Of a stretch of DNA of 64,000 nt, positions 1 to 64,000 are shown one piece after another. Source of the stretch: Lentinus brumalis (Eukaryota; Basidiomycota; Agaricomycetes; Polyporales; Polyporaceae). Position 1 is the stretch's first letter. Every line of letters starts with the position of its first letter. The stretch covers positions 620,001 through 684,000 of the forward strand of contig MARA01000004.1 in assembly GCA_001792895.1 (NCBI GenBank), written 5' to 3'. The position numbers were made by a program, and so were the translations under genes. The notes beneath the pieces are model-generated. The model was not told where the DNA came from and made no database searches. It worked only from the letters and a program-made list of their open reading frames with translations.

Positions 1-173
1 GTCTGCTCCCGACGATTTACATCGAGAGCGAGATTGGGCAGGCGGACAAGCACGTTCTCAAGAACGTCACGCGCGTCGAGCGGTTCATCCAGGACGTGAT
101 TCGGAAGACAATCGAGGAGGAGCTCGTGTTTCCGAACTTCCAGACATTCGTGTTGGGCGAACAAGATGTATGA
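1..173 (+). CDS. 3' end of an unidentified gene (partial)
   Basis: An open frame enters from the window edge and ends at a TGA at 171-173, giving about 56 residues that finish in FQTFVLGEQDV. The segment is amphipathic and charged (IYIESEIGQ...VERFIQDVIRKTIEEE), like the end of a soluble protein. I see no membrane segment or motif and do not recognise the family. It converges tail-to-tail with elp3, whose stop lies about 140 bases downstream on the other strand. It has no in-frame ATG inside the window, so the start lies outside. Being genuinely coding rests on its composition and on the absence of a competing gene. Confidence 0.5.
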   Translation, partial: LLPTIYIESEIGQADKHVLKNVTRVERFIQDVIRKTIEEELVFPNFQTFVLGEQDV

Positions 174-309
174 TAGATGATGGACAATGCATGTTGGGTT
201 CTGGCCGCTATAACCACACCCTGTGCTCATGATCATTACGGATACATTGAACGCGAGGCGTTCCACTGATACAATACATGTGTAGTACTACAGGAACCGT
301 GTAATGGAA

Positions 310-2727
<2,418 letters not shown>

Positions 2728-3110
2728 GGTCCTTCTTCTCCTGCTTGATCGACTCAAAAACTGTTGGCCCGCACTCCAGAGATCCGTCCAAGAGGATGAT
2801 AATAGAGAGACACCGGGCTGTCTTGCGAGAGAGAGATATGCTCGAGATGGGAGTTCGGTGCAGAGGAGTGCAGAGAAGATCTTCAGCCACAGCGGGTAAA
2901 CCGCGCCGGCGGTAGATGTGCTCCGCCGCGGTTGATCATGAGCTGAATTCCCGACCGTTTCTCTCTCAAACTCGATCTCGTACATGCACGGCAACACCGA
3001 ATCCTCAACGCAACGACCTTGACGGCCTGCGGCTCTCGCTTCCTGTCTTTGACGACTACGTCTTGCATGACTCTGTCTACACGTACCATATCTACTGCTG
3101 ATGCTTGTCA
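2728..3110. promoter_or_regulatory. Shared promoter region between elp3 and the apyrase gene
   Basis: The two head-to-head genes leave 383 bases between their start codons, so this stretch must hold both 5' leaders and promoters. Several frames across it are open, but none has a motif I know. No TATA box or other element could be assigned with confidence. Confidence 0.5.
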
Positions 3111-5458
3111 ATGCCCCCGCCAACGGTTGTCGATCCATGGTTTGCCTCGCGTCGCTTCGGAATCGTCATAGACGCAGGCTCGTCGGGTTCGCGACTCCAG
3201 ATATATAGCTGGAAGGATGCGCGGACCGTGCGCCTGGAACAAGGTGCGGATGCGCTTCGCAGTCTACCCCAGGTTGGCAAGGGTACGGAGAATGGAGAGG
3301 AGTGGTCAGTTAAGGTAGAACCAGGTAAGCACATGTGTCGGTATTATTGTCTGCACCATGTTCACAACAGTGGGATACGTTAGGACTCTCGACATTCGGA
3401 GATGACCCGGACGGTATCGGGCCTTACCTTGTGCCTCTGCTCGAGCACGCGAGAACACACATTCCTCCCTCTCTTCAGCCCGACACGCCCCTCTTCCTCC
3501 TGGCGACCGCCGGCATGCGTCTGCTTGCTCCGGAGAAGCAGGCCGAAGTCCTCCAGACCACTTGTCATTTTCTCAAGTTCCACTCGAACTTCAAGATCGA
3601 CGAACCCTCCGCTGCCGGACCCTGCGGTTCAAGCGTTCGTATAATCACAGGTGAAGAGGAGGGTCTCTATGGATGGGTAGCCGTGAACTACCTCATGGAC
3701 GGTTTCAAAGGCTCGGATGACACCCCCCTAACATACGGGTTCCTGGACATGGGCGGTGCGTCCACCCAAATCGCGTTTGAGCCGAGCCGAGAGGAGCAGG
3801 AGCGGGCACAAAACCTTATAGACGTCAGACTGCGTCGCCTAGACGGTCACGACATAAACCACAAAGTCTTCGTAACAACATGGCTTGGCTACGGGACGAA
3901 CCAGGCACGTGAACGCTATGTCGGGCAACTCATCAACGAGTACGAGGCCAACCGGACACTCTCGACAGGCGCAGAGGAACATATCAACGACCCTTGCCTT
4001 CCCAAAGACCTCATGCTCACCAACACTCCTGTCCAGCCGGACGCCGCCTCCCCACACGCCAAAACGCCGCACAAGTTCGTCGGGACGGGCTCCTGGGAGC
4101 AGTGTTTGGAACGAACGCTTCCCCTCCTGAATAAGGACACTCCCTGTCCAGACTCGCACTGCCTATTCAATGGCGTGTACGTCCCGCCGATAGACTTTAA
4201 TGCGTCGCACTTCATCGGTGTGTCGGAGTACTGGTATTCGTCCGAACAGAGCTTCGGTTTAGGCGGCCCGTACGACTTCGTGGAGTACGAGCGTGCGGCG
4301 GCGGAGTTCTGTGCGAAGGACTGGACGGATATCCTCAAGGGCCACGAGGAGACACGGCAGAAGGGTCATCTCGGCGGGGATGGTGAGGTCGAGGAGGGCG
4401 GAGTCGTCGTTGATACGGGCAAATGGGGGCTGGACGTGGAGATCCGGCGGCTGCAGATGCAATGCTTCAAGGCCGCCTGGATTGTCAACGTCCTACACGA
4501 GGGGATAGGGATGCCCCGCATCGTAGACCCCGAGGGGAATTCGACGACGAGCGGAGAGAAGGTCGCAGCCCAGGCACAGACGAAGGGCCTCGGTCGGCCG
4601 TCTTTCCAATCGATGGACAGTGTGGGGGACATCGCGATCAGCTGGACTCTCGGAAAGATGGTCCTAGAGGCAAGCAGGGAAGTCCCTGCTGCGACGGCGC
4701 AGGCGCGCCCCATTGTCGACCCCCTCGATGATATCCCTGACATCTCCACGTCCCCCGTACAACCCATACGCCCGCCGTTCATCGACTTCGATGCCTTCGA
4801 GGACAAGATATCGCATCATCTGCCGCACTCGCTGACTCGACATTCTCTTGGATTCTCCCCCATCGCCTTCGCCTTCTATCTGTTAATCTGCGCATTCTGC
4901 GCGGCGACGCTCTATCGCATGCGCCATCGCATTAGAGGCACCGTCCGACGGTTCGTCAACAAGCGTGACCGCACATACCTCTCGGAGGGTTTCATGATGG
5001 AGGAAGGGCTGTCACTCACAGGCGGTGCACCCGCGTCCTCGCCTTCCCGGTTGTCGAAGTTCATCTCGCCGCTCACCCGCCTATCATCCTCCCTCGGCCT
5101 TCGTGCGTCACGTCCGTCCCCCATCTCTGTCAGTAGAGAACCGTCTTTGCGGTCAGGACAGTATTCGCCGGCGCGTGTATCCCCGCTTCGGTCGTTCTCA
5201 TTCCCTCCACAGCCGAAAGGCCAGAATGGCTTGACCGTGCAAGACGAACCGAACGGCACGGCTACGTCGTATGTGCCAAGCTCACCACGCCTCCCCGACG
5301 GCAGCTTCATGTCGAACGGCAGTGTCTCGTCCCTCCAGTCACGCTCCCGGAACTCGTCGCATATCAACCTTTCCTCACTGGCTCCCCGGCAGACCGTCTC
5401 GCGGACGTTGACCGGGATGTACCACGGACAGTCTGCCTCCTATCGTGACGAGGAGTGA
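3111..5458 (+). CDS. Golgi nucleoside di/triphosphatase, GDA1/CD39 apyrase family (Ynd1-like)
   Basis: This enzyme hydrolyses nucleoside di- and triphosphates in the Golgi lumen, which allows nucleotide-sugar import for glycosylation. Two exons (3111-3324 and 3384-5458; intron 3325-3383) give 762 residues. The apyrase conserved regions are in order: VIDAGSSGSRLQIYSW near residue 20, LLATAGMRLL, GEEEGLYGWVAVNYLM and FLDMGGASTQIAFEP. A single membrane span (IAFAFYLLICAFCAATLY) lies near residue 580 and is followed by a basic, Ser/Pro-rich cytosolic tail, the layout of Ynd1 rather than of Gda1, which has an N-terminal anchor. The ATG at 3111 is the first in frame that precedes the ACR1 block. 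The long second exon has no frameshift. The family call is firm; the Ynd1 subtype rests on the C-terminal anchor. Confidence 0.93.
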
Positions 5459-6803
5459 TACCTGCGCTACCGCGTACCTTTGTGCCTTATATTATTGCTA
5501 CGGACTTCGCGCGATGATGTAATGTATGACTTGTGTTTCTAATGGGAGGAACTCTACGTATTCGGTCTGATATCCCTTCCGCAACATACAACATTTCGGA
5601 TGCCCGGGAAACTCGGGGATGACCGTTAAAACGCGAACAGAGAGCTTACCGTGGGTCAGGGTCGGTCCTTGTAGGACATTTTCACCGTCCTCGAACGCAA
5701 CGGCACCCACACATGGACAACACCCGTCCCGTCCCGGAATTATGGATGCCCTGGCAACGACCAAAGCACCCGACGCCTGTACACGCTGCCCACAATCGTC
5801 AAGTTCCGGAGAGTCCAACGAGCTCGCTGACATGATTCATGACCTCCTCTTCGGGAGATGGACCACACGCCCCCGCACTGACGCTGTCAGTGGACGTCAG
5901 CATCTTCGCAGTGGCGTCCTGGAGCATATGCTCACGAAGCCCAAGCCTGGGGAGGACGTGGAGGACGTGTGAATGCACACTGTCGCGGATCTCAGGCGTC
6001 GTGCATGGAGTCTGGGCACGGCTGCAGATTGCAACGCAAAGACGCGGACCGGCGAGCACGCTGAGCACACACCAGACGTAAAAATACGCAAGGTCGGTCC
6101 CGGGTGCAAATGGGGCGTTTCCGGAATACCAACAAGAAGATGTTGGTTATGTTCCACTAGCACGCGCTTCTGACCGATGTGCACTCGTCGCTCGCACTGC
6201 GCAAGGCTCAGAATAGCCCCATTGCGCACGAATGCCATTAAGACCGGGTCACCGTATGTCCTCACGCACCAGCGGGCCGCCGCTATCTGTTGTGTGAGGA
6301 CATACGATGTACCCTGTCACAATCATTGAGTTAAACATCGGCCACGGCCGCACGCACCATGTCGTAAGAGATAGTGATCGAGAGCCGTACTGGACATGCC
6401 TGAGTTGGCTGCCTTTCGGCGAACTTCGGGGCTTCTCTCGAACCCTCGAGCCCCGGAAGCATTGACACGGAGCTGACTGGAATACTGGTTCGCATTTGCA
6501 TTGATATCGACAGTATTATCAGATAGCGGATAGTGGGGGCAGAGAACGTCCCTGGGCCCTGAGCATAGAGTTCCACTTCCATCCATAGCATGTTGAGCAA
6601 GCATGGCTCGGCAACAGTGACAGGTGCCGGCCTTGCACACCTGCCCATTACGTGCCGTAAGCGCTGCACTTCTCCCGCACCTCGAGCTTCGTCTGGGTGG
6701 AGATGCCGATGGTCAGTTGCTGGGTGTGCGTCCGGCTGTACATAAAGAAATCAACACTTCGAGCTTACATCCGCATCCGCGATCATCCCGAACATACAGT
6801 GGG
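5459..6803. other. Intergenic stretch, no recognised gene
   Basis: About 1.3 kb between the apyrase stop and the end of the PWWP-like gene. Short open frames exist on both strands (for example minus 5897-6265), and a possible minus-strand splice donor lies near 5649, but I could not chain any of them into a protein with known motifs. It holds one clear inverted repeat at 6253-6306. Confidence 0.5.
6253..6306. repeat. 13-bp perfect inverted repeat (hairpin)
   Basis: CGTATGTCCTCAC at 6253-6265 is exactly complementary to GTGAGGACATACG at 6294-6306, leaving a 28-base loop. It lies in the untranslated gap downstream of both flanking genes. Confidence 0.75.
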
Positions 6804-9800
6804 TCATGCGCCCCCTCTCCTGGTGCGGGTACGAGAATGACGAGCGGCACTGGTCGCCTTTCCCTTCGATTTGGACTTCGAAGACGGGAGCATTGTCTTC
6901 TCCATCGCCTGGCGCATCCGGATGATGTCGTGCACCCAATTGGTCTTCTCGCCCTCTTGCATCGCGATATCGTGGAGGTGTTGTTCCTCTTCAGGAGACA
7001 GAAGGCCCAGGTTCTTGCGTTTCCCCGTGCGCCACAGGAGTATCTGCAGAATGGCCTCCTGCAGAAGCACGTTGTTACAATACTATTTGAATGGCAGGGA
7101 CGATCAGCGGCAGGACCCCCGGAAAAAATCTGGAGCCAATCTGACCGTTAGTTTCTCGAGCGCATCGAGGTCGTGGAATGACCTGCGCGGAGCTGCCGGT
7201 GTGAGTCCATCAGCCGCGAGTTTCTCAACGGTCGGCACTGCTTCTGACGCCTCGTCGACCTGCGCAAGAAGATTCTGCACATGCGCTCACTGTTAGTGCA
7301 AACGGACCGAGGAACGTTTGTGATAGCACATACCTCGGACAGTTTCGATGATGCATCTCCATGACTGACATTCATTGCATCTTCAGGCACGACGGACTGC
7401 AGGTCAATTGTTAGCTCCGTCAAGAGAGTCTCGAGGCTGACTGCTGCACACGCTAACCTCATGCTCCCGATGCTCCTCAGCAGATAGGATCTTCTCATCC
7501 TGGACAATATTCGACGTTGGTCAGACGAAACAACGTATATATCATGTTGAAACCCACGTACATCTGTTCCGATATCGGTCGCTGCAAACGATGACGGCGG
7601 GGCTTCTTCTTCAGATAAGGCGAGGAGCTGTATCGACAACATGAGTGACAAGGTCAGGTAGAGTGTTTATGAGTGACCGGTACCTCAGTCTCCACAGCAG
7701 AGATGTCCGAAGCCGGGGTCAGCACGCTATCCGCGTCGCTGTCCTGAAAATAGAACCATCAATGAGCCACTGCCATAGATAGACATCGAGGGAGCCGACT
7801 TACATGTCCGCGAGACAAGGGCTTTGCTTGCCGACTGTCCGCGGGTAGGTAGAGCTTGTCACGCGGATAGTCAACGCTCAGACCCATCTCAAGCCTTCTG
7901 TCGCGCCGTCTTGCCCAAGACCGCACGTAGTATGCAACCTCTTCCTTCTCCTTCGCATTGAGGCTCCCTCGAAGCGGTATGGCATCGAGGACCTTACGCC
8001 TCGCGCCACCGCCGCGCATGAAGCCTTCGTGGCGGGCTTTCGCCGGACCGTACTCATTGTCGAGGACTGCCGCCAGTATCGGCTTGATGTACTCGAATTC
8101 CTCCGCAATCTCCATATCGTACTGGAACGTCTCCGGACTTGGAGCGGGAAGCTCGGGAAGAGGACTCGGAGAGCGGAGAGTCGCCTCGTCTTCGGGTGCG
8201 AATGGTTGATTGAAGTCTTCAGCACCCTCCAGCTCGTCGAGTACATCATTGTCGTGGTCCAGGCCATAGTTGCCCGTAGACTCTCCAAGCTACGAACGCA
8301 CTCTCGGTCAGTGACTGTCCAGACTTCACGGAGAAACAGAGCTATACTTTGCAAGTTGCGAACTCGTCGTCCGACGTCGTCCAAAACCAATCCTGCTCGA
8401 TCTGCGCCACGGTCCCGTCGAAGAAAATCACCTTGTACTTCGGACGCTGCGACTGCTTCAGCGGCTTGATGTATTCGAGCAATTTCGCAGGCCAGTACTG
8501 TGTTCGGGTCTTGCCCTCCTTCGCCAGTACCAATTCTCCAGGGATCTCGAGCAGCAGGTCAGCTGATGGAGCGCGCCATCGTCGTTGTGGTTGAGATAGG
8601 CTCAGGTCCAAGCCGAATTCGTCCTCGAGGTCAGATTCGACAGCCTTCGCCTTCCCTTTCCCCTTCTCTTGAGCGGCCCCACCACCATTCTTATGCGAAG
8701 CAGACGGTCTCGTTCCGTAACGCGTCGAGGGCGTAAGGAGGTCATCATCGCTGTCCTCGTTCATCTTCACCATGAGGTCCCGGGCCTCCTGCCAGACAGT
8801 CTCGATGTCCAGTTTGCGCTTCTTTCGCGGCGAGGAACGGATAGGGTCCCGGCGAGATGGCCTGTAGTTCTCCTCGTTGAAGCGGACGCGACCATCGAGC
8901 ATCATAGACCGTACATTGGACGCCGACGGCGTACTGATGCTTAGTTTTCGCGGCTCTGAGCCCGAGCCCGGTGGCTCACCAAGAAGCAGAACGCGCAGTA
9001 ACGGTCTCGGCAGCTCAACCTAGAAACATGATAACATTCGCGTGAGCCCGGACACGACACGAGTACACGAGGGTCCATCACAACCTTCGCCGGCCACCAC
9101 AATGTGTCTTCTTCGCCGTTCTCGTCGCAGTCCGTCAGCCGGCCTTGTAGGTCAATGCTGACCCAGACAAGGCTTCCCGTCTCGGCTTCGTCAACGCTCT
9201 CGTCGTCCGTAGAGTCAAGCGGAGCAAAGAGGTTGTCGAGGGACTTGGACTGTGAGACCGGGGCGTGCTTTGACTGGGAGACAGCGGGAAGCTGCGCTTG
9301 GGTCTGAGCCCGCAGGAATTGACGGGCCAGCCTCGGCGCAATGTTCGTTGTCGGAGGGAAGACTTTCTTCTTCACCACTACCTCCGGAGAAGACAGCGGC
9401 GTGAGGTCACCGCCACTGTCTGAACCGGCCGACGAGGAGTGCGACAAGGCTCGTTTCCTGGGACCCTTTCCGGTGGCGATCTGCACCTTGGGAGCTGTTG
9501 AATTGATACTGCGGTCGTCCGTATGCCCAACGTTGTTACGGCGAGTTGACGGCTTGACCGGGTCGTCGGAGGCATCGTCGAGGACTATGATCTCGGGGTC
9601 GGAGAGGGCCAGGGACTTGTTCTCTATGGAGGAACTCGGCGAGTTAGACCTTCCTCGAGAGCGCCTTCCACTCCGCCCTCGTCCGCCACGCCCCGAAGAG
9701 GGTCCGCTATTGGTGGGAAGCTTGTTCGGGGAAGACTCTGTCAAAGATTGTGCCCTGGACAGAGAGCTCCCCGCGTCGCTCGCACCACCAGACCTGGGCG

Positions 9801-10023
9801 AAGAGTCCTTGAACTTACGCTTGGCACTATACGTGGTCCCAAGCGTGCTCTTTGGAGTCGAAGGCTCACCAAATATAACACCTCCGTCGCGTTCTGCATC
9901 CGAGTGGGGAGCGGGAGAACTCTCCAGCTGCTCCGCAGCCAGCCTGGACGCTCTCGCAGCAGCTGCGCGTCGCGGTACCGCACTGCTCGACGACGCTCCA
10001 CCTCCGCGACCGACTTGTGACAT
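6804..10023 (-). CDS. Nuclear protein with two PWWP/Tudor-like chromatin-reader modules
   Basis: A multi-exon gene of roughly 850-900 residues. Its first exon starts at the ATG at 10021-10023 (MSQVGRGGG) and is a long Ser/Arg/Pro-rich, probably disordered region with basic RGGRGRSGRRSRGRS patches. It is followed by a first beta-barrel-like segment (GSLVWVSIDLQ...LWWPAKVVELP) interrupted by an intron near 9080. A second such segment follows (LVLAKEGKTRTQYWPAKLLEY...YKVIFFDGTVAQI). The WWPAK/YWPAK cores resemble PWWP and Tudor-like methyl-histone readers. Between them is a nuclear-type SPRKKRKLD. The C-terminal third is spread over small exons carrying acidic helices (FEYIKPILAAVLDN, LSPEEEQHLHDIAMQEGEK) and ends in a basic RTRTRRGGA at 6804. 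A role in reading chromatin is inferred from the barrels. Exon borders in the 7150-7800 part are approximate. Confidence 0.78.
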
Positions 10024-10450
10024 GTGGAGGGTGGCGGGGCTTTGCCGAGGGCGTTGGAGCAAACGAGAGAAGACTGGGTGCTGGTAGGCTTCGCCGACGT
10101 GTACAGGATAGTGCTGAGATGGATGGATATGAAACAACACTTGGAGGTAGGTATATGCGTGCTGGAGATACCAGAGACAGTGGTGGGAGCGGAAAGAGAT
10201 GTGTCGAAGCAGTCACTTGCCAGGAGTTATGATTCGGATGCCACAGCGCGCGCGTGTCAGGCGCGCTACCAAACGCGCTCTGTCACACCGTGCACCTACC
10301 GTGACCCTCGGCAGCGGGAGGCGGTGGGCTCTTCACGTCCATCGATTGCACGCGTTTCAGCTTCAGAAGACTGTATGTTCATGCCTTTCACTGACCATAC
10401 TACCTAGATATCGAAAGACAAACCGGAATCCCCGAATACAAACAAGGACC
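10024..10450. other. Upstream region of the PWWP-like gene, no gene seen
   Basis: 427 bases carrying the 5' side of the PWWP-like gene and of the unrecognised plus-strand gene that follows. Open frames here are short and lack motifs. Confidence 0.5.
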
Positions 10451-11047
10451 ATGGTAACTTCAGAACCTGATGATCACCCGATTCATGAAAGGAAGAGAGC
10501 AGATATTTTGCCAGCAGGTCTCCGTCCAGAGCAGGCTCGGGTCAAGCTGGAGGTGTGACCCTCAGGAGCGATGGTGCTCCCGACTTGACAAAGGGGCTCT
10601 GCTGCATCCACGACCGTTACCTCAAGACAGCTCCCGCCACCGCGACGTTCGCCGGAAAGCCGACGCTCAACTCCAAGACCGCTGCGCCCAAGTCGAGCGA
10701 CACGAAATTTACAGACATTAAGCCTCGTAACGACTCCGGACGGTTCAAGAGTGCAGTACTATAGTTGAGTCAGTCGCTCGGCGTAAGTCATAGTCCACAT
10801 GAAAGCGCTCCCTTACCCCAGGTCAAGCCCACGCACGACGTTGCCTCCGTCGTGTACCTCAAGGTTCCCAGCTCGAGGTACTCCCTGCCACTTGATCCAG
10901 CCTTCTATGCAGCTACCGCCGACCACTTCCTCCTAGACTACCTCGACCACGATCAAAGAGTTCCGGTGAATCGGCCTCCCGGGGTTCGCCCTGTGGGCTC
11001 ACCCGGACAACGCGCCCGGCGCGTACTTGGAGGTCAATGCTCCGTGA
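10451..11047 (+). pseudogene. Unrecognised gene, apparently broken by one-base shifts
   Basis: Reading from the ATG at 10451 gives a coherent protein only if the frame changes twice: near 10556 (between VKLE and TLRSDGAPDLTKG) and in a GGGG run near 10980 (between DHDQRVPVNRPPG and FALWAHPDNAPGAYLEVNAP, which ends at TGA 11045-11047). In between lie KSSDTKFTDIKPRNDSGRF and SSRYSLPLDPAFYAATADHF, which look like genuine protein. I do not recognise the family. No signal peptide or membrane segment is visible. The breaks could be real mutations or base-calling errors in the assembly. Another open stretch continues to 11361 (EDKDWFMVTGGTSL, FGQFVRNPHVYICVP) and may be a further part of the same gene. 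Confidence 0.45.
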
Positions 11048-11571
11048 TGTCCTTTCATTCGCTGCTCGGAACGCATTTTGATGACGTGCGAGAGGCAGTG
11101 GTGCCCGAGGACAAGGACTGGTTCATGGTGACGGGGGGAACATCTCTCACACTCAAGCCCGACGGCGTCCCCGACTTTGATTTCCAGGTCCCGGTCCTCC
11201 CCCGCCCACACTTCGGGCAATTCGTCCGCAACCCCCATGTATATATCTGTGTACCGGTCGGCATCCGGCAGCAGTACGTACTCCATGATCTTCTTCTTCT
11301 GCAGTCTTTGTGGGCACGGCGCGTCACCGATATCATACTCAACCCGACTACGTACTTGTGAACGGGCCTCATGGCTGGAACTCTTTCTCAGTTCTCAGAA
11401 ACAGTACGTAGGTCATAACAGTCAGTAGTCGCACGCGTTTCAGCTTGAGAGTTTGTCTTTTCTGTGTGTTTCGCAAATACATTGACGGTGTTATATGCGA
11501 AGAAAGAATATATGCTTCCCCGGAGACAAACATACTAAGTAATTTTTGAAGCCCAATGATCACCCCGACCC
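11048..11571. other. 3' region between two convergent genes
   Basis: Overlapping open frames run on both strands (plus to 11361; minus 10999-11286), and I cannot decide between them. Neither shows a known motif. The last 200 bases look non-coding. Confidence 0.35.
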
Positions 11572-12273
11572 TCAAAGGAAGAAAACCGATACCAAGCCAG
11601 CAACGCCCAACGAAAGAACCATCGACGAGCCCATTGCTGCCACACCGTTGTCCTTCCCGGTCTGGGTCGGAGACGAGCCTGAGCTCGTTGCGGAAGGCCC
11701 CGAAGTAAGAGCGGAGCCCGCGGTCGGGGTCGTGCTCGACCCTGAAGGAGCACCCGTCGGCGCAGCGGCGTTTCCCTGCACCACGAAACCAGACGCAGTC
11801 TCGGTGACGATGGCGGACTGGAGAGCCCCTTCCGCAGACGCGACGACTGTGCAGACCGCGATGCTGCCGGAGATGCCGCAGTCCTCCGACATAGATATGC
11901 CGAGCTCCGGGTTGTTCCATACAAGGTGCGCGTCGGTCGCTCCTGCAACGAGAGTAGCTTGAAAGTGCATTTCGTGAGCCTACGCCGCGCTGAACTCTCA
12001 TGGGAAAGAGCATGCTCACCGGAACCTTCGATGCCAGGTGAATCCTCGTACGTCCCGCTCGTCACACCCGGTCCGAAGCGGTAGGTCGTATGGCCCGAAG
12101 CGTCCACCCCCTCGACGTCCGCAGTGATCTGCTGCGGGTCGAAGCCGGGGATGTAGAGGGTGGTCTCTGCTGCGGCAACTGCAGCCGGATCTGAGTCAGC
12201 GTCCTACACGATGCAGGGGCAACGCGCCTAACTCACCAGCAGCGAGGGCAGCAAGTACAGCGTACGTCCTCAT
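11572..12273 (-). CDS. Small secreted, GPI-anchored surface protein
   Basis: Three exons give roughly 200 residues. Exon 1 (12237-12273) encodes MRTYAVLAALAA, the start of a signal peptide, and the next exon begins at one of two possible acceptors near 12200, so the signal junction is uncertain by a few residues. The mature part starts near AETTLYIPGFDPQQITADV, a layout common in Agaricomycete secreted proteins of unknown function. Two cysteines (EDCGISGSIAVC) probably form a disulphide. Then comes a Ser/Thr/Gly/Pro-rich stalk and a hydrophobic C-terminal tail (MVLSLGVAGLVSVFFL), as needed for GPI attachment. Stop at 11572-11574. It probably acts at the cell wall or membrane surface; no catalytic motif is visible. 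A perfect 15-bp palindrome lies about 140 bases upstream. Confidence 0.8.
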
Positions 12274-13116
12274 TTTGGCAAAGCAAGTGAATGAATGAGT
12301 GTCTTGCGGAAGGAGTGACTGGGGAGGGGACGTGCAGATCCGGGGAAAGAAGGATTCTGGTCTCCTCTCCGCCCTCACAGCTTTTAAGGAACACAGGTCC
12401 TCGAGGAAGATCATGTCACAGTGACATTGTCAGCACGCGGCGCCTTGCATACGCCGGGACCGACATCACGACTCACAAAACGCATGCACCGGCATGGAAC
12501 ATCCAAGGAACATCTGACAGAATGGAGATCGGCGGTTACTGACCGTCCTTGTACACTTGCCAACAAGAAGTGGGTCAAGTTCGAGGCTCCGAGCGATTCC
12601 AGGCAATCCCTTGCGGTGAAGTCAATGGTCATCCATGAGCACTTCGTGTCTTGCGAGCCAGTTGCGACAAATAGTCTGAACAAATTGAAACATGGAAAAT
12701 CCGACACAACGACCCTGCTACCAAATTGTATGGCAATATACAAATCGAGCGCCGGCGCGATGAGGTTGCTAGGGTGCTAAGCGTGTGCAGCACACGCAGA
12801 TCCAGGCCCATCATGCCACGGTGAGTCAGTGACTACTGTTCCATATGATTGGGTCCAGGTTACAAGCGAGCGCATTGCGCCTGAGTGCGTGTACTTACAA
12901 GTGTGGACAGGCCCGGGATCGGCGGTACCACTCACCTGTACTGAGTGTCGTCACCGGAAGTAAGTACGAGACCTTGGAAGGCTGAACACAGGTGAGGCGA
13001 ATGCAGTCAATCATTGAACTTGCTCGAACCACATACGACTTGTCGGATCGCGGGCCGACAAAGCTCGAACCACTGCACGATACACAACGCTACTCCTCTC
13101 CAGATGATGATTTCTC
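12274..13116. other. Intergenic; right part is the duplicated tail of the F-box segment
   Basis: No gene is seen. A short hairpin (GCGTGTG, spacer, CACACGC) lies at 12781-12797. From about 12830 the sequence is related to 41690-41940: both have a TTCCATATGATT block and GAGACCTTGGAA(A/G)GCTGAAC in the same order. This shows that the F-box duplication includes a few hundred bases 3' of the gene. Confidence 0.55.
12413..12427. promoter_or_regulatory. 15-bp perfect palindrome upstream of the GPI protein gene
   Basis: ATGTCACAGTGACAT reads the same on both strands around a central base. It lies 140 bases upstream of the start codon at 12273, a plausible place for a dimeric regulator site. That role is inference from symmetry and position alone. 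Confidence 0.35.
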
Positions 13117-14378
13117 CTAGTCTACGACGAGCAACCTCCCTTGCTTCACCGCGCCCGGGAGGCGTCCTGCGATGAAGGTCTTGAATAGCTCCGTGCTTTC
13201 CGGCCTGTCACGCAGCTCGACAGTCACCGACAGACCGCGTCGTGCATGCGTCACTAGGCTCCTGTCCAAGTCACTCCAGCTCGCAGACACTCCTTCTGAG
13301 TGGGCCATCTCCTCCGACCACGACTCGTTCGGCGGCAAGTAACGGATGCATATGCAGAGGCTGCGGAGACTCGGTGGTGCGGCCTTGCAAGCCGCGAGGT
13401 ACGTCTGCAAGATGATGCAAATGTCCCCGTACCTGCCGTCACACGTGAGTTTGAGACTCTCGAGTGACTGGCATTGCATGAGGTTCATGTTCGCCCACAG
13501 CAGTCCGGATGCTGAGCAAGCAAGTACATCAGCCTGTGTGCTCCAGAGATACATGACTGAGAGACGCACATTGCATTGAGAAATGCCGCCCATGGACAAT
13601 GTCGGGCCCGAGTTCTAAGTGCAGGAGCGTCGACCGCAACGCTACTACAGCATCTCTCCGACCTGCTCAACCTCGTGCCAGGTGTTCATGACCCGGTCAA
13701 GGGAGAAGCTTTCCAAGCTTCCTACAGCAGACATGAGAGTCTATCTCAAGGTACAGGGCCGAATAAGATAGAAGACAACGAACCTATGCATACCACGAAG
13801 ATGACATCGTGGATGCGGTCGATAAAGGTCCGATTACACGCTGAGAGCTTGCGGATGACGGGTTTACACAGCATGGGAAGGACAGGGGGGCGTGAAGCAG
13901 GCACGCCGGCCCTGGAGAAGTATAGATGCTCAATGGAGGTGAAGAGGCCCAGGACATTGAACAACTCCTCAGAGAGGCCAATGCAGTCGACGAACTTGAG
14001 CTGCCGAATTGGTCAAGCGCGATAGCATGGCGGTGGCGGGCCGAGAGGACACTGAATTGCGATGCGAAGCCTGATGAGATTTGGCATAGCGTCAAGGATC
14101 GCGCAAAACTCGAGCATCGTGGGCCGCGGGGCACTTCTGATTTCGATGGCTCTGGCGCAGGCGATGATGTGAGGTATCTCCGTGACGGATTGGAAGGCGG
14201 AGCGGGCCGTATAAAACCTCAGTGTATCAAAGAGATGAAAGCAGCTTGAAGGATTCCATGCCTTGCATACGAGGGAAGTGCACTTGAGCGCGTGATTGTC
14301 ATCCTGCAGGAAGTCGATGACTCTGTCCCAGAGTTCCGGTGGTAGACGAAGTTGACCAGGTGCTATGCCTGCATTCAT
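13117..14378 (-). pseudogene. Degenerate F-box protein gene (paralogue of the gene at 41930-43116)
   Basis: From the ATG at 14376-14378 the product starts with an F-box (RLPPELWDRVIDFLQDD, TSLVCKAWNPSS) and a leucine-rich continuation. The frame is cut by a TGA near 14013-14015, where the intact paralogue has CGG for arginine. After that stop the same frame resumes with QLKFVDCIGLSEELFNVLGL. Further decay follows: a 60-70-base unmatched or intron-like piece near 13740, then two adjacent TAG codons and a length change near 13650. The last exon is still open and ends in GRLPGAVKQGRLLVVD at 13117. F-box proteins link targets to SCF ubiquitin ligases, but this copy should make only a truncated product. 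Its upstream side is occupied by an LTR 36 bases from the ATG. Confidence 0.8.
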
Positions 14379-14408
14379 AGCTAAGGAATGGGTCACTGTA
14401 TATGCCGT

Positions 14409-14413
14409 GCAAA
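14409..14413. repeat. 5-bp target site duplication of the LTR element (left)
   Basis: GCAAA immediately precedes the left LTR and is repeated immediately after the right LTR at 38111-38115. Five bases is the usual duplication length for Copia integration. Confidence 0.85.
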
Positions 14414-14663
14414 TGTAGATTTTCGTGACGGCGAGAGCACGCGAAGAGACGGGATGAGAAGAGAATCAATTGCGGGGGCGCGTTTGTCCTCTGTAGACTA
14501 GAAGAAAGACGGCGGGTGACGGGAGGTAGAGGCAATCGCGTGAGGACGAGCGAAGAAAATACACGGTATATGTAATCTAAACTAGCGCCGACCAGATTCT
14601 AATCTATCGATGTAAGTACGAGCTCGAACCGCAAGATGCCGGTGAGCGTCACAGACTACAACA
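14414..14663 (-). repeat. LTR of the gag-only Copia-like element (3' LTR of the minus-strand element)
   Basis: A 250-bp repeat beginning TG and ending CA, with no difference found by eye from 37861-38110. On the minus strand it is preceded by a purine-rich GAGGGGTTG tract that may act as the polypurine primer. It is the downstream LTR because gag reads toward it. Confidence 0.92.
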
Positions 14664-14782
14664 CAACCCCTCGAGCGAGTACGATACGAATGCGAAGGGG
14701 AGAAGTAAACAATAAAAACAAGACATGACCACATACAATTCAAGTCCATGCACGACGGCAACTTCAACCCCTCAACCTCAGC

Positions 14783-15250
14783 CTAGAAGGCATGCTCCTC
14801 GACGGCACCGTTCGCAGCAGCAGGCTGGAGATCCGGGCACTGCGCTTTGTAGTGGCCCTTGCGCATGCAGTGGAAGCACGTGATAAGCTCGATGGGGGTA
14901 CGGGTGCGGGGACGAGCGGCGGCGGCAGCGGCAACGAGGGCGACAGTGGACGACGACGACGGGAAGGGGTGCTGGCGGGAGTCCTCGTTCAGGAGGCGGC
15001 GGTGGACGAGCTCGAGCGTAAGCTCGCTCTCCGGGGTCACGTCGAGCGTGACGACGAAGTGCTCGAACGAGGGCGGCAGGCCGCTCGTGAGCACGAGGAT
15101 ATGATCCTCCTCGGTGACTGAAGCTCCGATGGCCTGGAGGCGGAAGACGGCGCGACGGACGTCGGCGATCCACGCGGTCATCGTCTGGTCATCGCGCTTC
15201 CTCATCTGGTAGAGGTCGCGGCGACGCGAGAGACGCGTGCCGAGTCCACG
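14783..15250 (-). pseudogene. gag: C-terminal half of Copia gag (zinc knuckle), separated by the KDZ insertion
   Basis: This is the downstream half of the gag gene whose N-terminal half is at 37327-37597. It contains a capsid-like region (MTAWIADVRRAVFRLQAIG, LTSGLPPSFEHFVVTLD, LTLELVHRRLLNED) and one CCHC zinc knuckle (CFHCMRKGHYKAQC), the RNA-binding motif of retroelement nucleocapsid. It ends at a TAG at 14783-14785. With the KDZ element and one target duplication set aside, the two halves read in one frame, so the gene was intact when it was hit. Family: Copia/UBN2-type gag. Confidence 0.85.
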
Positions 15251-15258
15251 GGACTGGT
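15251..15258. repeat. 8-bp target site duplication of the KDZ element (left)
   Basis: GGACTGGT here is repeated exactly at 37319-37326. The two copies lie at the two broken ends of gag, which is what an 8-bp staggered insertion would leave. Confidence 0.88.
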
Positions 15259-15560
15259 CACAAATATCACTTAGTTTGTTAAACTTTCCCGCATTAGTTA
15301 ATATTAAACATTGTTAAACATTGTCATTAGTCCTCGCGTTAAGACGACAACTAAACCAAATCCATGACAATGGTCTCTGCGTGTTTCCACACTAAACACC
15401 GTTAAACAGTGCTAAACAGCTTGTTTAACCCTGTTTAACCACTCGTTTACGCGCAGTACATATCTCGTTTAACATCAGGGTTTAACCGGTGTTAAGCAAT
15501 GTTAACCACCTCGGGCGCTTCCCTAGTTCAACAAAGTGTTTAACATGGCCGTTCGGTTCT
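15259..15560. repeat. Left end of the KDZ element: TIR and subterminal motif cluster
   Basis: The terminal inverted repeat core CACTTAGTTTGTTAAAC is at 15268-15284. The next 270 bases hold nine copies of TTAAAC or its complement GTTTAA (for example near 15279, 15304, 15313, 15401, 15423, 15433, 15467, 15480, 15539) plus several CTAAAC variants. Such subterminal clusters are typical transposase-binding regions; that role is inferred. Confidence 0.8.
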
Positions 15561-15617
15561 GTTGAACAGCGTATGTCCATTCTATGATACCTATGACATG
15601 TAACTCCATGTAACGTC

Positions 15618-18260
15618 CTAAGAACCGCGCGTCTTCCGCTTCTTCGCTGGACCCGACGCCCTGTTAAGTGGTGATTAGCACGAGTTCCAACGTAGGATAT
15701 AACACATACTTCGACTGTGCCTTGTTGCTGTCATCGTCCCCGTCTCTCCGCCGCTTGTTTCCCCACGTGGCATCCGGCGGCGCAGGTGCCTTGGTGGTAC
15801 GGCTGCTCCGCCGTTGCCCAGGCCCAGGAGGTGCCTCCTCAGCCGGCTCTGGGAACACCGCTGTCTCCTTACGAGCCTTCCGCGTCCGCGTCTTCGCACC
15901 GGGGACGACTACAGCGACTGCTGTCGTCTCCGCTGCCTCAGCCGATATGCCTCCAGATTCAGCGTCGGCGTGGCCTTGCCCAGAAGGCGCCTCCGCTGCC
16001 TTACTGGGGGCGGATGTCGATGCGCCTCCCAGTGCGTCAGCAGTCAATTTGCTCCCGCATGCAGTATCCGCGATCGACGAGGCGGAGGCGGGCGGCTGCA
16101 TCGTTCGTTCAGCAGGTAGGGAGACGTTTGAACGTCCCACGGGCGACGCGTTGTCAATGGTGGCTGAAACGGGTGTGGTCGGCGGCGCAGAGTCGACGTT
16201 CATCGCAGCGGGAAGCGCGGCGGGCGTTGAAGTAGCCGGCGCCGCCTCATCCGCCCGCTCGTCAACAGCACGCTCCTCGCGAGGCGACGAGGTCTTCGCA
16301 TTGGTCTGCTCGCCCTCGGTCGACTCGTCATCCGTATCCAAATCTGGGCCTGAGCTCGAGCTCGAGTCCGAGTCCGAGTCGTCCAGCGACATGGGCTTCG
16401 CTGCAGGGGTGGGGGAGAGGGAGGCCGCACGTGGCGAGGGAGGTGCGACCTCTTCACGGAGTCGTGATGGACCAGCCACGGGCGCACGAGTAGGCGTGGG
16501 GAAGACTGTCACCGAGCGGGTCTTCGTAGGCGTCTGGGGGCCGACAGCGGATTGCGATGGAGGAGAGGAATCGGAAGCGGCTTCGGTGGAGAGGAATCGG
16601 AACGCGTCCGGGGTGCCCTGGGCCTTCAGAACAGTAGAATACAAGCTCGCTAATTCGAAGAAGGCGAGCTTCGCAGGAGCATCCGTGATCCGCGTGACCC
16701 ACGATGCCGGCATGAACCTATTCGGCGCGGACATGACGATGAACCAGTCCAGGTTATCGTTCGGGTTGCTGCCATGAGCGACGACTGAGCAAAACGTCAG
16801 TCCATCGCACAAAGGTGAGTTGCGTATCACTTACACCACATGGCAATGAAGTACGCGTCAAGGACGGCGGCACCTTCAGGACAGGACCATCGGTCGTTCC
16901 ACGGGGGAGTACTGGTACACCATCCTCGCTGTACGTGAGAGATGGATCACGCTCCCGATTGGCGCCTAGACACATGTGAGCATGAAGAAGGGGAAAGATG
17001 ACATGAACACGTACGGAGGAAAGCCTGGCAAAAGCGTGCTCTTCGCTCGAGCTCGTGCACGCATGGCCCCCCTCGAATTGCTCGAAGGGTATGATGTCTG
17101 GGTGCTCTCCGACGGTGACGCTGGGACTAGAATGAGACCAGTCCAGCTTTGAGTACAACAGGACTCACTCCGTAGTCTCGATGCTGTTGTCCTTGGCTCG
17201 CCAGGCCGCGAAGGTCGATAGTAGGGACGAACCCAGTGCGCCGGGCTTGTATCCGACTAGCTGACCTGTAACGTCCGCGCCCGTCTTGGGAAATTGTCGT
17301 TGGTTCCTGCTCGTCGGTTAGCCGATGAAAACTCTATCGATTGAACCACTCACTCGTAGTAGTCAACCAAGACCACCTCGAGCCCCTTCGCCTTGAGGGC
17401 TTGTGCCTTGTCCTCCCAAATCCGTTGCTCGGCTTCAGGAAGTGCGGCGTACAGGCGTGCCACGGTTTGACGCCAATTGCCGATGCCAGGCTTCTCGCGT
17501 TCCCTTTTAATGAGGTCAGCGTGCTCGTCCGCCCATAGGGCGCACGATGCTCTGGCACGCGTGTTCGCAGCCTTGATGACAGGAGTGACGTCGATGGGGG
17601 CGTTGAAGTCGTTGTCCGCGTGGTCGGCGGGTGCGGTGGTTAGGCCCTTCGCGCCGGTTACAGTGAGTCCGTTAATGATTTGCCAACCATGGCCGGCCTT
17701 GATCTTCACTTGCGTAAGACGATTGTGGAACCAGTCCCCCACCAGCTGTGGATGCGGATTAGATGGATTATACAGACGAACGAAGAGAAACTACTCGCCT
17801 TGGTGGTTCTTTCGCCTTCCATACCGAGCAAGGGAGTCACTTTCCGCCAAGCCGCCTCCTTGATATTGGTGCGTTCATTCGTAGAGGCGGCAACATAATG
17901 TGGAAAGGCGTCGATGAGGCACTGGTGAGCCTCAGGGTGTTTCGCCCAATTGTGTCGTTTGCGCCGGTGGCGTGCAGCGGCTGGAGGTGGCTGGGCGGTA
18001 TCGGGTGGCGTCTGTGCGCGTTCGTTGCCTTTGCCCTTGCCGTCATTCGGGGCCTCCTCCTGCAAGGCCTGCGCCTCCTCCTGCGCCTTCTTCTTCTTCC
18101 TGCGTCTGCGCGCTTTCTGCGCACCCGTGGGCGGCAGCGTGCGCTTGTCCTTGGCGCCACTTGTCTCCTCTTCCTCGGAGTCGAGGGCCTGCGGTGGATC
18201 GGCAGCAGCGGCAGTCGAGGAAGTTGCCCGCGCGGATGCTTCAGTGGGCGGCGCAGCCAT
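15618..18260 (-). CDS. KDZ-element cargo protein, nuclear, possible DNA-binding domain
   Basis: About seven exons give close to 800 residues. Start ATG at 18258-18260. Residues 1-110 are Ala/Glu/Pro-rich with a strong nuclear signal (ARRRRKKKK). A helical segment follows (HNWAKHPEAHQCLIDAFPHY ... WFHNRLTQVKIKAG), then another with HMG/SANT-like spacing (NWRQTVARLYAALPEAEQR, WEDKAQALKAKG). The middle is a compact domain (VGEHPDIIPFEQFEGGH; NDNLDWFIVMSAPNRFMPAS). The last 350 residues are low-complexity Ser/Pro/Ala/Asp and end after a small exon in PAKKRKTRGS, a second nuclear signal (TAG at 15618-15620). The intron near 17730-17757 uses a GC donor (AAG|gcgagt). I do not recognise the family; a regulator or co-factor of transposition is only a guess. 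No frameshift was needed. Confidence 0.65.
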
Positions 18261-18313
18261 GGTGAGATGGGAGGTGAGTGGCGGGAGCGGGGGTGGTGAA
18301 TGTAGAGGACAGC

Positions 18314-18333
18314 GCAGGTGCTGGAACACCTGC
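18314..18333. promoter_or_regulatory. Palindrome with paired E-box cores upstream of the cargo gene
   Basis: GCAGGTG, a six-base spacer and CACCTGC form a perfect 7-bp inverted repeat 54 bases upstream of the start codon at 18260. Each arm contains a CANNTG core. Regulator binding is inferred from position and symmetry. Confidence 0.35.
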
Positions 18334-18490
18334 TCGGCCGTCAGGCTCAGCCGCGACAAAGCGGCGATCGAGATCTCAGTCCGACAAAGCCTTGGCCCTC
18401 AAAGCGCAGCCGAATCATGCGGGACCAGCCGAAGACAATAGGCTGGGTGATGAAACGAACAGGCATATGATTAATGAAGTACGGGCTACT

Positions 18491-19505
18491 CTAGTCTAGG
18501 ATCTCAACGTACTCGCGTGTCTCGTCGTCCGAGATGTCTGCTACGTCGCGATAACCTGCGCGCTTGGCCTTCTTGCGAGGCATAACCACCTCGGGTGTTC
18601 GCTCGCGCTTCGAAAGGCCTGCCTTCGATCGGCCCGCGCGCACGCGCGCTTGCCAGTACGGCAGCCGAGGCATGTCCGTGACACCGACCTCACGATACAA
18701 GGCGCACTCCGACGGCGCGAGCTTGATTATATCGTCCTCGTGGGTGTGCACCCAGTGGTCCAAGCCCGGGTGCCAGCGCACGAACCGCAGAGGCGCTGTG
18801 TGACTGACGGGATTGCGCCACTCCTCCAACGTAGACATGATCACGTCCTGCCAGAGGGTGTAGTGTACGACGCCGCCTCGACGAGTACCCTTGCCGATCA
18901 GGCAGAGGGGCTCCATGTTGTCCTGTATAGGTTCAGCAGACATACGTGTCACAGAGAATGCCCGACATACCTGCACATAGACTAGAGCTACCACATCGCA
19001 GGACGATGCCGACACGGCGAGCTTGTCCTCCAGCAGAGCGTGCCACAAGACGAGGTCAGCCCAGTAGCTAGGGCGCCGGTAAGGAGGTGGTTTGAACTCC
19101 TTCAGCACGGCAAGGAGGTCCAGCCGCTGATCTTCGCTCATCTGGCGAATGAGAACCTTGCCATGGTTTGCGCATCGGTTCTCCACAGGACCCCTGCACT
19201 GTATTCATAGTCAGTACGGTCTAGAAAATCGTGTATCGGCGACATACCTCGCAGACGGCTAGCCCTACGTTGGCCCACTTCGTCTGGCCATACTCCACCA
19301 CTACTTCGTGTTCACGAGGATCCAGATTCGTACATGGCGGAAGCACCTCCTTCAGATATCGCAGCGAAGGCATACGCTCATTGATAGCGGCCTGAACGCG
19401 AAGGTCGACTTGCGGCATGGCGGTCTTCTGAAAGTACGTGTGGCAAGTGGCCCGCGCCATCTCGATTTTATCCTCGCAGTGGGCAAAGCGTCGCTTGATG
19501 GCCAT
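18491..19505 (-). CDS. KDZ-element cysteine-motif family protein, divergent member
   Basis: Three exons give about 300 residues. The ATG at 19503-19505 (MAIKRRFAHCEDK) is the first usable start; an upstream exon cannot be excluded. The cysteine region reads PPCTNLDPREHEVVVEYGQ ... GLAVCE, then, after an intron ending near 19202, CRGPVENRCANHGKVLIRQ. This matches the C..H ... C...C(K)..VQYL plan of the three genes downstream, but with altered spacing. A region with QDVIMSTLEEW, FVRWHPGLDHWVH and DDIIKLAPSE corresponds to the C-terminal region of the next two members. The tail has a basic nuclear-type stretch (MPRKKAKRAG) and an acidic end. Function unknown; zinc binding is inferred from Cys/His placement. 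The shared dyad element lies about 140 bases upstream. Confidence 0.62.
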
Positions 19506-19647
19506 CTTGCGCGTCGAATGGGCTTGCCAAAGCGACACGTCCGTGCTCGTGATGACGTTCACAGTCGGTACGAGGGGGTCGCCCTCGCCTCGCTCAACAT
19601 GGATGGCTGGGGGACGAGTCGGCTGTACATCCTATCGGGTTGTAGCA

Positions 19648-19699
19648 ATCCGTGGACCTCAGAGTCTTACGGATGCATGGGCTAGAACAACGAGTTCTG
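19648..19699 (-). promoter_or_regulatory. Composite dyad element, copy 1
   Basis: Arms ATCCGT (19648-19653) and ACGGAT (19669-19674) enclose GGACCTCAGAGTCTT, followed by a second small dyad AGAAC-AACGA-GTTCT. Compared with the other two copies, one C:G pair of the stem is T:A here, so pairing is kept. It lies 140-190 bases upstream of the start at 19505. Confidence 0.7.
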
Positions 19700-20350
19700 C
19701 CTGGCGTGTTACATGGTGCTACATCGCGGGAAACGAGTCTTGCGAGCGGGAAGGACGAGTGCGTCCCCGGGATGGTGGGTGAAGAAGATATTAGCGAAGG
19801 GACATAGGACCGTTAAACTGACCGCGGCATCTCTCGTCTCGCTCCCATATCCCATCCTCTCATGCCGGCGGACTCGTCCGAGTTCGGTCGAGGCAGCTGA
19901 GCAAACGTGTCCAGGGGGAGCGATTCAGCGACCGAGGAAGATCGTAGCGACGTCACAAGCGCGACCAGACAGCAGATAGAGTGGAGGGAGTATCAAAGAG
20001 TACAAATTGGACATTGCGTTGAATGCGAGATCGCGGCCGGACGTGCAAAGAGTAGACTCGGACGTCGAGGTGAGAGAGTAGGGATAGACATCCTCGTAGG
20101 CGCCCAAGTAGCGCAATGATTGGTGTACTCATATAAACGACATCGACTGGCCTGCACGTCGCTCGCTGACCTCTGCTGCACGCAAGGCCGGGTCGAAGTC
20201 ACTTGCTCAATAAACGATGACCAGGGTGATTGCATTCAGAGTCATGATACAGGTACGTTACGCAGCGGAAGAGCCCACATTTACATCGAAGTGCGACTGC
20301 AACAAACCTCCGGACAAACTCGGCTACATCAAACTAAGACTATATAACCC
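19700..20350. other. Intergenic space inside the KDZ element
   Basis: 650 bases between the copy-1 dyad and the stop codon of the next family gene. Short open frames only; nothing recognised. Confidence 0.45.
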
Positions 20351-21256
20351 CTACTCGGTCGGAGACATATCCCGGGGAGCCTTCTGCCAGAAATCCGACC
20401 AGTCCGGAACTCCAAGGCCGGCTGCGAACGACATGAGTATATGACCAACGTAAGCAACCTGTAGACACGTACGAGCGTAAGTCGGAAGGTCTGGGAGTAT
20501 CATGACATCCTCCCGCGTCCACACGAGGATGTCGCCGTCTTCCAGCTTGATAGTCTCAGAGCGAATGTCTTTGACACGAATGAAGGACCAAGTTCGACCG
20601 GAGGTAGTGCACCACGCGATCGTCTCGGTGTCCTCCATGTCAGGGCACCAGCCTCGGAGCGCATCGCGCAACCGAGTCCAGGGTAGCACCGTGTAGTGCT
20701 TTGCGGTTTGATTATTCTAGGATAAGTCAGCGACATACGCACGCACAATTGACTGGAGACATCACCTTCTGGTAACCGAGCACGTCCCACTCCTGCAATA
20801 TGTTCGTCACATCGCGGAGGACCGCGGCAGGCAAAGGTTCAGGCAGGGGTTCGAATAAGCCAGGCGGACGTTGAGCATTGAGCTCGGCTAACTCCTTCGT
20901 AGACAGTTTCTGGCTGAGATACTGCACAGCGACGCACCCCTCGCGCCCGCACTAACAGAGATTAGCGACCATCGTACTGTGCTGTCACCGACTGAACTCA
21001 CCTTGCCAATTAACCGACCGTCATTCGTATCTCCCGGCAAGTACTGCACGTCGGTCTTCAGCCGGTGCGAGCACAAGGGCGCCACCGCAGGCTTACGTCT
21101 GGCCAGTGTGCGAGCGTATTCCCTGAAATGCAGCTCGCGCAGTCTGGCGGCAGCGGCGGAACGTCGTTTGCTGGAGACGGAGTGCGCTTGACGACTAGCG
21201 GAGGAGCGTGTCTTGCGCGTGTCAGCAGAGGCTGAGGAGGGGCGTTGGCCAGGCAT
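20351..21256 (-). CDS. KDZ-element GRF-like zinc-motif protein, member A
   Basis: Three or four exons give about 265 residues from the ATG at 21254-21256 (MPGQRPSSASADTRK). A basic N-terminal helix is followed by a Cys/His motif: LCSHRLKTDVQYLPG, NDGRLIGK, intron, CGREGCVAVQYLSQKLS. The order C-x2-H ... N(D)GR-x(n)-C-x4-C resembles the GRF zinc finger found on nucleic-acid enzymes, where the glycine-arginine precedes the second Cys pair. The C-terminal half (LRDALRGWCPDMEDTETIAW, WSFIRVKDI, LEDGDILVWTREDV) is shared with the member at 22289-23105. Stop at 20351-20353. Nucleic-acid binding is inferred from the motif only. An alternative short last intron near 20440-20490 would alter the final 15-20 residues. 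Confidence 0.68.
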
Positions 21257-21550
21257 GATGACCGCGAAGGGGCTAAGCGACTTACACAAAATTCGCTCGC
21301 CCAGCCTTCATATACTTCGGGTGGCCCATCTTTGACGGTTGCTTTGGCCGTGCTGACGACTATGCGCATTACCGCGCCAACTATTGTCCAAGGAGATGTC
21401 GCCGCACAATGGTGAAGCTGCGGTCGGGGCGAGGGGGTAATGCATGTCGCTGGTAGATGGGGAAGGGTTGTCTTGCATGGGTTCGAGCACTATCGGTCCG
21501 CGACTTAGACAAGCACCCTGTGTACATACTGAGATACGTATGCCAAAGCA

Positions 21551-21605
21551 GCACCCGTGGACCTCAGAGTCTGACGGGTGCAAAGGCGAGAACGACGAGT
21601 TCTGC
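21551..21605 (-). promoter_or_regulatory. Composite dyad element, copy 2
   Basis: Perfect 8-bp arms GCACCCGT (21551-21558) and ACGGGTGC (21574-21581) with an inner GAC/GTC pairing around CTCAGA. Ten bases on is AGAAC-GACGA-GTTCT. It lies about 300 bases upstream of the start codon at 21256. Confidence 0.75.
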
Positions 21606-22288
21606 CAGAGAATGGGAGAGGGGAAAGGCGAGAGCTCGGTTGGGGTGCACGCTGTTCGCGAAGCGGCAAAAGATGAACTATGAATTATTATCAGCATAAC
21701 TTAAGCTCTGTGCTCTTACCAGGCTGGCCATCGTTACGCTCTTCTGCGCGCGTGAGAGTCTTCCACAGTCTTGGGCTGCGGACTCCAGAGGTCGTCGTCG
21801 CTGGATGTCGGCACTCCGTCAATGTCGAAAGTCGCGCATGTGTCCAGAGCCGAGACGTGTGTCGCCAGGTCAAATAAACAGGGGGTCTGAGGTCTTAGAT
21901 CATCCAACTAGACGGGGTGGATGTAAAGGACGTTGAGAATGGGAGCCGCGAGAGACTTGGACGTCGTGGACGATGACCAGCATGCCAGCGTCCGTGTAAG
22001 CGCCTATCGTTGCACAACTCCGAGGACCTCGGGGTTCTGGCACACAATGCACATCGCTCCGACGGCAGCCATACCAAACAACTCTCGTTAATAGGTACCA
22101 CGTAGACGTAAGATACAGACAGAAACAATCTCGGGACATATGTATGTACAGCAAGGCACCAAAAAATGATTATGTCGAACCTGCTGCTACACGCTCGACG
22201 ATGCCGGCACAACAGCAGCGATCTCACCAACCCAGAACCATTCCCACTCAGGTCCTTCTGTAATCGCTACGATGATATATATGATTGT
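21606..22288. other. Intergenic space inside the KDZ element
   Basis: About 680 bases between the copy-2 dyad and the stop of the next family gene. Minus-strand open frames (21895-22230) could be a 3' exon of member B but have no counterpart in its paralogues. Confidence 0.4.
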
Positions 22289-23105
22289 TCAGCTGAATTC
22301 CTGGACATAGCTGGAGAACTCACGAGCATAGTCCGCGAGATTCGGGAGGTTGTCAACTCCAGCGCGAGTCCAGATGAGGATGTCGTCCGGCTGGAGGTCG
22401 AGCATATCCCAAGAGGCGTCTTTGACATAGACGAACGCCCATTCGGGCTTAGACTTCGTGCAGAACGCGATGGGGTCGGCCATAGTGAGGTTTGCGCACC
22501 AATCGAGCAACTCGTCCTGCAGCGGTCTAAGCTGCCTCTGGTCCAAGCTCAACCTCGTTGGAGGTTGCTTATCCTGGTAGGAACCTAGTCAGCTACATCA
22601 CGTCGGAATGGCGAAGGGCTCACCGTGAGATATGCGAGAACGTTCCACGCGATGGGCAAGTTTGTGATGTCGGTCAATGCGCTCTCCTGAGCCGACCGGA
22701 TGTTGATGCGAGCGCCGGGACGCTGGGCGTGCAGAGCGTCGAGTTCGGCCCGGGTGAGAGGCGCACTGAGGTACTGTACAAGCTTGCAACCGTTCACGTT
22801 ACACTAAACGAACAGGTCAGCGCATGTTAGGCCGGGGAAAATGTACTGATATCGCGCACAATGCCTACAAATCGCCCATCATTCTCGTTGTGTTTGCGGT
22901 ACTGAATTGAATGTTGGAGTTCGTGGTCGCACACCGGTGGCTGCCGCCTCTTCCGCAAGGCGGCTGCAGTTGCGACAGCTCTATAGGTCTTCCATGCCTC
23001 TCGCTCGGCGGAGGTTTCGGATTCATGAGAGCGCTTGTGGGGAGCCTGGCGAACAGCCTCGCTGGTAGACGATCGTGCTTTCCGGGGGGTGGCAGGAGTG
23101 GGCAT
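22289..23105 (-). CDS. KDZ-element GRF-like zinc-motif protein, member B
   Basis: Three exons give about 235 residues from the ATG at 23103-23105 (MPTPATPRKARSS). Basic Ser/Thr-rich N-terminus, then PPVCDHELQHSIQYRKHNE, NDGRFVGI, intron, CNVNGCKLVQYLSAPLTRAE. This is the same C-x2-H ... NDGR ... C-x4-C-K-x-VQYLS plan as members A and C. After a second intron (near 22570-22620) comes the shared C-terminal region: LQDELLDWCANLTMADPIAF, WAFVYVKDA, LQPDDILIWTRAGV. Stop at 22289-22291, unless a further intron after DYAR extends it. Unlike three other family members, no copy of the dyad element is visible upstream. Function unknown. Confidence 0.68.
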
Positions 23106-23373
23106 GTTGGGGATGGTGACGAGAGCATACGCTCGAGCTCCTGATATACACGCAGAACTCTGTGGCCTCGGGTGTTCGCTTTGAGCGATGTCTGAAGCAT
23201 TGACATACGTCAAAGCCTTAGAAGTGTGGCCACAAGGTGGCGTCGGACCGATGGCGGCAAGTCGCTGCGCGAGACAATCATGGAACTCCTCATCAAGGTC
23301 AAATCATACAGGCACGGTAACTAGATGGTAGTTCTAAGGTACAAGACGGGAGGGACGGGAGGGATAGAGCAAG

Positions 23374-24091
23374 TCAAACTTCGGGGGAAAGAGGGCGCGC
23401 GTCGGCCTCGTCTGCAACAAAGTTAGCTGGGTCACCGCTGTTGGATACGATCTACTCACCGATGTCTAATTCGTCTGATTCTTCTTCAACGTCTGATTCA
23501 ACAGCAGCAGCTTCAGCAGCAGCCTCAGCAGCTTCCTCAGCTTCGAGAGCCGCGTCCTCTTCATCCCCGGTGATGTCCGGACAGTCCCCCTCGATGTACA
23601 AGTCAACATCTTCCGGGTCGCTGTCGTAGCCATGCGCATGAAGCATGTTCTTGACCATCTCCCAGACGCGCGCCCGGCGGCTGGGTCTCACGTACTGGTC
23701 TGCGGGACGGTAGTGGTTCATGCAGTATAACTGGCGTGGGGTGAGGGGTTCGGACAGGTATTGCACGACTTCCTTGTACTTGCAGGACTTCCGGAAGCAC
23801 TGGGAAGGTGTAAGCGCGTGAGCGATAACAGATGGTCATTTTACTCACAATCCCATAATACCTGCCGTCGTGGTTATTCCCAGTGGCGTACTGGACTAGG
23901 CGCACCATCGGGTGTGGGCACAAGGGAGCGATTTCGCGCGCCTGATCCGCGAAGACTCTCGCTATCGCTTCGAAGCGGCGGAAGCGGTCCTTCCTGGTCT
24001 CCCCGCGATAGCGCCTCTTGGCGACCTTCAGAGCGGAGACCGCAGTATAACGAAGCTGAGGGGCGGTGGGTTCAGAGCGAGAGGGCGGCAT
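23374..24091 (-). CDS. KDZ-element GRF-like zinc-motif protein, member C
   Basis: Three exons give about 200 residues from the ATG at 24089-24091 (MPPSRSEPTAPQL). The motif is clearest here: APLCPHPMVRLVQYATGN, NHDGRYYGI, intron, CFRKSCKYKEVVQYLSEPLT. Instead of the C-terminal region of members A and B it carries a strongly acidic, alanine/glutamate-rich tail (EDAALEAEEAAEAAAEAAAV) and ends after a small exon at TGA 23374-23376. The loss of the second region suggests a different partner or a decoy form, which is speculation. The dyad element is about 200 bases upstream. Confidence 0.68.
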
Positions 24092-24284
24092 GGGGAATAC
24101 GAGTGTAGGGTTCGTGCATGGGGCGCGGCGTCTTATAACTTTTGACCAGGGTGGCCCAACAGGTCGCTTGGTCCGAGCACCATTTCCGACAATGGCTTCT
24201 TCCCATAATTCAAGCCAAAAGCTCTGGTCTTGTCTGCGACGCTTTGCTGATGGCGAGTTCAGGCATTGCTCGGCGGGGTCGGCA

Positions 24285-24336
24285 CACCCGTGGACCTCAG
24301 AGTCTGACGGGTGCGAGCGTGAACAACAAGTTCGCG
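24285..24336 (-). promoter_or_regulatory. Composite dyad element, copy 3
   Basis: Arms CACCCGT (24285-24291) and ACGGGTG (24307-24313) enclose GGACCTCAGAGTCTG as in copy 2, followed by GAAC-AACAA-GTTC. It lies about 195 bases upstream of the start codon at 24091. Confidence 0.75.
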
Positions 24337-25025
24337 CAGGAGGGGAGATGATAGCTTGCGTGCAAGAGGTGTTGTGCAGGCAGCTAGGAAGAGAAGGTGT
24401 GATCAGCATATGAGAAGTCGCTTGACATACCAGGGGATGCGGCTTGGCGGACGAGCTCGCCCTGGGCACTGAAGGACTAACATTTCGGGCGGCTTCGAGA
24501 GGGCGAGGAGTTGCGAGCCGGCGGGAGCAAAGATACGAAGCGAGGAGGGGGTGCGTGAGGTCGTGAGGCTGATGCAGGGCGAGACGGAAGTTGAGTAGTG
24601 CACGGTGAGGAGGACAGAGGAGGACAGAGACTTCGCCGTGTGCCAGTCCCCAAGTGCAGAGTCCGACGGCACCGCCACGAGGAGACTTAGACATTTTCGG
24701 CGACCGTCCCTCTTGTGCCCTACGTGTTGCAACCTCCTCGTTCTCCCCCTCCCTCTCCTCCTCCCCTCTCCTCCTCTTCTCACATCTGCGCGAAGGATCA
24801 AGACCCGCCGCATTGCAAGTATTACGGTCGATCAGAAAGACTTTGAGGTCCTCTGATCGTCGTACCTCTGGTGAACTTGTGTTCACCGGAGGCCATCCTG
24901 GCCAGCAAGTGCTCGCAAGTTGAACCAGTCGCTCCTCCTCGTCCACAACGCCCTGGGACCTACCCATCCGTGTCAATCCTCCCATTCCTCATACCCTCCC
25001 CCCTCCCGCCCATCCGCTCGTTGTC
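24337..25025. other. Divergent intergenic region in the KDZ element
   Basis: About 690 bases between the minus-strand Cys-motif genes and the plus-strand companion gene. The right part is CT-rich (24730-24790; 24985-25025), as in fungal core promoters. A minus-strand frame remains open across it but has no motif and runs over the dyad element, so I do not call it. Confidence 0.45.
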
Positions 25026-27100
25026 ATGTCATCTCCGACGGCCCAGGCCAGCTCTGACGGTATGCCCATCCGGCACCCAATGTTAGACTCTGCTGACCTC
25101 GCAGATAGAACCAGCGTGCTCTGACTGGCGTCATGCACTCGCGGTGGCGGACACGGGCGACCCGAAGTACGTTGTCAGTTCACCCAACATCGACTACGTA
25201 CCTTCGCCTCAGGTCGGCATCGTGCAGGTGTTCCTGCGATCAGACTATCGCTACGGCGTGGTTGACCCCATACAATGGCCGCAAATATTCACGAAAGAAT
25301 TCGATTATCTCTGCGCGGTCATGCGACCCACCCCGGGGACACTCGTTACGCTCCTCTATGGTGGAGCCCGGCACATAGCGACTTCGTGTTGTTAGAAGGC
25401 TCGCTCTTCACCTGCCTTGGTCTTCTCAAGCCGGATGCCTTGCGTCCGTTGAGCGACCTTGTAGAGGAGCTGTCTTCTTCCATCCAGGCTGTGTCGGACC
25501 GGACTGCGACTTTGGCGTGGCTCCACCTCGGCATGACCCACGCGCGAGACCGCCTCAAATACTTCCCTTGCACGTTTCGAGACGCCGCTCTGCAAGTTCG
25601 CGAGACTCAGCGGTACTGGCTCATGAGTCAGGCATACATGGAATATCAAAAGTACACGGATGCCTTTGTTGGATCTCCCCAGCCGGTCCATCGCGAACTC
25701 ATGGGGGCGTTCTCCACGAACCCTGTGCATGTCCAGAATCTCTTCAATGCGGGCATACCCGTCTGGTTCATCCGGTCTGATGTGTCTATCATGCAAGATA
25801 CCCGGACAACGGCTACGGTCATTCCTGACAAACCCTCGGAGATCTGCATGGACACGGGTCCTGACGGCGGGATTGTGCTCTACACCGGACTGGCAGGCGC
25901 GGAGCACATCGTGCAAACTGTACGATTCGGAGAGACTTACCTCGACGTCTCGCGCGCACCTTTGCTCGTCATAGATATTGAAGGTGGTTATCCAGCGCAA
26001 CGTTCGGCGAAGGATTACAAGGGCATCCTCGTCGGAGGAAAAATCCCTACTGCTCCTGCCACCAGTTCGGTACCTGTCGTCACGAGCGCTCAAGGTGGCG
26101 CCACCCGCTCGAAGTTGAAACCGGGTCAAAGCGCGAAGACTCCCTGTAAGTAGGATCCCCACGACGATGCTTGTTCTCTTGCTGATATCTTACAGATGCT
26201 CGACCGCACGCCAGCCAAGTGCGCGGCGTCAACAAGTTTGAACACTTCGAGCACGCCTCGATGCCGCCAGAACTGTCTACGTGGCAAGATGCATTCCGCA
26301 GCGTTGACCTCAGCAAACCGGCGCGCCCGAACCCGGAGATCTGGGGGTACTGGATTCCGGAGCCTGCGCTGCTCCTTCGCCCGAAGACCGAGGATCGCCG
26401 CGATCGCTATATAATGACGTGGTTGCGTCTGCGCGCCGGGTGGTTGTATCTTCTACGTCTGCCGGATGTGCCGGTGACCTCTGTTCCCACTCAATGGTGG
26501 AGAGACGTGCTCTTCGGCCCTACTGGGCGCACAGATCGAGATGCATCGACGCTGAACACCAAGCGATGGGAGCAGATCAAGAAGGTTTTCGGCACGATCT
26601 TCGAAGAGGCGCATTTCGACTCCAATCAGTCGGGCCCGATCTGGTGGTGTGGACATCGCGTCCGCAACGTCGATGCGAAGCTTCGCTCCAAGATCATATG
26701 GGAGATGTTTGACCTCGGTTTCCGCTACGAGTTGCTCGCTCTGGACCGCCTCTTCGTTCCTTCCCGCAAAGACCCCCATGGCGAGAAGAAGCGGGTGGAC
26801 ATGCTCGCTGCTGTCTTCCCAGGCCACCATCTGTACTCAATCCCGGAACTGCCGGACGAGGGCGCAGGCTTGAGTGCGCGAGTACCACATCGTCGTGTCC
26901 CCTATCTCGAGGCGTTCCGCCGGGTTGTCTCCCGCTGGCCGAGTTGTCCCGCTCCCATACACGAATCTCCGCCTTTCGCAATCACGATGTCTCACGAGGA
27001 GATTCTTACGCGCGAGAAAGTTCTCGTGAAGTACTACGTGGACACCTTCTTTGCGCAATCCGGACGAGCGCCCATCGTGCCTCATGAATATCCCATGTAA
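25026..27100 (+). pseudogene. KDZ-companion protein (conserved mushroom protein of unknown function), frameshifted
   Basis: The main exons read DFVLLEGSLFTCLGLLKPDA ... up to the intron near 26153-26197, then WGYWIPEPALLLRPKTEDRR, WLRLRAGWLYLLRLPD, QWWRDVLFGPTG, GHRVRNVDAKLRSKIIWEMF, PYLEAFRRVVSRWP and REKVLVKYYVDTFFAQSGRA, ending at TAA 27098-27100. From memory this resembles a protein found in many Agaricomycete genomes, often near KDZ transposases. The 5' part has two problems. The first ATG (25026) with its likely intron gives the wrong phase into ADTGDPKYVVSSPNIDYVPS, and the frame must shift once between YGGARH and SDFVLLE near 25370-25385. The 3' 1.7 kb is clean. A role in transposition is inferred from association only. 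Confidence 0.62.
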
Positions 27101-27447
27101 TGTAGCATATGCCACGTACCTGTATCATACCTGCCGCAATTCCGCTGCCTTACTGTAAGATAGTAGTCCATACAATCGATTCCTCTAAGTAAGTTCAGAC
27201 ATGACGCCTCGAATGCGTAAGTATCATCTCCCACTTCTCAGCGCTCTGGAAGCGCCTGCTTTGACTCTGCCACTCGCGCATGGACCTCCGATCCCGGATC
27301 TCTTGGGCCACACTCCATCCCCCTCCGTCAAAGCTGCAGAGGTGGCCTTCGTAAAGCTGCAGAGATGGCCTTCGTCAAAGCGATCGTCCTGGCCATAATT
27401 ATGGGTACGTCTGCTGGAAACTGAGTCGTGTCGGTCACTCATCCTCC
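27101..27447. other. Promoter region of the KDZ transposase with a 23-bp tandem duplication
   Basis: A small upstream frame begins at the ATG at 27201. Within it, 27330-27352 and 27353-27375 are direct 23-bp repeats (AAAGCTGCAGAG(G/A)TGGCC...) differing by one base. It ends about 80 bases before the transposase start. It may be a leader ORF or an unspliced 5' exon. Confidence 0.45.
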
Positions 27448-30400
27448 ATGTCCCACCAGAAACCTCGCCGCGGACGTGCCAAGATTTCAAAGTTGTTCTC
27501 TCTTCCACAAGGGACCAACAAATATGCTCTGAGGAACGGTGAGGTCGTCCTCACTGGCCGGGAGCTGCACTACACTGTCCCGGCGGCGCCTGTTACGGCC
27601 TCTACCGATGAGCCCCCGTGCAAGCGCTTGAAGGCTGAGGCTTCGACCACTGCGCAAACGGGATCGGAATGGGTCGATGTCGACGACGAGCAGCCCGATC
27701 CTTCCAACACGCCTGTCGGAGATGACGAGCGCGCCGGGGCTAGTACGTCGGCTGACGGCGTTGATGTCTCGCAACCACCGGACGCAACCACCAAGAGCAA
27801 AGCTCCTCCGAAGAAGGTATGTACGCTTCCCACAATAATGATATATGCGTGGCTGACAGTACGTGCAGTGTACTCCGTCCTCGCAGCTGGAGCAATTCAA
27901 GCCGCATATGGACGCCCTTCTACGAGAAATCCTCGGGCGAGAGCACGATCCGGCCGTCCCGGGCACGTGCGGCACACCGGGCTGTTCGAAAGCCGCGACC
28001 ACACGGTGCATGGAGTGTTACCAACACATGCCACTCTGTCGCGAATGCACTTCCGAGCGCCATCGCAACCTTCCTCTGCACTGGGTTGAGGTCTGGAACG
28101 GCCGTTACTTCAAGCGAACGGACCTCTCCGCGCTTGGTTTGGAGATCCATCTCGAGCATCGCGGCGAGCGTTGTCCCCACGCCACCCTCGATTCCCCGGC
28201 ACGCGACTTTGTCATCGCCCATCACAATGGCGTGCACCAATGCAAGGTCCGGTACTGCTTCTGCCCACCAGCCCGAAACCACTATCCCAGCTCGTGCGCG
28301 CAGGTTCTTTCCCCCGACCGTCGACCGCATGGAGACTGCCTTCACGTTGGAAGTCCTCGACGATTACATCCTCGACTTCGACATTCGAAGAAGAGTGCGC
28401 AGGACTATTGGCGTCGCCTCGTCCGCAAGACGAATGGTCGTTTCCCGGACGACGTGCCCGTGAGTGCAGCCTCCGTCAGATTCTCTTCGTGCGCTAACCA
28501 CCGTCTTGCAGGACCGTTACCGCCAGTTCATGCGCGCCGCTCGCGTGTTCCGTTATCTCGTGATGCTCAAGCGTTCTGGCATAGCGCTCGGGTCGTCTTT
28601 CCGTACCGCGATCCAAAGTCTGTGGTGTTCCCTTGCCTGATTTGCCCGTGGCCGAAGGTCAACCTCCTTCGAGGGTGGAGAGATGTCCCGGCGTTTTTGA
28701 GGTGAGCAACAGTTGTTTGTGTGTGCAGCAGCGTGCTGACAGACGCGTAGGTTCTTGTTCGGCACGTGGAGAGCATGGACGGCAACTACGGCATGTACCA
28801 TAAGCTCAAGGCGCTGACATCAACGACGTTCCCTTGACCGATGGTCAGGGAGTGTTTATGGGATCACAGCGCCTGTCAGAGCTCACTGAGAAGTGGGAGG
28901 AGGCCTGCAAGTCAGACAAAAGCGCAAGAAGAAGAACAAGAAGACGGCGATACCGAAGCAGTCGCGCCACCTGCGCCCGAGGAGCAGGTCGCCGAAGCCA
29001 ACAAGGAGAACGTGCGTCGCGTGGAGGCGGATGCCCAGCCCGTCGCCGACGACAAGGCGGCCAGCCGACCGGAGGCCGAGGAGCCGAAGAGCAAGAGCCA
29101 GAAATCGAAGGGGAAGTCGAAAGCTGCGGAGGAGGAAGACTCCCTGGTGAGTGTTGACACAGCGAGCACGGTCGCGGAATCTTACAGTTTTTGCAGGAAT
29201 ATCTCTGCAACGACTTCAAGGTCAGACGTACGCAGCGAGTAGGTAAGTTCAAGTCCAAGGATATCAGCGGGATCATCTCCGCTGTGTGCAACCACATTAC
29301 GTTCACGTTCGGCGCCACTCTCAACCTCACAACCACCGAGACGTACGTTCTCAGTCTTTAAGAGCTTACGGTCAGCGGGCTGATCCGCTTAACAGCAACT
29401 TTCTCATGGACTGCTGTGCAGCCGCCTCCCTCGACGGTCCGTGAAGGAACTGGACGAGCATGCGATGACTTACGATGTCATCTGCCGCTGGATTCGGAAG
29501 ATACTCGAGCGCTGGGAGAAGCTCTTCCCGGAGCTCATCCCCATCATCAGTCGCACGAAGATGCTGCTGCCATCCATGCACTTGCATGCGCACAAGGAGC
29601 TGTGCCAGCTTGTCTATGCGCTCTGCTACGCCGACGGTTTCGCGGACAGTTACGGAGAGGGTGTGGAGACGCCTTGGCATGAGTTGAACCAGGCCGGCAT
29701 CATCACGCGGGAGATGACCAAGGGAGGTCGCATTGACTGGTTGAACTCGGTCTTCATCGACTGGAACTGGATGAAATTCCTCGGAATGCGTACGTGGTGA
29801 CATCTGTCTCTCTTGCATGCTCCCGCTGACAGTTCCTTAGCGAAGTACCTCGCGAAGAAGCTCCAACAGGCCCATGTAGCGCAGCGTCAGTCCACGCGCT
29901 ATTTCGCTAGCCTGTCAGCCCGAGCGGGTGCCGCCACAGTCAACGAGTGGCTCCAGATCCCGATCGACGACCAGGCACCTACTCCTAACACGTTCAGGCA
30001 GAAGGAGGAGGATTTCCCCGAGAGCGCCCTCCTGCTCAACCGCGAGGACTGTAGTACGACGACCCTCATCTAGTGGACATTGGTTGCTGACATTGCTCGT
30101 AGTGCCTTCGTCCGACACTGCGTTCGAGGACATTGTCAAAACCGCCGTGACGTCAGGCACCACGGGCCGAGACAACGCATTGTCGGCTAGCCGCAGCCGG
30201 ATGGCGGTATTTATCAAGAACGGCCTCGAGCTGGAGCGCGAACTGTGCGTGTATTACCGTCCTGCGTTCACGGCTGACTTGGAATCTAGAGCGCATTTGC
30301 GTTATGCCCGCACGCAGCACCAAGCCAAGGCGGATGTCCTCGACAGTCACCTGTATGCCGGCGTGACGTGGAAGAGCTTCCGCAACAAGCTCGTCCGTGG

Positions 30401-31481
30401 CGGGGAAATCAGCGCAAGATCATGGCGTCCATCGGAGATCTCATTCCCGAGACGATCTGCAAGCTTCGACGACGACGAGTGCGAGTCCAGCTCGGTTGAA
30501 GAGATCCTGGCGCTCCCTTCCGACTTCAGCGCCCAGGAGCGGGCCGAATATGATCTGCAAGTCCTGGAGGAGTACGAGCTCCGCCTCAGGATCGGGACAG
30601 CTTTCGATCAGCTCGAGACCATCCGCCAAGCCGTTCAGCATCGTGCCCAGTACATCGACGACAAGAAGAAGCATGCTCGGGGTCACGCCGCAAATGCCGA
30701 GGCTGAGAACCATTCAGAGCGCGACGCGTCTCGTCCAGGTACTGGCCAAGCGTTATAATAAGAATTACGCCCGTATCTGCTCTCTTCGACCCAAGGGACA
30801 CGATGCGAGCTCCGACAACAGCGCCGGCGCACGGCTGAAGCAGATCAATCTCGACACTGACCTCACTATCGCGAACGTCGCCGCCATCCGTACACTGGGC
30901 GACAGCAAAATCACAGGCTCTTGGATCTGGGCCGTCAGAGAAGTCTCCGAGGCGAACGAGCGCAAGCGCACGAACAAGGAGTGGTCTACTCGTGAGTGTC
31001 TGCGCGACCTATGTGGTCATTGACTAATCTTTACCAGATGACTTCGTGCAATGGGCCCGCGCTCTGATGCAGAAGCGTCGGGACGACGAGGCCGTCTCCT
31101 TGCGGTGCGAAGAGTTCCGCCGTGGACGCGAGGCGTGTCGGACGTTCGAGGGCGCGTGGTCGAAGCCCGCCGAGACAGTCGGTCAGTGCCGAGGCATGCG
31201 TGCCTACGCGTACAAGCAAGTCGACATGTACAAGGACAAGCGCGCCGAGTTTGAGGCCGAGTACGACGGCGCGCGCCGGAAGGACGTCGATAGCGAGCAG
31301 CTCGACCATATGCGAGTAAGTGTCTGCTCCCTGCTGTTCAACGTTCACTGACCATCTCGTGCAGTCCATTCGTCCGTATCTGCAGAAGCTGAGCGCGAAC
31401 CCCGACGCGTTCGAGCCTATGATGAAGCACCTACGCGTCGGTGATCGATCAAACCACCGTCTCGGACAGACTTGCGAGTAG
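27448..31481 (+). pseudogene. KDZ (Kyakuja-Dileera-Zisupton) transposase, multiply frameshifted
   Basis: A gene of about ten exons that would give roughly 1100 residues. Landmarks in order: a basic N-terminus (MSHQKPRRGRAKISKLF); a CxC2-type cysteine cluster (CGTPGCSKAATTRCMECYQ, LCRECTSERHRNLP) at about 27967-28175; RYRQFMRAARVFRYLVMLKR; the first catalytic Asp in MDGNY (28775); the second in YDVICRW (29471); LHLHAHKELCQLVYAL; the acidic GEGVETPWHELN (29654); then the long helical tail to TAG 31479-31481. All catalytic acids survive. The frame is broken by about nine shifts, almost all of one base, e.g. near 28263, 28300, 28383, 28590, 28800, 28915, 30400, 30465 and 30690. Either the gene is recently dead or the assembly has indel errors here. 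Confidence 0.85.
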
Positions 31482-31944
31482 TGTACAATATCGTATGTGA
31501 TACCCCCGCAGCAAGATATCTTATGACGTGCATGCAATTGTGCATTGTAGTTCTGCAACGGGCGGAGGATGAGTTCGATGTGATCGGAATTACTGTATAC
31601 TCCACGATAACCACTCTGCAGACGACGCCCACGGCGGATAGGTGGGTGGGTGTACATGTTGGGGTATGCAATCCTGCTGATTTCAGCTCTATTTACAGCC
31701 TTTACGGGTTGCTTCGTCACAGAAGCCACGCTCGTACTAGATGAATAACACTCGTTCTCGTCGAGAACGCGCGAATAGGGACGCGCCACCGCATGCGGCG
31801 GGCGGCGGCAGGCGGCCCGTAGTTCATGGCGCCCGCCAGTTCACAACCGTCGACAGCGCCGTCATCCTTCCCGGCCGTCAGCATCGCCTGGTCTCTCGTC
31901 TTTCTTCTTTACTACTAGTCTGAGCTCCATCATCGTCTCTCCTG
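31482..31944. other. Gap between transposase and first small cargo gene
   Basis: 463 bases; no supported gene. It presumably contains the transposase 3' end and the promoter of the next gene, with CT-rich sequence just before 31945. Confidence 0.45.
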
Positions 31945-32416
31945 ATGCAGACCTCTTCTAGAGAAGGTGCGAACAAGCACGGTGACGCGAACGAGACCCC
32001 GATGAGCGATCATGGAGAAGGAGGCGACACAGCGGGGTCGAGCAAGATGGGTGCAGACGGAACGGAGGCGGCGGCTACCGCTGCGGGTGACTCTGGGGAT
32101 GATACGTATCCCGGTAAGTCTCTACGGTAGTTTGTGTCTACATCGTCTGATGCAAAACGGCGGCAGCGGTACGTGTTTGGCTGGGCGAAGCGCACGCCCG
32201 CTGCCTTGCCTGGGATGCGACGAAGGGCGAAGATGGGACGGAGGCGGCCGCCGTCGCCGCGGGTGACTCTGGGGATAACACGTACCCTGGTGAGTATCTA
32301 TGTGGGCTTAGATCTACGCGTTCTGATGCAGAACGGCGGCAGCGGTACGTGCCTGGCTGGCCGAAGTGCACGCCCGCTGCCTGGCCTGGGACGCGACGAA
32401 GGGCGACGGTGCGTAA
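31945..32416 (+). CDS. Small cargo protein with tandemly duplicated exon-intron unit
   Basis: Three exons with two introns (near 32113-32165 and 32288-32341) give about 120 residues. The N-terminus (MQTSSREGANKHGDANE) is acidic and disordered. A unit of about 175 bp is then repeated (32054-32228 and 32229-32405): each copy encodes DGTEAAA...AAGDSGD(D/N)TYP, an intron, and AVR(V/A)WL(G/A)E(A/V)HARCLAWDATKG. Both copies keep reading frame and splice sites, and the intron sequences are also similar, so duplication occurred at DNA level. Stop TAA at 32414-32416. The (V/A)H-x-R-C-x2-W core recurs in the gene at 35561. Function unknown. Confidence 0.5.
32054..32405. repeat. Tandem repeat, two units of about 175 bp
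   Basis: Two diverged direct copies spanning coding and intron sequence of the small cargo gene. Shared blocks include GGGTGACTCTGGGGAT, AACGGCGGCAGCGGTACGTG and GCGACGAAGGGCGA in the same order. Confidence 0.75.
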
Positions 32417-33900
32417 ATTAGTCGCCGCTCGGGTCGTATACACAGCTTGGATGAGCTCGTGGATTAGGCATCAAAACAAGCGCGGTACGCTAGTCTGGCA
32501 TGCGGTCGACGAGACTTGTGACTGATATTGAGGTTCAGTATAGTTATTGGCCGCTATGTCCGTGAGCGTCGCAGCTAGAAGATAGCGAATCACTTCTTGA
32601 GATATAATTGACTCGATCCGTACACCGCAGTAACCTAGGATCTGAGGACGATGTCCTCTACTTACCACCGTCTCGTCTGCTTCCGTTTCGTCCAGTCCTT
32701 TCTTTGTCCATGTATCACACGGCGTCATGATGAATAGTCCTGCCCGCATCCGTCCAGCGAGGTTCATTCGTTGAGACTGCGAGGAGTGTCAAGTACTCCA
32801 TCCCGCCAACAGGCATACAGAGGCGCGGAAGTTCCGGACGACACTTATGTCTAGCATATGTAGGGTCGAGGTCGCTGACCTACTGACACAGGGAGAACCC
32901 TTGGGCAGGATCCGGCTCAATCGAGGGACTGCTAGTCCTGCATGTCCCGGAGACGCAGCTTCGCCGCAGAACTCGATGTTCAAGTAAGTGTACAGGGCTA
33001 GTCCTACGAGCGCGTTGCTAACTATGGGTGGACTAAGTAGGTCGGCCCTACCCGCAGCTGCGAGGTATGGGTATCACAGTCGTTGATAATCTTCCGCTAT
33101 CGGGGTGTGCTCGCGATGAGCATGACATGCATCAGCGTGAGCCGGGCTCGGACCTACGTACGCCGAGGCGATCGCACATCATGTGCAGACCCTGTGAAGC
33201 CGGAAATCTGCCACCCTACGCCCTCTCGCTTGCTACCGCAACCGATCTCAAGATTCCAAAGTCTACTTTTCCTGAACGCCCTCGAGAACCGCAGAACCAT
33301 CGCTCTGGAGCCTAGACGTTGGAGGTGGCACGATGACGACTTCGAGACATCGCGTTCGTACAACTTCTGCTTCTCAAGCGCATAGTCTGAAGACAATGTT
33401 AGCACCCGTCTCCGCTCCGATGCAGGTCACGGTGATCTTCTGCGAAGCTCCCGCCGCGCGCGGCCATGCTTCGCGGCTATGTTGGACACCGCACAGTTCG
33501 TCGCTCCGTACCGCGATCTCAAGGCGGTCGGAGTTCTGCTGTGCGCAACACTGGGACTCCATCGAAGCACCCGACGGTGTCGAAGAGCGAGCCCGACGAC
33601 CAGGACAAATGTATCAAGCGGGCGCACCGCACGACGACCGAGCCAATTGTATCAAGCAGGCAAAACACAGGCCGAGGCCGTGTACAAGGGGCTCGGCGCG
33701 GGGCCGGTGATTTCTCGAGCACAACACTCTCTGACTATGGCAAGGATTGACACGGTGGTATGGGGTTACTTGGGGCTTAAGGTTCGTAGCGACTTAGGCT
33801 ATTGCTTCTGTAACGCCATGTCCGCTGTATACCCCGCCTGCTACTGAAGCAGAGCTTCAAGTAAGGGCGAGAATGAATTGCTGGCTAGCCTCTACGTCTC
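32417..33900. other. Right arm of the KDZ element, no supported gene
   Basis: About 1.5 kb of broken frames on both strands. Around 33330-33720 the plus-strand frames change repeatedly over sequence that may belong to the regulator remnant that follows. Nothing is certain. Confidence 0.4.
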
Positions 33901-34735
33901 ACACCATGCTAGTTATCATATCGGTAGGTGCTTACCCCACTGGAAGTTGTTATCATGATTGAAGATCATGTTCTACTACAGAACGCCATCTCGAGAAGAC
34001 GCCCTTTGAGTACATGGCAGTGGCGCGTCCGGGACGGCTCTACGTCCTCGATGCAAGTCAAGCACGTACAATGCTTCCTGCTGTCGCCCTCGACGTCCAG
34101 TCCTCAACCACTACCCGTAAAGTAGCGTTCCGCGAGAAGACTCACAGTCTCCTGGTCGAGCAGACGCGTCGCAAGATCTCGCGACGCGCGTACGCGCTTG
34201 ACGGGATGCGCTCGGCCTCGGCCGACCCTTGGCGATGGAACATGCAGACTGCGATGTGGAGATTCCAGTCGAGCTCGACGATGCACTACTGCCGCAATAT
34301 CCAGGAGGCGCTCCCATGCCGCAGGGCGAAATATTGCTCATGCGTGGGTTCGTCGAGCTGGTGTTCCTCTACAGGATTGCCGGCCGCGTACTGCGCGTGA
34401 GGTCTACGCCCTGGACAAGACCGGGGACAACCTCGAGATGGACAAGCGTACAGAGCTCCATCGGACCGTAGAGGCGCTTGATCGAACCCTGAACAAATGT
34501 CCAGACCTGCCCACGGCATCCAAGTCGACCTCTTCGACGGAGAAGCAGGCGTCGATGGCCGCAGTCTTGTGCAGCCAGTACTACTCGATCTTGATGACCT
34601 GCGCCGCAACTTTATCCTGGTCAAGGGTGAGCAGCCCTTCGCTCCGAGACACAGAGCAAGGCAGTCTCGAACGCTCGGGCTTGCGTCCGCCTGGAGTCGC
34701 ACCGTCCATCAAGGACCTCGTCCCTCCGAAGTGAC
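33900..34735 (+). pseudogene. Degenerate fragment of a Zn2Cys6-type regulator (middle homology domain)
   Basis: Pieces in different frames line up with the fungal-specific transcription factor domain: RRKISRRAYALD, then, after a shift, LGLGRPLAMEHADCDVEIPV and ELDDALLPQYPGG, LLMRGFVELVFLYRIAGRVL, a further shift, VYALDKTGDNLEMDKRTELH, LDRTLNKCPDLP, SMAAVLCSQYYSILM. The GRP...D-x-D-x-ELP-x-E-x-DD signature is characteristic of basidiomycete C6 regulators. No Zn2Cys6 DNA-binding cluster is visible upstream, and two or more shifts break the frame. It was probably captured by the element and is decaying. Confidence 0.5.
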
Positions 34736-35560
34736 CCAGCTAACAAATGCTAGTAGTAAGTATTTGTTACTTCGCATATGGTAGGAATACTAACCGCCGT
34801 GTATGTTACGAGGTTATTTTCCGATCGGCAGTCTGTTCCGCGAATGATCTCGGAACGGCGGATGACGACTCGAAACTGTTCAGACGAGCGCGGTAGGGCG
34901 GAGATGGACGAGCGGCACTGGAGGTCAGCGGGAGGGGTGTCCAAAGACCACGCTGCAAGCACGTTAGATGATGACCCAGACAGCGAGTTCGAGCACTATC
35001 GATGTAGCACTCAAACCACGTCATACTCATCGATAGGCACTTGCCTTGGGAGAGTCCAATCTGCCGTGTCGATGTGTCGATGTTGGGCGACATAGTGTTG
35101 GATGCGCATAAGATGGACCTCCTCTTTCACGTGAACGTACTTCGACTGATCTTCCAGCAGCCCGTCGTCGGCGTGGAGGATTCTACGGGCAGATCCATCT
35201 AATTCTCGAGCAGAAGATCATCTTCACGGGATGGAACGAAGGATGGACGCGGGTTCATGCACTGTCTGCAACTGACAGTCCTCGCGAGGCGGGTTGACGA
35301 GGCGCATTTGGCTGACGTTACCGGTAAGACCAAGTTCACTTCATAGGCCCCTCAATTCTATTGCTACCTGACACGAAGACACTATCTATTGACGTTCACA
35401 GGTCCCTTGTTGCTCGTAATTCTCGCGTGGGATGTGGACACCGAGGCTCCCTACGCAGAGATAGGCGTGAGTGTACCGCGGGAGGCGCTCGCCACGCGCC
35501 TTTGACGGCGGCAGCGCCGTCCTTCTCGGTGACCACACCCACTTCCATCTCTCCGCTACT
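34736..35560. other. Right arm of the KDZ element, no supported gene
   Basis: About 825 bases. Short frames only, with no motif that I can assign. The final 60 bases before 35561 are CT-rich like the leader of the small cargo gene at 31945. Confidence 0.4.
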
Positions 35561-35877
35561 ATGTCCTCCTCTACTCAGACTATTACTGGCAGCAGCGACA
35601 TTCATGGCATCGACGGGACGACTATGTCCGACAAGGGGCGAGACGACGGGGCGCAGGGTGTCGTAGTTCCCGCAAACGATCGTGGCGGGGAGGGCAGGAG
35701 AACGGAACGGCCGGAGGTATGAACAGCGAGAAGGATAACGGTCGGGACTTCGAAGGTAAGTAACACCGTCGTGTCTATTCAGCCTCTGAATGGTGTATCG
35801 TGGCAGCCATAGTTGCTTGGTTCAGCAAGGTGCACGTCCGCTGCATGACCTGGCAGGAGAAGGCGACCGAAGGTTAG
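35561..35877 (+). pseudogene. Second copy of the small cargo gene, one-base shift
   Basis: ATG at 35561 opens MSSSTQTITGSSDIHGIDG, an acidic disordered N-terminus. Near 35690-35700 the frame must shift to continue ENGTAGGMNSEKDNGRDFE. It then splices (intron about 35756-35806) into AIVAWFSKVHVRCMTWQEKA, ending at TAG 35875-35877. This last block matches the AVRAWLAEVHARCLAWDATK units of the gene at 31945, with H, R, C and W conserved. Without the shift the product stops at 35722. Confidence 0.45.
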
Positions 35878-37138
35878 CGTAACCGGAACCACTCACAATC
35901 GCCCGTACGCTGACGCTTCGTATGATAGAGCAGAACGTGGACTAGGGACTTCTTCATAACAGGAAAGCAGGACGGTGTGGTCGGTAAGTTCTGTCTACGT
36001 GCTCGCAGAACTGTGCTAAAGAGACCAAAAGTACGCAATTTGTGACGTGGTCGCCGGTGGAATGAAGCCGGCATGAATTTCTTGGTGTATGAAGCTGACT
36101 CGTGCCCGTCGCGAATGCGAAAGAATGACAGTACTCAGCATTCGATGATGGCTATGCTAATCGTGAAACACGGTGGCGTGAGGGCCTGAGCTCGATCCCG
36201 CAGTCCTCGTGCGTCCCTCGGATGCGAACCGCGTGAAGGGCGGCCATGCTTCGCTTGTTGGCGGTGAGCATTCCCCGACGATAACCGCGAGCAGGACTAC
36301 CAGGCACTTCGTGTACTCCCGCTCTTTCAATATATCAAGACCTGCGTAAAGCCGCGGTCCTTCGTCAGCATCGCCGCGGGTTCGAGTACGTCGCACTCTC
36401 CTGGGTGGTTATGCTCATGATGCTCACGGTACGCCCTCCAGCGGTCGCTGCTTCGTTCATGGAACACGGCCATCTTGATCTAGTTGTCTCCGAGGGCAAG
36501 CATGCGCTCTTCGCTGGCACGCGTGTCTTCTATGTCATGGCTAGCACCCGGCTGCGGCCTGCCCTAGCCGCCCTTCATCTTCGCTCGGACTTCGAGGAAC
36601 GGCGTGCCGTCCTTCGCCCTCGCGGCGATCAGCAGTATCGGTGCGCTCTCTGTCCCAGTTCCAGCCTCATCAGTAGCGGTGAGCCGTGGAGCTGGCTGCG
36701 GAACATCGTCGGGGTGTCCAACCAGGTACGTCTCTCCATCGCCCGAGTGTTCCGACCAGCTGCTCTTGCTTGGATCTCATGGTTCTCGACCGGGCTAGCA
36801 GGCTGATGTTCAGTCGGGCCACCTGGAAGCGTGACCCACGCGCAGGAAGGACGCACAACAGTGCGTCGGCCTTCTTACTCACATGGGGCCTGCGTAACGG
36901 CCGATTTCGATTGTCCGAGCGAGAGCAGCCTCGCGGTCGCACGAGATGAGGGTGCGGGGGTGTCGAGTGCGGCATCGTCTGGATCTCTGTGCGCACGGAG
37001 CTGAGAACTAACGAGCTTGAGGACAAAGCGCTAGCCTGTATTAACGGATACGCTGAGGGGCAGGATAGTTGAGTCGGAGAAGAGGTTCGGGTGTGCATGT
37101 GGAGAGCACGTCGGGCTCTCGTGCGCTGGAGTGGCACT
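35878..37138. other. Right arm of the KDZ element, no supported gene
   Basis: About 1.26 kb. One plus frame (36405-36806) is long but lacks any recognisable motif or splice context. The region looks like decayed sequence before the terminal repeats. Confidence 0.4.
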
Positions 37139-37318
37139 AAACATCATGTTTAACGGTGGTTAAACGTCGATATAACCAAGCTGTTGTAGCCGCATGTCTG
37201 GCAATGATCCAAAAGCGTTTAACTAGGGTGTTTTGGCCCAAGCATGTGCTAATGTACATGTTAAACATGGCTTAGCATTAACTAATGTACCATGTTTAAC
37301 AAACTAAGTGAAGTCACT
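37139..37318. repeat. Right end of the KDZ element: subterminal motif cluster and TIR
   Basis: Five TTAAAC/GTTTAAC motifs (near 37148, 37159, 37217, 37260 and 37294) in 160 bases, then GTTTAACAAACTAAGTG (37294-37310), the exact complement of the left TIR core. Eight more bases reach the element boundary at 37318. Confidence 0.8.
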
Positions 37319-37326
37319 GGACTGGT
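37319..37326. repeat. 8-bp target site duplication of the KDZ element (right)
   Basis: GGACTGGT, identical to 15251-15258. Confidence 0.88.
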
Positions 37327-37597
37327 GGACGTTTTGAAGCTCGCACCAGAGCGTGTTCGCATCGGTGTGATGGGCATGGGGGAGCTGCGACGGGTCGAGA
37401 TTGAGCGTGATCTCAGCGCAGGCCTGGTCGTTCTTCTTGACCCAAGCGCGGACGGCAGTCGAGTTCGGGGAGCCTTGCGGGCACGGGGTGTCGCCGGACG
37501 TGATGTCCCAGAGCCCCTGGCGCACGAGCACAGCGCGCATGAGGATGGACCACTCCGCGTAGTTCGAGTCGTCGAGCTTCGAAATCGACGGGGACAT
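37327..37597 (-). pseudogene. gag: N-terminal half of Copia gag, cut by the KDZ insertion
   Basis: Reads from the ATG at 37595-37597 (MSPSISKLDDSNYAEWSILM) through LVRQGLWDITSG, AVRAWVKKNDQACAEI and TLWCELQNVHQS, then runs into the target duplication and the KDZ end. The LDDSNYAEWSILMRAVL block is the standard start of Copia/UBN2-type gag proteins. The reading continues in frame at 15250 on the far side of the 22-kb insertion. The gene had no visible mutation other than the insertion. Confidence 0.86.
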
Positions 37598-37860
37598 GAT
37601 GGGGACGAAGGGGGACGAATGGACGAGACGGGGTTCGAGACGGACGAGCAAGACGTACGGTTCAATCGGGGTTCGCTTGCGGGTTCAACGGGGCCGCAGT
37701 TCGATCGGGGGTTCGTGCGCGGGTTCAGCGGGGCCGCGGTTCAATCGAGGGAGTCGTACGACGGGTTCAACGGGGCCGTCGGGTTCGAGAGCGAGTGGAC
37801 GGTGACTTCGGCCTCACCGGGCAGTCCTCGGATGACCTCCGAGTAAGGTGAACGCGATTG

Positions 37861-38110
37861 TGTAGATTTTCGTGACGGCGAGAGCACGCGAAGAGACGGG
37901 ATGAGAAGAGAATCAATTGCGGGGGCGCGTTTGTCCTCTGTAGACTAGAAGAAAGACGGCGGGTGACGGGAGGTAGAGGCAATCGCGTGAGGACGAGCGA
38001 AGAAAATACACGGTATATGTAATCTAAACTAGCGCCGACCAGATTCTAATCTATCGATGTAAGTACGAGCTCGAACCGCAAGATGCCGGTGAGCGTCACA
38101 GACTACAACA
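37861..38110 (-). repeat. LTR of the gag-only Copia-like element (5' LTR of the minus-strand element)
   Basis: 250 bp, TG...CA, with no difference from 14414-14663 found by eye. On the minus strand it lies upstream of the gag start at 37597 and so should contain the element's promoter. Confidence 0.92.
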
Positions 38111-38115
38111 GCAAA
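38111..38115. repeat. 5-bp target site duplication of the LTR element (right)
   Basis: GCAAA, matching 14409-14413. The sequence that follows should be the original upstream region of the F-box gene at 13117-14378, now 23.7 kb away. Confidence 0.85.
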
Positions 38116-38531
38116 ACGAGGGTAGATCAGTCCAGTTGAGCCACAGATCGCCGTACTAAGTAAACGCGCACGTACTTTAATTTGCGGTGTATTTGTGGTG
38201 AGTGAAACGTTGCGATGTTATAACCTAGGCGACATGGCACAAGTTGTGTGAGCCATATGCGCCGCTTGATCCACACTACACATACCTTCTGAAACGGCCA
38301 GGTGGTACTTGAACTCGCGGCATCACCTCAGATGCAGGTCTATCATGGCAAAGTAAGAGCCTGTTCGGATAGAGATTATGACTGAGAATCTGATTCTCGA
38401 GAATCGCTGCCGCGCCGAATTTCTGGCGCCTAAATGTTACTCCTGCCCGATATAGTAGTCACAGGCGCCTACTCCGCCGCGCGCGAGAAACTGGCTTCTG
38501 CACGCAAATTTCGACTTCTCCTCCTTCCAAC

Positions 38532-39867
38532 ATGCCCCCGGACTGCCGCAATCATCGACACAGGCTTCGTGTGTACGCGCTCATGGCAGTGCAGATGGCA
38601 TTCACTGTGCATGCAGCAGTGGCACTGTATGCTGAGACCTACTACAACAAAGAGGACTACCACACATCAGCACTTTCTGGAGCGGCATGGATCGACGAGC
38701 TCAAGAACGGTCATGACGGACGCATCAAGTCAGAGCTTGGGGTCAGCAAGGAGGTTTTCTTGAAGCTGCTTGGTGTTCTCCGTGAACTCGGCCATAATGA
38801 CTCCCGTCGGGTAGAGCTCGACGAGCAGGTCGGGATTTTCCTGTACATGTGCATTGTGCAGGACTGGTATCTCTGTGCGGCATGCGGGAGAACGATTCCA
38901 GCGTTCCAATGATACCATCTCCAAGTACGTGCCTCAGCTCCATGTCTAGCATTCCGGCAGCCAGATTGGCTGATGTCAACATTCCAGATATTTCAAGCGA
39001 GTTCTACATATGCTGTCGGACCCTGCGTTCTATAACTGCTATGTGGTCCTCCCGGCGGCCGACGATCCCCCACCCACCTATATCAGTGATAACCCCAAAT
39101 TCTACCCTTTCTTCAAGAATGTCCTCGGTGCCATGGATGGTACCCACATTTCCTGCGCACCGTCCGCTGAAGACCGTGATGCATCTCGTAACCGGAAGGG
39201 TGGTGTGTCGCAGAACTGCCTGGCCAGCTGTTCATTCGATCTCCGCTTTCAGCACATTCTGAGCGGCTGGGAAGGGTCGGTTGCAGATGCCACTCTATTT
39301 GCGGATGCTCGTCAGCATTGCCTTCCTATTCCTGAGGGGAAGTTGTACCTCGGGGATGCGGGCTTTCCGACATGTGATGTTCTTCTGGTGCCATATCGTG
39401 GGGTGCGATATCATCTGAAAGAATGGGGACGAGCTGGTGTGCGGTGCGTCTTTATATTCTCTACATTCATTGTATGACCTCATATAAAATCCAGCCCAGT
39501 AACTCGTGAGGAGTTGTTCAACCTCCGTCATGCACAGGCGCGAAATGTGGTCGAGCGCATCTTTGGCATACTGAAGCGCCGCTTCCGCATCCTCGTCATC
39601 CCCTGTGAGTTCAGCATGGCCATTCAAGCACGCATCCCTCCTGGCCTTGGCGCTCTTCACAACTTCATCCGAATGCACGACTCCAACGAGATCGGGGAGT
39701 TTCCGCCAAACCTCATTGATCCCTCACCTGGTGTGCGGAACGGATCACTTGGAACTGGAGCAGCTTCCCGGGCACAGTTGCAGCAGGCAAAGGCCCTGAG
39801 GGATAACATAGCACAGGAGATGTGGGACGATTATCAGCGGGAGCTGGAGGCCCGTGGGGAGTTGTGA
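38532..39867 (+). pseudogene. Harbinger transposase (DDE_Tnp_4), one apparent frameshift in exon 1
   Basis: Three exons, about 390 residues. N-terminal helical part with DELKNGHDGRIKSELGVSKE and VGIFLYMCIV. Then the frame must shift near 38862, where four bases (CAGG) look extra, to reach TGISVRHAGERFQRSNDTIS. The intron (about 38915-38975) joins to YFKRVLHMLSDPAFYNCYVV. The catalytic motifs are LGAMDGTHIS (first Asp), LYLGDAGFPTC (second Asp) and NVVERIFGILKRRF (Glu). The second intron (39447-39499) gives GVRPVTREELFNLRHAQ. Stop TGA 39865-39867. Apart from the one shift the gene is complete. If the extra bases are a sequence error, this would be an active-looking copy. Confidence 0.85.
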
Positions 39868-39884
39868 TACAGATGTGACTAAAT

Positions 39885-41187
39885 TTAGAGCTCCCTTGCC
39901 AACTTGTCCTGCACCCATGCCTTTCTCAGCCCCTCCCGTTGAAGCACTAAGTAGGCGTCTGCTGCTCCTGCCTCACGCTGGAAGAGGTTGATGAGGCATA
40001 CCATCTGAGCATCGTCCAAGTCCGTCTCCAATGTCTGAGCTTGAATCATGGCCTTCTGCCTGCATTGCGGGGTTGTCGGCATGGCCGGAGTTGAAGTTGA
40101 CCCCAGGTCATCTTCCCAGGAAAGCATCCGGTTCATCATACCATTGAATACAGCCATCTTCTCGTTGACACCGTGCAAAGCAAAGGCCCCGACAGTCATG
40201 CGAGGCTTCTTGGTAGTGCTGCTAGCCCCAGCCTCTGCAGGGACCTTGCGCTTGGATGCAGGGGTCGACATGGCCTCCTAGGATGAGACTGAGATTGACG
40301 ATGTAAGCAGTTTGGGGCCGCACTCACCTTAGCCACCACGGCACGCGCAGGAGTCTGTGCGCTGGACACTGGAGTCTTGCTCGAGTCCGAGTCCAAGTCC
40401 GAGTCCGAGTCCGAGTCCGAGTCCGAGCCGACACTTACATCCTTGCCCTTGTCCTCCTCGTCATTCTCCAGCTCGTCAACATCATCGTCCTCCAGCTCGT
40501 CAATCTCAGCATCCTCATCCGACTCATCAACTTCGACCGTGTTGAGCTTGTTCACCGTGTCGCTCGAATGGGCAGGCCGGTAGACGTTGCTGCCCTTTGC
40601 CTTGACAGGCATGAGCTCAAACATCTTGTAGTAGTGGGGGAACCCCTTGTTCTTGAAGGGTTTCGCATCCTTGTGCACCTGAAGCCATACAGCAGGGTGT
40701 CGGGGAAACAGGGAAACGATACAGAACTGGATAGCAGACGCACCTTGACATAATCCTGCCAAATCTGCTCATTTGCCTCTGTTATCCCCGCTCCCTGCTC
40801 ATCGTCGTAAGAGAAGCCACTGGCTCCCCTACCCTTGAGGTCCTGGACCGCCAAGAATAATGCACGAAGCTTGCAGACCGCAGACATGGGTATGGGGAAT
40901 TATATAAAGAATACGTGACAATAACTCACCCTTGCCCATTTGTTCTTGCAAATAATCCCTGTCTTCGCCACCCCAGTGAAAGCCTTCTTGTTCAGATGTG
41001 CAGCGGCAGCATTGAAGGTGGAGAGCTTGAATCCTCCACCATCACCGGCCTTGGCCTTGATCTCGGGTTTCTTGAAATAGGCAATGAGCCGCTCTTCCTG
41101 TTTGAGGGTCCAGACGGCCTTTTCGCGCTTCTTGAGCGCTTGAGTTGCCTTTTTGGTCGCCTTCTGTGTGCCGCTTTTCTTCGCCAT
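39885..41187 (-). CDS. Harbinger Myb/SANT-like DNA-binding protein
   Basis: Start ATG at 41185-41187 (MAKKSGTQKATKKATQALKK). A trihelix Myb/SANT-like domain follows (AVWTLKQEERLIAYFKKPEI, FKLSTFNAAAAHLNKKAF, KTGIICKNKWARV), continuing after introns with CKLRALFLAVQDLKGRGASG and EANEQIWQDYVK, HKDAKPFKNKGFPHYYKMFE. An acidic repeat rich in Ser-Asp (40380-40430) and Asp/Glu/Leu (40450-40530) precedes a C-terminal helical part (VGAFALHGVNEKMAVFNGMM ... AYLVLQREGLRKAWVQDKL). Stop 39885-39887. In Harbinger elements this protein recruits the transposase to the nucleus and to the transposon ends. The frame is intact across four exons. Confidence 0.88.
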
Positions 41188-41929
41188 GGGAGCAGAAGGT
41201 CGGGAGCGCAGCAGAGCAGTCGGGGGAAGTGCGGAGAAGCTGAAGTCGCACCTGGCACGGCGGGCAACGCCAGAATCTCTGCCGGGGAAAAGTCGACGAA
41301 AAGGTGCGCCACAAAGACACCTATTCGCTGACTTTTCTGATTCAGGAAAAGGAGAGGAAAAGGTGTCCTTTCTACGTGCCAAATGGGAGAAAAGGCGAGG
41401 AAAAGGCAAAGAAAGCTTACCTTTTCCTCGCCTTTTCCTCATTCGAGAAAATTGGGAGAACAGGTGTCCTCGCGGCGCGCCTTTTCTGTGCCTTTTCCCC
41501 GGCCGAAAATCTGGCGTTGCCCGCCGTGTGGCGCCAGTACTGACGACTGGCGTCTCACGCGCGCGCGGCTCATCACGTGAATGAAACACGTGGTTGTCAC
41601 CCATCAGTCACACATGTGAGAATCTCGGAACATTGCTCCGAGAATCGATTCTGACCTCCAGAATCTCTATCCGAACAGGCTCTAACTAAGTACTACTTGT
41701 TCCATATGATTGATCCCGAAGCCCAGGGTATTGCGCGGGGCCCGTAGTACTTTACAAGTACTTAGTTAAGTGTGAGCAGATCACTGATAACTTCGGAGAT
41801 AAGTACTACCCATACTGGGCGGTATCGTCACCAAGAGAATGAGACCTTGGAAAGCTGAACGCTGTTACAAGAGGGTACCAGGCGACTGCACGGCTTGCGA
41901 GACACACCGGGCCACGACACACTACAGTA

Positions 41930-43116
41930 CTACTCTCCAGGTAAGACCGTCTCTACGACGAGCAACCTCCCTTGCTTCACTGCGCCGGGGAGGCGTCCTG
42001 CGATGAATGTCTTCAGTATCTCCACGCTCGCGGACTTGCCACGCAGCTGGACAGTCACTGCCAGATCACGGCGTCCGTGCGTCAACAGCATCGTGTCCAA
42101 GTCATTCCAGCACGCGGACAGTGGCTCGTCCATGTCGTACCATCGCGACCTCGGCGGCAAGCTGTGGAGGTGAATGTAGAGGGTACGCAGACCTGGCGGC
42201 GCTGCCTGAACAGCCGCAAGGTACACCTGCAGAGTGACGCGGATGTTCGCGTAGCTGTAGCTCGAGAGGTTGAGGCTCTCGAGCGACTCGCACTGGGAGA
42301 GATTCATTGTCTTCCACAGCAGCCCAGGCGCTGATGAAGCAGGTACGTCAGCCTGCGTGCTCGTGAAGATATACTACTGTGACACGCACTTTCGGACAGA
42401 TATTTGGCGATGTCGGGTGCGAGTTCCAAGTGCAGGAGCGTCGAGCGCAAGGTATCCAGCACCTCTGCGACCTGATTGACCTCATACCAGGTGCCGACAC
42501 CTTGGTCAAGGGAGAGGGTCTCCATGTTTCCCACAGCAAATGTCCTGCAGATGACATCGTGGATGCGGTCCAACGAGGTCCGCGACGAAGAAAGCTTGCG
42601 GATGACTGGTCGGCATAGCATGGGTTGGGTTTGGCTCGAAACAGGCCCGCCGGCCATGTAGAAATGGAGATGCTCAATGGATGTGAAGAGGCCCAAGATA
42701 TCGAACAACTCGTCAGAGAGGCCAGGGCAGTTTGCGAACTGGAGCCGTCGAATCGGCCGGGCGCGATAGCACGGTGGTGGCAGACCGCTGGGGCAGCACG
42801 AGGTGATGCGAAGCCTGGTGAGGTTTGGCATGGCGTCAAGAACGGCGCACAAGTCGAGCAAGGTGGACGGCGCTGTGCTGCTCAGATTGAAAGACCTCAC
42901 GGAGGCGACGAGATGGGGCACCGTCGCGATGAACTGAAGGGCGGAGGGGACTTCGTGGAACCGCATTGTGTGGAACAGATGGAAGTGGCTCGATGGTGTC
43001 CATGCTTTGCACACGAGGGAGGTGCGCATGAGAGCATCCTTGTTATCGTGGAGGCAGTCGATGACTCTGTCCCAGAGCTCCGCTGGCAGACAGAGTGTCG
43101 TACTCGCTGCGCTCAT
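41930..43116 (-). CDS. F-box protein with leucine-rich C-terminal region
   Basis: Two exons give about 370 residues. The ATG at 43114-43116 (MSAASTTLCLPAEL) is 5-6 residues before the F-box core (LPAELWDRVIDCLHDNKDAL, TSLVCKAWTPSSHFHLFHTM). It continues with LRR-like segments (LCAVLDAMPNLTRLRITSCC, IRRLQFANCPGLSDELFDIL, VGNMETLSLDQGVGTWYEVN). The intron (near 42335-42399) joins KYLSE to TPGLLWKTMNLSQCESLESL, and the protein ends GRLPGAVKQGRLLVVETVLP. Such proteins act as substrate receptors for SCF ubiquitin ligases; the target is unknown. It is the intact paralogue of 13117-14378, in the same orientation on the other side of the transposon block. Confidence 0.82.
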
Positions 43117-43389
43117 GGTGGAATGCCAGAGTACTAAATGATCTCTTCTCTGTGTAAGGCGGGCGCATGCAGTCGATGAGAACCTGAGAGTTGAACCGTA
43201 AGTATCGCGTACGCACTTGAGATGACCTGGCCCTACCGAGTGAGAGACTTGAGTCGAGACGCCGCGTCGGGCAAATGATGCAGCCTGGTCGTGCAACTCC
43301 TGTCAGCTATATGGAACGACCCAACCATCGCGAACACAGGACGTACCGTTTGAAGACTCCAGCCGGCACGGCGGTGGTTTGGAGGAGGG

Positions 43390-43630
43390 TACTGTACTGA
43401 TCAAACGTTAGCGGCGGGGGGTTTGGCGTGTGACACGGCCGATCCGTAGCGGCAGGGCGGCGGACGGCCGCATGACGCGTGACAGGGGGTCCAACGGCGC
43501 CGTAGGCGCCGCAAAATTGCTATTTATGGCCATTAAACGCCGGATTTTGGCCTGTCACAAGCGGCGGGAGCCGCGGTGACCTGTGACAGGGCCCAAGAAT
43601 AGCGGCCGCTAACGATTGATCAGTACAGTA
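43390..43630. mobile_element. MITE-like element with terminal inverted repeats
   Basis: TACTGTACTGATCAA at 43390 is matched inverted at 43616-43630, and the match continues with CGTTAGCGGC after one mismatch (25 of 26 bases). The 241-bp interior is GC-rich, non-coding, and contains four GTGACA/TGTCAC motifs in both orientations. No clear target duplication was identified because the outermost bases are themselves part of the inverted repeat. Superfamily unassigned. Confidence 0.7.
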
Positions 43631-44192
43631 GTATTTCGAGGCGCCAATCAGTGACACGTCCAGCTCACATTGGCGCTGGATTAGACGTTTACAGAGCGTA
43701 ACGGAGGAGGAGGAGGTAGACCGTCTACTGCCACCAGGATACCGGTGGCACGCGAACTATGTCGAAAACATGCTATCACGCAGCAGCCACCAGGCAAGTG
43801 AGAGCGAAAGCTATATGAGATTTCATATGTCATACCCTGAAGGAGACAGACGCACTGCACACATACGGTCATCGCAGTACTCAAAGCACACGAGGCGTAA
43901 GTACGTCGAAACTCGGAATCCGAGAATTCATGCTAGCTACACTAGTACACACTACAGATGCGACAGGCGGAGATCGGCACGCGCACGAGGGATATCATAA
44001 GCTGGCCCGGTACTCAACGGTATGCGAACGCAGCACGTCGTATGAGCAAGCAACAGAAAAGACGAAGAAGGAATGGCCAGAACCGAACAAGTAGGAGGTT
44101 TTACAATAGTCTACAGAGCACGAAGCAACCGAAGCACGGAGAGAGATCCACAGAACACAGGGCAGCACCACAAACCACATTTTTTCATATCC
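43631..44192. other. Intergenic, 3' side of the Zn2Cys6 gene
   Basis: About 560 bases, AT-richer than its surroundings, with no supported frame. Confidence 0.5.
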
Positions 44193-47100
44193 CTACGCCG
44201 CGACCGGCGACGTGTGCTGCGGGTCCATCGGCACCTCCAGCCCCAGCTCGCCTTCCTGGTGGTGCACATGCCCCGCACGCACCGGCGAGCTCGACCCCGA
44301 CGGCAGCGGCGACATCCACATGCGCGGCGTGATGAACCCGCTCCCCCCCGCGCCATACACGAACCCCCCGCTGAGGCTCTCCATCGCGTGCGACGACCCT
44401 TCGAGCATGTGCGTGCGTGAGCCTCCGACGACCGCGCACCGCGAGAGCAAGGGCGACTCACCGGGCACCAGCACGCTGTCCCAGAACTCGGAGCTCAGGA
44501 TGCTGTCCATCGAGAGCACGTTCATGTGGTCCACGCTGTTCGGCGCCATCGTCGGCGGGAACGTCGAGATGTCCACCACGGGCCCCATCTCGCCCGTGTA
44601 CGCGAAGCCCTCCAGGGCGTGCGACGCCAGCGGGCCATGGCTGTGCCCGTTGGTATGCCCGTTGATGTGTGGGTGCGCATGACCGCTGCTGCTGCTACTG
44701 CTGGATGCAGCAGCGCCATCGTGCGACGCGGCGAGCTCACTGTCGGTCTGCTGCTGCTGCTGACCGTCTTGGTTCGCAGAGCCATCCGTGCGCGCACTGA
44801 TGAGTGCACGGAGGAAGCAGCTGTACAGCGCGGGGGTGTGCAGGGGCCCGACGGCGACCTGGTCGAACGTGTTCGCGACGTCCCTCACGATGGCGATCGT
44901 CTTCTCCTCGTGGTCCAAGAACGCTTGGAACTCAGGGCGGATGAGCTATGCCCCATGGAAAAGCCCCGTCAGCGCCGAGCACGCACTACACCCACACCGC
45001 ACAACATGAGAACGCACCTTCAGCAGACTCAGCACCGCATACGAGCCCATGACGAAGTGCGAGTCGGGCGCGTGCCTGAGGAACCCCGCCGGGCCCATCT
45101 CGTCCTTGTAGATCGACGCGCAGCTCACCGCGGACGAGTGGCAGCGCGCAAAAAAGTGGCCAATGTCCACCGCCGAGCGCTCGAGCGCGTTCTGCAGCCC
45201 GAACGCGTTGATCGTGAGCATCGCATAATGGAAGTAGAAGTTCGCGATCAGCATCCGGTACTTCTGCACGTCCCCGCTCTCGCCTGCTTCAATGGAAGCC
45301 CGCGGGGGAAGAGACGAGGAGTGGACGTGAAGTGGCACGAGAACGCAGACACGCGTCAGACATGCTTCACTCGGGGAGATTGCTCGCGGGGACTCACCAG
45401 ACACATTCCGCAAGTTCAGCCACTCGTGGTGCCACGCAAGCAGCTGCGTCTCCATCGTCTTGATCACAAGCAGGAAGTCGCAGTCGACCTGCAGCCCCGA
45501 CGAGTTCGTCGTGCCTGAGTACAGCAGATCGAGGCTGCGCGTCAAGATGCGTTGTAGGTCCTGCATGATCGCCCGGCAGCCGTCAGCGTCTATGCTTGTG
45601 GGTCCATATGATCTCCCCGCAGGAGTGGCTACATACCGCATAGGCCGCGAGCGCGCTGTCCGAGGGCTGGAAACCGGGAGACCGTGCCCACTGCGATGCG
45701 TTGCGTATCATGTAGCTGTTCCGTCGCGATGGTGGTCGCAGGCGTGCCAGACAAGGGCAGAAAAGAGTGCGGAGAACGGCATCGCCGGCAACACCGATCA
45801 GCGAAGGGAAGGAAGTGGTCACGAAGGAGCCAGTCAGCACCCGCACACAGACCTACAAAAGCCGAACAGTGGACGCACTCTTCTTTGATTGAATACGGCT
45901 TGCCCATCTGCGCACTAAACGACCGGTCCAGGCAGAAGCACATAATCCATGTGCGCTCCCTGTTGCGCACCTCGCGGAGGCGCCACGGCCCTCCGGCGTG
46001 TCGACGTTCTGCACGGTCGACCGACGGTGGAGGTTCAAGTCGGTGGCCATCCTAACGGACACAAGCGTGATGATGTCAGAGCCGGCACATGTGGGGAGAT
46101 TAGGACAAATCGAGTATTGCGTGAGTGTCCTCTCCCGCGTTACGGGAGCCACGCAGCGGAGAAGACACGCAGATCGTCGCCGGGCCCATTTGGGCACCGA
46201 GATAGGCCAAGACAAAGGCCGAAGTGCGGGGTAGTAAGCGTACCTGATAGCCATCCCAAGGAGCATCCATGTTTGGTCCTGTTCGTACCTCTGCACGGGT
46301 CCGCATCCCCAGAGCACGTTGATGATGTACGCTTGCACGATCTCGACGGACTTGTATCCCCGAGCGGGAACTTGGAACACGAGCTTGCGTGCCAACTCCG
46401 ACAACTTGGCGTGGAGGTCGCTACGTGCCTCATAGAACCGCGACGCTGCCGCGCAGACTATTGAAGTGTGTCAGCACAGGGGTCGTGGAACGATGAAAAG
46501 CGAAGCGCGCACTGGAGGTCAGCAGGAAAGGCGAGCGCGAGCAGACCAATGAGGGTGTGTGGAAGTCAGGGTCGAGAAGAGGAGCTTGTACCTGCGACGG
46601 TGGATGAGTCAGGGGAGCTACTCGGTCTCTATCGCAAATGCCTGAAACTCACATTCAGGTGATCGAAGTAGCTACAACGCCCGCGTCAATTCAGTTAGCA
46701 ACATGTAGACTGATCGTCCCGAGATCTCCAAGGATATCCCAGCCGGAAATGAACTCACATTTTGAACAAAGCGACAACCTCCTCGGTGCTGACAAAGCTC
46801 AACATCTCAGGCTGTACCTGCCGCTCGATGTAAAGTCTCCGCAGCGGCAGAATCGTCATAGGGCCTGGACAGAACATGAGGCCGGAGCTCCGTAGCATAA
46901 ATAGAGTATCGATGGGGACATACCTGGCTTGAAGTAGACGTCGCTGGCGACGCCAACCATACTAGCCTTGTCGTCAGCCAACCCATCTGCTGAGCCGGCT
47001 TTGGTATTGGCTTGTAATCGACGATTGGCCAGGCTGGCCTCAGCCAAGAGGCCCAGAGGGTTCAGCGCATCCTCAGGAAGCGAGTGCAGCTTGGGGGATG

Positions 47101-48044
47101 TCGGGGCATGGTGCGGGCGGTGGTGTCGCCGATCGGGTGAAGGGGGTGGAGACGGAGAATTGATCAGGGCATGCGTGTTCTGCGCCTGCAACGAAGGCGA
47201 CGGCGATCGAGAGAGGATCCCGGAGGCAACGGCTGGGTTACCGAGGGAACGGAGGACCGTGTCTAGGGTGCGCTCCATCTTGCGCAAAGAGCGAGTCAAG
47301 ATCTCATGTTTCCTGGGGCTACCAATGAGCGTTACGTCCACGGGTTGCGGGGATCGAGCAGGCGAGCTCACTTTGTGGACCGCTTCCCGCGGTTAGACTC
47401 CTCGAAGATGCATTCGTGATTGCCTGTCTGACACCTCTTGCAGGGCGGGCCGTTCTCGGCGCCGACGCACTTCATCTTGAGGCGGCGACATACGGTGCAT
47501 GCACTTGGATAGGGGTTACAGAGGAGCGGGGACACGAGGAGAAGGCGGACATACCGTGAACCACGCGTAGGCTTAGCCTTCGGCTCATCTCCTTTCTCGG
47601 CACTGGGGCTCTCCGCGTCCCCGTCATCGTCCTGACGCGGCCGCTTGGTTCGGCCATCGTTAGTCATGCTGTTGGACGAGGCCGGCCGCTTCCCGTTGGC
47701 GTTTGAACTGAAGGAGATGGTGTCGTTGGGCGGGGTGCCGACGGTCTCGGAGCCATGGGAGGAGGGGGAGGAGAGGCTGGCGGAGAGAGTGAGATGGGGC
47801 GGGGGCATGTGCTGGTGGGGCTGCTGGTAGTTGTAGTACTGCGGGGGATAGAGGGCGAGGGCGGGATCCAAGGGGATGGGCGGGGACGGCGGGGGCTGCT
47901 GCATCTGGCGGACGAAGGGTGCTCGTGGGGATGGTGGAGGGTGATGGACTGGGACGAGTAGGACTGCTGGGGCTGGCTGTGATGGCGGTGGTGGGGCGTC
48001 TGGGGAAGGAAGTAGTCAGGGTAAGCAAGCGGGGCGGACGACAT
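44193..48044 (-). CDS. Zn2Cys6 fungal-specific transcription factor, with possible frameshifts
   Basis: Roughly ten exons, about 900 residues. N-terminus (ATG 48042-48044, MSSAPLAYPDYFLPQTPHHR) is His/Gln/Pro-rich. The DNA-binding cluster ACTVCRRLKMKC ... PPCKRCQTGNHECIF is at about 47395-47500. Later parts are HEILTRSLRKMERTLDTVLR, PEDALNPLGLLAEASL, EVVALFKM, the fungal_trans domain (VFQVPARGYKSVEIVQAYII, MATDLNLHRR, ERTWIMCFCLDRSFSAQMGK), and a Ser/His/Gly-rich tail ending at TAG 44193. Two joins do not keep frame: HPHEHPSSAR to MQQPPPSPPIPLDP near 47903, and VDTPEGRG to RLREVRNRERTW near 45985, each off by one base. If translation starts at the MQQ codon the first is avoided; the second breaks the central domain. 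Assembly error is a fair alternative. Confidence 0.82.
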
Positions 48045-49236
48045 GGGGGCATGGGGGAGGGGCAGCAGGAACTGACTTTGGGCGGGAGGGGAGGACGGAT
48101 GGCAGGGGAGCTTAAAGGAAGCTTAGCGGCCAGGAGCGTATTCTGCGATGGAGGACTGCAGTTCGCGTTCACGTGGAAAGCCGGGGGACTGGGACAGCTG
48201 TCGATTGGGACTCGACAGGAAGGGCGACGGAGGCTCGCAGTTGAGAACGGGGCGACCCAAAGCGGACAGAAGAACGCCGCTTCCACCTGCGCACGGCCAA
48301 TCAGTCCGCGTACGCTCGACTGCCGTCACCTTTGGGAACTGCTTTCTGCGCACGGCCAGTGGGAACACAGCTGCAGCGGAGGCGGGGGTCTCTGTCGTGG
48401 TCGCAGTCAGCGACGCCTCCCCCACACTCGACCCCGCCCCAGCTTCTGCTCCGCCAATCACCTATCGCCGGCACACGGCCCGCGCCCCGGCCGACATGCC
48501 GCCGATGCCGCCGGTCACGCTTCAAACCACCTCTGCCCCTCTCCGCCCGAGTATTCCGCGCTCTGGTCTTGCGATTCTTCCGCGCGTCCGCTCGGTCCCG
48601 CTATGGCATTCACCCATCCGTGTGACGAACCGCGGTATTCTGCCACGAATCGCCCAGGTACACAACCCCGACACGCCGCTCCGCCCGCCAGAGCAGCTCC
48701 CTCCCATCCCTCTGGTTAACCCCACGATCAGCTGTGTGTTCCCTCCGCCCGACCCCCTCCTCCCGTCTGCAGCAGGTCCCTGCATCTCATCGGGATCACC
48801 CCTCTTCCTCCGCCACCTGACCACATCTGTCGCAAGTCGATCGCGCATACTTTGGCGCGGTCGCATCCACTTTCATCTCCCCACTCTCACCCCGACGCTA
48901 CGGCGTCAACCCCCATTCAGATCGTTCGACGCTGTGCTGTCTTGCAATGTCGCCATCATCTTGTTTCACGCTTATCCCGAGTGACCTGCTCCCAGCATCG
49001 AGTCATTTCCCATGTCTATCTCACCCTGCTTATCCGATACAGTCGCCAGCAACGGCTCCCCACAGTCGTCTTCTGAACCTTCGCAACGGCGACCTCAACA
49101 CTGACAGACCGCTTCCGACGAGGCCTCAGCGTTTGTACGTCAATTATACCTCCGTCACTCTTATAATCTTATCCACCCGTCGTCTCGTAGGCTCCTGCCG
49201 CGACCGGTCGTCCGTCCGAGCACGAAGCGTATCCTC
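48045..49236. other. Upstream region of the Zn2Cys6 gene
   Basis: 1.2 kb. A long plus frame (48148-48984) is Pro/Ser/Arg-rich with no motif and starts inside the likely regulator promoter; I take it as chance openness in GC-rich DNA. From about 49060 the plus strand begins to look like coding sequence of the next possible gene. Confidence 0.4.
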
Positions 49237-50153
49237 ATGTTGTCGATACAACTCGCACTCAATGATACATGCGCTTTCTACGCTCTAGCCCACCGCATGA
49301 CGCTCATAGCTAGTTTCACAACACGCCTCCCCTCAGTGGCATCTTCGCACACTCACAACCCCAACCTTAGCACGGCGGACTTGGAGACACGCACCCCCGC
49401 CTCCGCTCGCGAACTTCCGACCCTACCGCCTCGTCGGGCAGCTCGGACCAAAACGATGCCCTTGCCAGGTTTCGTGGACGGGACCATTCTCCCGTGCCTC
49501 CCAGCTTCCGATTCTCACCGCGCAGCACTATTCTCGAATCCTCGACACAGACGCACGACTCGACACCCCATCCCCCTCATCACACCCTTCTCATGCAAAG
49601 ACGGCACCCCCCTGGCCAAATATGGACGCGCCCTCGGCACGAGGAACTCATCTCCCAGACTTCCCACCTGCGGAGCGTTCTCTCGCTCACACCCAGGCAC
49701 GAATTAGACCCGCCCGACTCCCATCGCCTATGTTAGGCCATGACAGCCTCAGACGAATGCAGCTGCTCTTCCAAGACGCTGACCGAGCGACGCCCTCGCC
49801 CTCGCCCGCTATCTTTGCTTTCGTGCCTTCGGCCTTGGTGCCGACGCCCGCCACGCTTCTTTCACTTAGCCCCTCCCGCAAGGGCTCGCAATGCCGCTCC
49901 TCGCCAAACGCCCGCTCCCTCGTCTGCGTCCCTTCCATACTGCGTGCTCCGAGCTCCGTGCTCCGTGCTCTGTTCGCACCACGCAGGCCTCTTCCAAGGT
50001 GCGTCATCGCCCCTGCGTGTCCGCTCGTCCAGTCCACACGCGGCTTCACGCGGCTCGACAATAATTCCACTGCGCCCCTCGCATGTCCTCCCACGGAAGG
50101 ACAGCGAGCTGCCCGTTCGGGAAGCAGCGATGCCGCTAGAATCGCACTGCTAA
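49237..50153 (+). pseudogene. Possible gene fragment of unknown family, frame broken once
   Basis: A plus-strand frame gives ALARFRGRDHSPVPPSFRFS, STILESSTQTHDSTPHPPHH, RRHPPGQIWTRPRHEELISQ and TSHLRSVLSLTPRHELDPP, whose composition is protein-like. The sensible continuation RLPSPMLGHDSLRRMQLLFQ, DADRATPSPSPAI lies in another frame, so one base is lost or gained near 49713. Downstream of about 49860 coding character fades. I do not recognise the family, and I cannot fix the start or the end. Confidence 0.35.
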
Positions 50154-53100
50154 CGTTGTGTGCACGCATGCACCGGTGGCGCACGCGTGCGGAGGCTTTC
50201 ATCTCCTGCGTTCCCGGACGTGCAACGCACTTCATCTCCGGTCTCCAGGCGTCCACGGGATACGTGTGCGCCTGCGCCCTCGGTGCCGCATCGATATCGG
50301 TGCAATGGGACGGATCCGATACGTCGCTGACACTGCGTGCAAGACGTCGAAACCACAAGGGCCCCTGCCGCCCACCTTGACGTTGCGCCGTCCACCAGCC
50401 CTTCTCTCGTGTTTTCCGCCCTCATTTCACGGCCGTGACGTGATCCGCATGCTAGGCACGAGGCGCGGCGGAGACAGGGACGCGTCCCTGTCCCTCTGGA
50501 CTCTGCTGCAGGGGGTCGCGGCACACCCATAGCTTAACTGCGCGGCTCTGCCACGATGCGCGGATCGAACCCCGAACGGGGGCAGGTGGTTTGTCGTTTC
50601 CGGACTGCGGGTGCTGCCTGTGCGGCGATACCGCACGGTCACGGTGCACACGTTCGCTGAGTTGTCGCCGCGGCTGCTTTTGGGCGACTTGCGCGCCGCG
50701 CCGTCGGTGTTTTGACGTCGGTGACAGTGCTGAGTGCAGGTGGTTGGGAGTCCGGGTCGCTGCGCACGCCGCACGTGTGTCGTAAGAGCGAGCGGATCGG
50801 GTCGCGAACCTTGCCGTTTAATCCGTCCGAGCGTGCTCTGGTGACGTCGCTGCGCAGATTGTGGCACTCACCGTCGCACATGTATGCCTCCCGCCTCGAG
50901 GCTCGCAGCTCGCAGCGGCTACGTCGGCCAAACTCTCGTATCACTGGCAGATTACCTTTGATTTTCCAGCATATACTTATACTACACGTCCCGCGCCACG
51001 GCGGTCATGTCGGCCCAACCCAACTCGCAGATTCGACTCGACTCTCGAGAGCTTATAGCGGTGGAAATCTGATTGCGGCGCGATATAGCGGCCGAGGGAT
51101 TGACAGGTAACGCGAGCAGCACCCCCTGGTGCGCCCGTTTCCCGAGCTCGGTATCCATTCTGACACCCGCTCGATACCAGGGCGTGCCTCCCCTGAACTT
51201 TGAAGGTTCGTTGGATGATGCCAACCGCTCGTGAATGACACGCGTGCCATATGGCCACCTAGGGTTCGCCTGTCAGTCCCAGGTCGCAGGGGAATCTGAC
51301 TCGACCTCTTGCCTGCCAGCCAGCGGCCGCTGACTCGGCGAAATCAAGAAGCATAACGAAGACCGCCGCAGGAGACACAGAACAAGTGTCAAGGGGCCGT
51401 CGACGCGCGCGTACGCGTGTCCCAGGGCGCAGGCGGCGCTCGCAGATGACTCGACCATCGGGTGGGACTTTGATTTTCGAGCGAGCGATGGCGACGGTCG
51501 CGGGGTGACGCCTTCCTTCGATGGCGGACGGCGGCAACCTTGTCGTGTCTTGGCACTCCCGCCCTCCATCGCGTTCGTATTGCGAAGGCGCATCGACGGC
51601 GCCTTCGGGTCAGGAACGGGCTCATACTGCGCTTTATCACGTCTGAATCCTCGAGACGTGCTTCGACTTCGCGGACGGGTGCGCTTCTACGATGACACCC
51701 TAGGGAGCGGACGTCGCGGCGTCGGGCTTGCGTGTGCAGTCCGCCGCCTGGGATCCCACAAAGACTTGTCAGGGCACGCCCGCCGCATCCGGTGCGGACT
51801 GCGCGAGGCCGCGCTGGACAAAGTTCAAACAAACTCTAAGTACCTATCTTGCAGTCCTCGTACGTCACTCTGCTTCCTTGGACTGTTCATTTATCACATA
51901 GGCCTCCCCAGTGCCGACTCATCACCAGTCGGCAGGTGCGCACGGCGGACACGGACGATGCCCGGTGCGTAACACGCATTTGTTGCTTGCGAACCCGAAG
52001 CCTGCTCCGCAGGCGTTCAATATATTTTCTTGCGGACCATCGCCGGGCGGGCATGGTCAGCTTGACAAAGCACCGTGATCAGCATCCCCGACTCCTGAGA
52101 CAAGCTCGCAAGACGTGCATCGCATCTTCACAGCTTCTGGTAATATCGAGGGTGCCGACACCCCGACGTTCGCTCGTATGCGCCCCGGACTTGGAAAAGT
52201 GGGTCTTGGTGGTCGGCATTTATTCCCCCGCCGGTCATCGCAGTGCGTTGCACCGCCACCTTCGTTCTGAGGGCGTTACGGAAAGTGCCCAAGTGGTACG
52301 TAAAGGTGGCGGAACAGAGTCCGAGGAGGTGGCGGGGTAGCGCTGTCAAGTGTACGTACAGGATGTGCGAGTGATGCGCGCCAGCCTCCAGGTGTAATGT
52401 CGGATGATCAGACATGATTGTATCCCGCCAAGGGGGTCTGCACCAATTCGCGGTGGAAGAGACGGTCTAAGGGAGGGATCGTGTACTTATCGAGCGTGAC
52501 GTGTGGGTTCGGGTGACAGCGATGGGGAGATATCAGCCAGCGGGACGACGGAAACCTGCGGTCGGTTACGTGAACATTGCTGGAAGGTTGGGAGCGTGCA
52601 AGCGGCAGGCTGACATGAACTGCTCCCGCAACTGGAGGGTCTGGAGATTAAACAGGCGTGCACGGTGCGTTCGGGGTTTGCCAGGACTATTCAGTGGCGT
52701 TCGAACACGATCCCGCGAATGAGTCACTGTTTCGCCTCCGCATGAGGCACGGAACGTGGTCAGCTGAACAGACATTGCATATGCGAACGGCGAACCTTTG
52801 CATTGAACGAATACGGCCTCGGACTCTTTTCGCGCTGCATACCCACGCAGCATCCAATGTCGGAAACATCCGTATTTGCGTTGCTCTGCGTCAGGCAGCC
52901 TCGGAGGAGTCAGCTTGATTATTCACGAACACCAGTCCGCCCCGGGTCTCTGAGAGAATGAGCCTAGTGGACAGGTCGCCGTTGTGCCTGCCAGTGCAGT
53001 TTCGTTCGTTCTTGGACACCTTCCTAATGCGCAACTTCGGCTGCGCCGGACCGCTGCTATTGAGGCCGAGGTTGCACAGCCGTGGAGGTCCATCGGATTT

Positions 53101-56100
53101 TCGACGCAGTTCAAAAGTTCGTGCGAGCCGCGATTCTCTCTGCTGTCAGGTCCAGTTCACTCGCAACAAATCTGTTCGTACCCCGCTCCCATGCTATATG
53201 AACGTGAGTCCCCAGCGCCTGCATCTCCGCGCCCTGGCCGCTCAGGTGCATGCTTCGCCGCAGATTGGGCGGACAGAAACTCACCCAGAGAGTACTTGGG
53301 AGTGCACATAAACAGAAAGTCCAAGTAAGGGACGCTTTCACGCCTGGGAAGGACGACACACTGCGGGCAGCGCCGCCGGGAAAATACGAGGCTCTACAGT
53401 ATCTGCAGCCTCCCCTAAGTGACAGGATCTCTCCCGCGATCACCTCCTTGGACGGTCCCGAGCCCTTCCAGGGTGCCTACTGAGCTTGTTATTGGCTCGC
53501 ACTTTTTCCCATCAGAATCGCTTTGGCTCGCAGGTGCCTTATTGGCCGCAGACCCTGGTTCACGCACCCGTGTCTACCTTGCCGTAAGCGGGCGAGAGCG
53601 TTGTCCTCCGTTGCTCGATGCTCGTGAACATACGCCACGTATGTACGACGACCTTACTCTTACTCTGCGCTTGGTTGCCGTCCTGTCGCGCATCGTGCTG
53701 CTCGTCGTCGCCCGCTGGCGTCCATAGATAAGGGCCCAGTGACTTTCCGAGCGCGCGCACCGCATGCTCACCCGGACTTCTTCCAAAACGTGGGTCCTCT
53801 GTTCTCAGGATTGCCTTCGCCATATGGCCTGCGCTGATGGATGTGCTGTACGTCTCCTCTTCGTCATGGCAGATTATTGGCACGGGATTCTCACCGCTGC
53901 TTGCTATGCAATAGCGCAGGTTGTCGACATATGACGTCGGTGTACAGGTACGACACGACCTCTCTGCTGACTGGACGCAGAATGTCTCCGCGATGCCCAC
54001 GGTGAGCTCACGAGTAATCGACCGGACTTCCTTGCTAATGCAGTATTAGAGTCAGCTGGTGCAGGAGCTTCGTGGCGTCGCATGATGGAGGTGCTGTTGA
54101 CGTAGTCATGGCCCTACTTCGACCACTGCGATGGAAGATCGCGCCAATGGTATGGTCGTTCCTACATTAATGTTGTCGCCGCGGCGATCATGGAACGCTC
54201 AAAGATCCCCGTCCGACGCTGGCAGATATCACAGAATCTTGATAGTGAACTATACAACCGCTCCCGGCGGTCTTCCCATTGTCGGCGAACATGGACGACC
54301 TCCATCAAGATCGTGCCCCCATATGTACTAGTGCGGGTTACGTCTTTGGTCGTCGTCGACCGATCCTTGGGAATACTTCGAGGAGAGCTCGACAGTCATG
54401 CTGGTCTGTTTTCATCAAATGAGCTCGACCGTCGACATCCCAATGCAGTAATGCCACTGACATGCATGTCTGCCACAGAACACTCCAGTGAACGCCTATC
54501 ATGTAGGTCCTGCGAATATCGCAAGGCATTGCGACGGAATGTCGTAAGGCGGGAATGGATGCGCAACATGCAGCTATGCTATCCAAGCGGGTTGCTCCGT
54601 GGTACGTTATCATCCGACCGGGACTTCCGACTGGACTGACTGGACTATCACCCAAGTACGAGGTATGTCGTGTGCTGGTGTCATCGGAGCATGGAAGGGC
54701 TGAAACTCCTAGAGAATCAGCGGGCCGCACTAGGCCGCCTGCAAATAGCAACTGCTGTCCAGATGTCAACCTTCACCACGAGCTTCCGCCACGGTAGACG
54801 GTGACGGGGTATCTGTGGCTGGACTGCAGCTTCTGTGCCTCACTCCGTCACCCTGCCTCTCTCCTCTCCTGCATAGCACGAAATTCGCCCCGGGGTCGCG
54901 CCTTGACATTCTATTTGAACTATCAGACCTTAGTCTCCAGGCTTCGCGAGCATCTCGAAACCTCGGACCGATCTACACCCCAACATTCTCACCATTGCTA
55001 TGTCCAACAGAAGCAACGACTTCCACCCAACCTCGTAATCCTCTGGCTACCCAGCGCCGATCGGCTCTCCGTCTCACAGGACGCCAAAACTCCTCGATAC
55101 GATGGGGCCATACCATTCGTCGCTCACAGTTCTGCACCGAGCCACGTCCCATGCCCGCATGGTACCAAGATGTTGCCCTAGTTTCGCCATCCACCCCTTC
55201 CCTGCAATGGTGCAGCTAATCTCGTGAGGCCACTCCGATAGAGACACGAGGCAATGCAGGGTGCGTGCGTTCATTGTCCCTGGCCTCGCTACGCTCTCAG
55301 GCTCGCGGACCCTCGTAGAATCGCAAGTGTGACATATGCTATTCTGGACAAAGCGTGGGCACCATTGCGTATTTCAAGGTGTGAACGACGGCTGTCGTGG
55401 AGACTCGTCTCCTCTCAATCTGAACAGACACCTGTGCTCCGTCTCCTGTCATGCAGGGGCATTTGAGCGGACGTCCGCACCCTATCTGGTGGTTTGTCGT
55501 TCCCTGGCCATTCATCATCGGCTATCAGGTAAGGGTGGAATTCGATTGGTGAATCCTACTCCCTCTTGTATCGCACGGGACCATTGGCTCGCATGCCAGA
55601 GAAGATCGGAAGATAGGTCCTGAACGCGACGGCTCGACATCAACATTGACAAGCGACATTCGTTCGGGAATTGAAGGACTTACCGAACGCCAAGACAGGG
55701 CCTTGTACGCACCGGATGACGTTTGCTGATGCACGGGCGACATAGATAGCTCGCATTCTAGCCACGGCTCTCCATCTTGAAGCATCCACGAGCAGGGGTG
55801 GGATGCTCGCGCTGACTTCGAACGCGGGCACATCATAGTGCGGGACGTGCGTGCTATATTCTCCGAGGCGGTGTACAGCTTCTTTCGTGTGCCACAAAGC
55901 TAATCATGCCGGCCGATTCGGGCTTTTTAGTCACCCTCCAGCCGCCAGGAACAGGCGACGCAGGTGCCGTGCTCCTCTCAGACCTGGCTGTTGAGTACTG
56001 AACATAAACCATAGCACCCCTGCAGCGTGGAGCGATGGAAGTTTTGCGGCAGAACCGTTCAATCTGGTATTGGGGGACTAGGAACGGTGGTGTACTAGCA

Positions 56101-57625
56101 AGTATGGCCAGGCCCAGGGGAGTTCGGCAGCGGTGGCTGTCAAGAGCAAAGAGCCCACTGTTGACAGACCCGGAACAAGCAAAAGGGCACTGAGCACTTA
56201 TTGCGCAGCTCGATCTCGCTATGGCGAGATTTTCGATTTCAAGACGATTTCTGACAGATTGATTGATGTATAGTAGAGTGCATGCACCCTGCGAGCCTTC
56301 GGTGTCGATCCTTCGAAGGGGCTTTGATTTATGTCTGTCGCGAGGGCGTTACCTGCCAATCAATAACAAACGGCTCAACCGCCCTTTAGAACGGCAGAAC
56401 ATTGGAGTAAGCTGTTGATCATGTCACGAGTCGCAAAGAGAGTTCGCACCCACGGAAAGGTCATTCAACTCGCCGGACGTACGGTGCACGCGGAGTTCCC
56501 TTTCGAAAATATCATGGTAAAGTAAGACGACAATCGGAGACCGGTCGCCGCCAAGCACTGACAGACTCACCACACCATTGAACGAAGAGCATTCTCGGGG
56601 CTTTACAAATGCCCAAATGTCGAACTGTCCAGGAATTGGTCCCCACAGCGGCCTCGGGCGGACCGTTATCACTGTTCGCTCAGCGATCACATCCAATATC
56701 GAGTGCTCGTGCTCTCCGACGGGGAGTTCTCTACGAGCTACAATTGCGCGCATGGGAGTGGAGCTGAAGAGCTGGGTGCGTGAGCACCAAATTAGGAAGG
56801 CTGTCAGGATCATACTCACGAGTACCGTGCGTTCCGAAGCATGAAGTTTGCTCGAGCCCTTGGTGCCTGCACCGACGTCGACGGCATCTTGGGTGAATAT
56901 GCCTATGTTCGGCAGTCAAAAATGTCGCCGAATCTACCCGCTTGTTGATATGTTCTATGGCTCTCGGGCAGGACTTGCCTCCGATTGTCGAGATGTTCAT
57001 CCGCCGGATGGAACCAGAGTGCCGTAAAATGAGGAGCTAGAAGCACGCTGATGCCGTCTAGAGAGCGTCGGGTGCGTTGATGAGAGTTTGCGTAAAGTTC
57101 AGTACTCAGATACTACGGAGGGTGGTTTTTTCAGGAGTTGCCCTGCCAATACGAAGCTCGCAGACATTCGGTAATTTGCATCGAACAAACTTTGAAGGTG
57201 AGTCCGCGAGTCTGGGATCTGTTCAAGGGAAGCCTTCCCATGAGGAGGAGCGAGATGGCCGAAGGGAGGCCGACTCCGCGTTGGCTGGCGGCCAATGCCA
57301 CGATGGAGAACAGTCAGCAGAGGAACACCGGCGGACAGCAAGACTTTCACTGATACACTGATACAGTACCGCAGCAACACAACTGGACTGGTCGGTGTTG
57401 ACTTACAACGACGCCGCAGATCTGAGGATGTACCGGGAAGAGGCCAGCTCCCTGTGGTTGTCTAGCCGCCGCGGTCTGCGGTCGTCCCGCACAGCTGATG
57501 CTGCTGGAGGAAAGTTGAGGTGTTGATCATATGGTGAGACTTTATATGGGCTAGCCGTACCTCTTCGTGTCTGACCGCTAGGTGAGCAGGTATGCTGCAC
57601 GTACGATGCACTCGAAGCAAGCAAC
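50154..57625. other. Gene-poor stretch of about 7.5 kb
   Basis: No frame here shows a known motif or a convincing exon chain. Open frames are short and overlap on both strands. The best candidate is minus 56424-56830 (SILDVIAERTVITVRP, PLWGPIPGQFDIWAFVKP), which I cannot identify. No TIRs, LTRs or transposase motifs were found by eye. The sequence is less GC-rich than the gene-bearing parts, consistent with decayed intergenic or old repeat DNA. Confidence 0.45.
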
Positions 57626-57965
57626 ATGGCCCCGCTTCGGCGCTCCCGGCCGCGGACAGCCTCCTGTTTAACCGCTCTACATAGCTCGCCAGCGGCTAGT
57701 GGTGCCCCTCCGCGGAATGGTCTCTCAGTGCTCTCCTTTCAGCATCGCAGCTCATATTCCTTTGACATGATCAAGAACGTTGGCCCCTGCACAACGACGG
57801 TGCAGCAAAAAAAAGAAAGACAACAAGGAGGGCTTGCGCGCGGGGCCGGGCCGATTGAGACTCCGCTGTGGCACAAGGACGCACTGGGCGCTCGTGCTGG
57901 CCTCATCCGTTCACGTCCACCGCCATAGCTTGGAGTCGCGCGGGGACACGTCCTCGTCCTCGTCC

Positions 57966-60833
57966 ATGATGAACACCCACCCTCGGCCATCTCTCTTCCT
58001 CGCACCCTCCGTCAACACCACGACGTGCGTATGTTTTGGTGGTTGTGGTGTGAACTCACTGACACGCGTGTCTTGCAGGGTGGTCACGACAACCACGACA
58101 ACAACGACATACGCGCCCATTCCGCTCCCGACCATCCCTCCGCCATCCTCGCCAAAGGACCCTAAACTCTACCCATTGCTCAATGCGACACTTCCACGAT
58201 CATTACGCGAGTTCCCGTTGGTCTTCCCCGGCGGGTCGCATGCCACATTCCGCGATGGCGAGCTCGGCGAGCAGGAGATGCAGGAGGAGGAACCAGTGGT
58301 CGAGGGCAAGGGCTGGAGGATGGTCAAGCGTGACGAAAGTGACGCGAGGAAAGAGGTTGGTCTTGTTGAAGCCATCGAGCGTTACGGCCGAAAGAGGTCC
58401 TACAGTAACGAGAACATGATGGAGGGCATCGAAGCCATTCCCGGCCTCGTCGCAACAACACCACCACGAAAGAAGGCGAAAGGACACCCACCACCACCCC
58501 CCATCAGCACCATGCACTCCGCTGCGCCCCCTTCTCCCCTCCCATCCCCTCACGGCTCGCCACCTCCAGAGAGCATATGGCCCTCTGCACCTCCAAGCGG
58601 TCACTCTTCACCACAGCCTCAGGCTCTATCACAGGCCCCCCTCCAACCTGACATGGCCCTGACGACTCTGCTAGCCCTCCCCACATTACTCTCACATTTC
58701 TCAAGTCTACCGCCTGCACTGCAATCTCACGTACTACTCACCTTCCTGCGACACTCCCCTCTCTCCGTCCTGCGGACACTCCATTCCGTTCTAACACCCA
58801 CACTTGCCAGAGACTTCCTGACCCTGCTGCCACCCGAACTTGTCTCGCTGGTCCTCAGCTTCCTCCCCTTTCCCGACCTTGCACGCGCATCTCGAGTGTC
58901 GAAGTCATGGCGGGCGATCATCGATTCTGACCCTGTGCTCTGGCGCGATCTGCTGAAGAGCACGAAGATCTGGTTTGGACGGGAGTCGGAGACTGCTTTC
59001 GCTGACGCTATCATGGCTCGCCGTCGGAGACAAGGCTTGCCAGCACCCGGCTCGCTTCCTCTCCCTCATCCGTTCAAGATCCTGTTCAAGTCGCGTCATC
59101 TCACACGTACCCGATGGGTGACCAATCAGGAGCCGAAGCGCCTGACCTTCCCAGCGCATGGTCGTTCCGTCGTGACATGCCTCATCTTCTCGCATGGACG
59201 GATCATCTCCGCCTCGGACGACCATTCCATCCATGTCTACTCGCCCGTTACAGGCACTCTCATCCGTTCCCTCGACGGGCACGACGGAGGCGTGTGGGCC
59301 TTGGCGGCGACTAAGAATACCCTCGTCAGTGGCTCCACGGACCGCACGGTCCGGATATGGGACCTCGAGACAGGACGCTGTACCCATGTCTTTGGCGGTC
59401 ATACAAGTACCGTTCGTTGTCTAGCCATCGTGAAGCCGGAATGGATAGACTACGAGAACGAGCAGGGAATCGTCGTGCGCGAGAAATGGCCGAAGCGACC
59501 GCTGATCGTCACTGGCAGCAGGGACCACTCGCTCAGGGTATGGACCCTGCCCAGGCCTGGGGATGACGAGTACAGGTGCTACGGTGCAGATGATACCGAG
59601 GTAGATCCTTCAGAGGTGCGTCTCGTGGAAATGTTCTGTACTTTATGAGGTGTTGACGTAAGGCTGCGCAGGAGGACGTTGAGGATAACCCGTACCATAA
59701 GCTCCACCTCGAAGGACACGACCATGCGGTTCGTGCCCTTGCTGCGAGGGGCCGTACCCTCGTTTCCGGGAGTTATGACTGCACCGTTCGAATCTGGGAC
59801 ATCATCACTGGGAACTGCAAGTGGGTTCTCGTCGGGCACACGCAGAAAGGTGCGCACCAATTCCAGACGGGGCTCAACCGCATAAGAATTATACTGATTG
59901 TGCTTGCCCAACTTCGCAGTCTATAGCGTTGTGCTTGACATCAGCCGCAATCTGGCATGTTCCGGCTCCATGGACGGAACGGTCCGCGTCTGGAACCTGA
60001 GCACAGGAACGTGCAACCACATCCTCGCTGGACACACTTCCCTCGTCGGCCTGCTTGGGCTCTCCCCGTCCTACCTCGTTTCTGCTGCTGCCGACTCTAC
60101 GCTCCGCGTATGGGACCCCGACAGTGGCGAGCTCCGTCATACGCTTGCAGCACACAACGGCGCCATTACATGTTTCCAGCACGACGAGTTCAAGGTCCTG
60201 AGCGGCTCCGACGGCACGCTCAAGATGTGGGACATCCGGGATGGCTCGCAGGTGCGCGACCTGCTTACTGGGATCGTTGGCGTCTGGCAGGTCGTCTTCG
60301 AGGGCCGCTGGTGCGTTGCTGCGAGCAACCGCATGGACTCAACCGTCCTTGACGTCTGGGACTTCGGGAACGACGAGGACGATGAGTGGGAGGGCGAACC
60401 TCCTGGAGGGCTCTACGACGAGGAGTCGGACTTCGATGACGAAGACGACGAGATGGATCGTGCACAGGTCGAAGCCGACGCCATGGATCAGGACCTCGAG
60501 GGCATCGTGTCAGATGCCGAACTCCTGGAGACGGACCAAGATTTCGGGACGACCGATGACGACGATCCCTCGGAGCGTGTCCGCGAATGGGGCGGGGGGT
60601 CGACCGACGCTGAGGAAACTGCGAGGGCATCGTCCAGCCGCGAGCCGTCTGGCAGTCATTATCGCACTCGTACATCGACGCGGATGCGAGGGCCACGCGA
60701 GGCCCCCCTGCCTATGGCGATGGGCGCGGGATCCTCGGAGCCGCAGCTGCGCGGGCTGCCGTCCGTTGATGAGACGCCTACCCGACCGCGGACTCGCAAT
60801 GTCGGCGGCCATCGCAGGCGGTGGCAGCCGTAG
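57966..60833 (+). CDS. cdc4: Cdc4-type F-box/WD40 substrate receptor of SCF ubiquitin ligase
   Basis: Four exons (57966-58024, 58079-59615, 59672-59849, 59920-60833) give exactly 896 codons with stop. The N-terminus is disordered and Pro/Ser-rich with a nuclear-type PPRKKAKG. A helical dimerisation-like region (LTTLLALPTLLSHFSSLPPA, VLLTFLRHSPLSVLRTLHSV) precedes the F-box (LLPPELVSLVLSFLPFPDLA, ASRVSKSWRAIIDSDPVLWR). Seven or eight WD40 blades follow: HGRSVVTCLIF, LDGHDGGVWALAATKNTL, GSTDRTVRIWDLETGRCTHV, GSRDHSLRVWTLP, GSYDCTVRIWDIITGNC, GSMDGTVRVWNLSTGTC, ADSTLRVWDPDSGELRH, SDGTLKMWDI. Cdc4 delivers phosphorylated cell-cycle proteins such as Sic1 to SCF. The acidic tail (60380-60600) and basic end are variable. 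The second of two adjacent ATGs (57969) is equally possible. Confidence 0.92.
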
Positions 60834-62412
60834 TTCTCCCATTTCGCTGTCTCTGTATTACTAGGGCTATCCTTTGTCGTTGTGCACTTTGTTGTCGATC
60901 TCGCTCGTGTGATGTTGTGGCACCCATCTCGTTTGTTGACTGCAAAGTCTTGCGTTATGGCATTTTCGATACCGAACACTAGGCTTGTTAGACATCTCCT
61001 GTCATCATACGTTGGATGGACATCATCATATCTTGTACATAACCTATGCATGCCACCGTATAATACATCATTTTCGTCGTCGCCGTCCTCGTCTGTAGGG
61101 ATTGTGTGGCCGATATCCCGTGGTCCGAGGCCCCCACTCACGGCCCCGGGATCAGCGTTCATACAGAAGCCCAGCATCCCATGCGGAGTCCCCGAGACGG
61201 CCGGTGCTCTGGAAACTGTGCGCTACGCCTTCGGAGCTGCGTATCGCGATATCGCAAGCATAGCAGACTCGACGAGCGGGACCGATCCGCGGTACCGGGA
61301 GCGGGAGGGGTGTGGATAGCGCACGAAGTAGCGGTTCAAAGCGTCCCAGGATGCTCGTAAGCTCCAGTGGGTACCACCTGCCGTGACGCGTAAGCTCCTC
61401 CTAGTGCGTCTTGCACCAGCAGTGCGGTCGCAGCCAAGCCCATGCCCGCGGGTGCGATTGCATCGACAGTATCGTGCAGGGTTGCTTCTATCCTGCCTGG
61501 CGGAATACTCGAGAAGGCGGGGTGATTTGTTGGTGCGAGGCCACCCCGGAAAGAACAAGGGCAGACGTCTCCGGGGCTGGGCTTCCCCGACAATGTCACG
61601 GTCAGGAGAACGCACCGTGTGTCAAAAGTCCAACACAGTCTGGCTGGCAGACGCCGTGGCCTGTCGGAGGATCGCCAGGTAGAGCACTGGGAGGAACATA
61701 CGCCTCAGAAAAGTTCAAGAGTGCCGTAATCCTTACGAAGGAGTGCAGATAGCGGAGTCGAAGAGAGCGATGGCAACCAATCGGACGAGGGAGGGCGAGC
61801 ATCAGGAAGACTCGCATCCAGTGGACATTGCTGTGAGAAAGGGGCGGGTTCGTATGCCTGCTGAGTTGAACTTCCGCACCCGACCCAGCGGTATGGGCAG
61901 CCACGAGGAGATCCTGGAGAAGGAGTGGTTGCATTTGGCACCTGGCGGGCCCGTACCATGGTACGTTCACAATCACGGCAAATGCCGTTCACAGTCCTAC
62001 GGAGAAGCAGATATGGCAGGTAAATAGGCACCAGAAAGTCTGTGCGGCTTCGCAGGAATAGAAGACGCCATCGAGAGAACTTACGAGCTAGCACTGGGAG
62101 CGAAACGATATTTCGAACTCTTGTCTCTCGCGCGCTGGTCGCGCGACCTGCACGAGAATCCGGCGAGAGTCCAGGCTGCGGCGCGAGTGGCAGTAGAAGG
62201 ACAGACACCGAGATGTTGCACGAAACAACATCCGTAAGCGGGCCGCAGCTGGGTGGACGAACCATATCCATACAGAGGGCAAGCGATAGACACCGAGGGC
62301 TTTTGATTACACCGACTCAACAGCGAAGGATTGGGGCATGTCAGAATGAGCGCACGACGCAGCAGCAGTGGTGGTTGAAAGGACATCCGGGAGCTCTCGA
62401 CGTACGCCTAAC
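60834..62412. other. Intergenic, no recognised gene
   Basis: About 1.6 kb between the Cdc4 stop and the cyclophilin stop. Several 90-190-codon frames overlap on both strands between 61.2 and 62.3 kb, none with a motif or splice context that I can support. Confidence 0.45.
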
Positions 62413-63165
62413 TCAGATAACTCGCGCTTTATAGATCTTCACGTCTTCTCGAGGCCTTGGCGCGAGGTTCAGCCTCGGCGGATCGGCCAAACATAGAGTG
62501 GAAGACTTACCGATCCTGGGCATCGGTTGCCACTGCGCCGAGTCTCTGCACAACACGCATTCCCGCACTAACACGACCGAAGATTGTGTGCTTGTTGTCC
62601 AAGTATGGTGTGGGGGCAAGAGTGATGAAGAATTGTGAACCTATTGAGGACATATGAAGCGTGGACGAGACACGATCAGAATAAGTTCACATACCGTTGG
62701 TGTTAGGTCCCGAGTTTGCCATGGCTAGAATGCCGGCACCCGTGAAGCGAAGCTCGGGATGGATCTCGTCCTCGCTGTTCTCGAGCTGTCAGGCGACTGG
62801 CCAGACCGCTGCAATTCACACTACTCACAACTTCTGGCCATAGATACTCGTTCCCCCGCGACCCGTCCCTGTTGGGTCGCCGGTCTGGATCATGAAGTCC
62901 TACGCAGGGAAAGTCTATCAAAACTTTGAGGCGGGCCAGACGGACATATGCACCCACGGCGATGATGCGATGGAAGACCACGCCATTGTAGTAGCCACGT
63001 TTAGCCAACTCTGCGAAGTTCTTGCATGTCTATTTGGTACGAGCGGCGGTTGAGAGGGATCCAGGCGAGGCGAAGGTGAGTGACCCGACCTACTCGAGGT
63101 GCATGATCCCAATACAGTTCGAGCTGAATGTCTCCCATGCTGGTTTCGAGGACGACGGATTCCAT
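62413..63165 (-). CDS. Cyclophilin-type peptidyl-prolyl isomerase, PPIL1-like (spliceosomal)
   Basis: Six exons give about 160 residues, the normal size for single-domain PPIL1/Cyp cyclophilins. Start ATG at 63163-63165 ([20 protein letters not shown]). Catalytic and binding residues are in place: [20 protein letters not shown] (active-site Arg in FHR), [15 protein letters not shown] (Phe, Gln), [40 protein letters not shown] (Phe, His) and [14 protein letters not shown]. It ends [15 protein letters not shown] at 62413-62415. PPIL1 acts in the activated spliceosome; the call is from the short N-terminus and DVKI end. Divergent from the DTD gene with 240 bases between starts. Confidence 0.92.
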
Positions 63166-63405
63166 TGCTGAGGATGTCGACGGGGCTAGCAGATGCAGCA
63201 AGAGGTTCGCAGCGCAGGTCACTGGGCCAGACGATGACGGCAGAGGGCAAGATGTGCGCGCTCGTTTTCCCAAGGTCGCGTCCGGGCTTTCTCACCTGCG
63301 CTACCACTTTCCCGCGATCTGGTCTTCCTCGTCCACCAGCTTGGTTGACGATACCGCACGATACAATCTGGGTATCCTGCTCCAGGCCTAGTCAGCTTCG
63401 GCGAG
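63166..63405. promoter_or_regulatory. Shared promoter between cyclophilin and DTD genes
   Basis: 240 bases between the start codons of two divergent genes. No specific element recognised. Confidence 0.5.
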
Positions 63406-64000
63406 ATGCGTGCCATTGTGCAGCGCGTGAGCTCGGCCTCTGTGACAGGTGAGTGAACGTAGTATGGAATTTCTGGTGGACACATCTTCTGACAAACTGC
63501 TGCAGTCGAAAACGAGGTCATATCGTCCATAGGAAGAGGGCTGATGGTGCTCGTCGGTATTGGCAGAGGTCAACGCCGCATCACATAATTCAATGGCAAA
63601 CGGTCCCCGTTGACTTACGGTCCATTCACAGTACAGACGATACTGTGACCGACATCGAGACCCTGGCCAAGCAAATGTGCGTTCTCTTCTTCCATCTGCG
63701 CAGGCGGCGGCATCTGTTCTCCATGCCGGGGCCTTACGTCCGGCTCGTATGCTTCGCCTGCGATGTGCACCATGCAACTCTGAACGCCCAAAACCTAGTC
63801 TTACGCTAAAGGTGTTCTCCGACGACGCATCGGGAGCTATGTGGAAGAAGAATGTCAAAGACATTGAAGGCGAGGTCCTCTGCGTCTCGCAATTCACTCT
63901 CTTTGCGAACACCTCCAAAGGAAAGCCCGACTTCCACCGAGCGATGGTGTGTATTGTCTCTATCTTCGTATTACGCCCGCTCCCGCTCTGCTGACCTCCA
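63406..64000 (+). CDS. dtd1: D-aminoacyl-tRNA deacylase Dtd1 (partial, cut by window end)
   Basis: Dtd1 hydrolyses D-amino acids (and glycine mischarged on tRNA-Ala) from tRNA, a proofreading step in the cytosol. Exons 63406-63448, 63506 to about 63566, about 63637-63676, and 63799-63947 give MRAIVQRVSSASVTVENEVI, SSIGRGLMVLVGIGRDD, TVTDIETLAKQILTLKVFSD and MWKKNVKDIEGEVLCVSQFT, LFANTSKGKPDFHRAM. The SQFTL motif (catalytic pocket) is present, while the C-terminal GP-containing cross-subunit motif (NxGPVT) lies beyond the window. A donor follows at 63948 and the intron runs off the end. Start ATG 63406 matches the family's usual first residues. Confidence 0.92.

Follow-up and report, generated by a model that had tools for sequence, protein, structure and literature searches.

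Small proteins with a putative zinc motif in a KDZ element of Lentinus brumalis, and a covarying hairpin pair shared with gypsy retrotransposon leaders

The analyzed window (64,000 nucleotides of Lentinus brumalis contig MARA01000004.1, positions 620,001 to 684,000 of the forward strand) contains four consecutive minus-strand genes, A, B, C, and D, running from 24091 to 18491 within a KDZ element (Table 1). The exon models were built by hand from splice sites and reading frames. Each forms one open frame with a stop, and the row of four genes described in an earlier sequence-only reading is thereby confirmed, as is its placement of an intron between the two Cys halves: intron 1 has phase 0 in 4/4 genes and immediately precedes a Cys of the C-terminal Cys pair, the putative third metal-ligand Cys. 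A phase-0 intron 2 is common to B, C, and D. Other features of that reading are modified as follows: (i) the first pair, given as C-x2-H, is C-x-H in A, B, and C; (ii) the NDGR element, attributed to all four genes (one of them diverged), holds for B and C but is HDGR in A, and in D the pattern is lost (C..N..H..NVG..C/C-x7-C, where the slash marks intron 1); and (iii) the C-terminal region attributed to three genes is common to B and C (41% in exon 3) but not to D (22%). The acidic tail said to replace this region in one gene is indeed found in gene A. For the other domain, an AlphaFold model based on exon 3 (B, along with C and D) was poor (pLDDT 51) and was set aside.

Table 1. Features of the cargo cluster and adjacent part of the element (window coordinates; slash, intron 1)
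Feature	Position	Strand	Details
Gene A, 3 exons	23374..24091	-	exons 24091-23849, 23799-23460, 23411-23374; C-P-H, HDGRYYGI/C-x4-C, VQYLS, then acidic tail; intron 1 phase 0 before Cys
Gene B, 4 exons	22187..23105	-	exons 23105-22860, 22803-22624, 22573-22324, 22266-22187; CDH..NDGRFVGI/CNVNGCKLVQYLS; C-terminal domain terminates in DDILIWTRAGVDNLPNLADYA
Gene C, 4 exons	20351..21256	-	exons 21256-21002, 20951-20766, 20716-20473, 20421-20351; CSH..NDGRLIGK/CGREGCVAVQYLS; C-terminal domain like that of gene B
Gene D, 3 exons, diverged	18491..19505	-	exons 19505-19248, 19198-18971, 18922-18491
H1 before gene A	24286..24312	-	E 1.7e-11, in the model's training set
H2 before gene A	24317..24337	-
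H1 before gene C	21553..21579	-	letters same as H1 of gene A
H2 before gene C	21585..21606	-
H1 before gene D	19648..19674	-	in the model's training set
H2 before gene D	19680..19701	-
H1 before plus-strand gene	24831..24857	+	E 3.5e-07, outside the training set; own stem AUCAGA/UCUGAU
H2 before plus-strand gene	24866..24891	+	order H1-H2
Plus-strand partner gene	25087..26153	+	no Pfam match; frame shifts near 25330 in this copy
CxC2 cysteine cluster frame, N-terminal part of KDZ transposase gene	27857..28702	+	PF18803, E 1.8e-11
KDZ transposase core	29393..29797	+	PF18758, E 9.9e-24

Sequence searches clearly place A, B, and C in one family: in the genome search, A or B as a query matched each other and C, with no match to D. 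With D as a query, copies of D were the sole matches, and a profile of D-like genes did not recognize the A/B/C profile (P 0.69). Gene D is of the same type as genes in related elements, and we infer its kinship with A-C from introns 1 and 2, its position, the hairpins described below, and a short C-terminal motif. The D-like relatives at C35:521k, C54:358k, and C82:2508k also carry intron 1, which therefore predates the duplication of A-D. The shared intron had been read as proof of descent by duplication inside the element; tandem duplication is supported, but the intron is older than this event. Across five non-identical comparable pairs, B, C, and D have dN/dS ratios of 0.27-0.35 (B, 0.27-0.31; C, 0.28; D, 0.31-0.35), and exon 1 of gene A has 0.54-0.65, demonstrating at the sequence level that selection acts on the cluster proteins. 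The gene B copy in C126 is identical to that in the window, and full-length A, C versus C126 and C46, and D versus C57 were left out of these estimates because of frameshifts, stops, or unplaced exons.

The element is present in four mosaic copies, and family members occur at nine loci in the genome, namely in these copies and as relatives at five further loci. A close KDZ relative is located 5-12 kb away at 8/9 of the loci. Of the nine best among 63 genomic KDZ matches, eight have the partner plus-strand gene at a distance of 3.3-9.5 kb, and a family member lies on the far side of that gene. These distances, along with the CxC2 and KDZ domains encoded in the element, establish by sequence the KDZ association and support the view of A-D as KDZ cargo. 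The only exception from this pattern is C126:1307k, where the nearest KDZ match among those listed is ~32 kb off; homologs in ordinary gene space, which would speak against cargo status, were thus encountered at this locus but not at the other eight. The frame change in the plus-strand gene is either a break or an unrecognized intron.

Comparison of A-C with the GRF domain (PF06839; Top3, NEIL3, APE2, ZCCHC4) revealed both common and distinct features. An excerpted description of GRF places the first two zinc ligands, Cys then Cys or His, one residue apart (PMC9369019). This spacing is present in A, B, and C (C-P-H, C-D-H, and C-S-H, respectively; one NEIL3 repeat has C-N-H) and absent in D. 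In GRF and in A-C alike, the C-x-[CH] pair is followed after ~14-15 residues by N-x-G-[RK] and then by Cys and Cys; where GRF has NxGRxFY before the third Cys, B and C have N-D-G-R and A has H-D-G-R, none with a Phe at the set place. By contrast, the FFxW aromatics that follow the fourth Cys in GRF are absent from A, B, and C, which have VQYL instead, and beyond the motif no likeness was seen. PF06839 matched none of A-D, the C35, C54, and C82 relatives, or the two gypsy domains described below; in the whole genome it retrieved C93 and C82:851k above the cut-off and C90 below it. The A/B/C and GRF profiles align weakly in the same register (hhalign P 0.0078, Prob 5%), with a score reached by 3/400 shuffles, or 16/400 with the ligand columns fixed. 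Profile comparisons with GRF are overall far below significance (Prob 2-5%), and a PDB search with the A/B/C profile gave no match up to E 10. A GRF-like motif order had been proposed: the spacing of the ligands and N-x-G-R fit the published description of GRF, but the zf-GRF search suggested along with the proposal returned no Pfam match for A-D and weak profile-profile scores. The GRF likeness of A-C is suggestive only; from their sequences, these proteins are small and probably zinc-binding. In ZCCHC4, the GRF domain is a CHCC cluster required for RNA binding, and the substrate choice of the enzyme depends on a stem-loop (excerpt of PMC6834594).

Three of the cluster genes (A, C, and D) and the divergent plus-strand gene are each preceded by a pair of sense-strand hairpins, H1 and H2, with near-constant loops and covarying stems. 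In the H1 alignment (A6, 14 distinct rows), 93.6% of cells are paired, both sides changed in 5/10 pairs, and the covariation score is 0.408 versus 0.093 in shuffles (0/500), with a slid maximum of 0.104. In the H2 alignment (A8, 11 unedited rows), 94.5% are paired, both sides changed in 3/5 pairs, and the score is 0.335 versus 0.089 (0/500), with a slid maximum of 0.100. Both alignments omit identical rows, the third gypsy subfamily, and the C54 and C82 hairpins, and A6 also omits the C126 plus-gene H1, which is one base shorter; alignment A7, with bulged bases removed by hand, was kept out of the counts. Folding of single sequences alone is weak (z -1.1 to -3.3); it is the covariation that supports the hairpins. 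Other identities of the hairpins were considered and rejected: ARAGORN found 0 tRNA genes in the window; Rfam gave 0 window matches at the gathering threshold, and its three chance-level matches between 18000 and 25500 (E up to 10) all lie off the hairpins; and a coding frame (xSDSEVHG, open in A and C) has an in-frame stop at the hairpin in D and gypsy family 1.

The location of H1 and H2 between divergent genes, which is promoter territory, and the imperfect palindrome formed by H1 along its length would also fit a function as DNA, such as an inverted-repeat operator or transposase or replication sites. However, the centers are fixed and the arms vary complementarily, and a constant loop with co-changing stems is not required of a double-strand DNA site. 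Moreover, the hairpins are sense-oriented in every linked case seen, and in gypsy elements they are found within the presumed transcript, after the LTR and before gag, the LTR itself being without them. We consider a DNA site improbable.

Exact GACTYTGAGGTCC sites number 46 in 53 Mb: 25 in retrotransposon leaders, 11 before A, C, or D genes, 3 in plus-gene leaders, 1 in the C35 relative, 1 in a solo leader, and 5 judged by eye to be stemless. The retrotransposon sites were assigned by flanks in 18 cases (L021-L028, L030-L038, L043) and by an adjacent right-strand gag-N protein match in 7. The reversed pattern has one site in 53 Mb, and outside the leaders of these elements the genome gave no stem-bearing copy of the exact H1 core. 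The order is H2-H1 before cluster genes A, C, and D and before the relatives in C35, C54, and C82, and H1-H2 before the plus-strand gene and gag; with both orders occurring, the likeness is not simply due to inheritance of a single leader. The H1 loop is altered in C54 (AGGACUACGUGUCG), and the C82 loop is one base off that. The H1 model gave no match on the C54 and C82 elements, and their H1 is weaker evidence, since it was found later, via inverted repeats and by eye; the loose scan that detects it also returned two extra sites in the window that have the H1 form without being H1. The D-like genes of the elements examined carry hairpins, yet their motif is the least GRF-like of the family. 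The H1 model detected no H1 for gene B, and the plus-strand gene has hairpins but no recognized zinc motif; thus, the pairing of hairpin and domain is not one-to-one. Between H1 and the gene there are 4, 6, and 2 ATGs for A, C, and D, respectively, which makes the transcript structure of these leaders uncertain.

In the leaders of Ty3/gypsy-type LTR retrotransposons, the same two hairpins occur upstream of gag, and a leader frame without AUG encodes a similar C..H..C-x4-C domain. In L042, H1 (1204-1230) and H2 (1238-1265) lie between a self-complementary stretch at 1037-1052, presumably the primer site, and the ATG at 1938; between the putative RNA start and gag, a span of 1081 nt, no ATG occurs (0/2000 shuffles; shuffle mean 8.6). 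The CTG-to-ATG frame varies by codon position as 24/23/49 in 14 copies, is stop-free and in frame in 8 of these 14 (incomplete L024 omitted), and has dN 0.51 and dS 2.1 between families 1 and 2, a coding signature established for the AUG-free leader by sequence comparison. CTG-GA[TC] with a purine at -3 is found at 17/17 retrotransposon loci among L021-L038, as well as in L043 and L070-L073, and translation of the leader domain probably begins at this conserved CUG, extending Gag N-terminally. In a third gypsy subfamily H1 is decayed, and another family of repeats carries the Cys motif with no recognizable H1.

Such an arrangement might be expected if H1/H2 were a translation element, aiding entry, shunting, or a non-AUG start, that recombined between unrelated elements, the zinc-motif proteins being otherwise employed. 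Gypsy families 1 and 2 are ~94% identical on either side of a segment that BLAST leaves unaligned; it starts at H1 and stops where the zinc motif ends, resembling a module swap. The H2 of family 1 terminates 15 nt upstream of the conserved CTG, and the ATGs of the cluster leaders would require bypass. On the other hand, the AUG-free gypsy leader fits plain scanning with no need of a bypass, and the cluster genes begin at ordinary ATGs, 142-296 nt past H1. We regard a translation element as rather unlikely.

The Gag domain resembles the A/B/C profile (P 0.0026, Prob 12%) with a score reached in 0/400 column shuffles, or 3/400 with the ligand columns fixed; its comparison with the D-like profile is weaker (P 0.046). 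We infer common descent of the Gag and cargo domains. The sharing of hairpins with retrotransposons suggests that the family proteins recognize the RNA of their own element. We tentatively propose, as a possible rather than a probable explanation, that the A-D proteins bind H1/H2 on transcripts of their own element, as Gag does for packaging. A-D would be small element-borne proteins with a zinc-ribbon-like motif, GRF-like in A-C (C-x-H ... NDGR ... C-x4-C), that recognize the pair in the 5' leaders of the A, C, D, and plus-strand gene transcripts, whereby the element would control, export, or protect its messages as a group. In gypsy, where H1 and H2 are in the genomic RNA between the primer site and gag and the similar motif is on an extended Gag, probably CUG-started, the job would likely be picking genomic RNA for packaging and/or setting how translation and packaging are balanced. 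The proposal presumes zinc binding, transcription across the cluster leaders, and RNA binding itself, and every comparison comes from one genome.

The ligand spacing and N-x-G-R of A-C, and the close KDZ relative 5-12 kb from most family loci, could also mean that A-D are GRF-type single-strand DNA binders aiding KDZ transposition, with unrelated hairpins. This would leave unexplained both the conserved hairpins before the same genes and the similar motif in the retrotransposon Gag extension, and its probability appears low. Binding of RNA hairpins and multi-gene arrays would be compatible with a family that shields element RNA and thereby counteracts RNAi or quelling by the host; the sequences seen contain no hint of a silencing factor, and we consider this very improbable. 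The RNA-binding proposal has a broader form, which we find doubtful: one RNA recognition code common to two mobile-element classes, with related zinc domains in the cargo proteins and the Gag extension and the same two-hairpin leader. If true, a DNA transposon would mark and manage its own mRNAs as a retroelement does its genome. Genes A-D would make up an RNA regulon carried by a DNA transposon and could in principle package or hijack retrotransposon RNA, or vice versa. Neither the hairpin pair nor the connection to retrotransposons was part of the sequence-only reading; H1/H2 provide a search model for other basidiomycete genomes.

DNA transposons are thought to be recognized at their DNA ends. 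A leader structure shared by cargo genes and LTR genomic RNA would imply that a DNA transposon recognizes itself at the RNA level and that the module is exchanged between element classes. In retroviral and retrotransposon packaging signals, leader hairpins lie between the primer site and gag, and a zinc domain is on Gag. The gypsy leaders described here have the same layout with a zinc-type motif on Gag, whereas this motif is N-terminal and C-H-C-C, and the same hairpins are also found in a DNA transposon. The window's element, with its CxC2 and KDZ transposase, belongs with the fungal Kyakuja-Dileera-Zisupton DNA transposons; the excerpted text of a 2025 survey of TET-bearing elements (TET/JBP genes) does not describe the A-D cargo family or the paired hairpins (PMC12730594). 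In MuLV glycoGag, a CUG in good context starts an N-terminally extended Gag (excerpt of PMC5778647), as is probable here, whereas in our case AUG is absent from the entire leader and a zinc-type motif lies on the extension. Finally, for fungal RPL12 and other mRNAs a structured 5' leader was proposed to bind the encoded protein (excerpt of PMC8216456), similarly to our proposal; as excerpted, however, those are ascomycete host genes, mostly single copy, whereas here two mobile-element classes share the structure.

Gene models made in this analysis place all four cargo genes of the KDZ element, A, B, C and D, on the minus strand. Gene style and the presence of a KDZ element are in keeping with a basidiomycete. 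Intron 1 is in phase 0 in all four, its 3' end directly abutting the first Cys of the C-terminal Cys pair, which agrees with the sequence-only reading of an intron between the two Cys halves of each gene; the Cys/His motif is as described there, except that its first pair is C-x-H and not C-x2-H. Intron 2 is common to B, C and D. The proposal of one family of four stands for A, B and C, which recover one another in protein searches, but D was neither recovered by these searches nor matched by the A/B/C profile; we infer its kinship from two intron positions, the neighborhood, the hairpins and a short C-terminal motif. The dN/dS values are 0.305 and 0.267 for B (against the C46 and C57 copies), 0.279 for C (C57), 0.314 and 0.354 for D (C126 and C46), and 0.65 (C46, few changes) and 0.54 (C57) for exon 1 of A.

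Searches of the 53.4-Mb assembly (136 contigs; the window is C71 620001-684000) revealed the four-gene cluster at four loci, C71, C126, C46 and C57. Identity between these copies varies along the cluster, giving them a mosaic makeup: C71 matches C126 at 99-100% in leaders, B and C but at 89% in D, and matches C46 at 97-99% around A but at 69-84% in B. Such shifts at gene boundaries suggest that copies have recombined or undergone gene conversion with one another. Some copies are damaged: A and C carry frameshifts in C126, and C has a stop in C46. Other members were found elsewhere (see table); the lone D-like gene shares the intron and resembles the others at its C-terminus, and its protein recovers the D copies only with E values of 0.01-0.07. 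In C54 and C82 the D-like gene is followed at ~1.5 kb, and in the second C35 element at ~16 kb (C35:810k), by another member of weak similarity (23-24% identity, E 0.001). Arrays of two or more are thus common in these elements, the largest seen having four genes.

The window contains CxC2 (PF18803, E 1.8e-11) and KDZ (PF18758, E 9.9e-24) domains, and a genome search with the KDZ core lists 63 matches. The top nine (C71, C57, C46, C126, C115, C35, C54, a second in C35, and C82) are at least 46% identical; the remainder are at most 36% identical. For eight of the nine, the distance is 3.3-9.5 kb to a copy of the partner gene, the divergent plus-strand gene of the element, and 5-12 kb to the nearest A-D family member, supporting the description of A-D as KDZ cargo. 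The tie holds at most loci, but the family locus C126:1307k has none of the 63 listed KDZ matches within 30 kb. C115 lacks a partner-gene match, though among the nine best, and the partner-gene relatives on C90 and C102 lie on contigs without a listed KDZ match. The C71 partner gene is split over two frames near 25330; its C57 and C35 copies form one long frame. The gene adjoining D (MAAPPTEASAR...) has a look-alike at the same place at C35:520k and is thus probably also part of the element, which is flanked by Copia-type gag frames.

Locations of the features (window, contig or locus coordinates)
Feature	Location	Strand
Genes A to D	window 24091 to 18491	-
Fourth H1	window 24831-24857	
Partner gene	window 25087-26153	+
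Gene adjoining D	window 17706-18398	-
Copia-type gag frames (PF14223)	window 37304-37681; 14783-15313	-
Lone D-like gene	C35:521-522k	
D-like genes	C54; C82; second C35 element (C35:791-794k)	
Further family member	C126:1307k	
Solo leader L009	C46:65439	
L042 LTR stretches	671-1039; 6551-6920	
L042 presumed RNA start region	857-872	
L042 complement of start region	1037-1052	
L042 H1 + H2	1204-1265	
L042 stretch with zero ATG, all frames	857-1937	
L042 first ATG	1938	
L023/L025 stretch without BLAST alignment	~1517-1787	

A ~52-nt repeat upstream of A, C and D folds into two hairpins, H2 (stem-GAACUYGUNGUUC-stem) and H1 (stem, A-GACU-CUGA-GGUC-C, stem), both with strong covariation. An H1 model built from nine sequences identified a fourth H1 in the window (E 3.5e-07), ahead of the plus-strand gene, with a stem unrelated to the other H1 stems yet fully paired; the model also matches the C126, C46, C57 and C35 elements. 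Ahead of the D-like genes of C54 and C82, H2 (GCGAACUUCUGUUCGC) is accompanied, in unchanged order, by a hairpin of the H1 form with another loop. The pattern GACTYTGAGGTCC has 46 exact sites genome-wide, a count that diverged H1 ahead of other genes would escape, and the reversed pattern has one. By flanks and position, 25 sites belong to retrotransposon leaders, 11 to A/C/D leaders, three to plus-gene leaders, one to the C35 relative and one to a solo leader; five (C43, C47:582k, two in C49, and C54) have no stem. The solo leader is of the D type, with H1 and an altered H2, and no family gene was recognized behind it.

The LTR element L042 has LTR stretches identical in two blocks, and frames for reverse transcriptase, integrase and a chromodomain-like protein were identified by eye. 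Its presumed RNA start region is complementary to a stretch after the LTR, a pairing that we take to resemble self-priming Tf1-type elements and that suggests a Tf1-like retrotransposon. In register with the first ATG runs a frame that opens at a CTG, in the context ACA-CTG-GAT in gypsy-type family 1 and GCC-CTG-GAT in family 2, and that encodes C-x3-NHxFH...DHHW...DQRWYICDQQPCP and C-x3-NHVFH...DHHWNNRDRQFYICDEQPCP, respectively. Codon-position variation (24/23/49 variable sites in 14 copies), open copies (8/14 stop-free and in frame) and dN below dS between the families (0.51 and 2.1, the latter near saturation) are evidence that this leader frame is coding. The best protein comparison for the Gag-extension domain is A/B/C (P 0.0026; score reached by 0/400 and 3/400 shuffles); GRF, the zinc-ribbon domain PF06839, gives P 0.011 (4/400 and 5/400) and D-like proteins P 0.046. 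Oriented loci of the two families, L023 and L025, are ~94% identical on either side of a stretch without BLAST alignment that begins at the hairpin and includes the whole zinc motif, a pattern resembling a module swap. In a third subfamily (C44, C59, C125, C94), the domain and H2 are retained, with one H2 base changed in L072, and the H1 loop has decayed. A further repeat family (L074-L079), probably also a retrotransposon, keeps the Cys motif (DCDQQPCPN in copies read) and has no recognizable H1; each of six leader stretches of ~1000 nt, out of six read, has just one ATG.

The proposed likeness to GRF was partly upheld. Between gene B (CDHELQHSIQYRKHNENDGRFVGICNVNGCKLVQYL) and a GRF protein encoded on C93 of this assembly (CDCGNPAAERTVTKESENKGRRFWTCGNNGGCKFFQW), the ligand spacings differ by one residue. 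Profile comparison of A/B/C with GRF gave P 0.0078 (Prob 5%), a score reached by 3/400 free column shuffles and 16/400 with ligand columns fixed; for D-like proteins, P was 0.024 (3/400 in either case). These scores weakly support a GRF-like way of working, but do not allow assignment to PF06839.

Four features of H1 and H2 favor their recognition as RNA: loops that stay constant, stems that covary, the sense orientation and the 5' location. The protein feature accompanying them in both element classes is the C..H..C..C motif. Element proteins may thus bind the leader RNA of their own element. The weakest links of this reading are the plus-strand gene, which lacks the motif despite hairpins ahead of it, the gene B leader, which lacks H1, the absence of sequence likeness between D and A-C, the starts of the putative transcripts in which the cluster hairpins would lie, and the derivation of all comparisons from one genome. 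Titles and abstract openings of the literature covered, which lies mostly outside subscription journals, contain no description of the A-D family or of H1/H2. Binding of own leader RNA is nevertheless our preferred, if tentative, reading because of the RNA-type signs of the hairpins, their co-occurrence with the motif, and a precedent: a stem-loop-dependent enzyme needs its GRF CHCC domain to bind RNA (PMC6834594).
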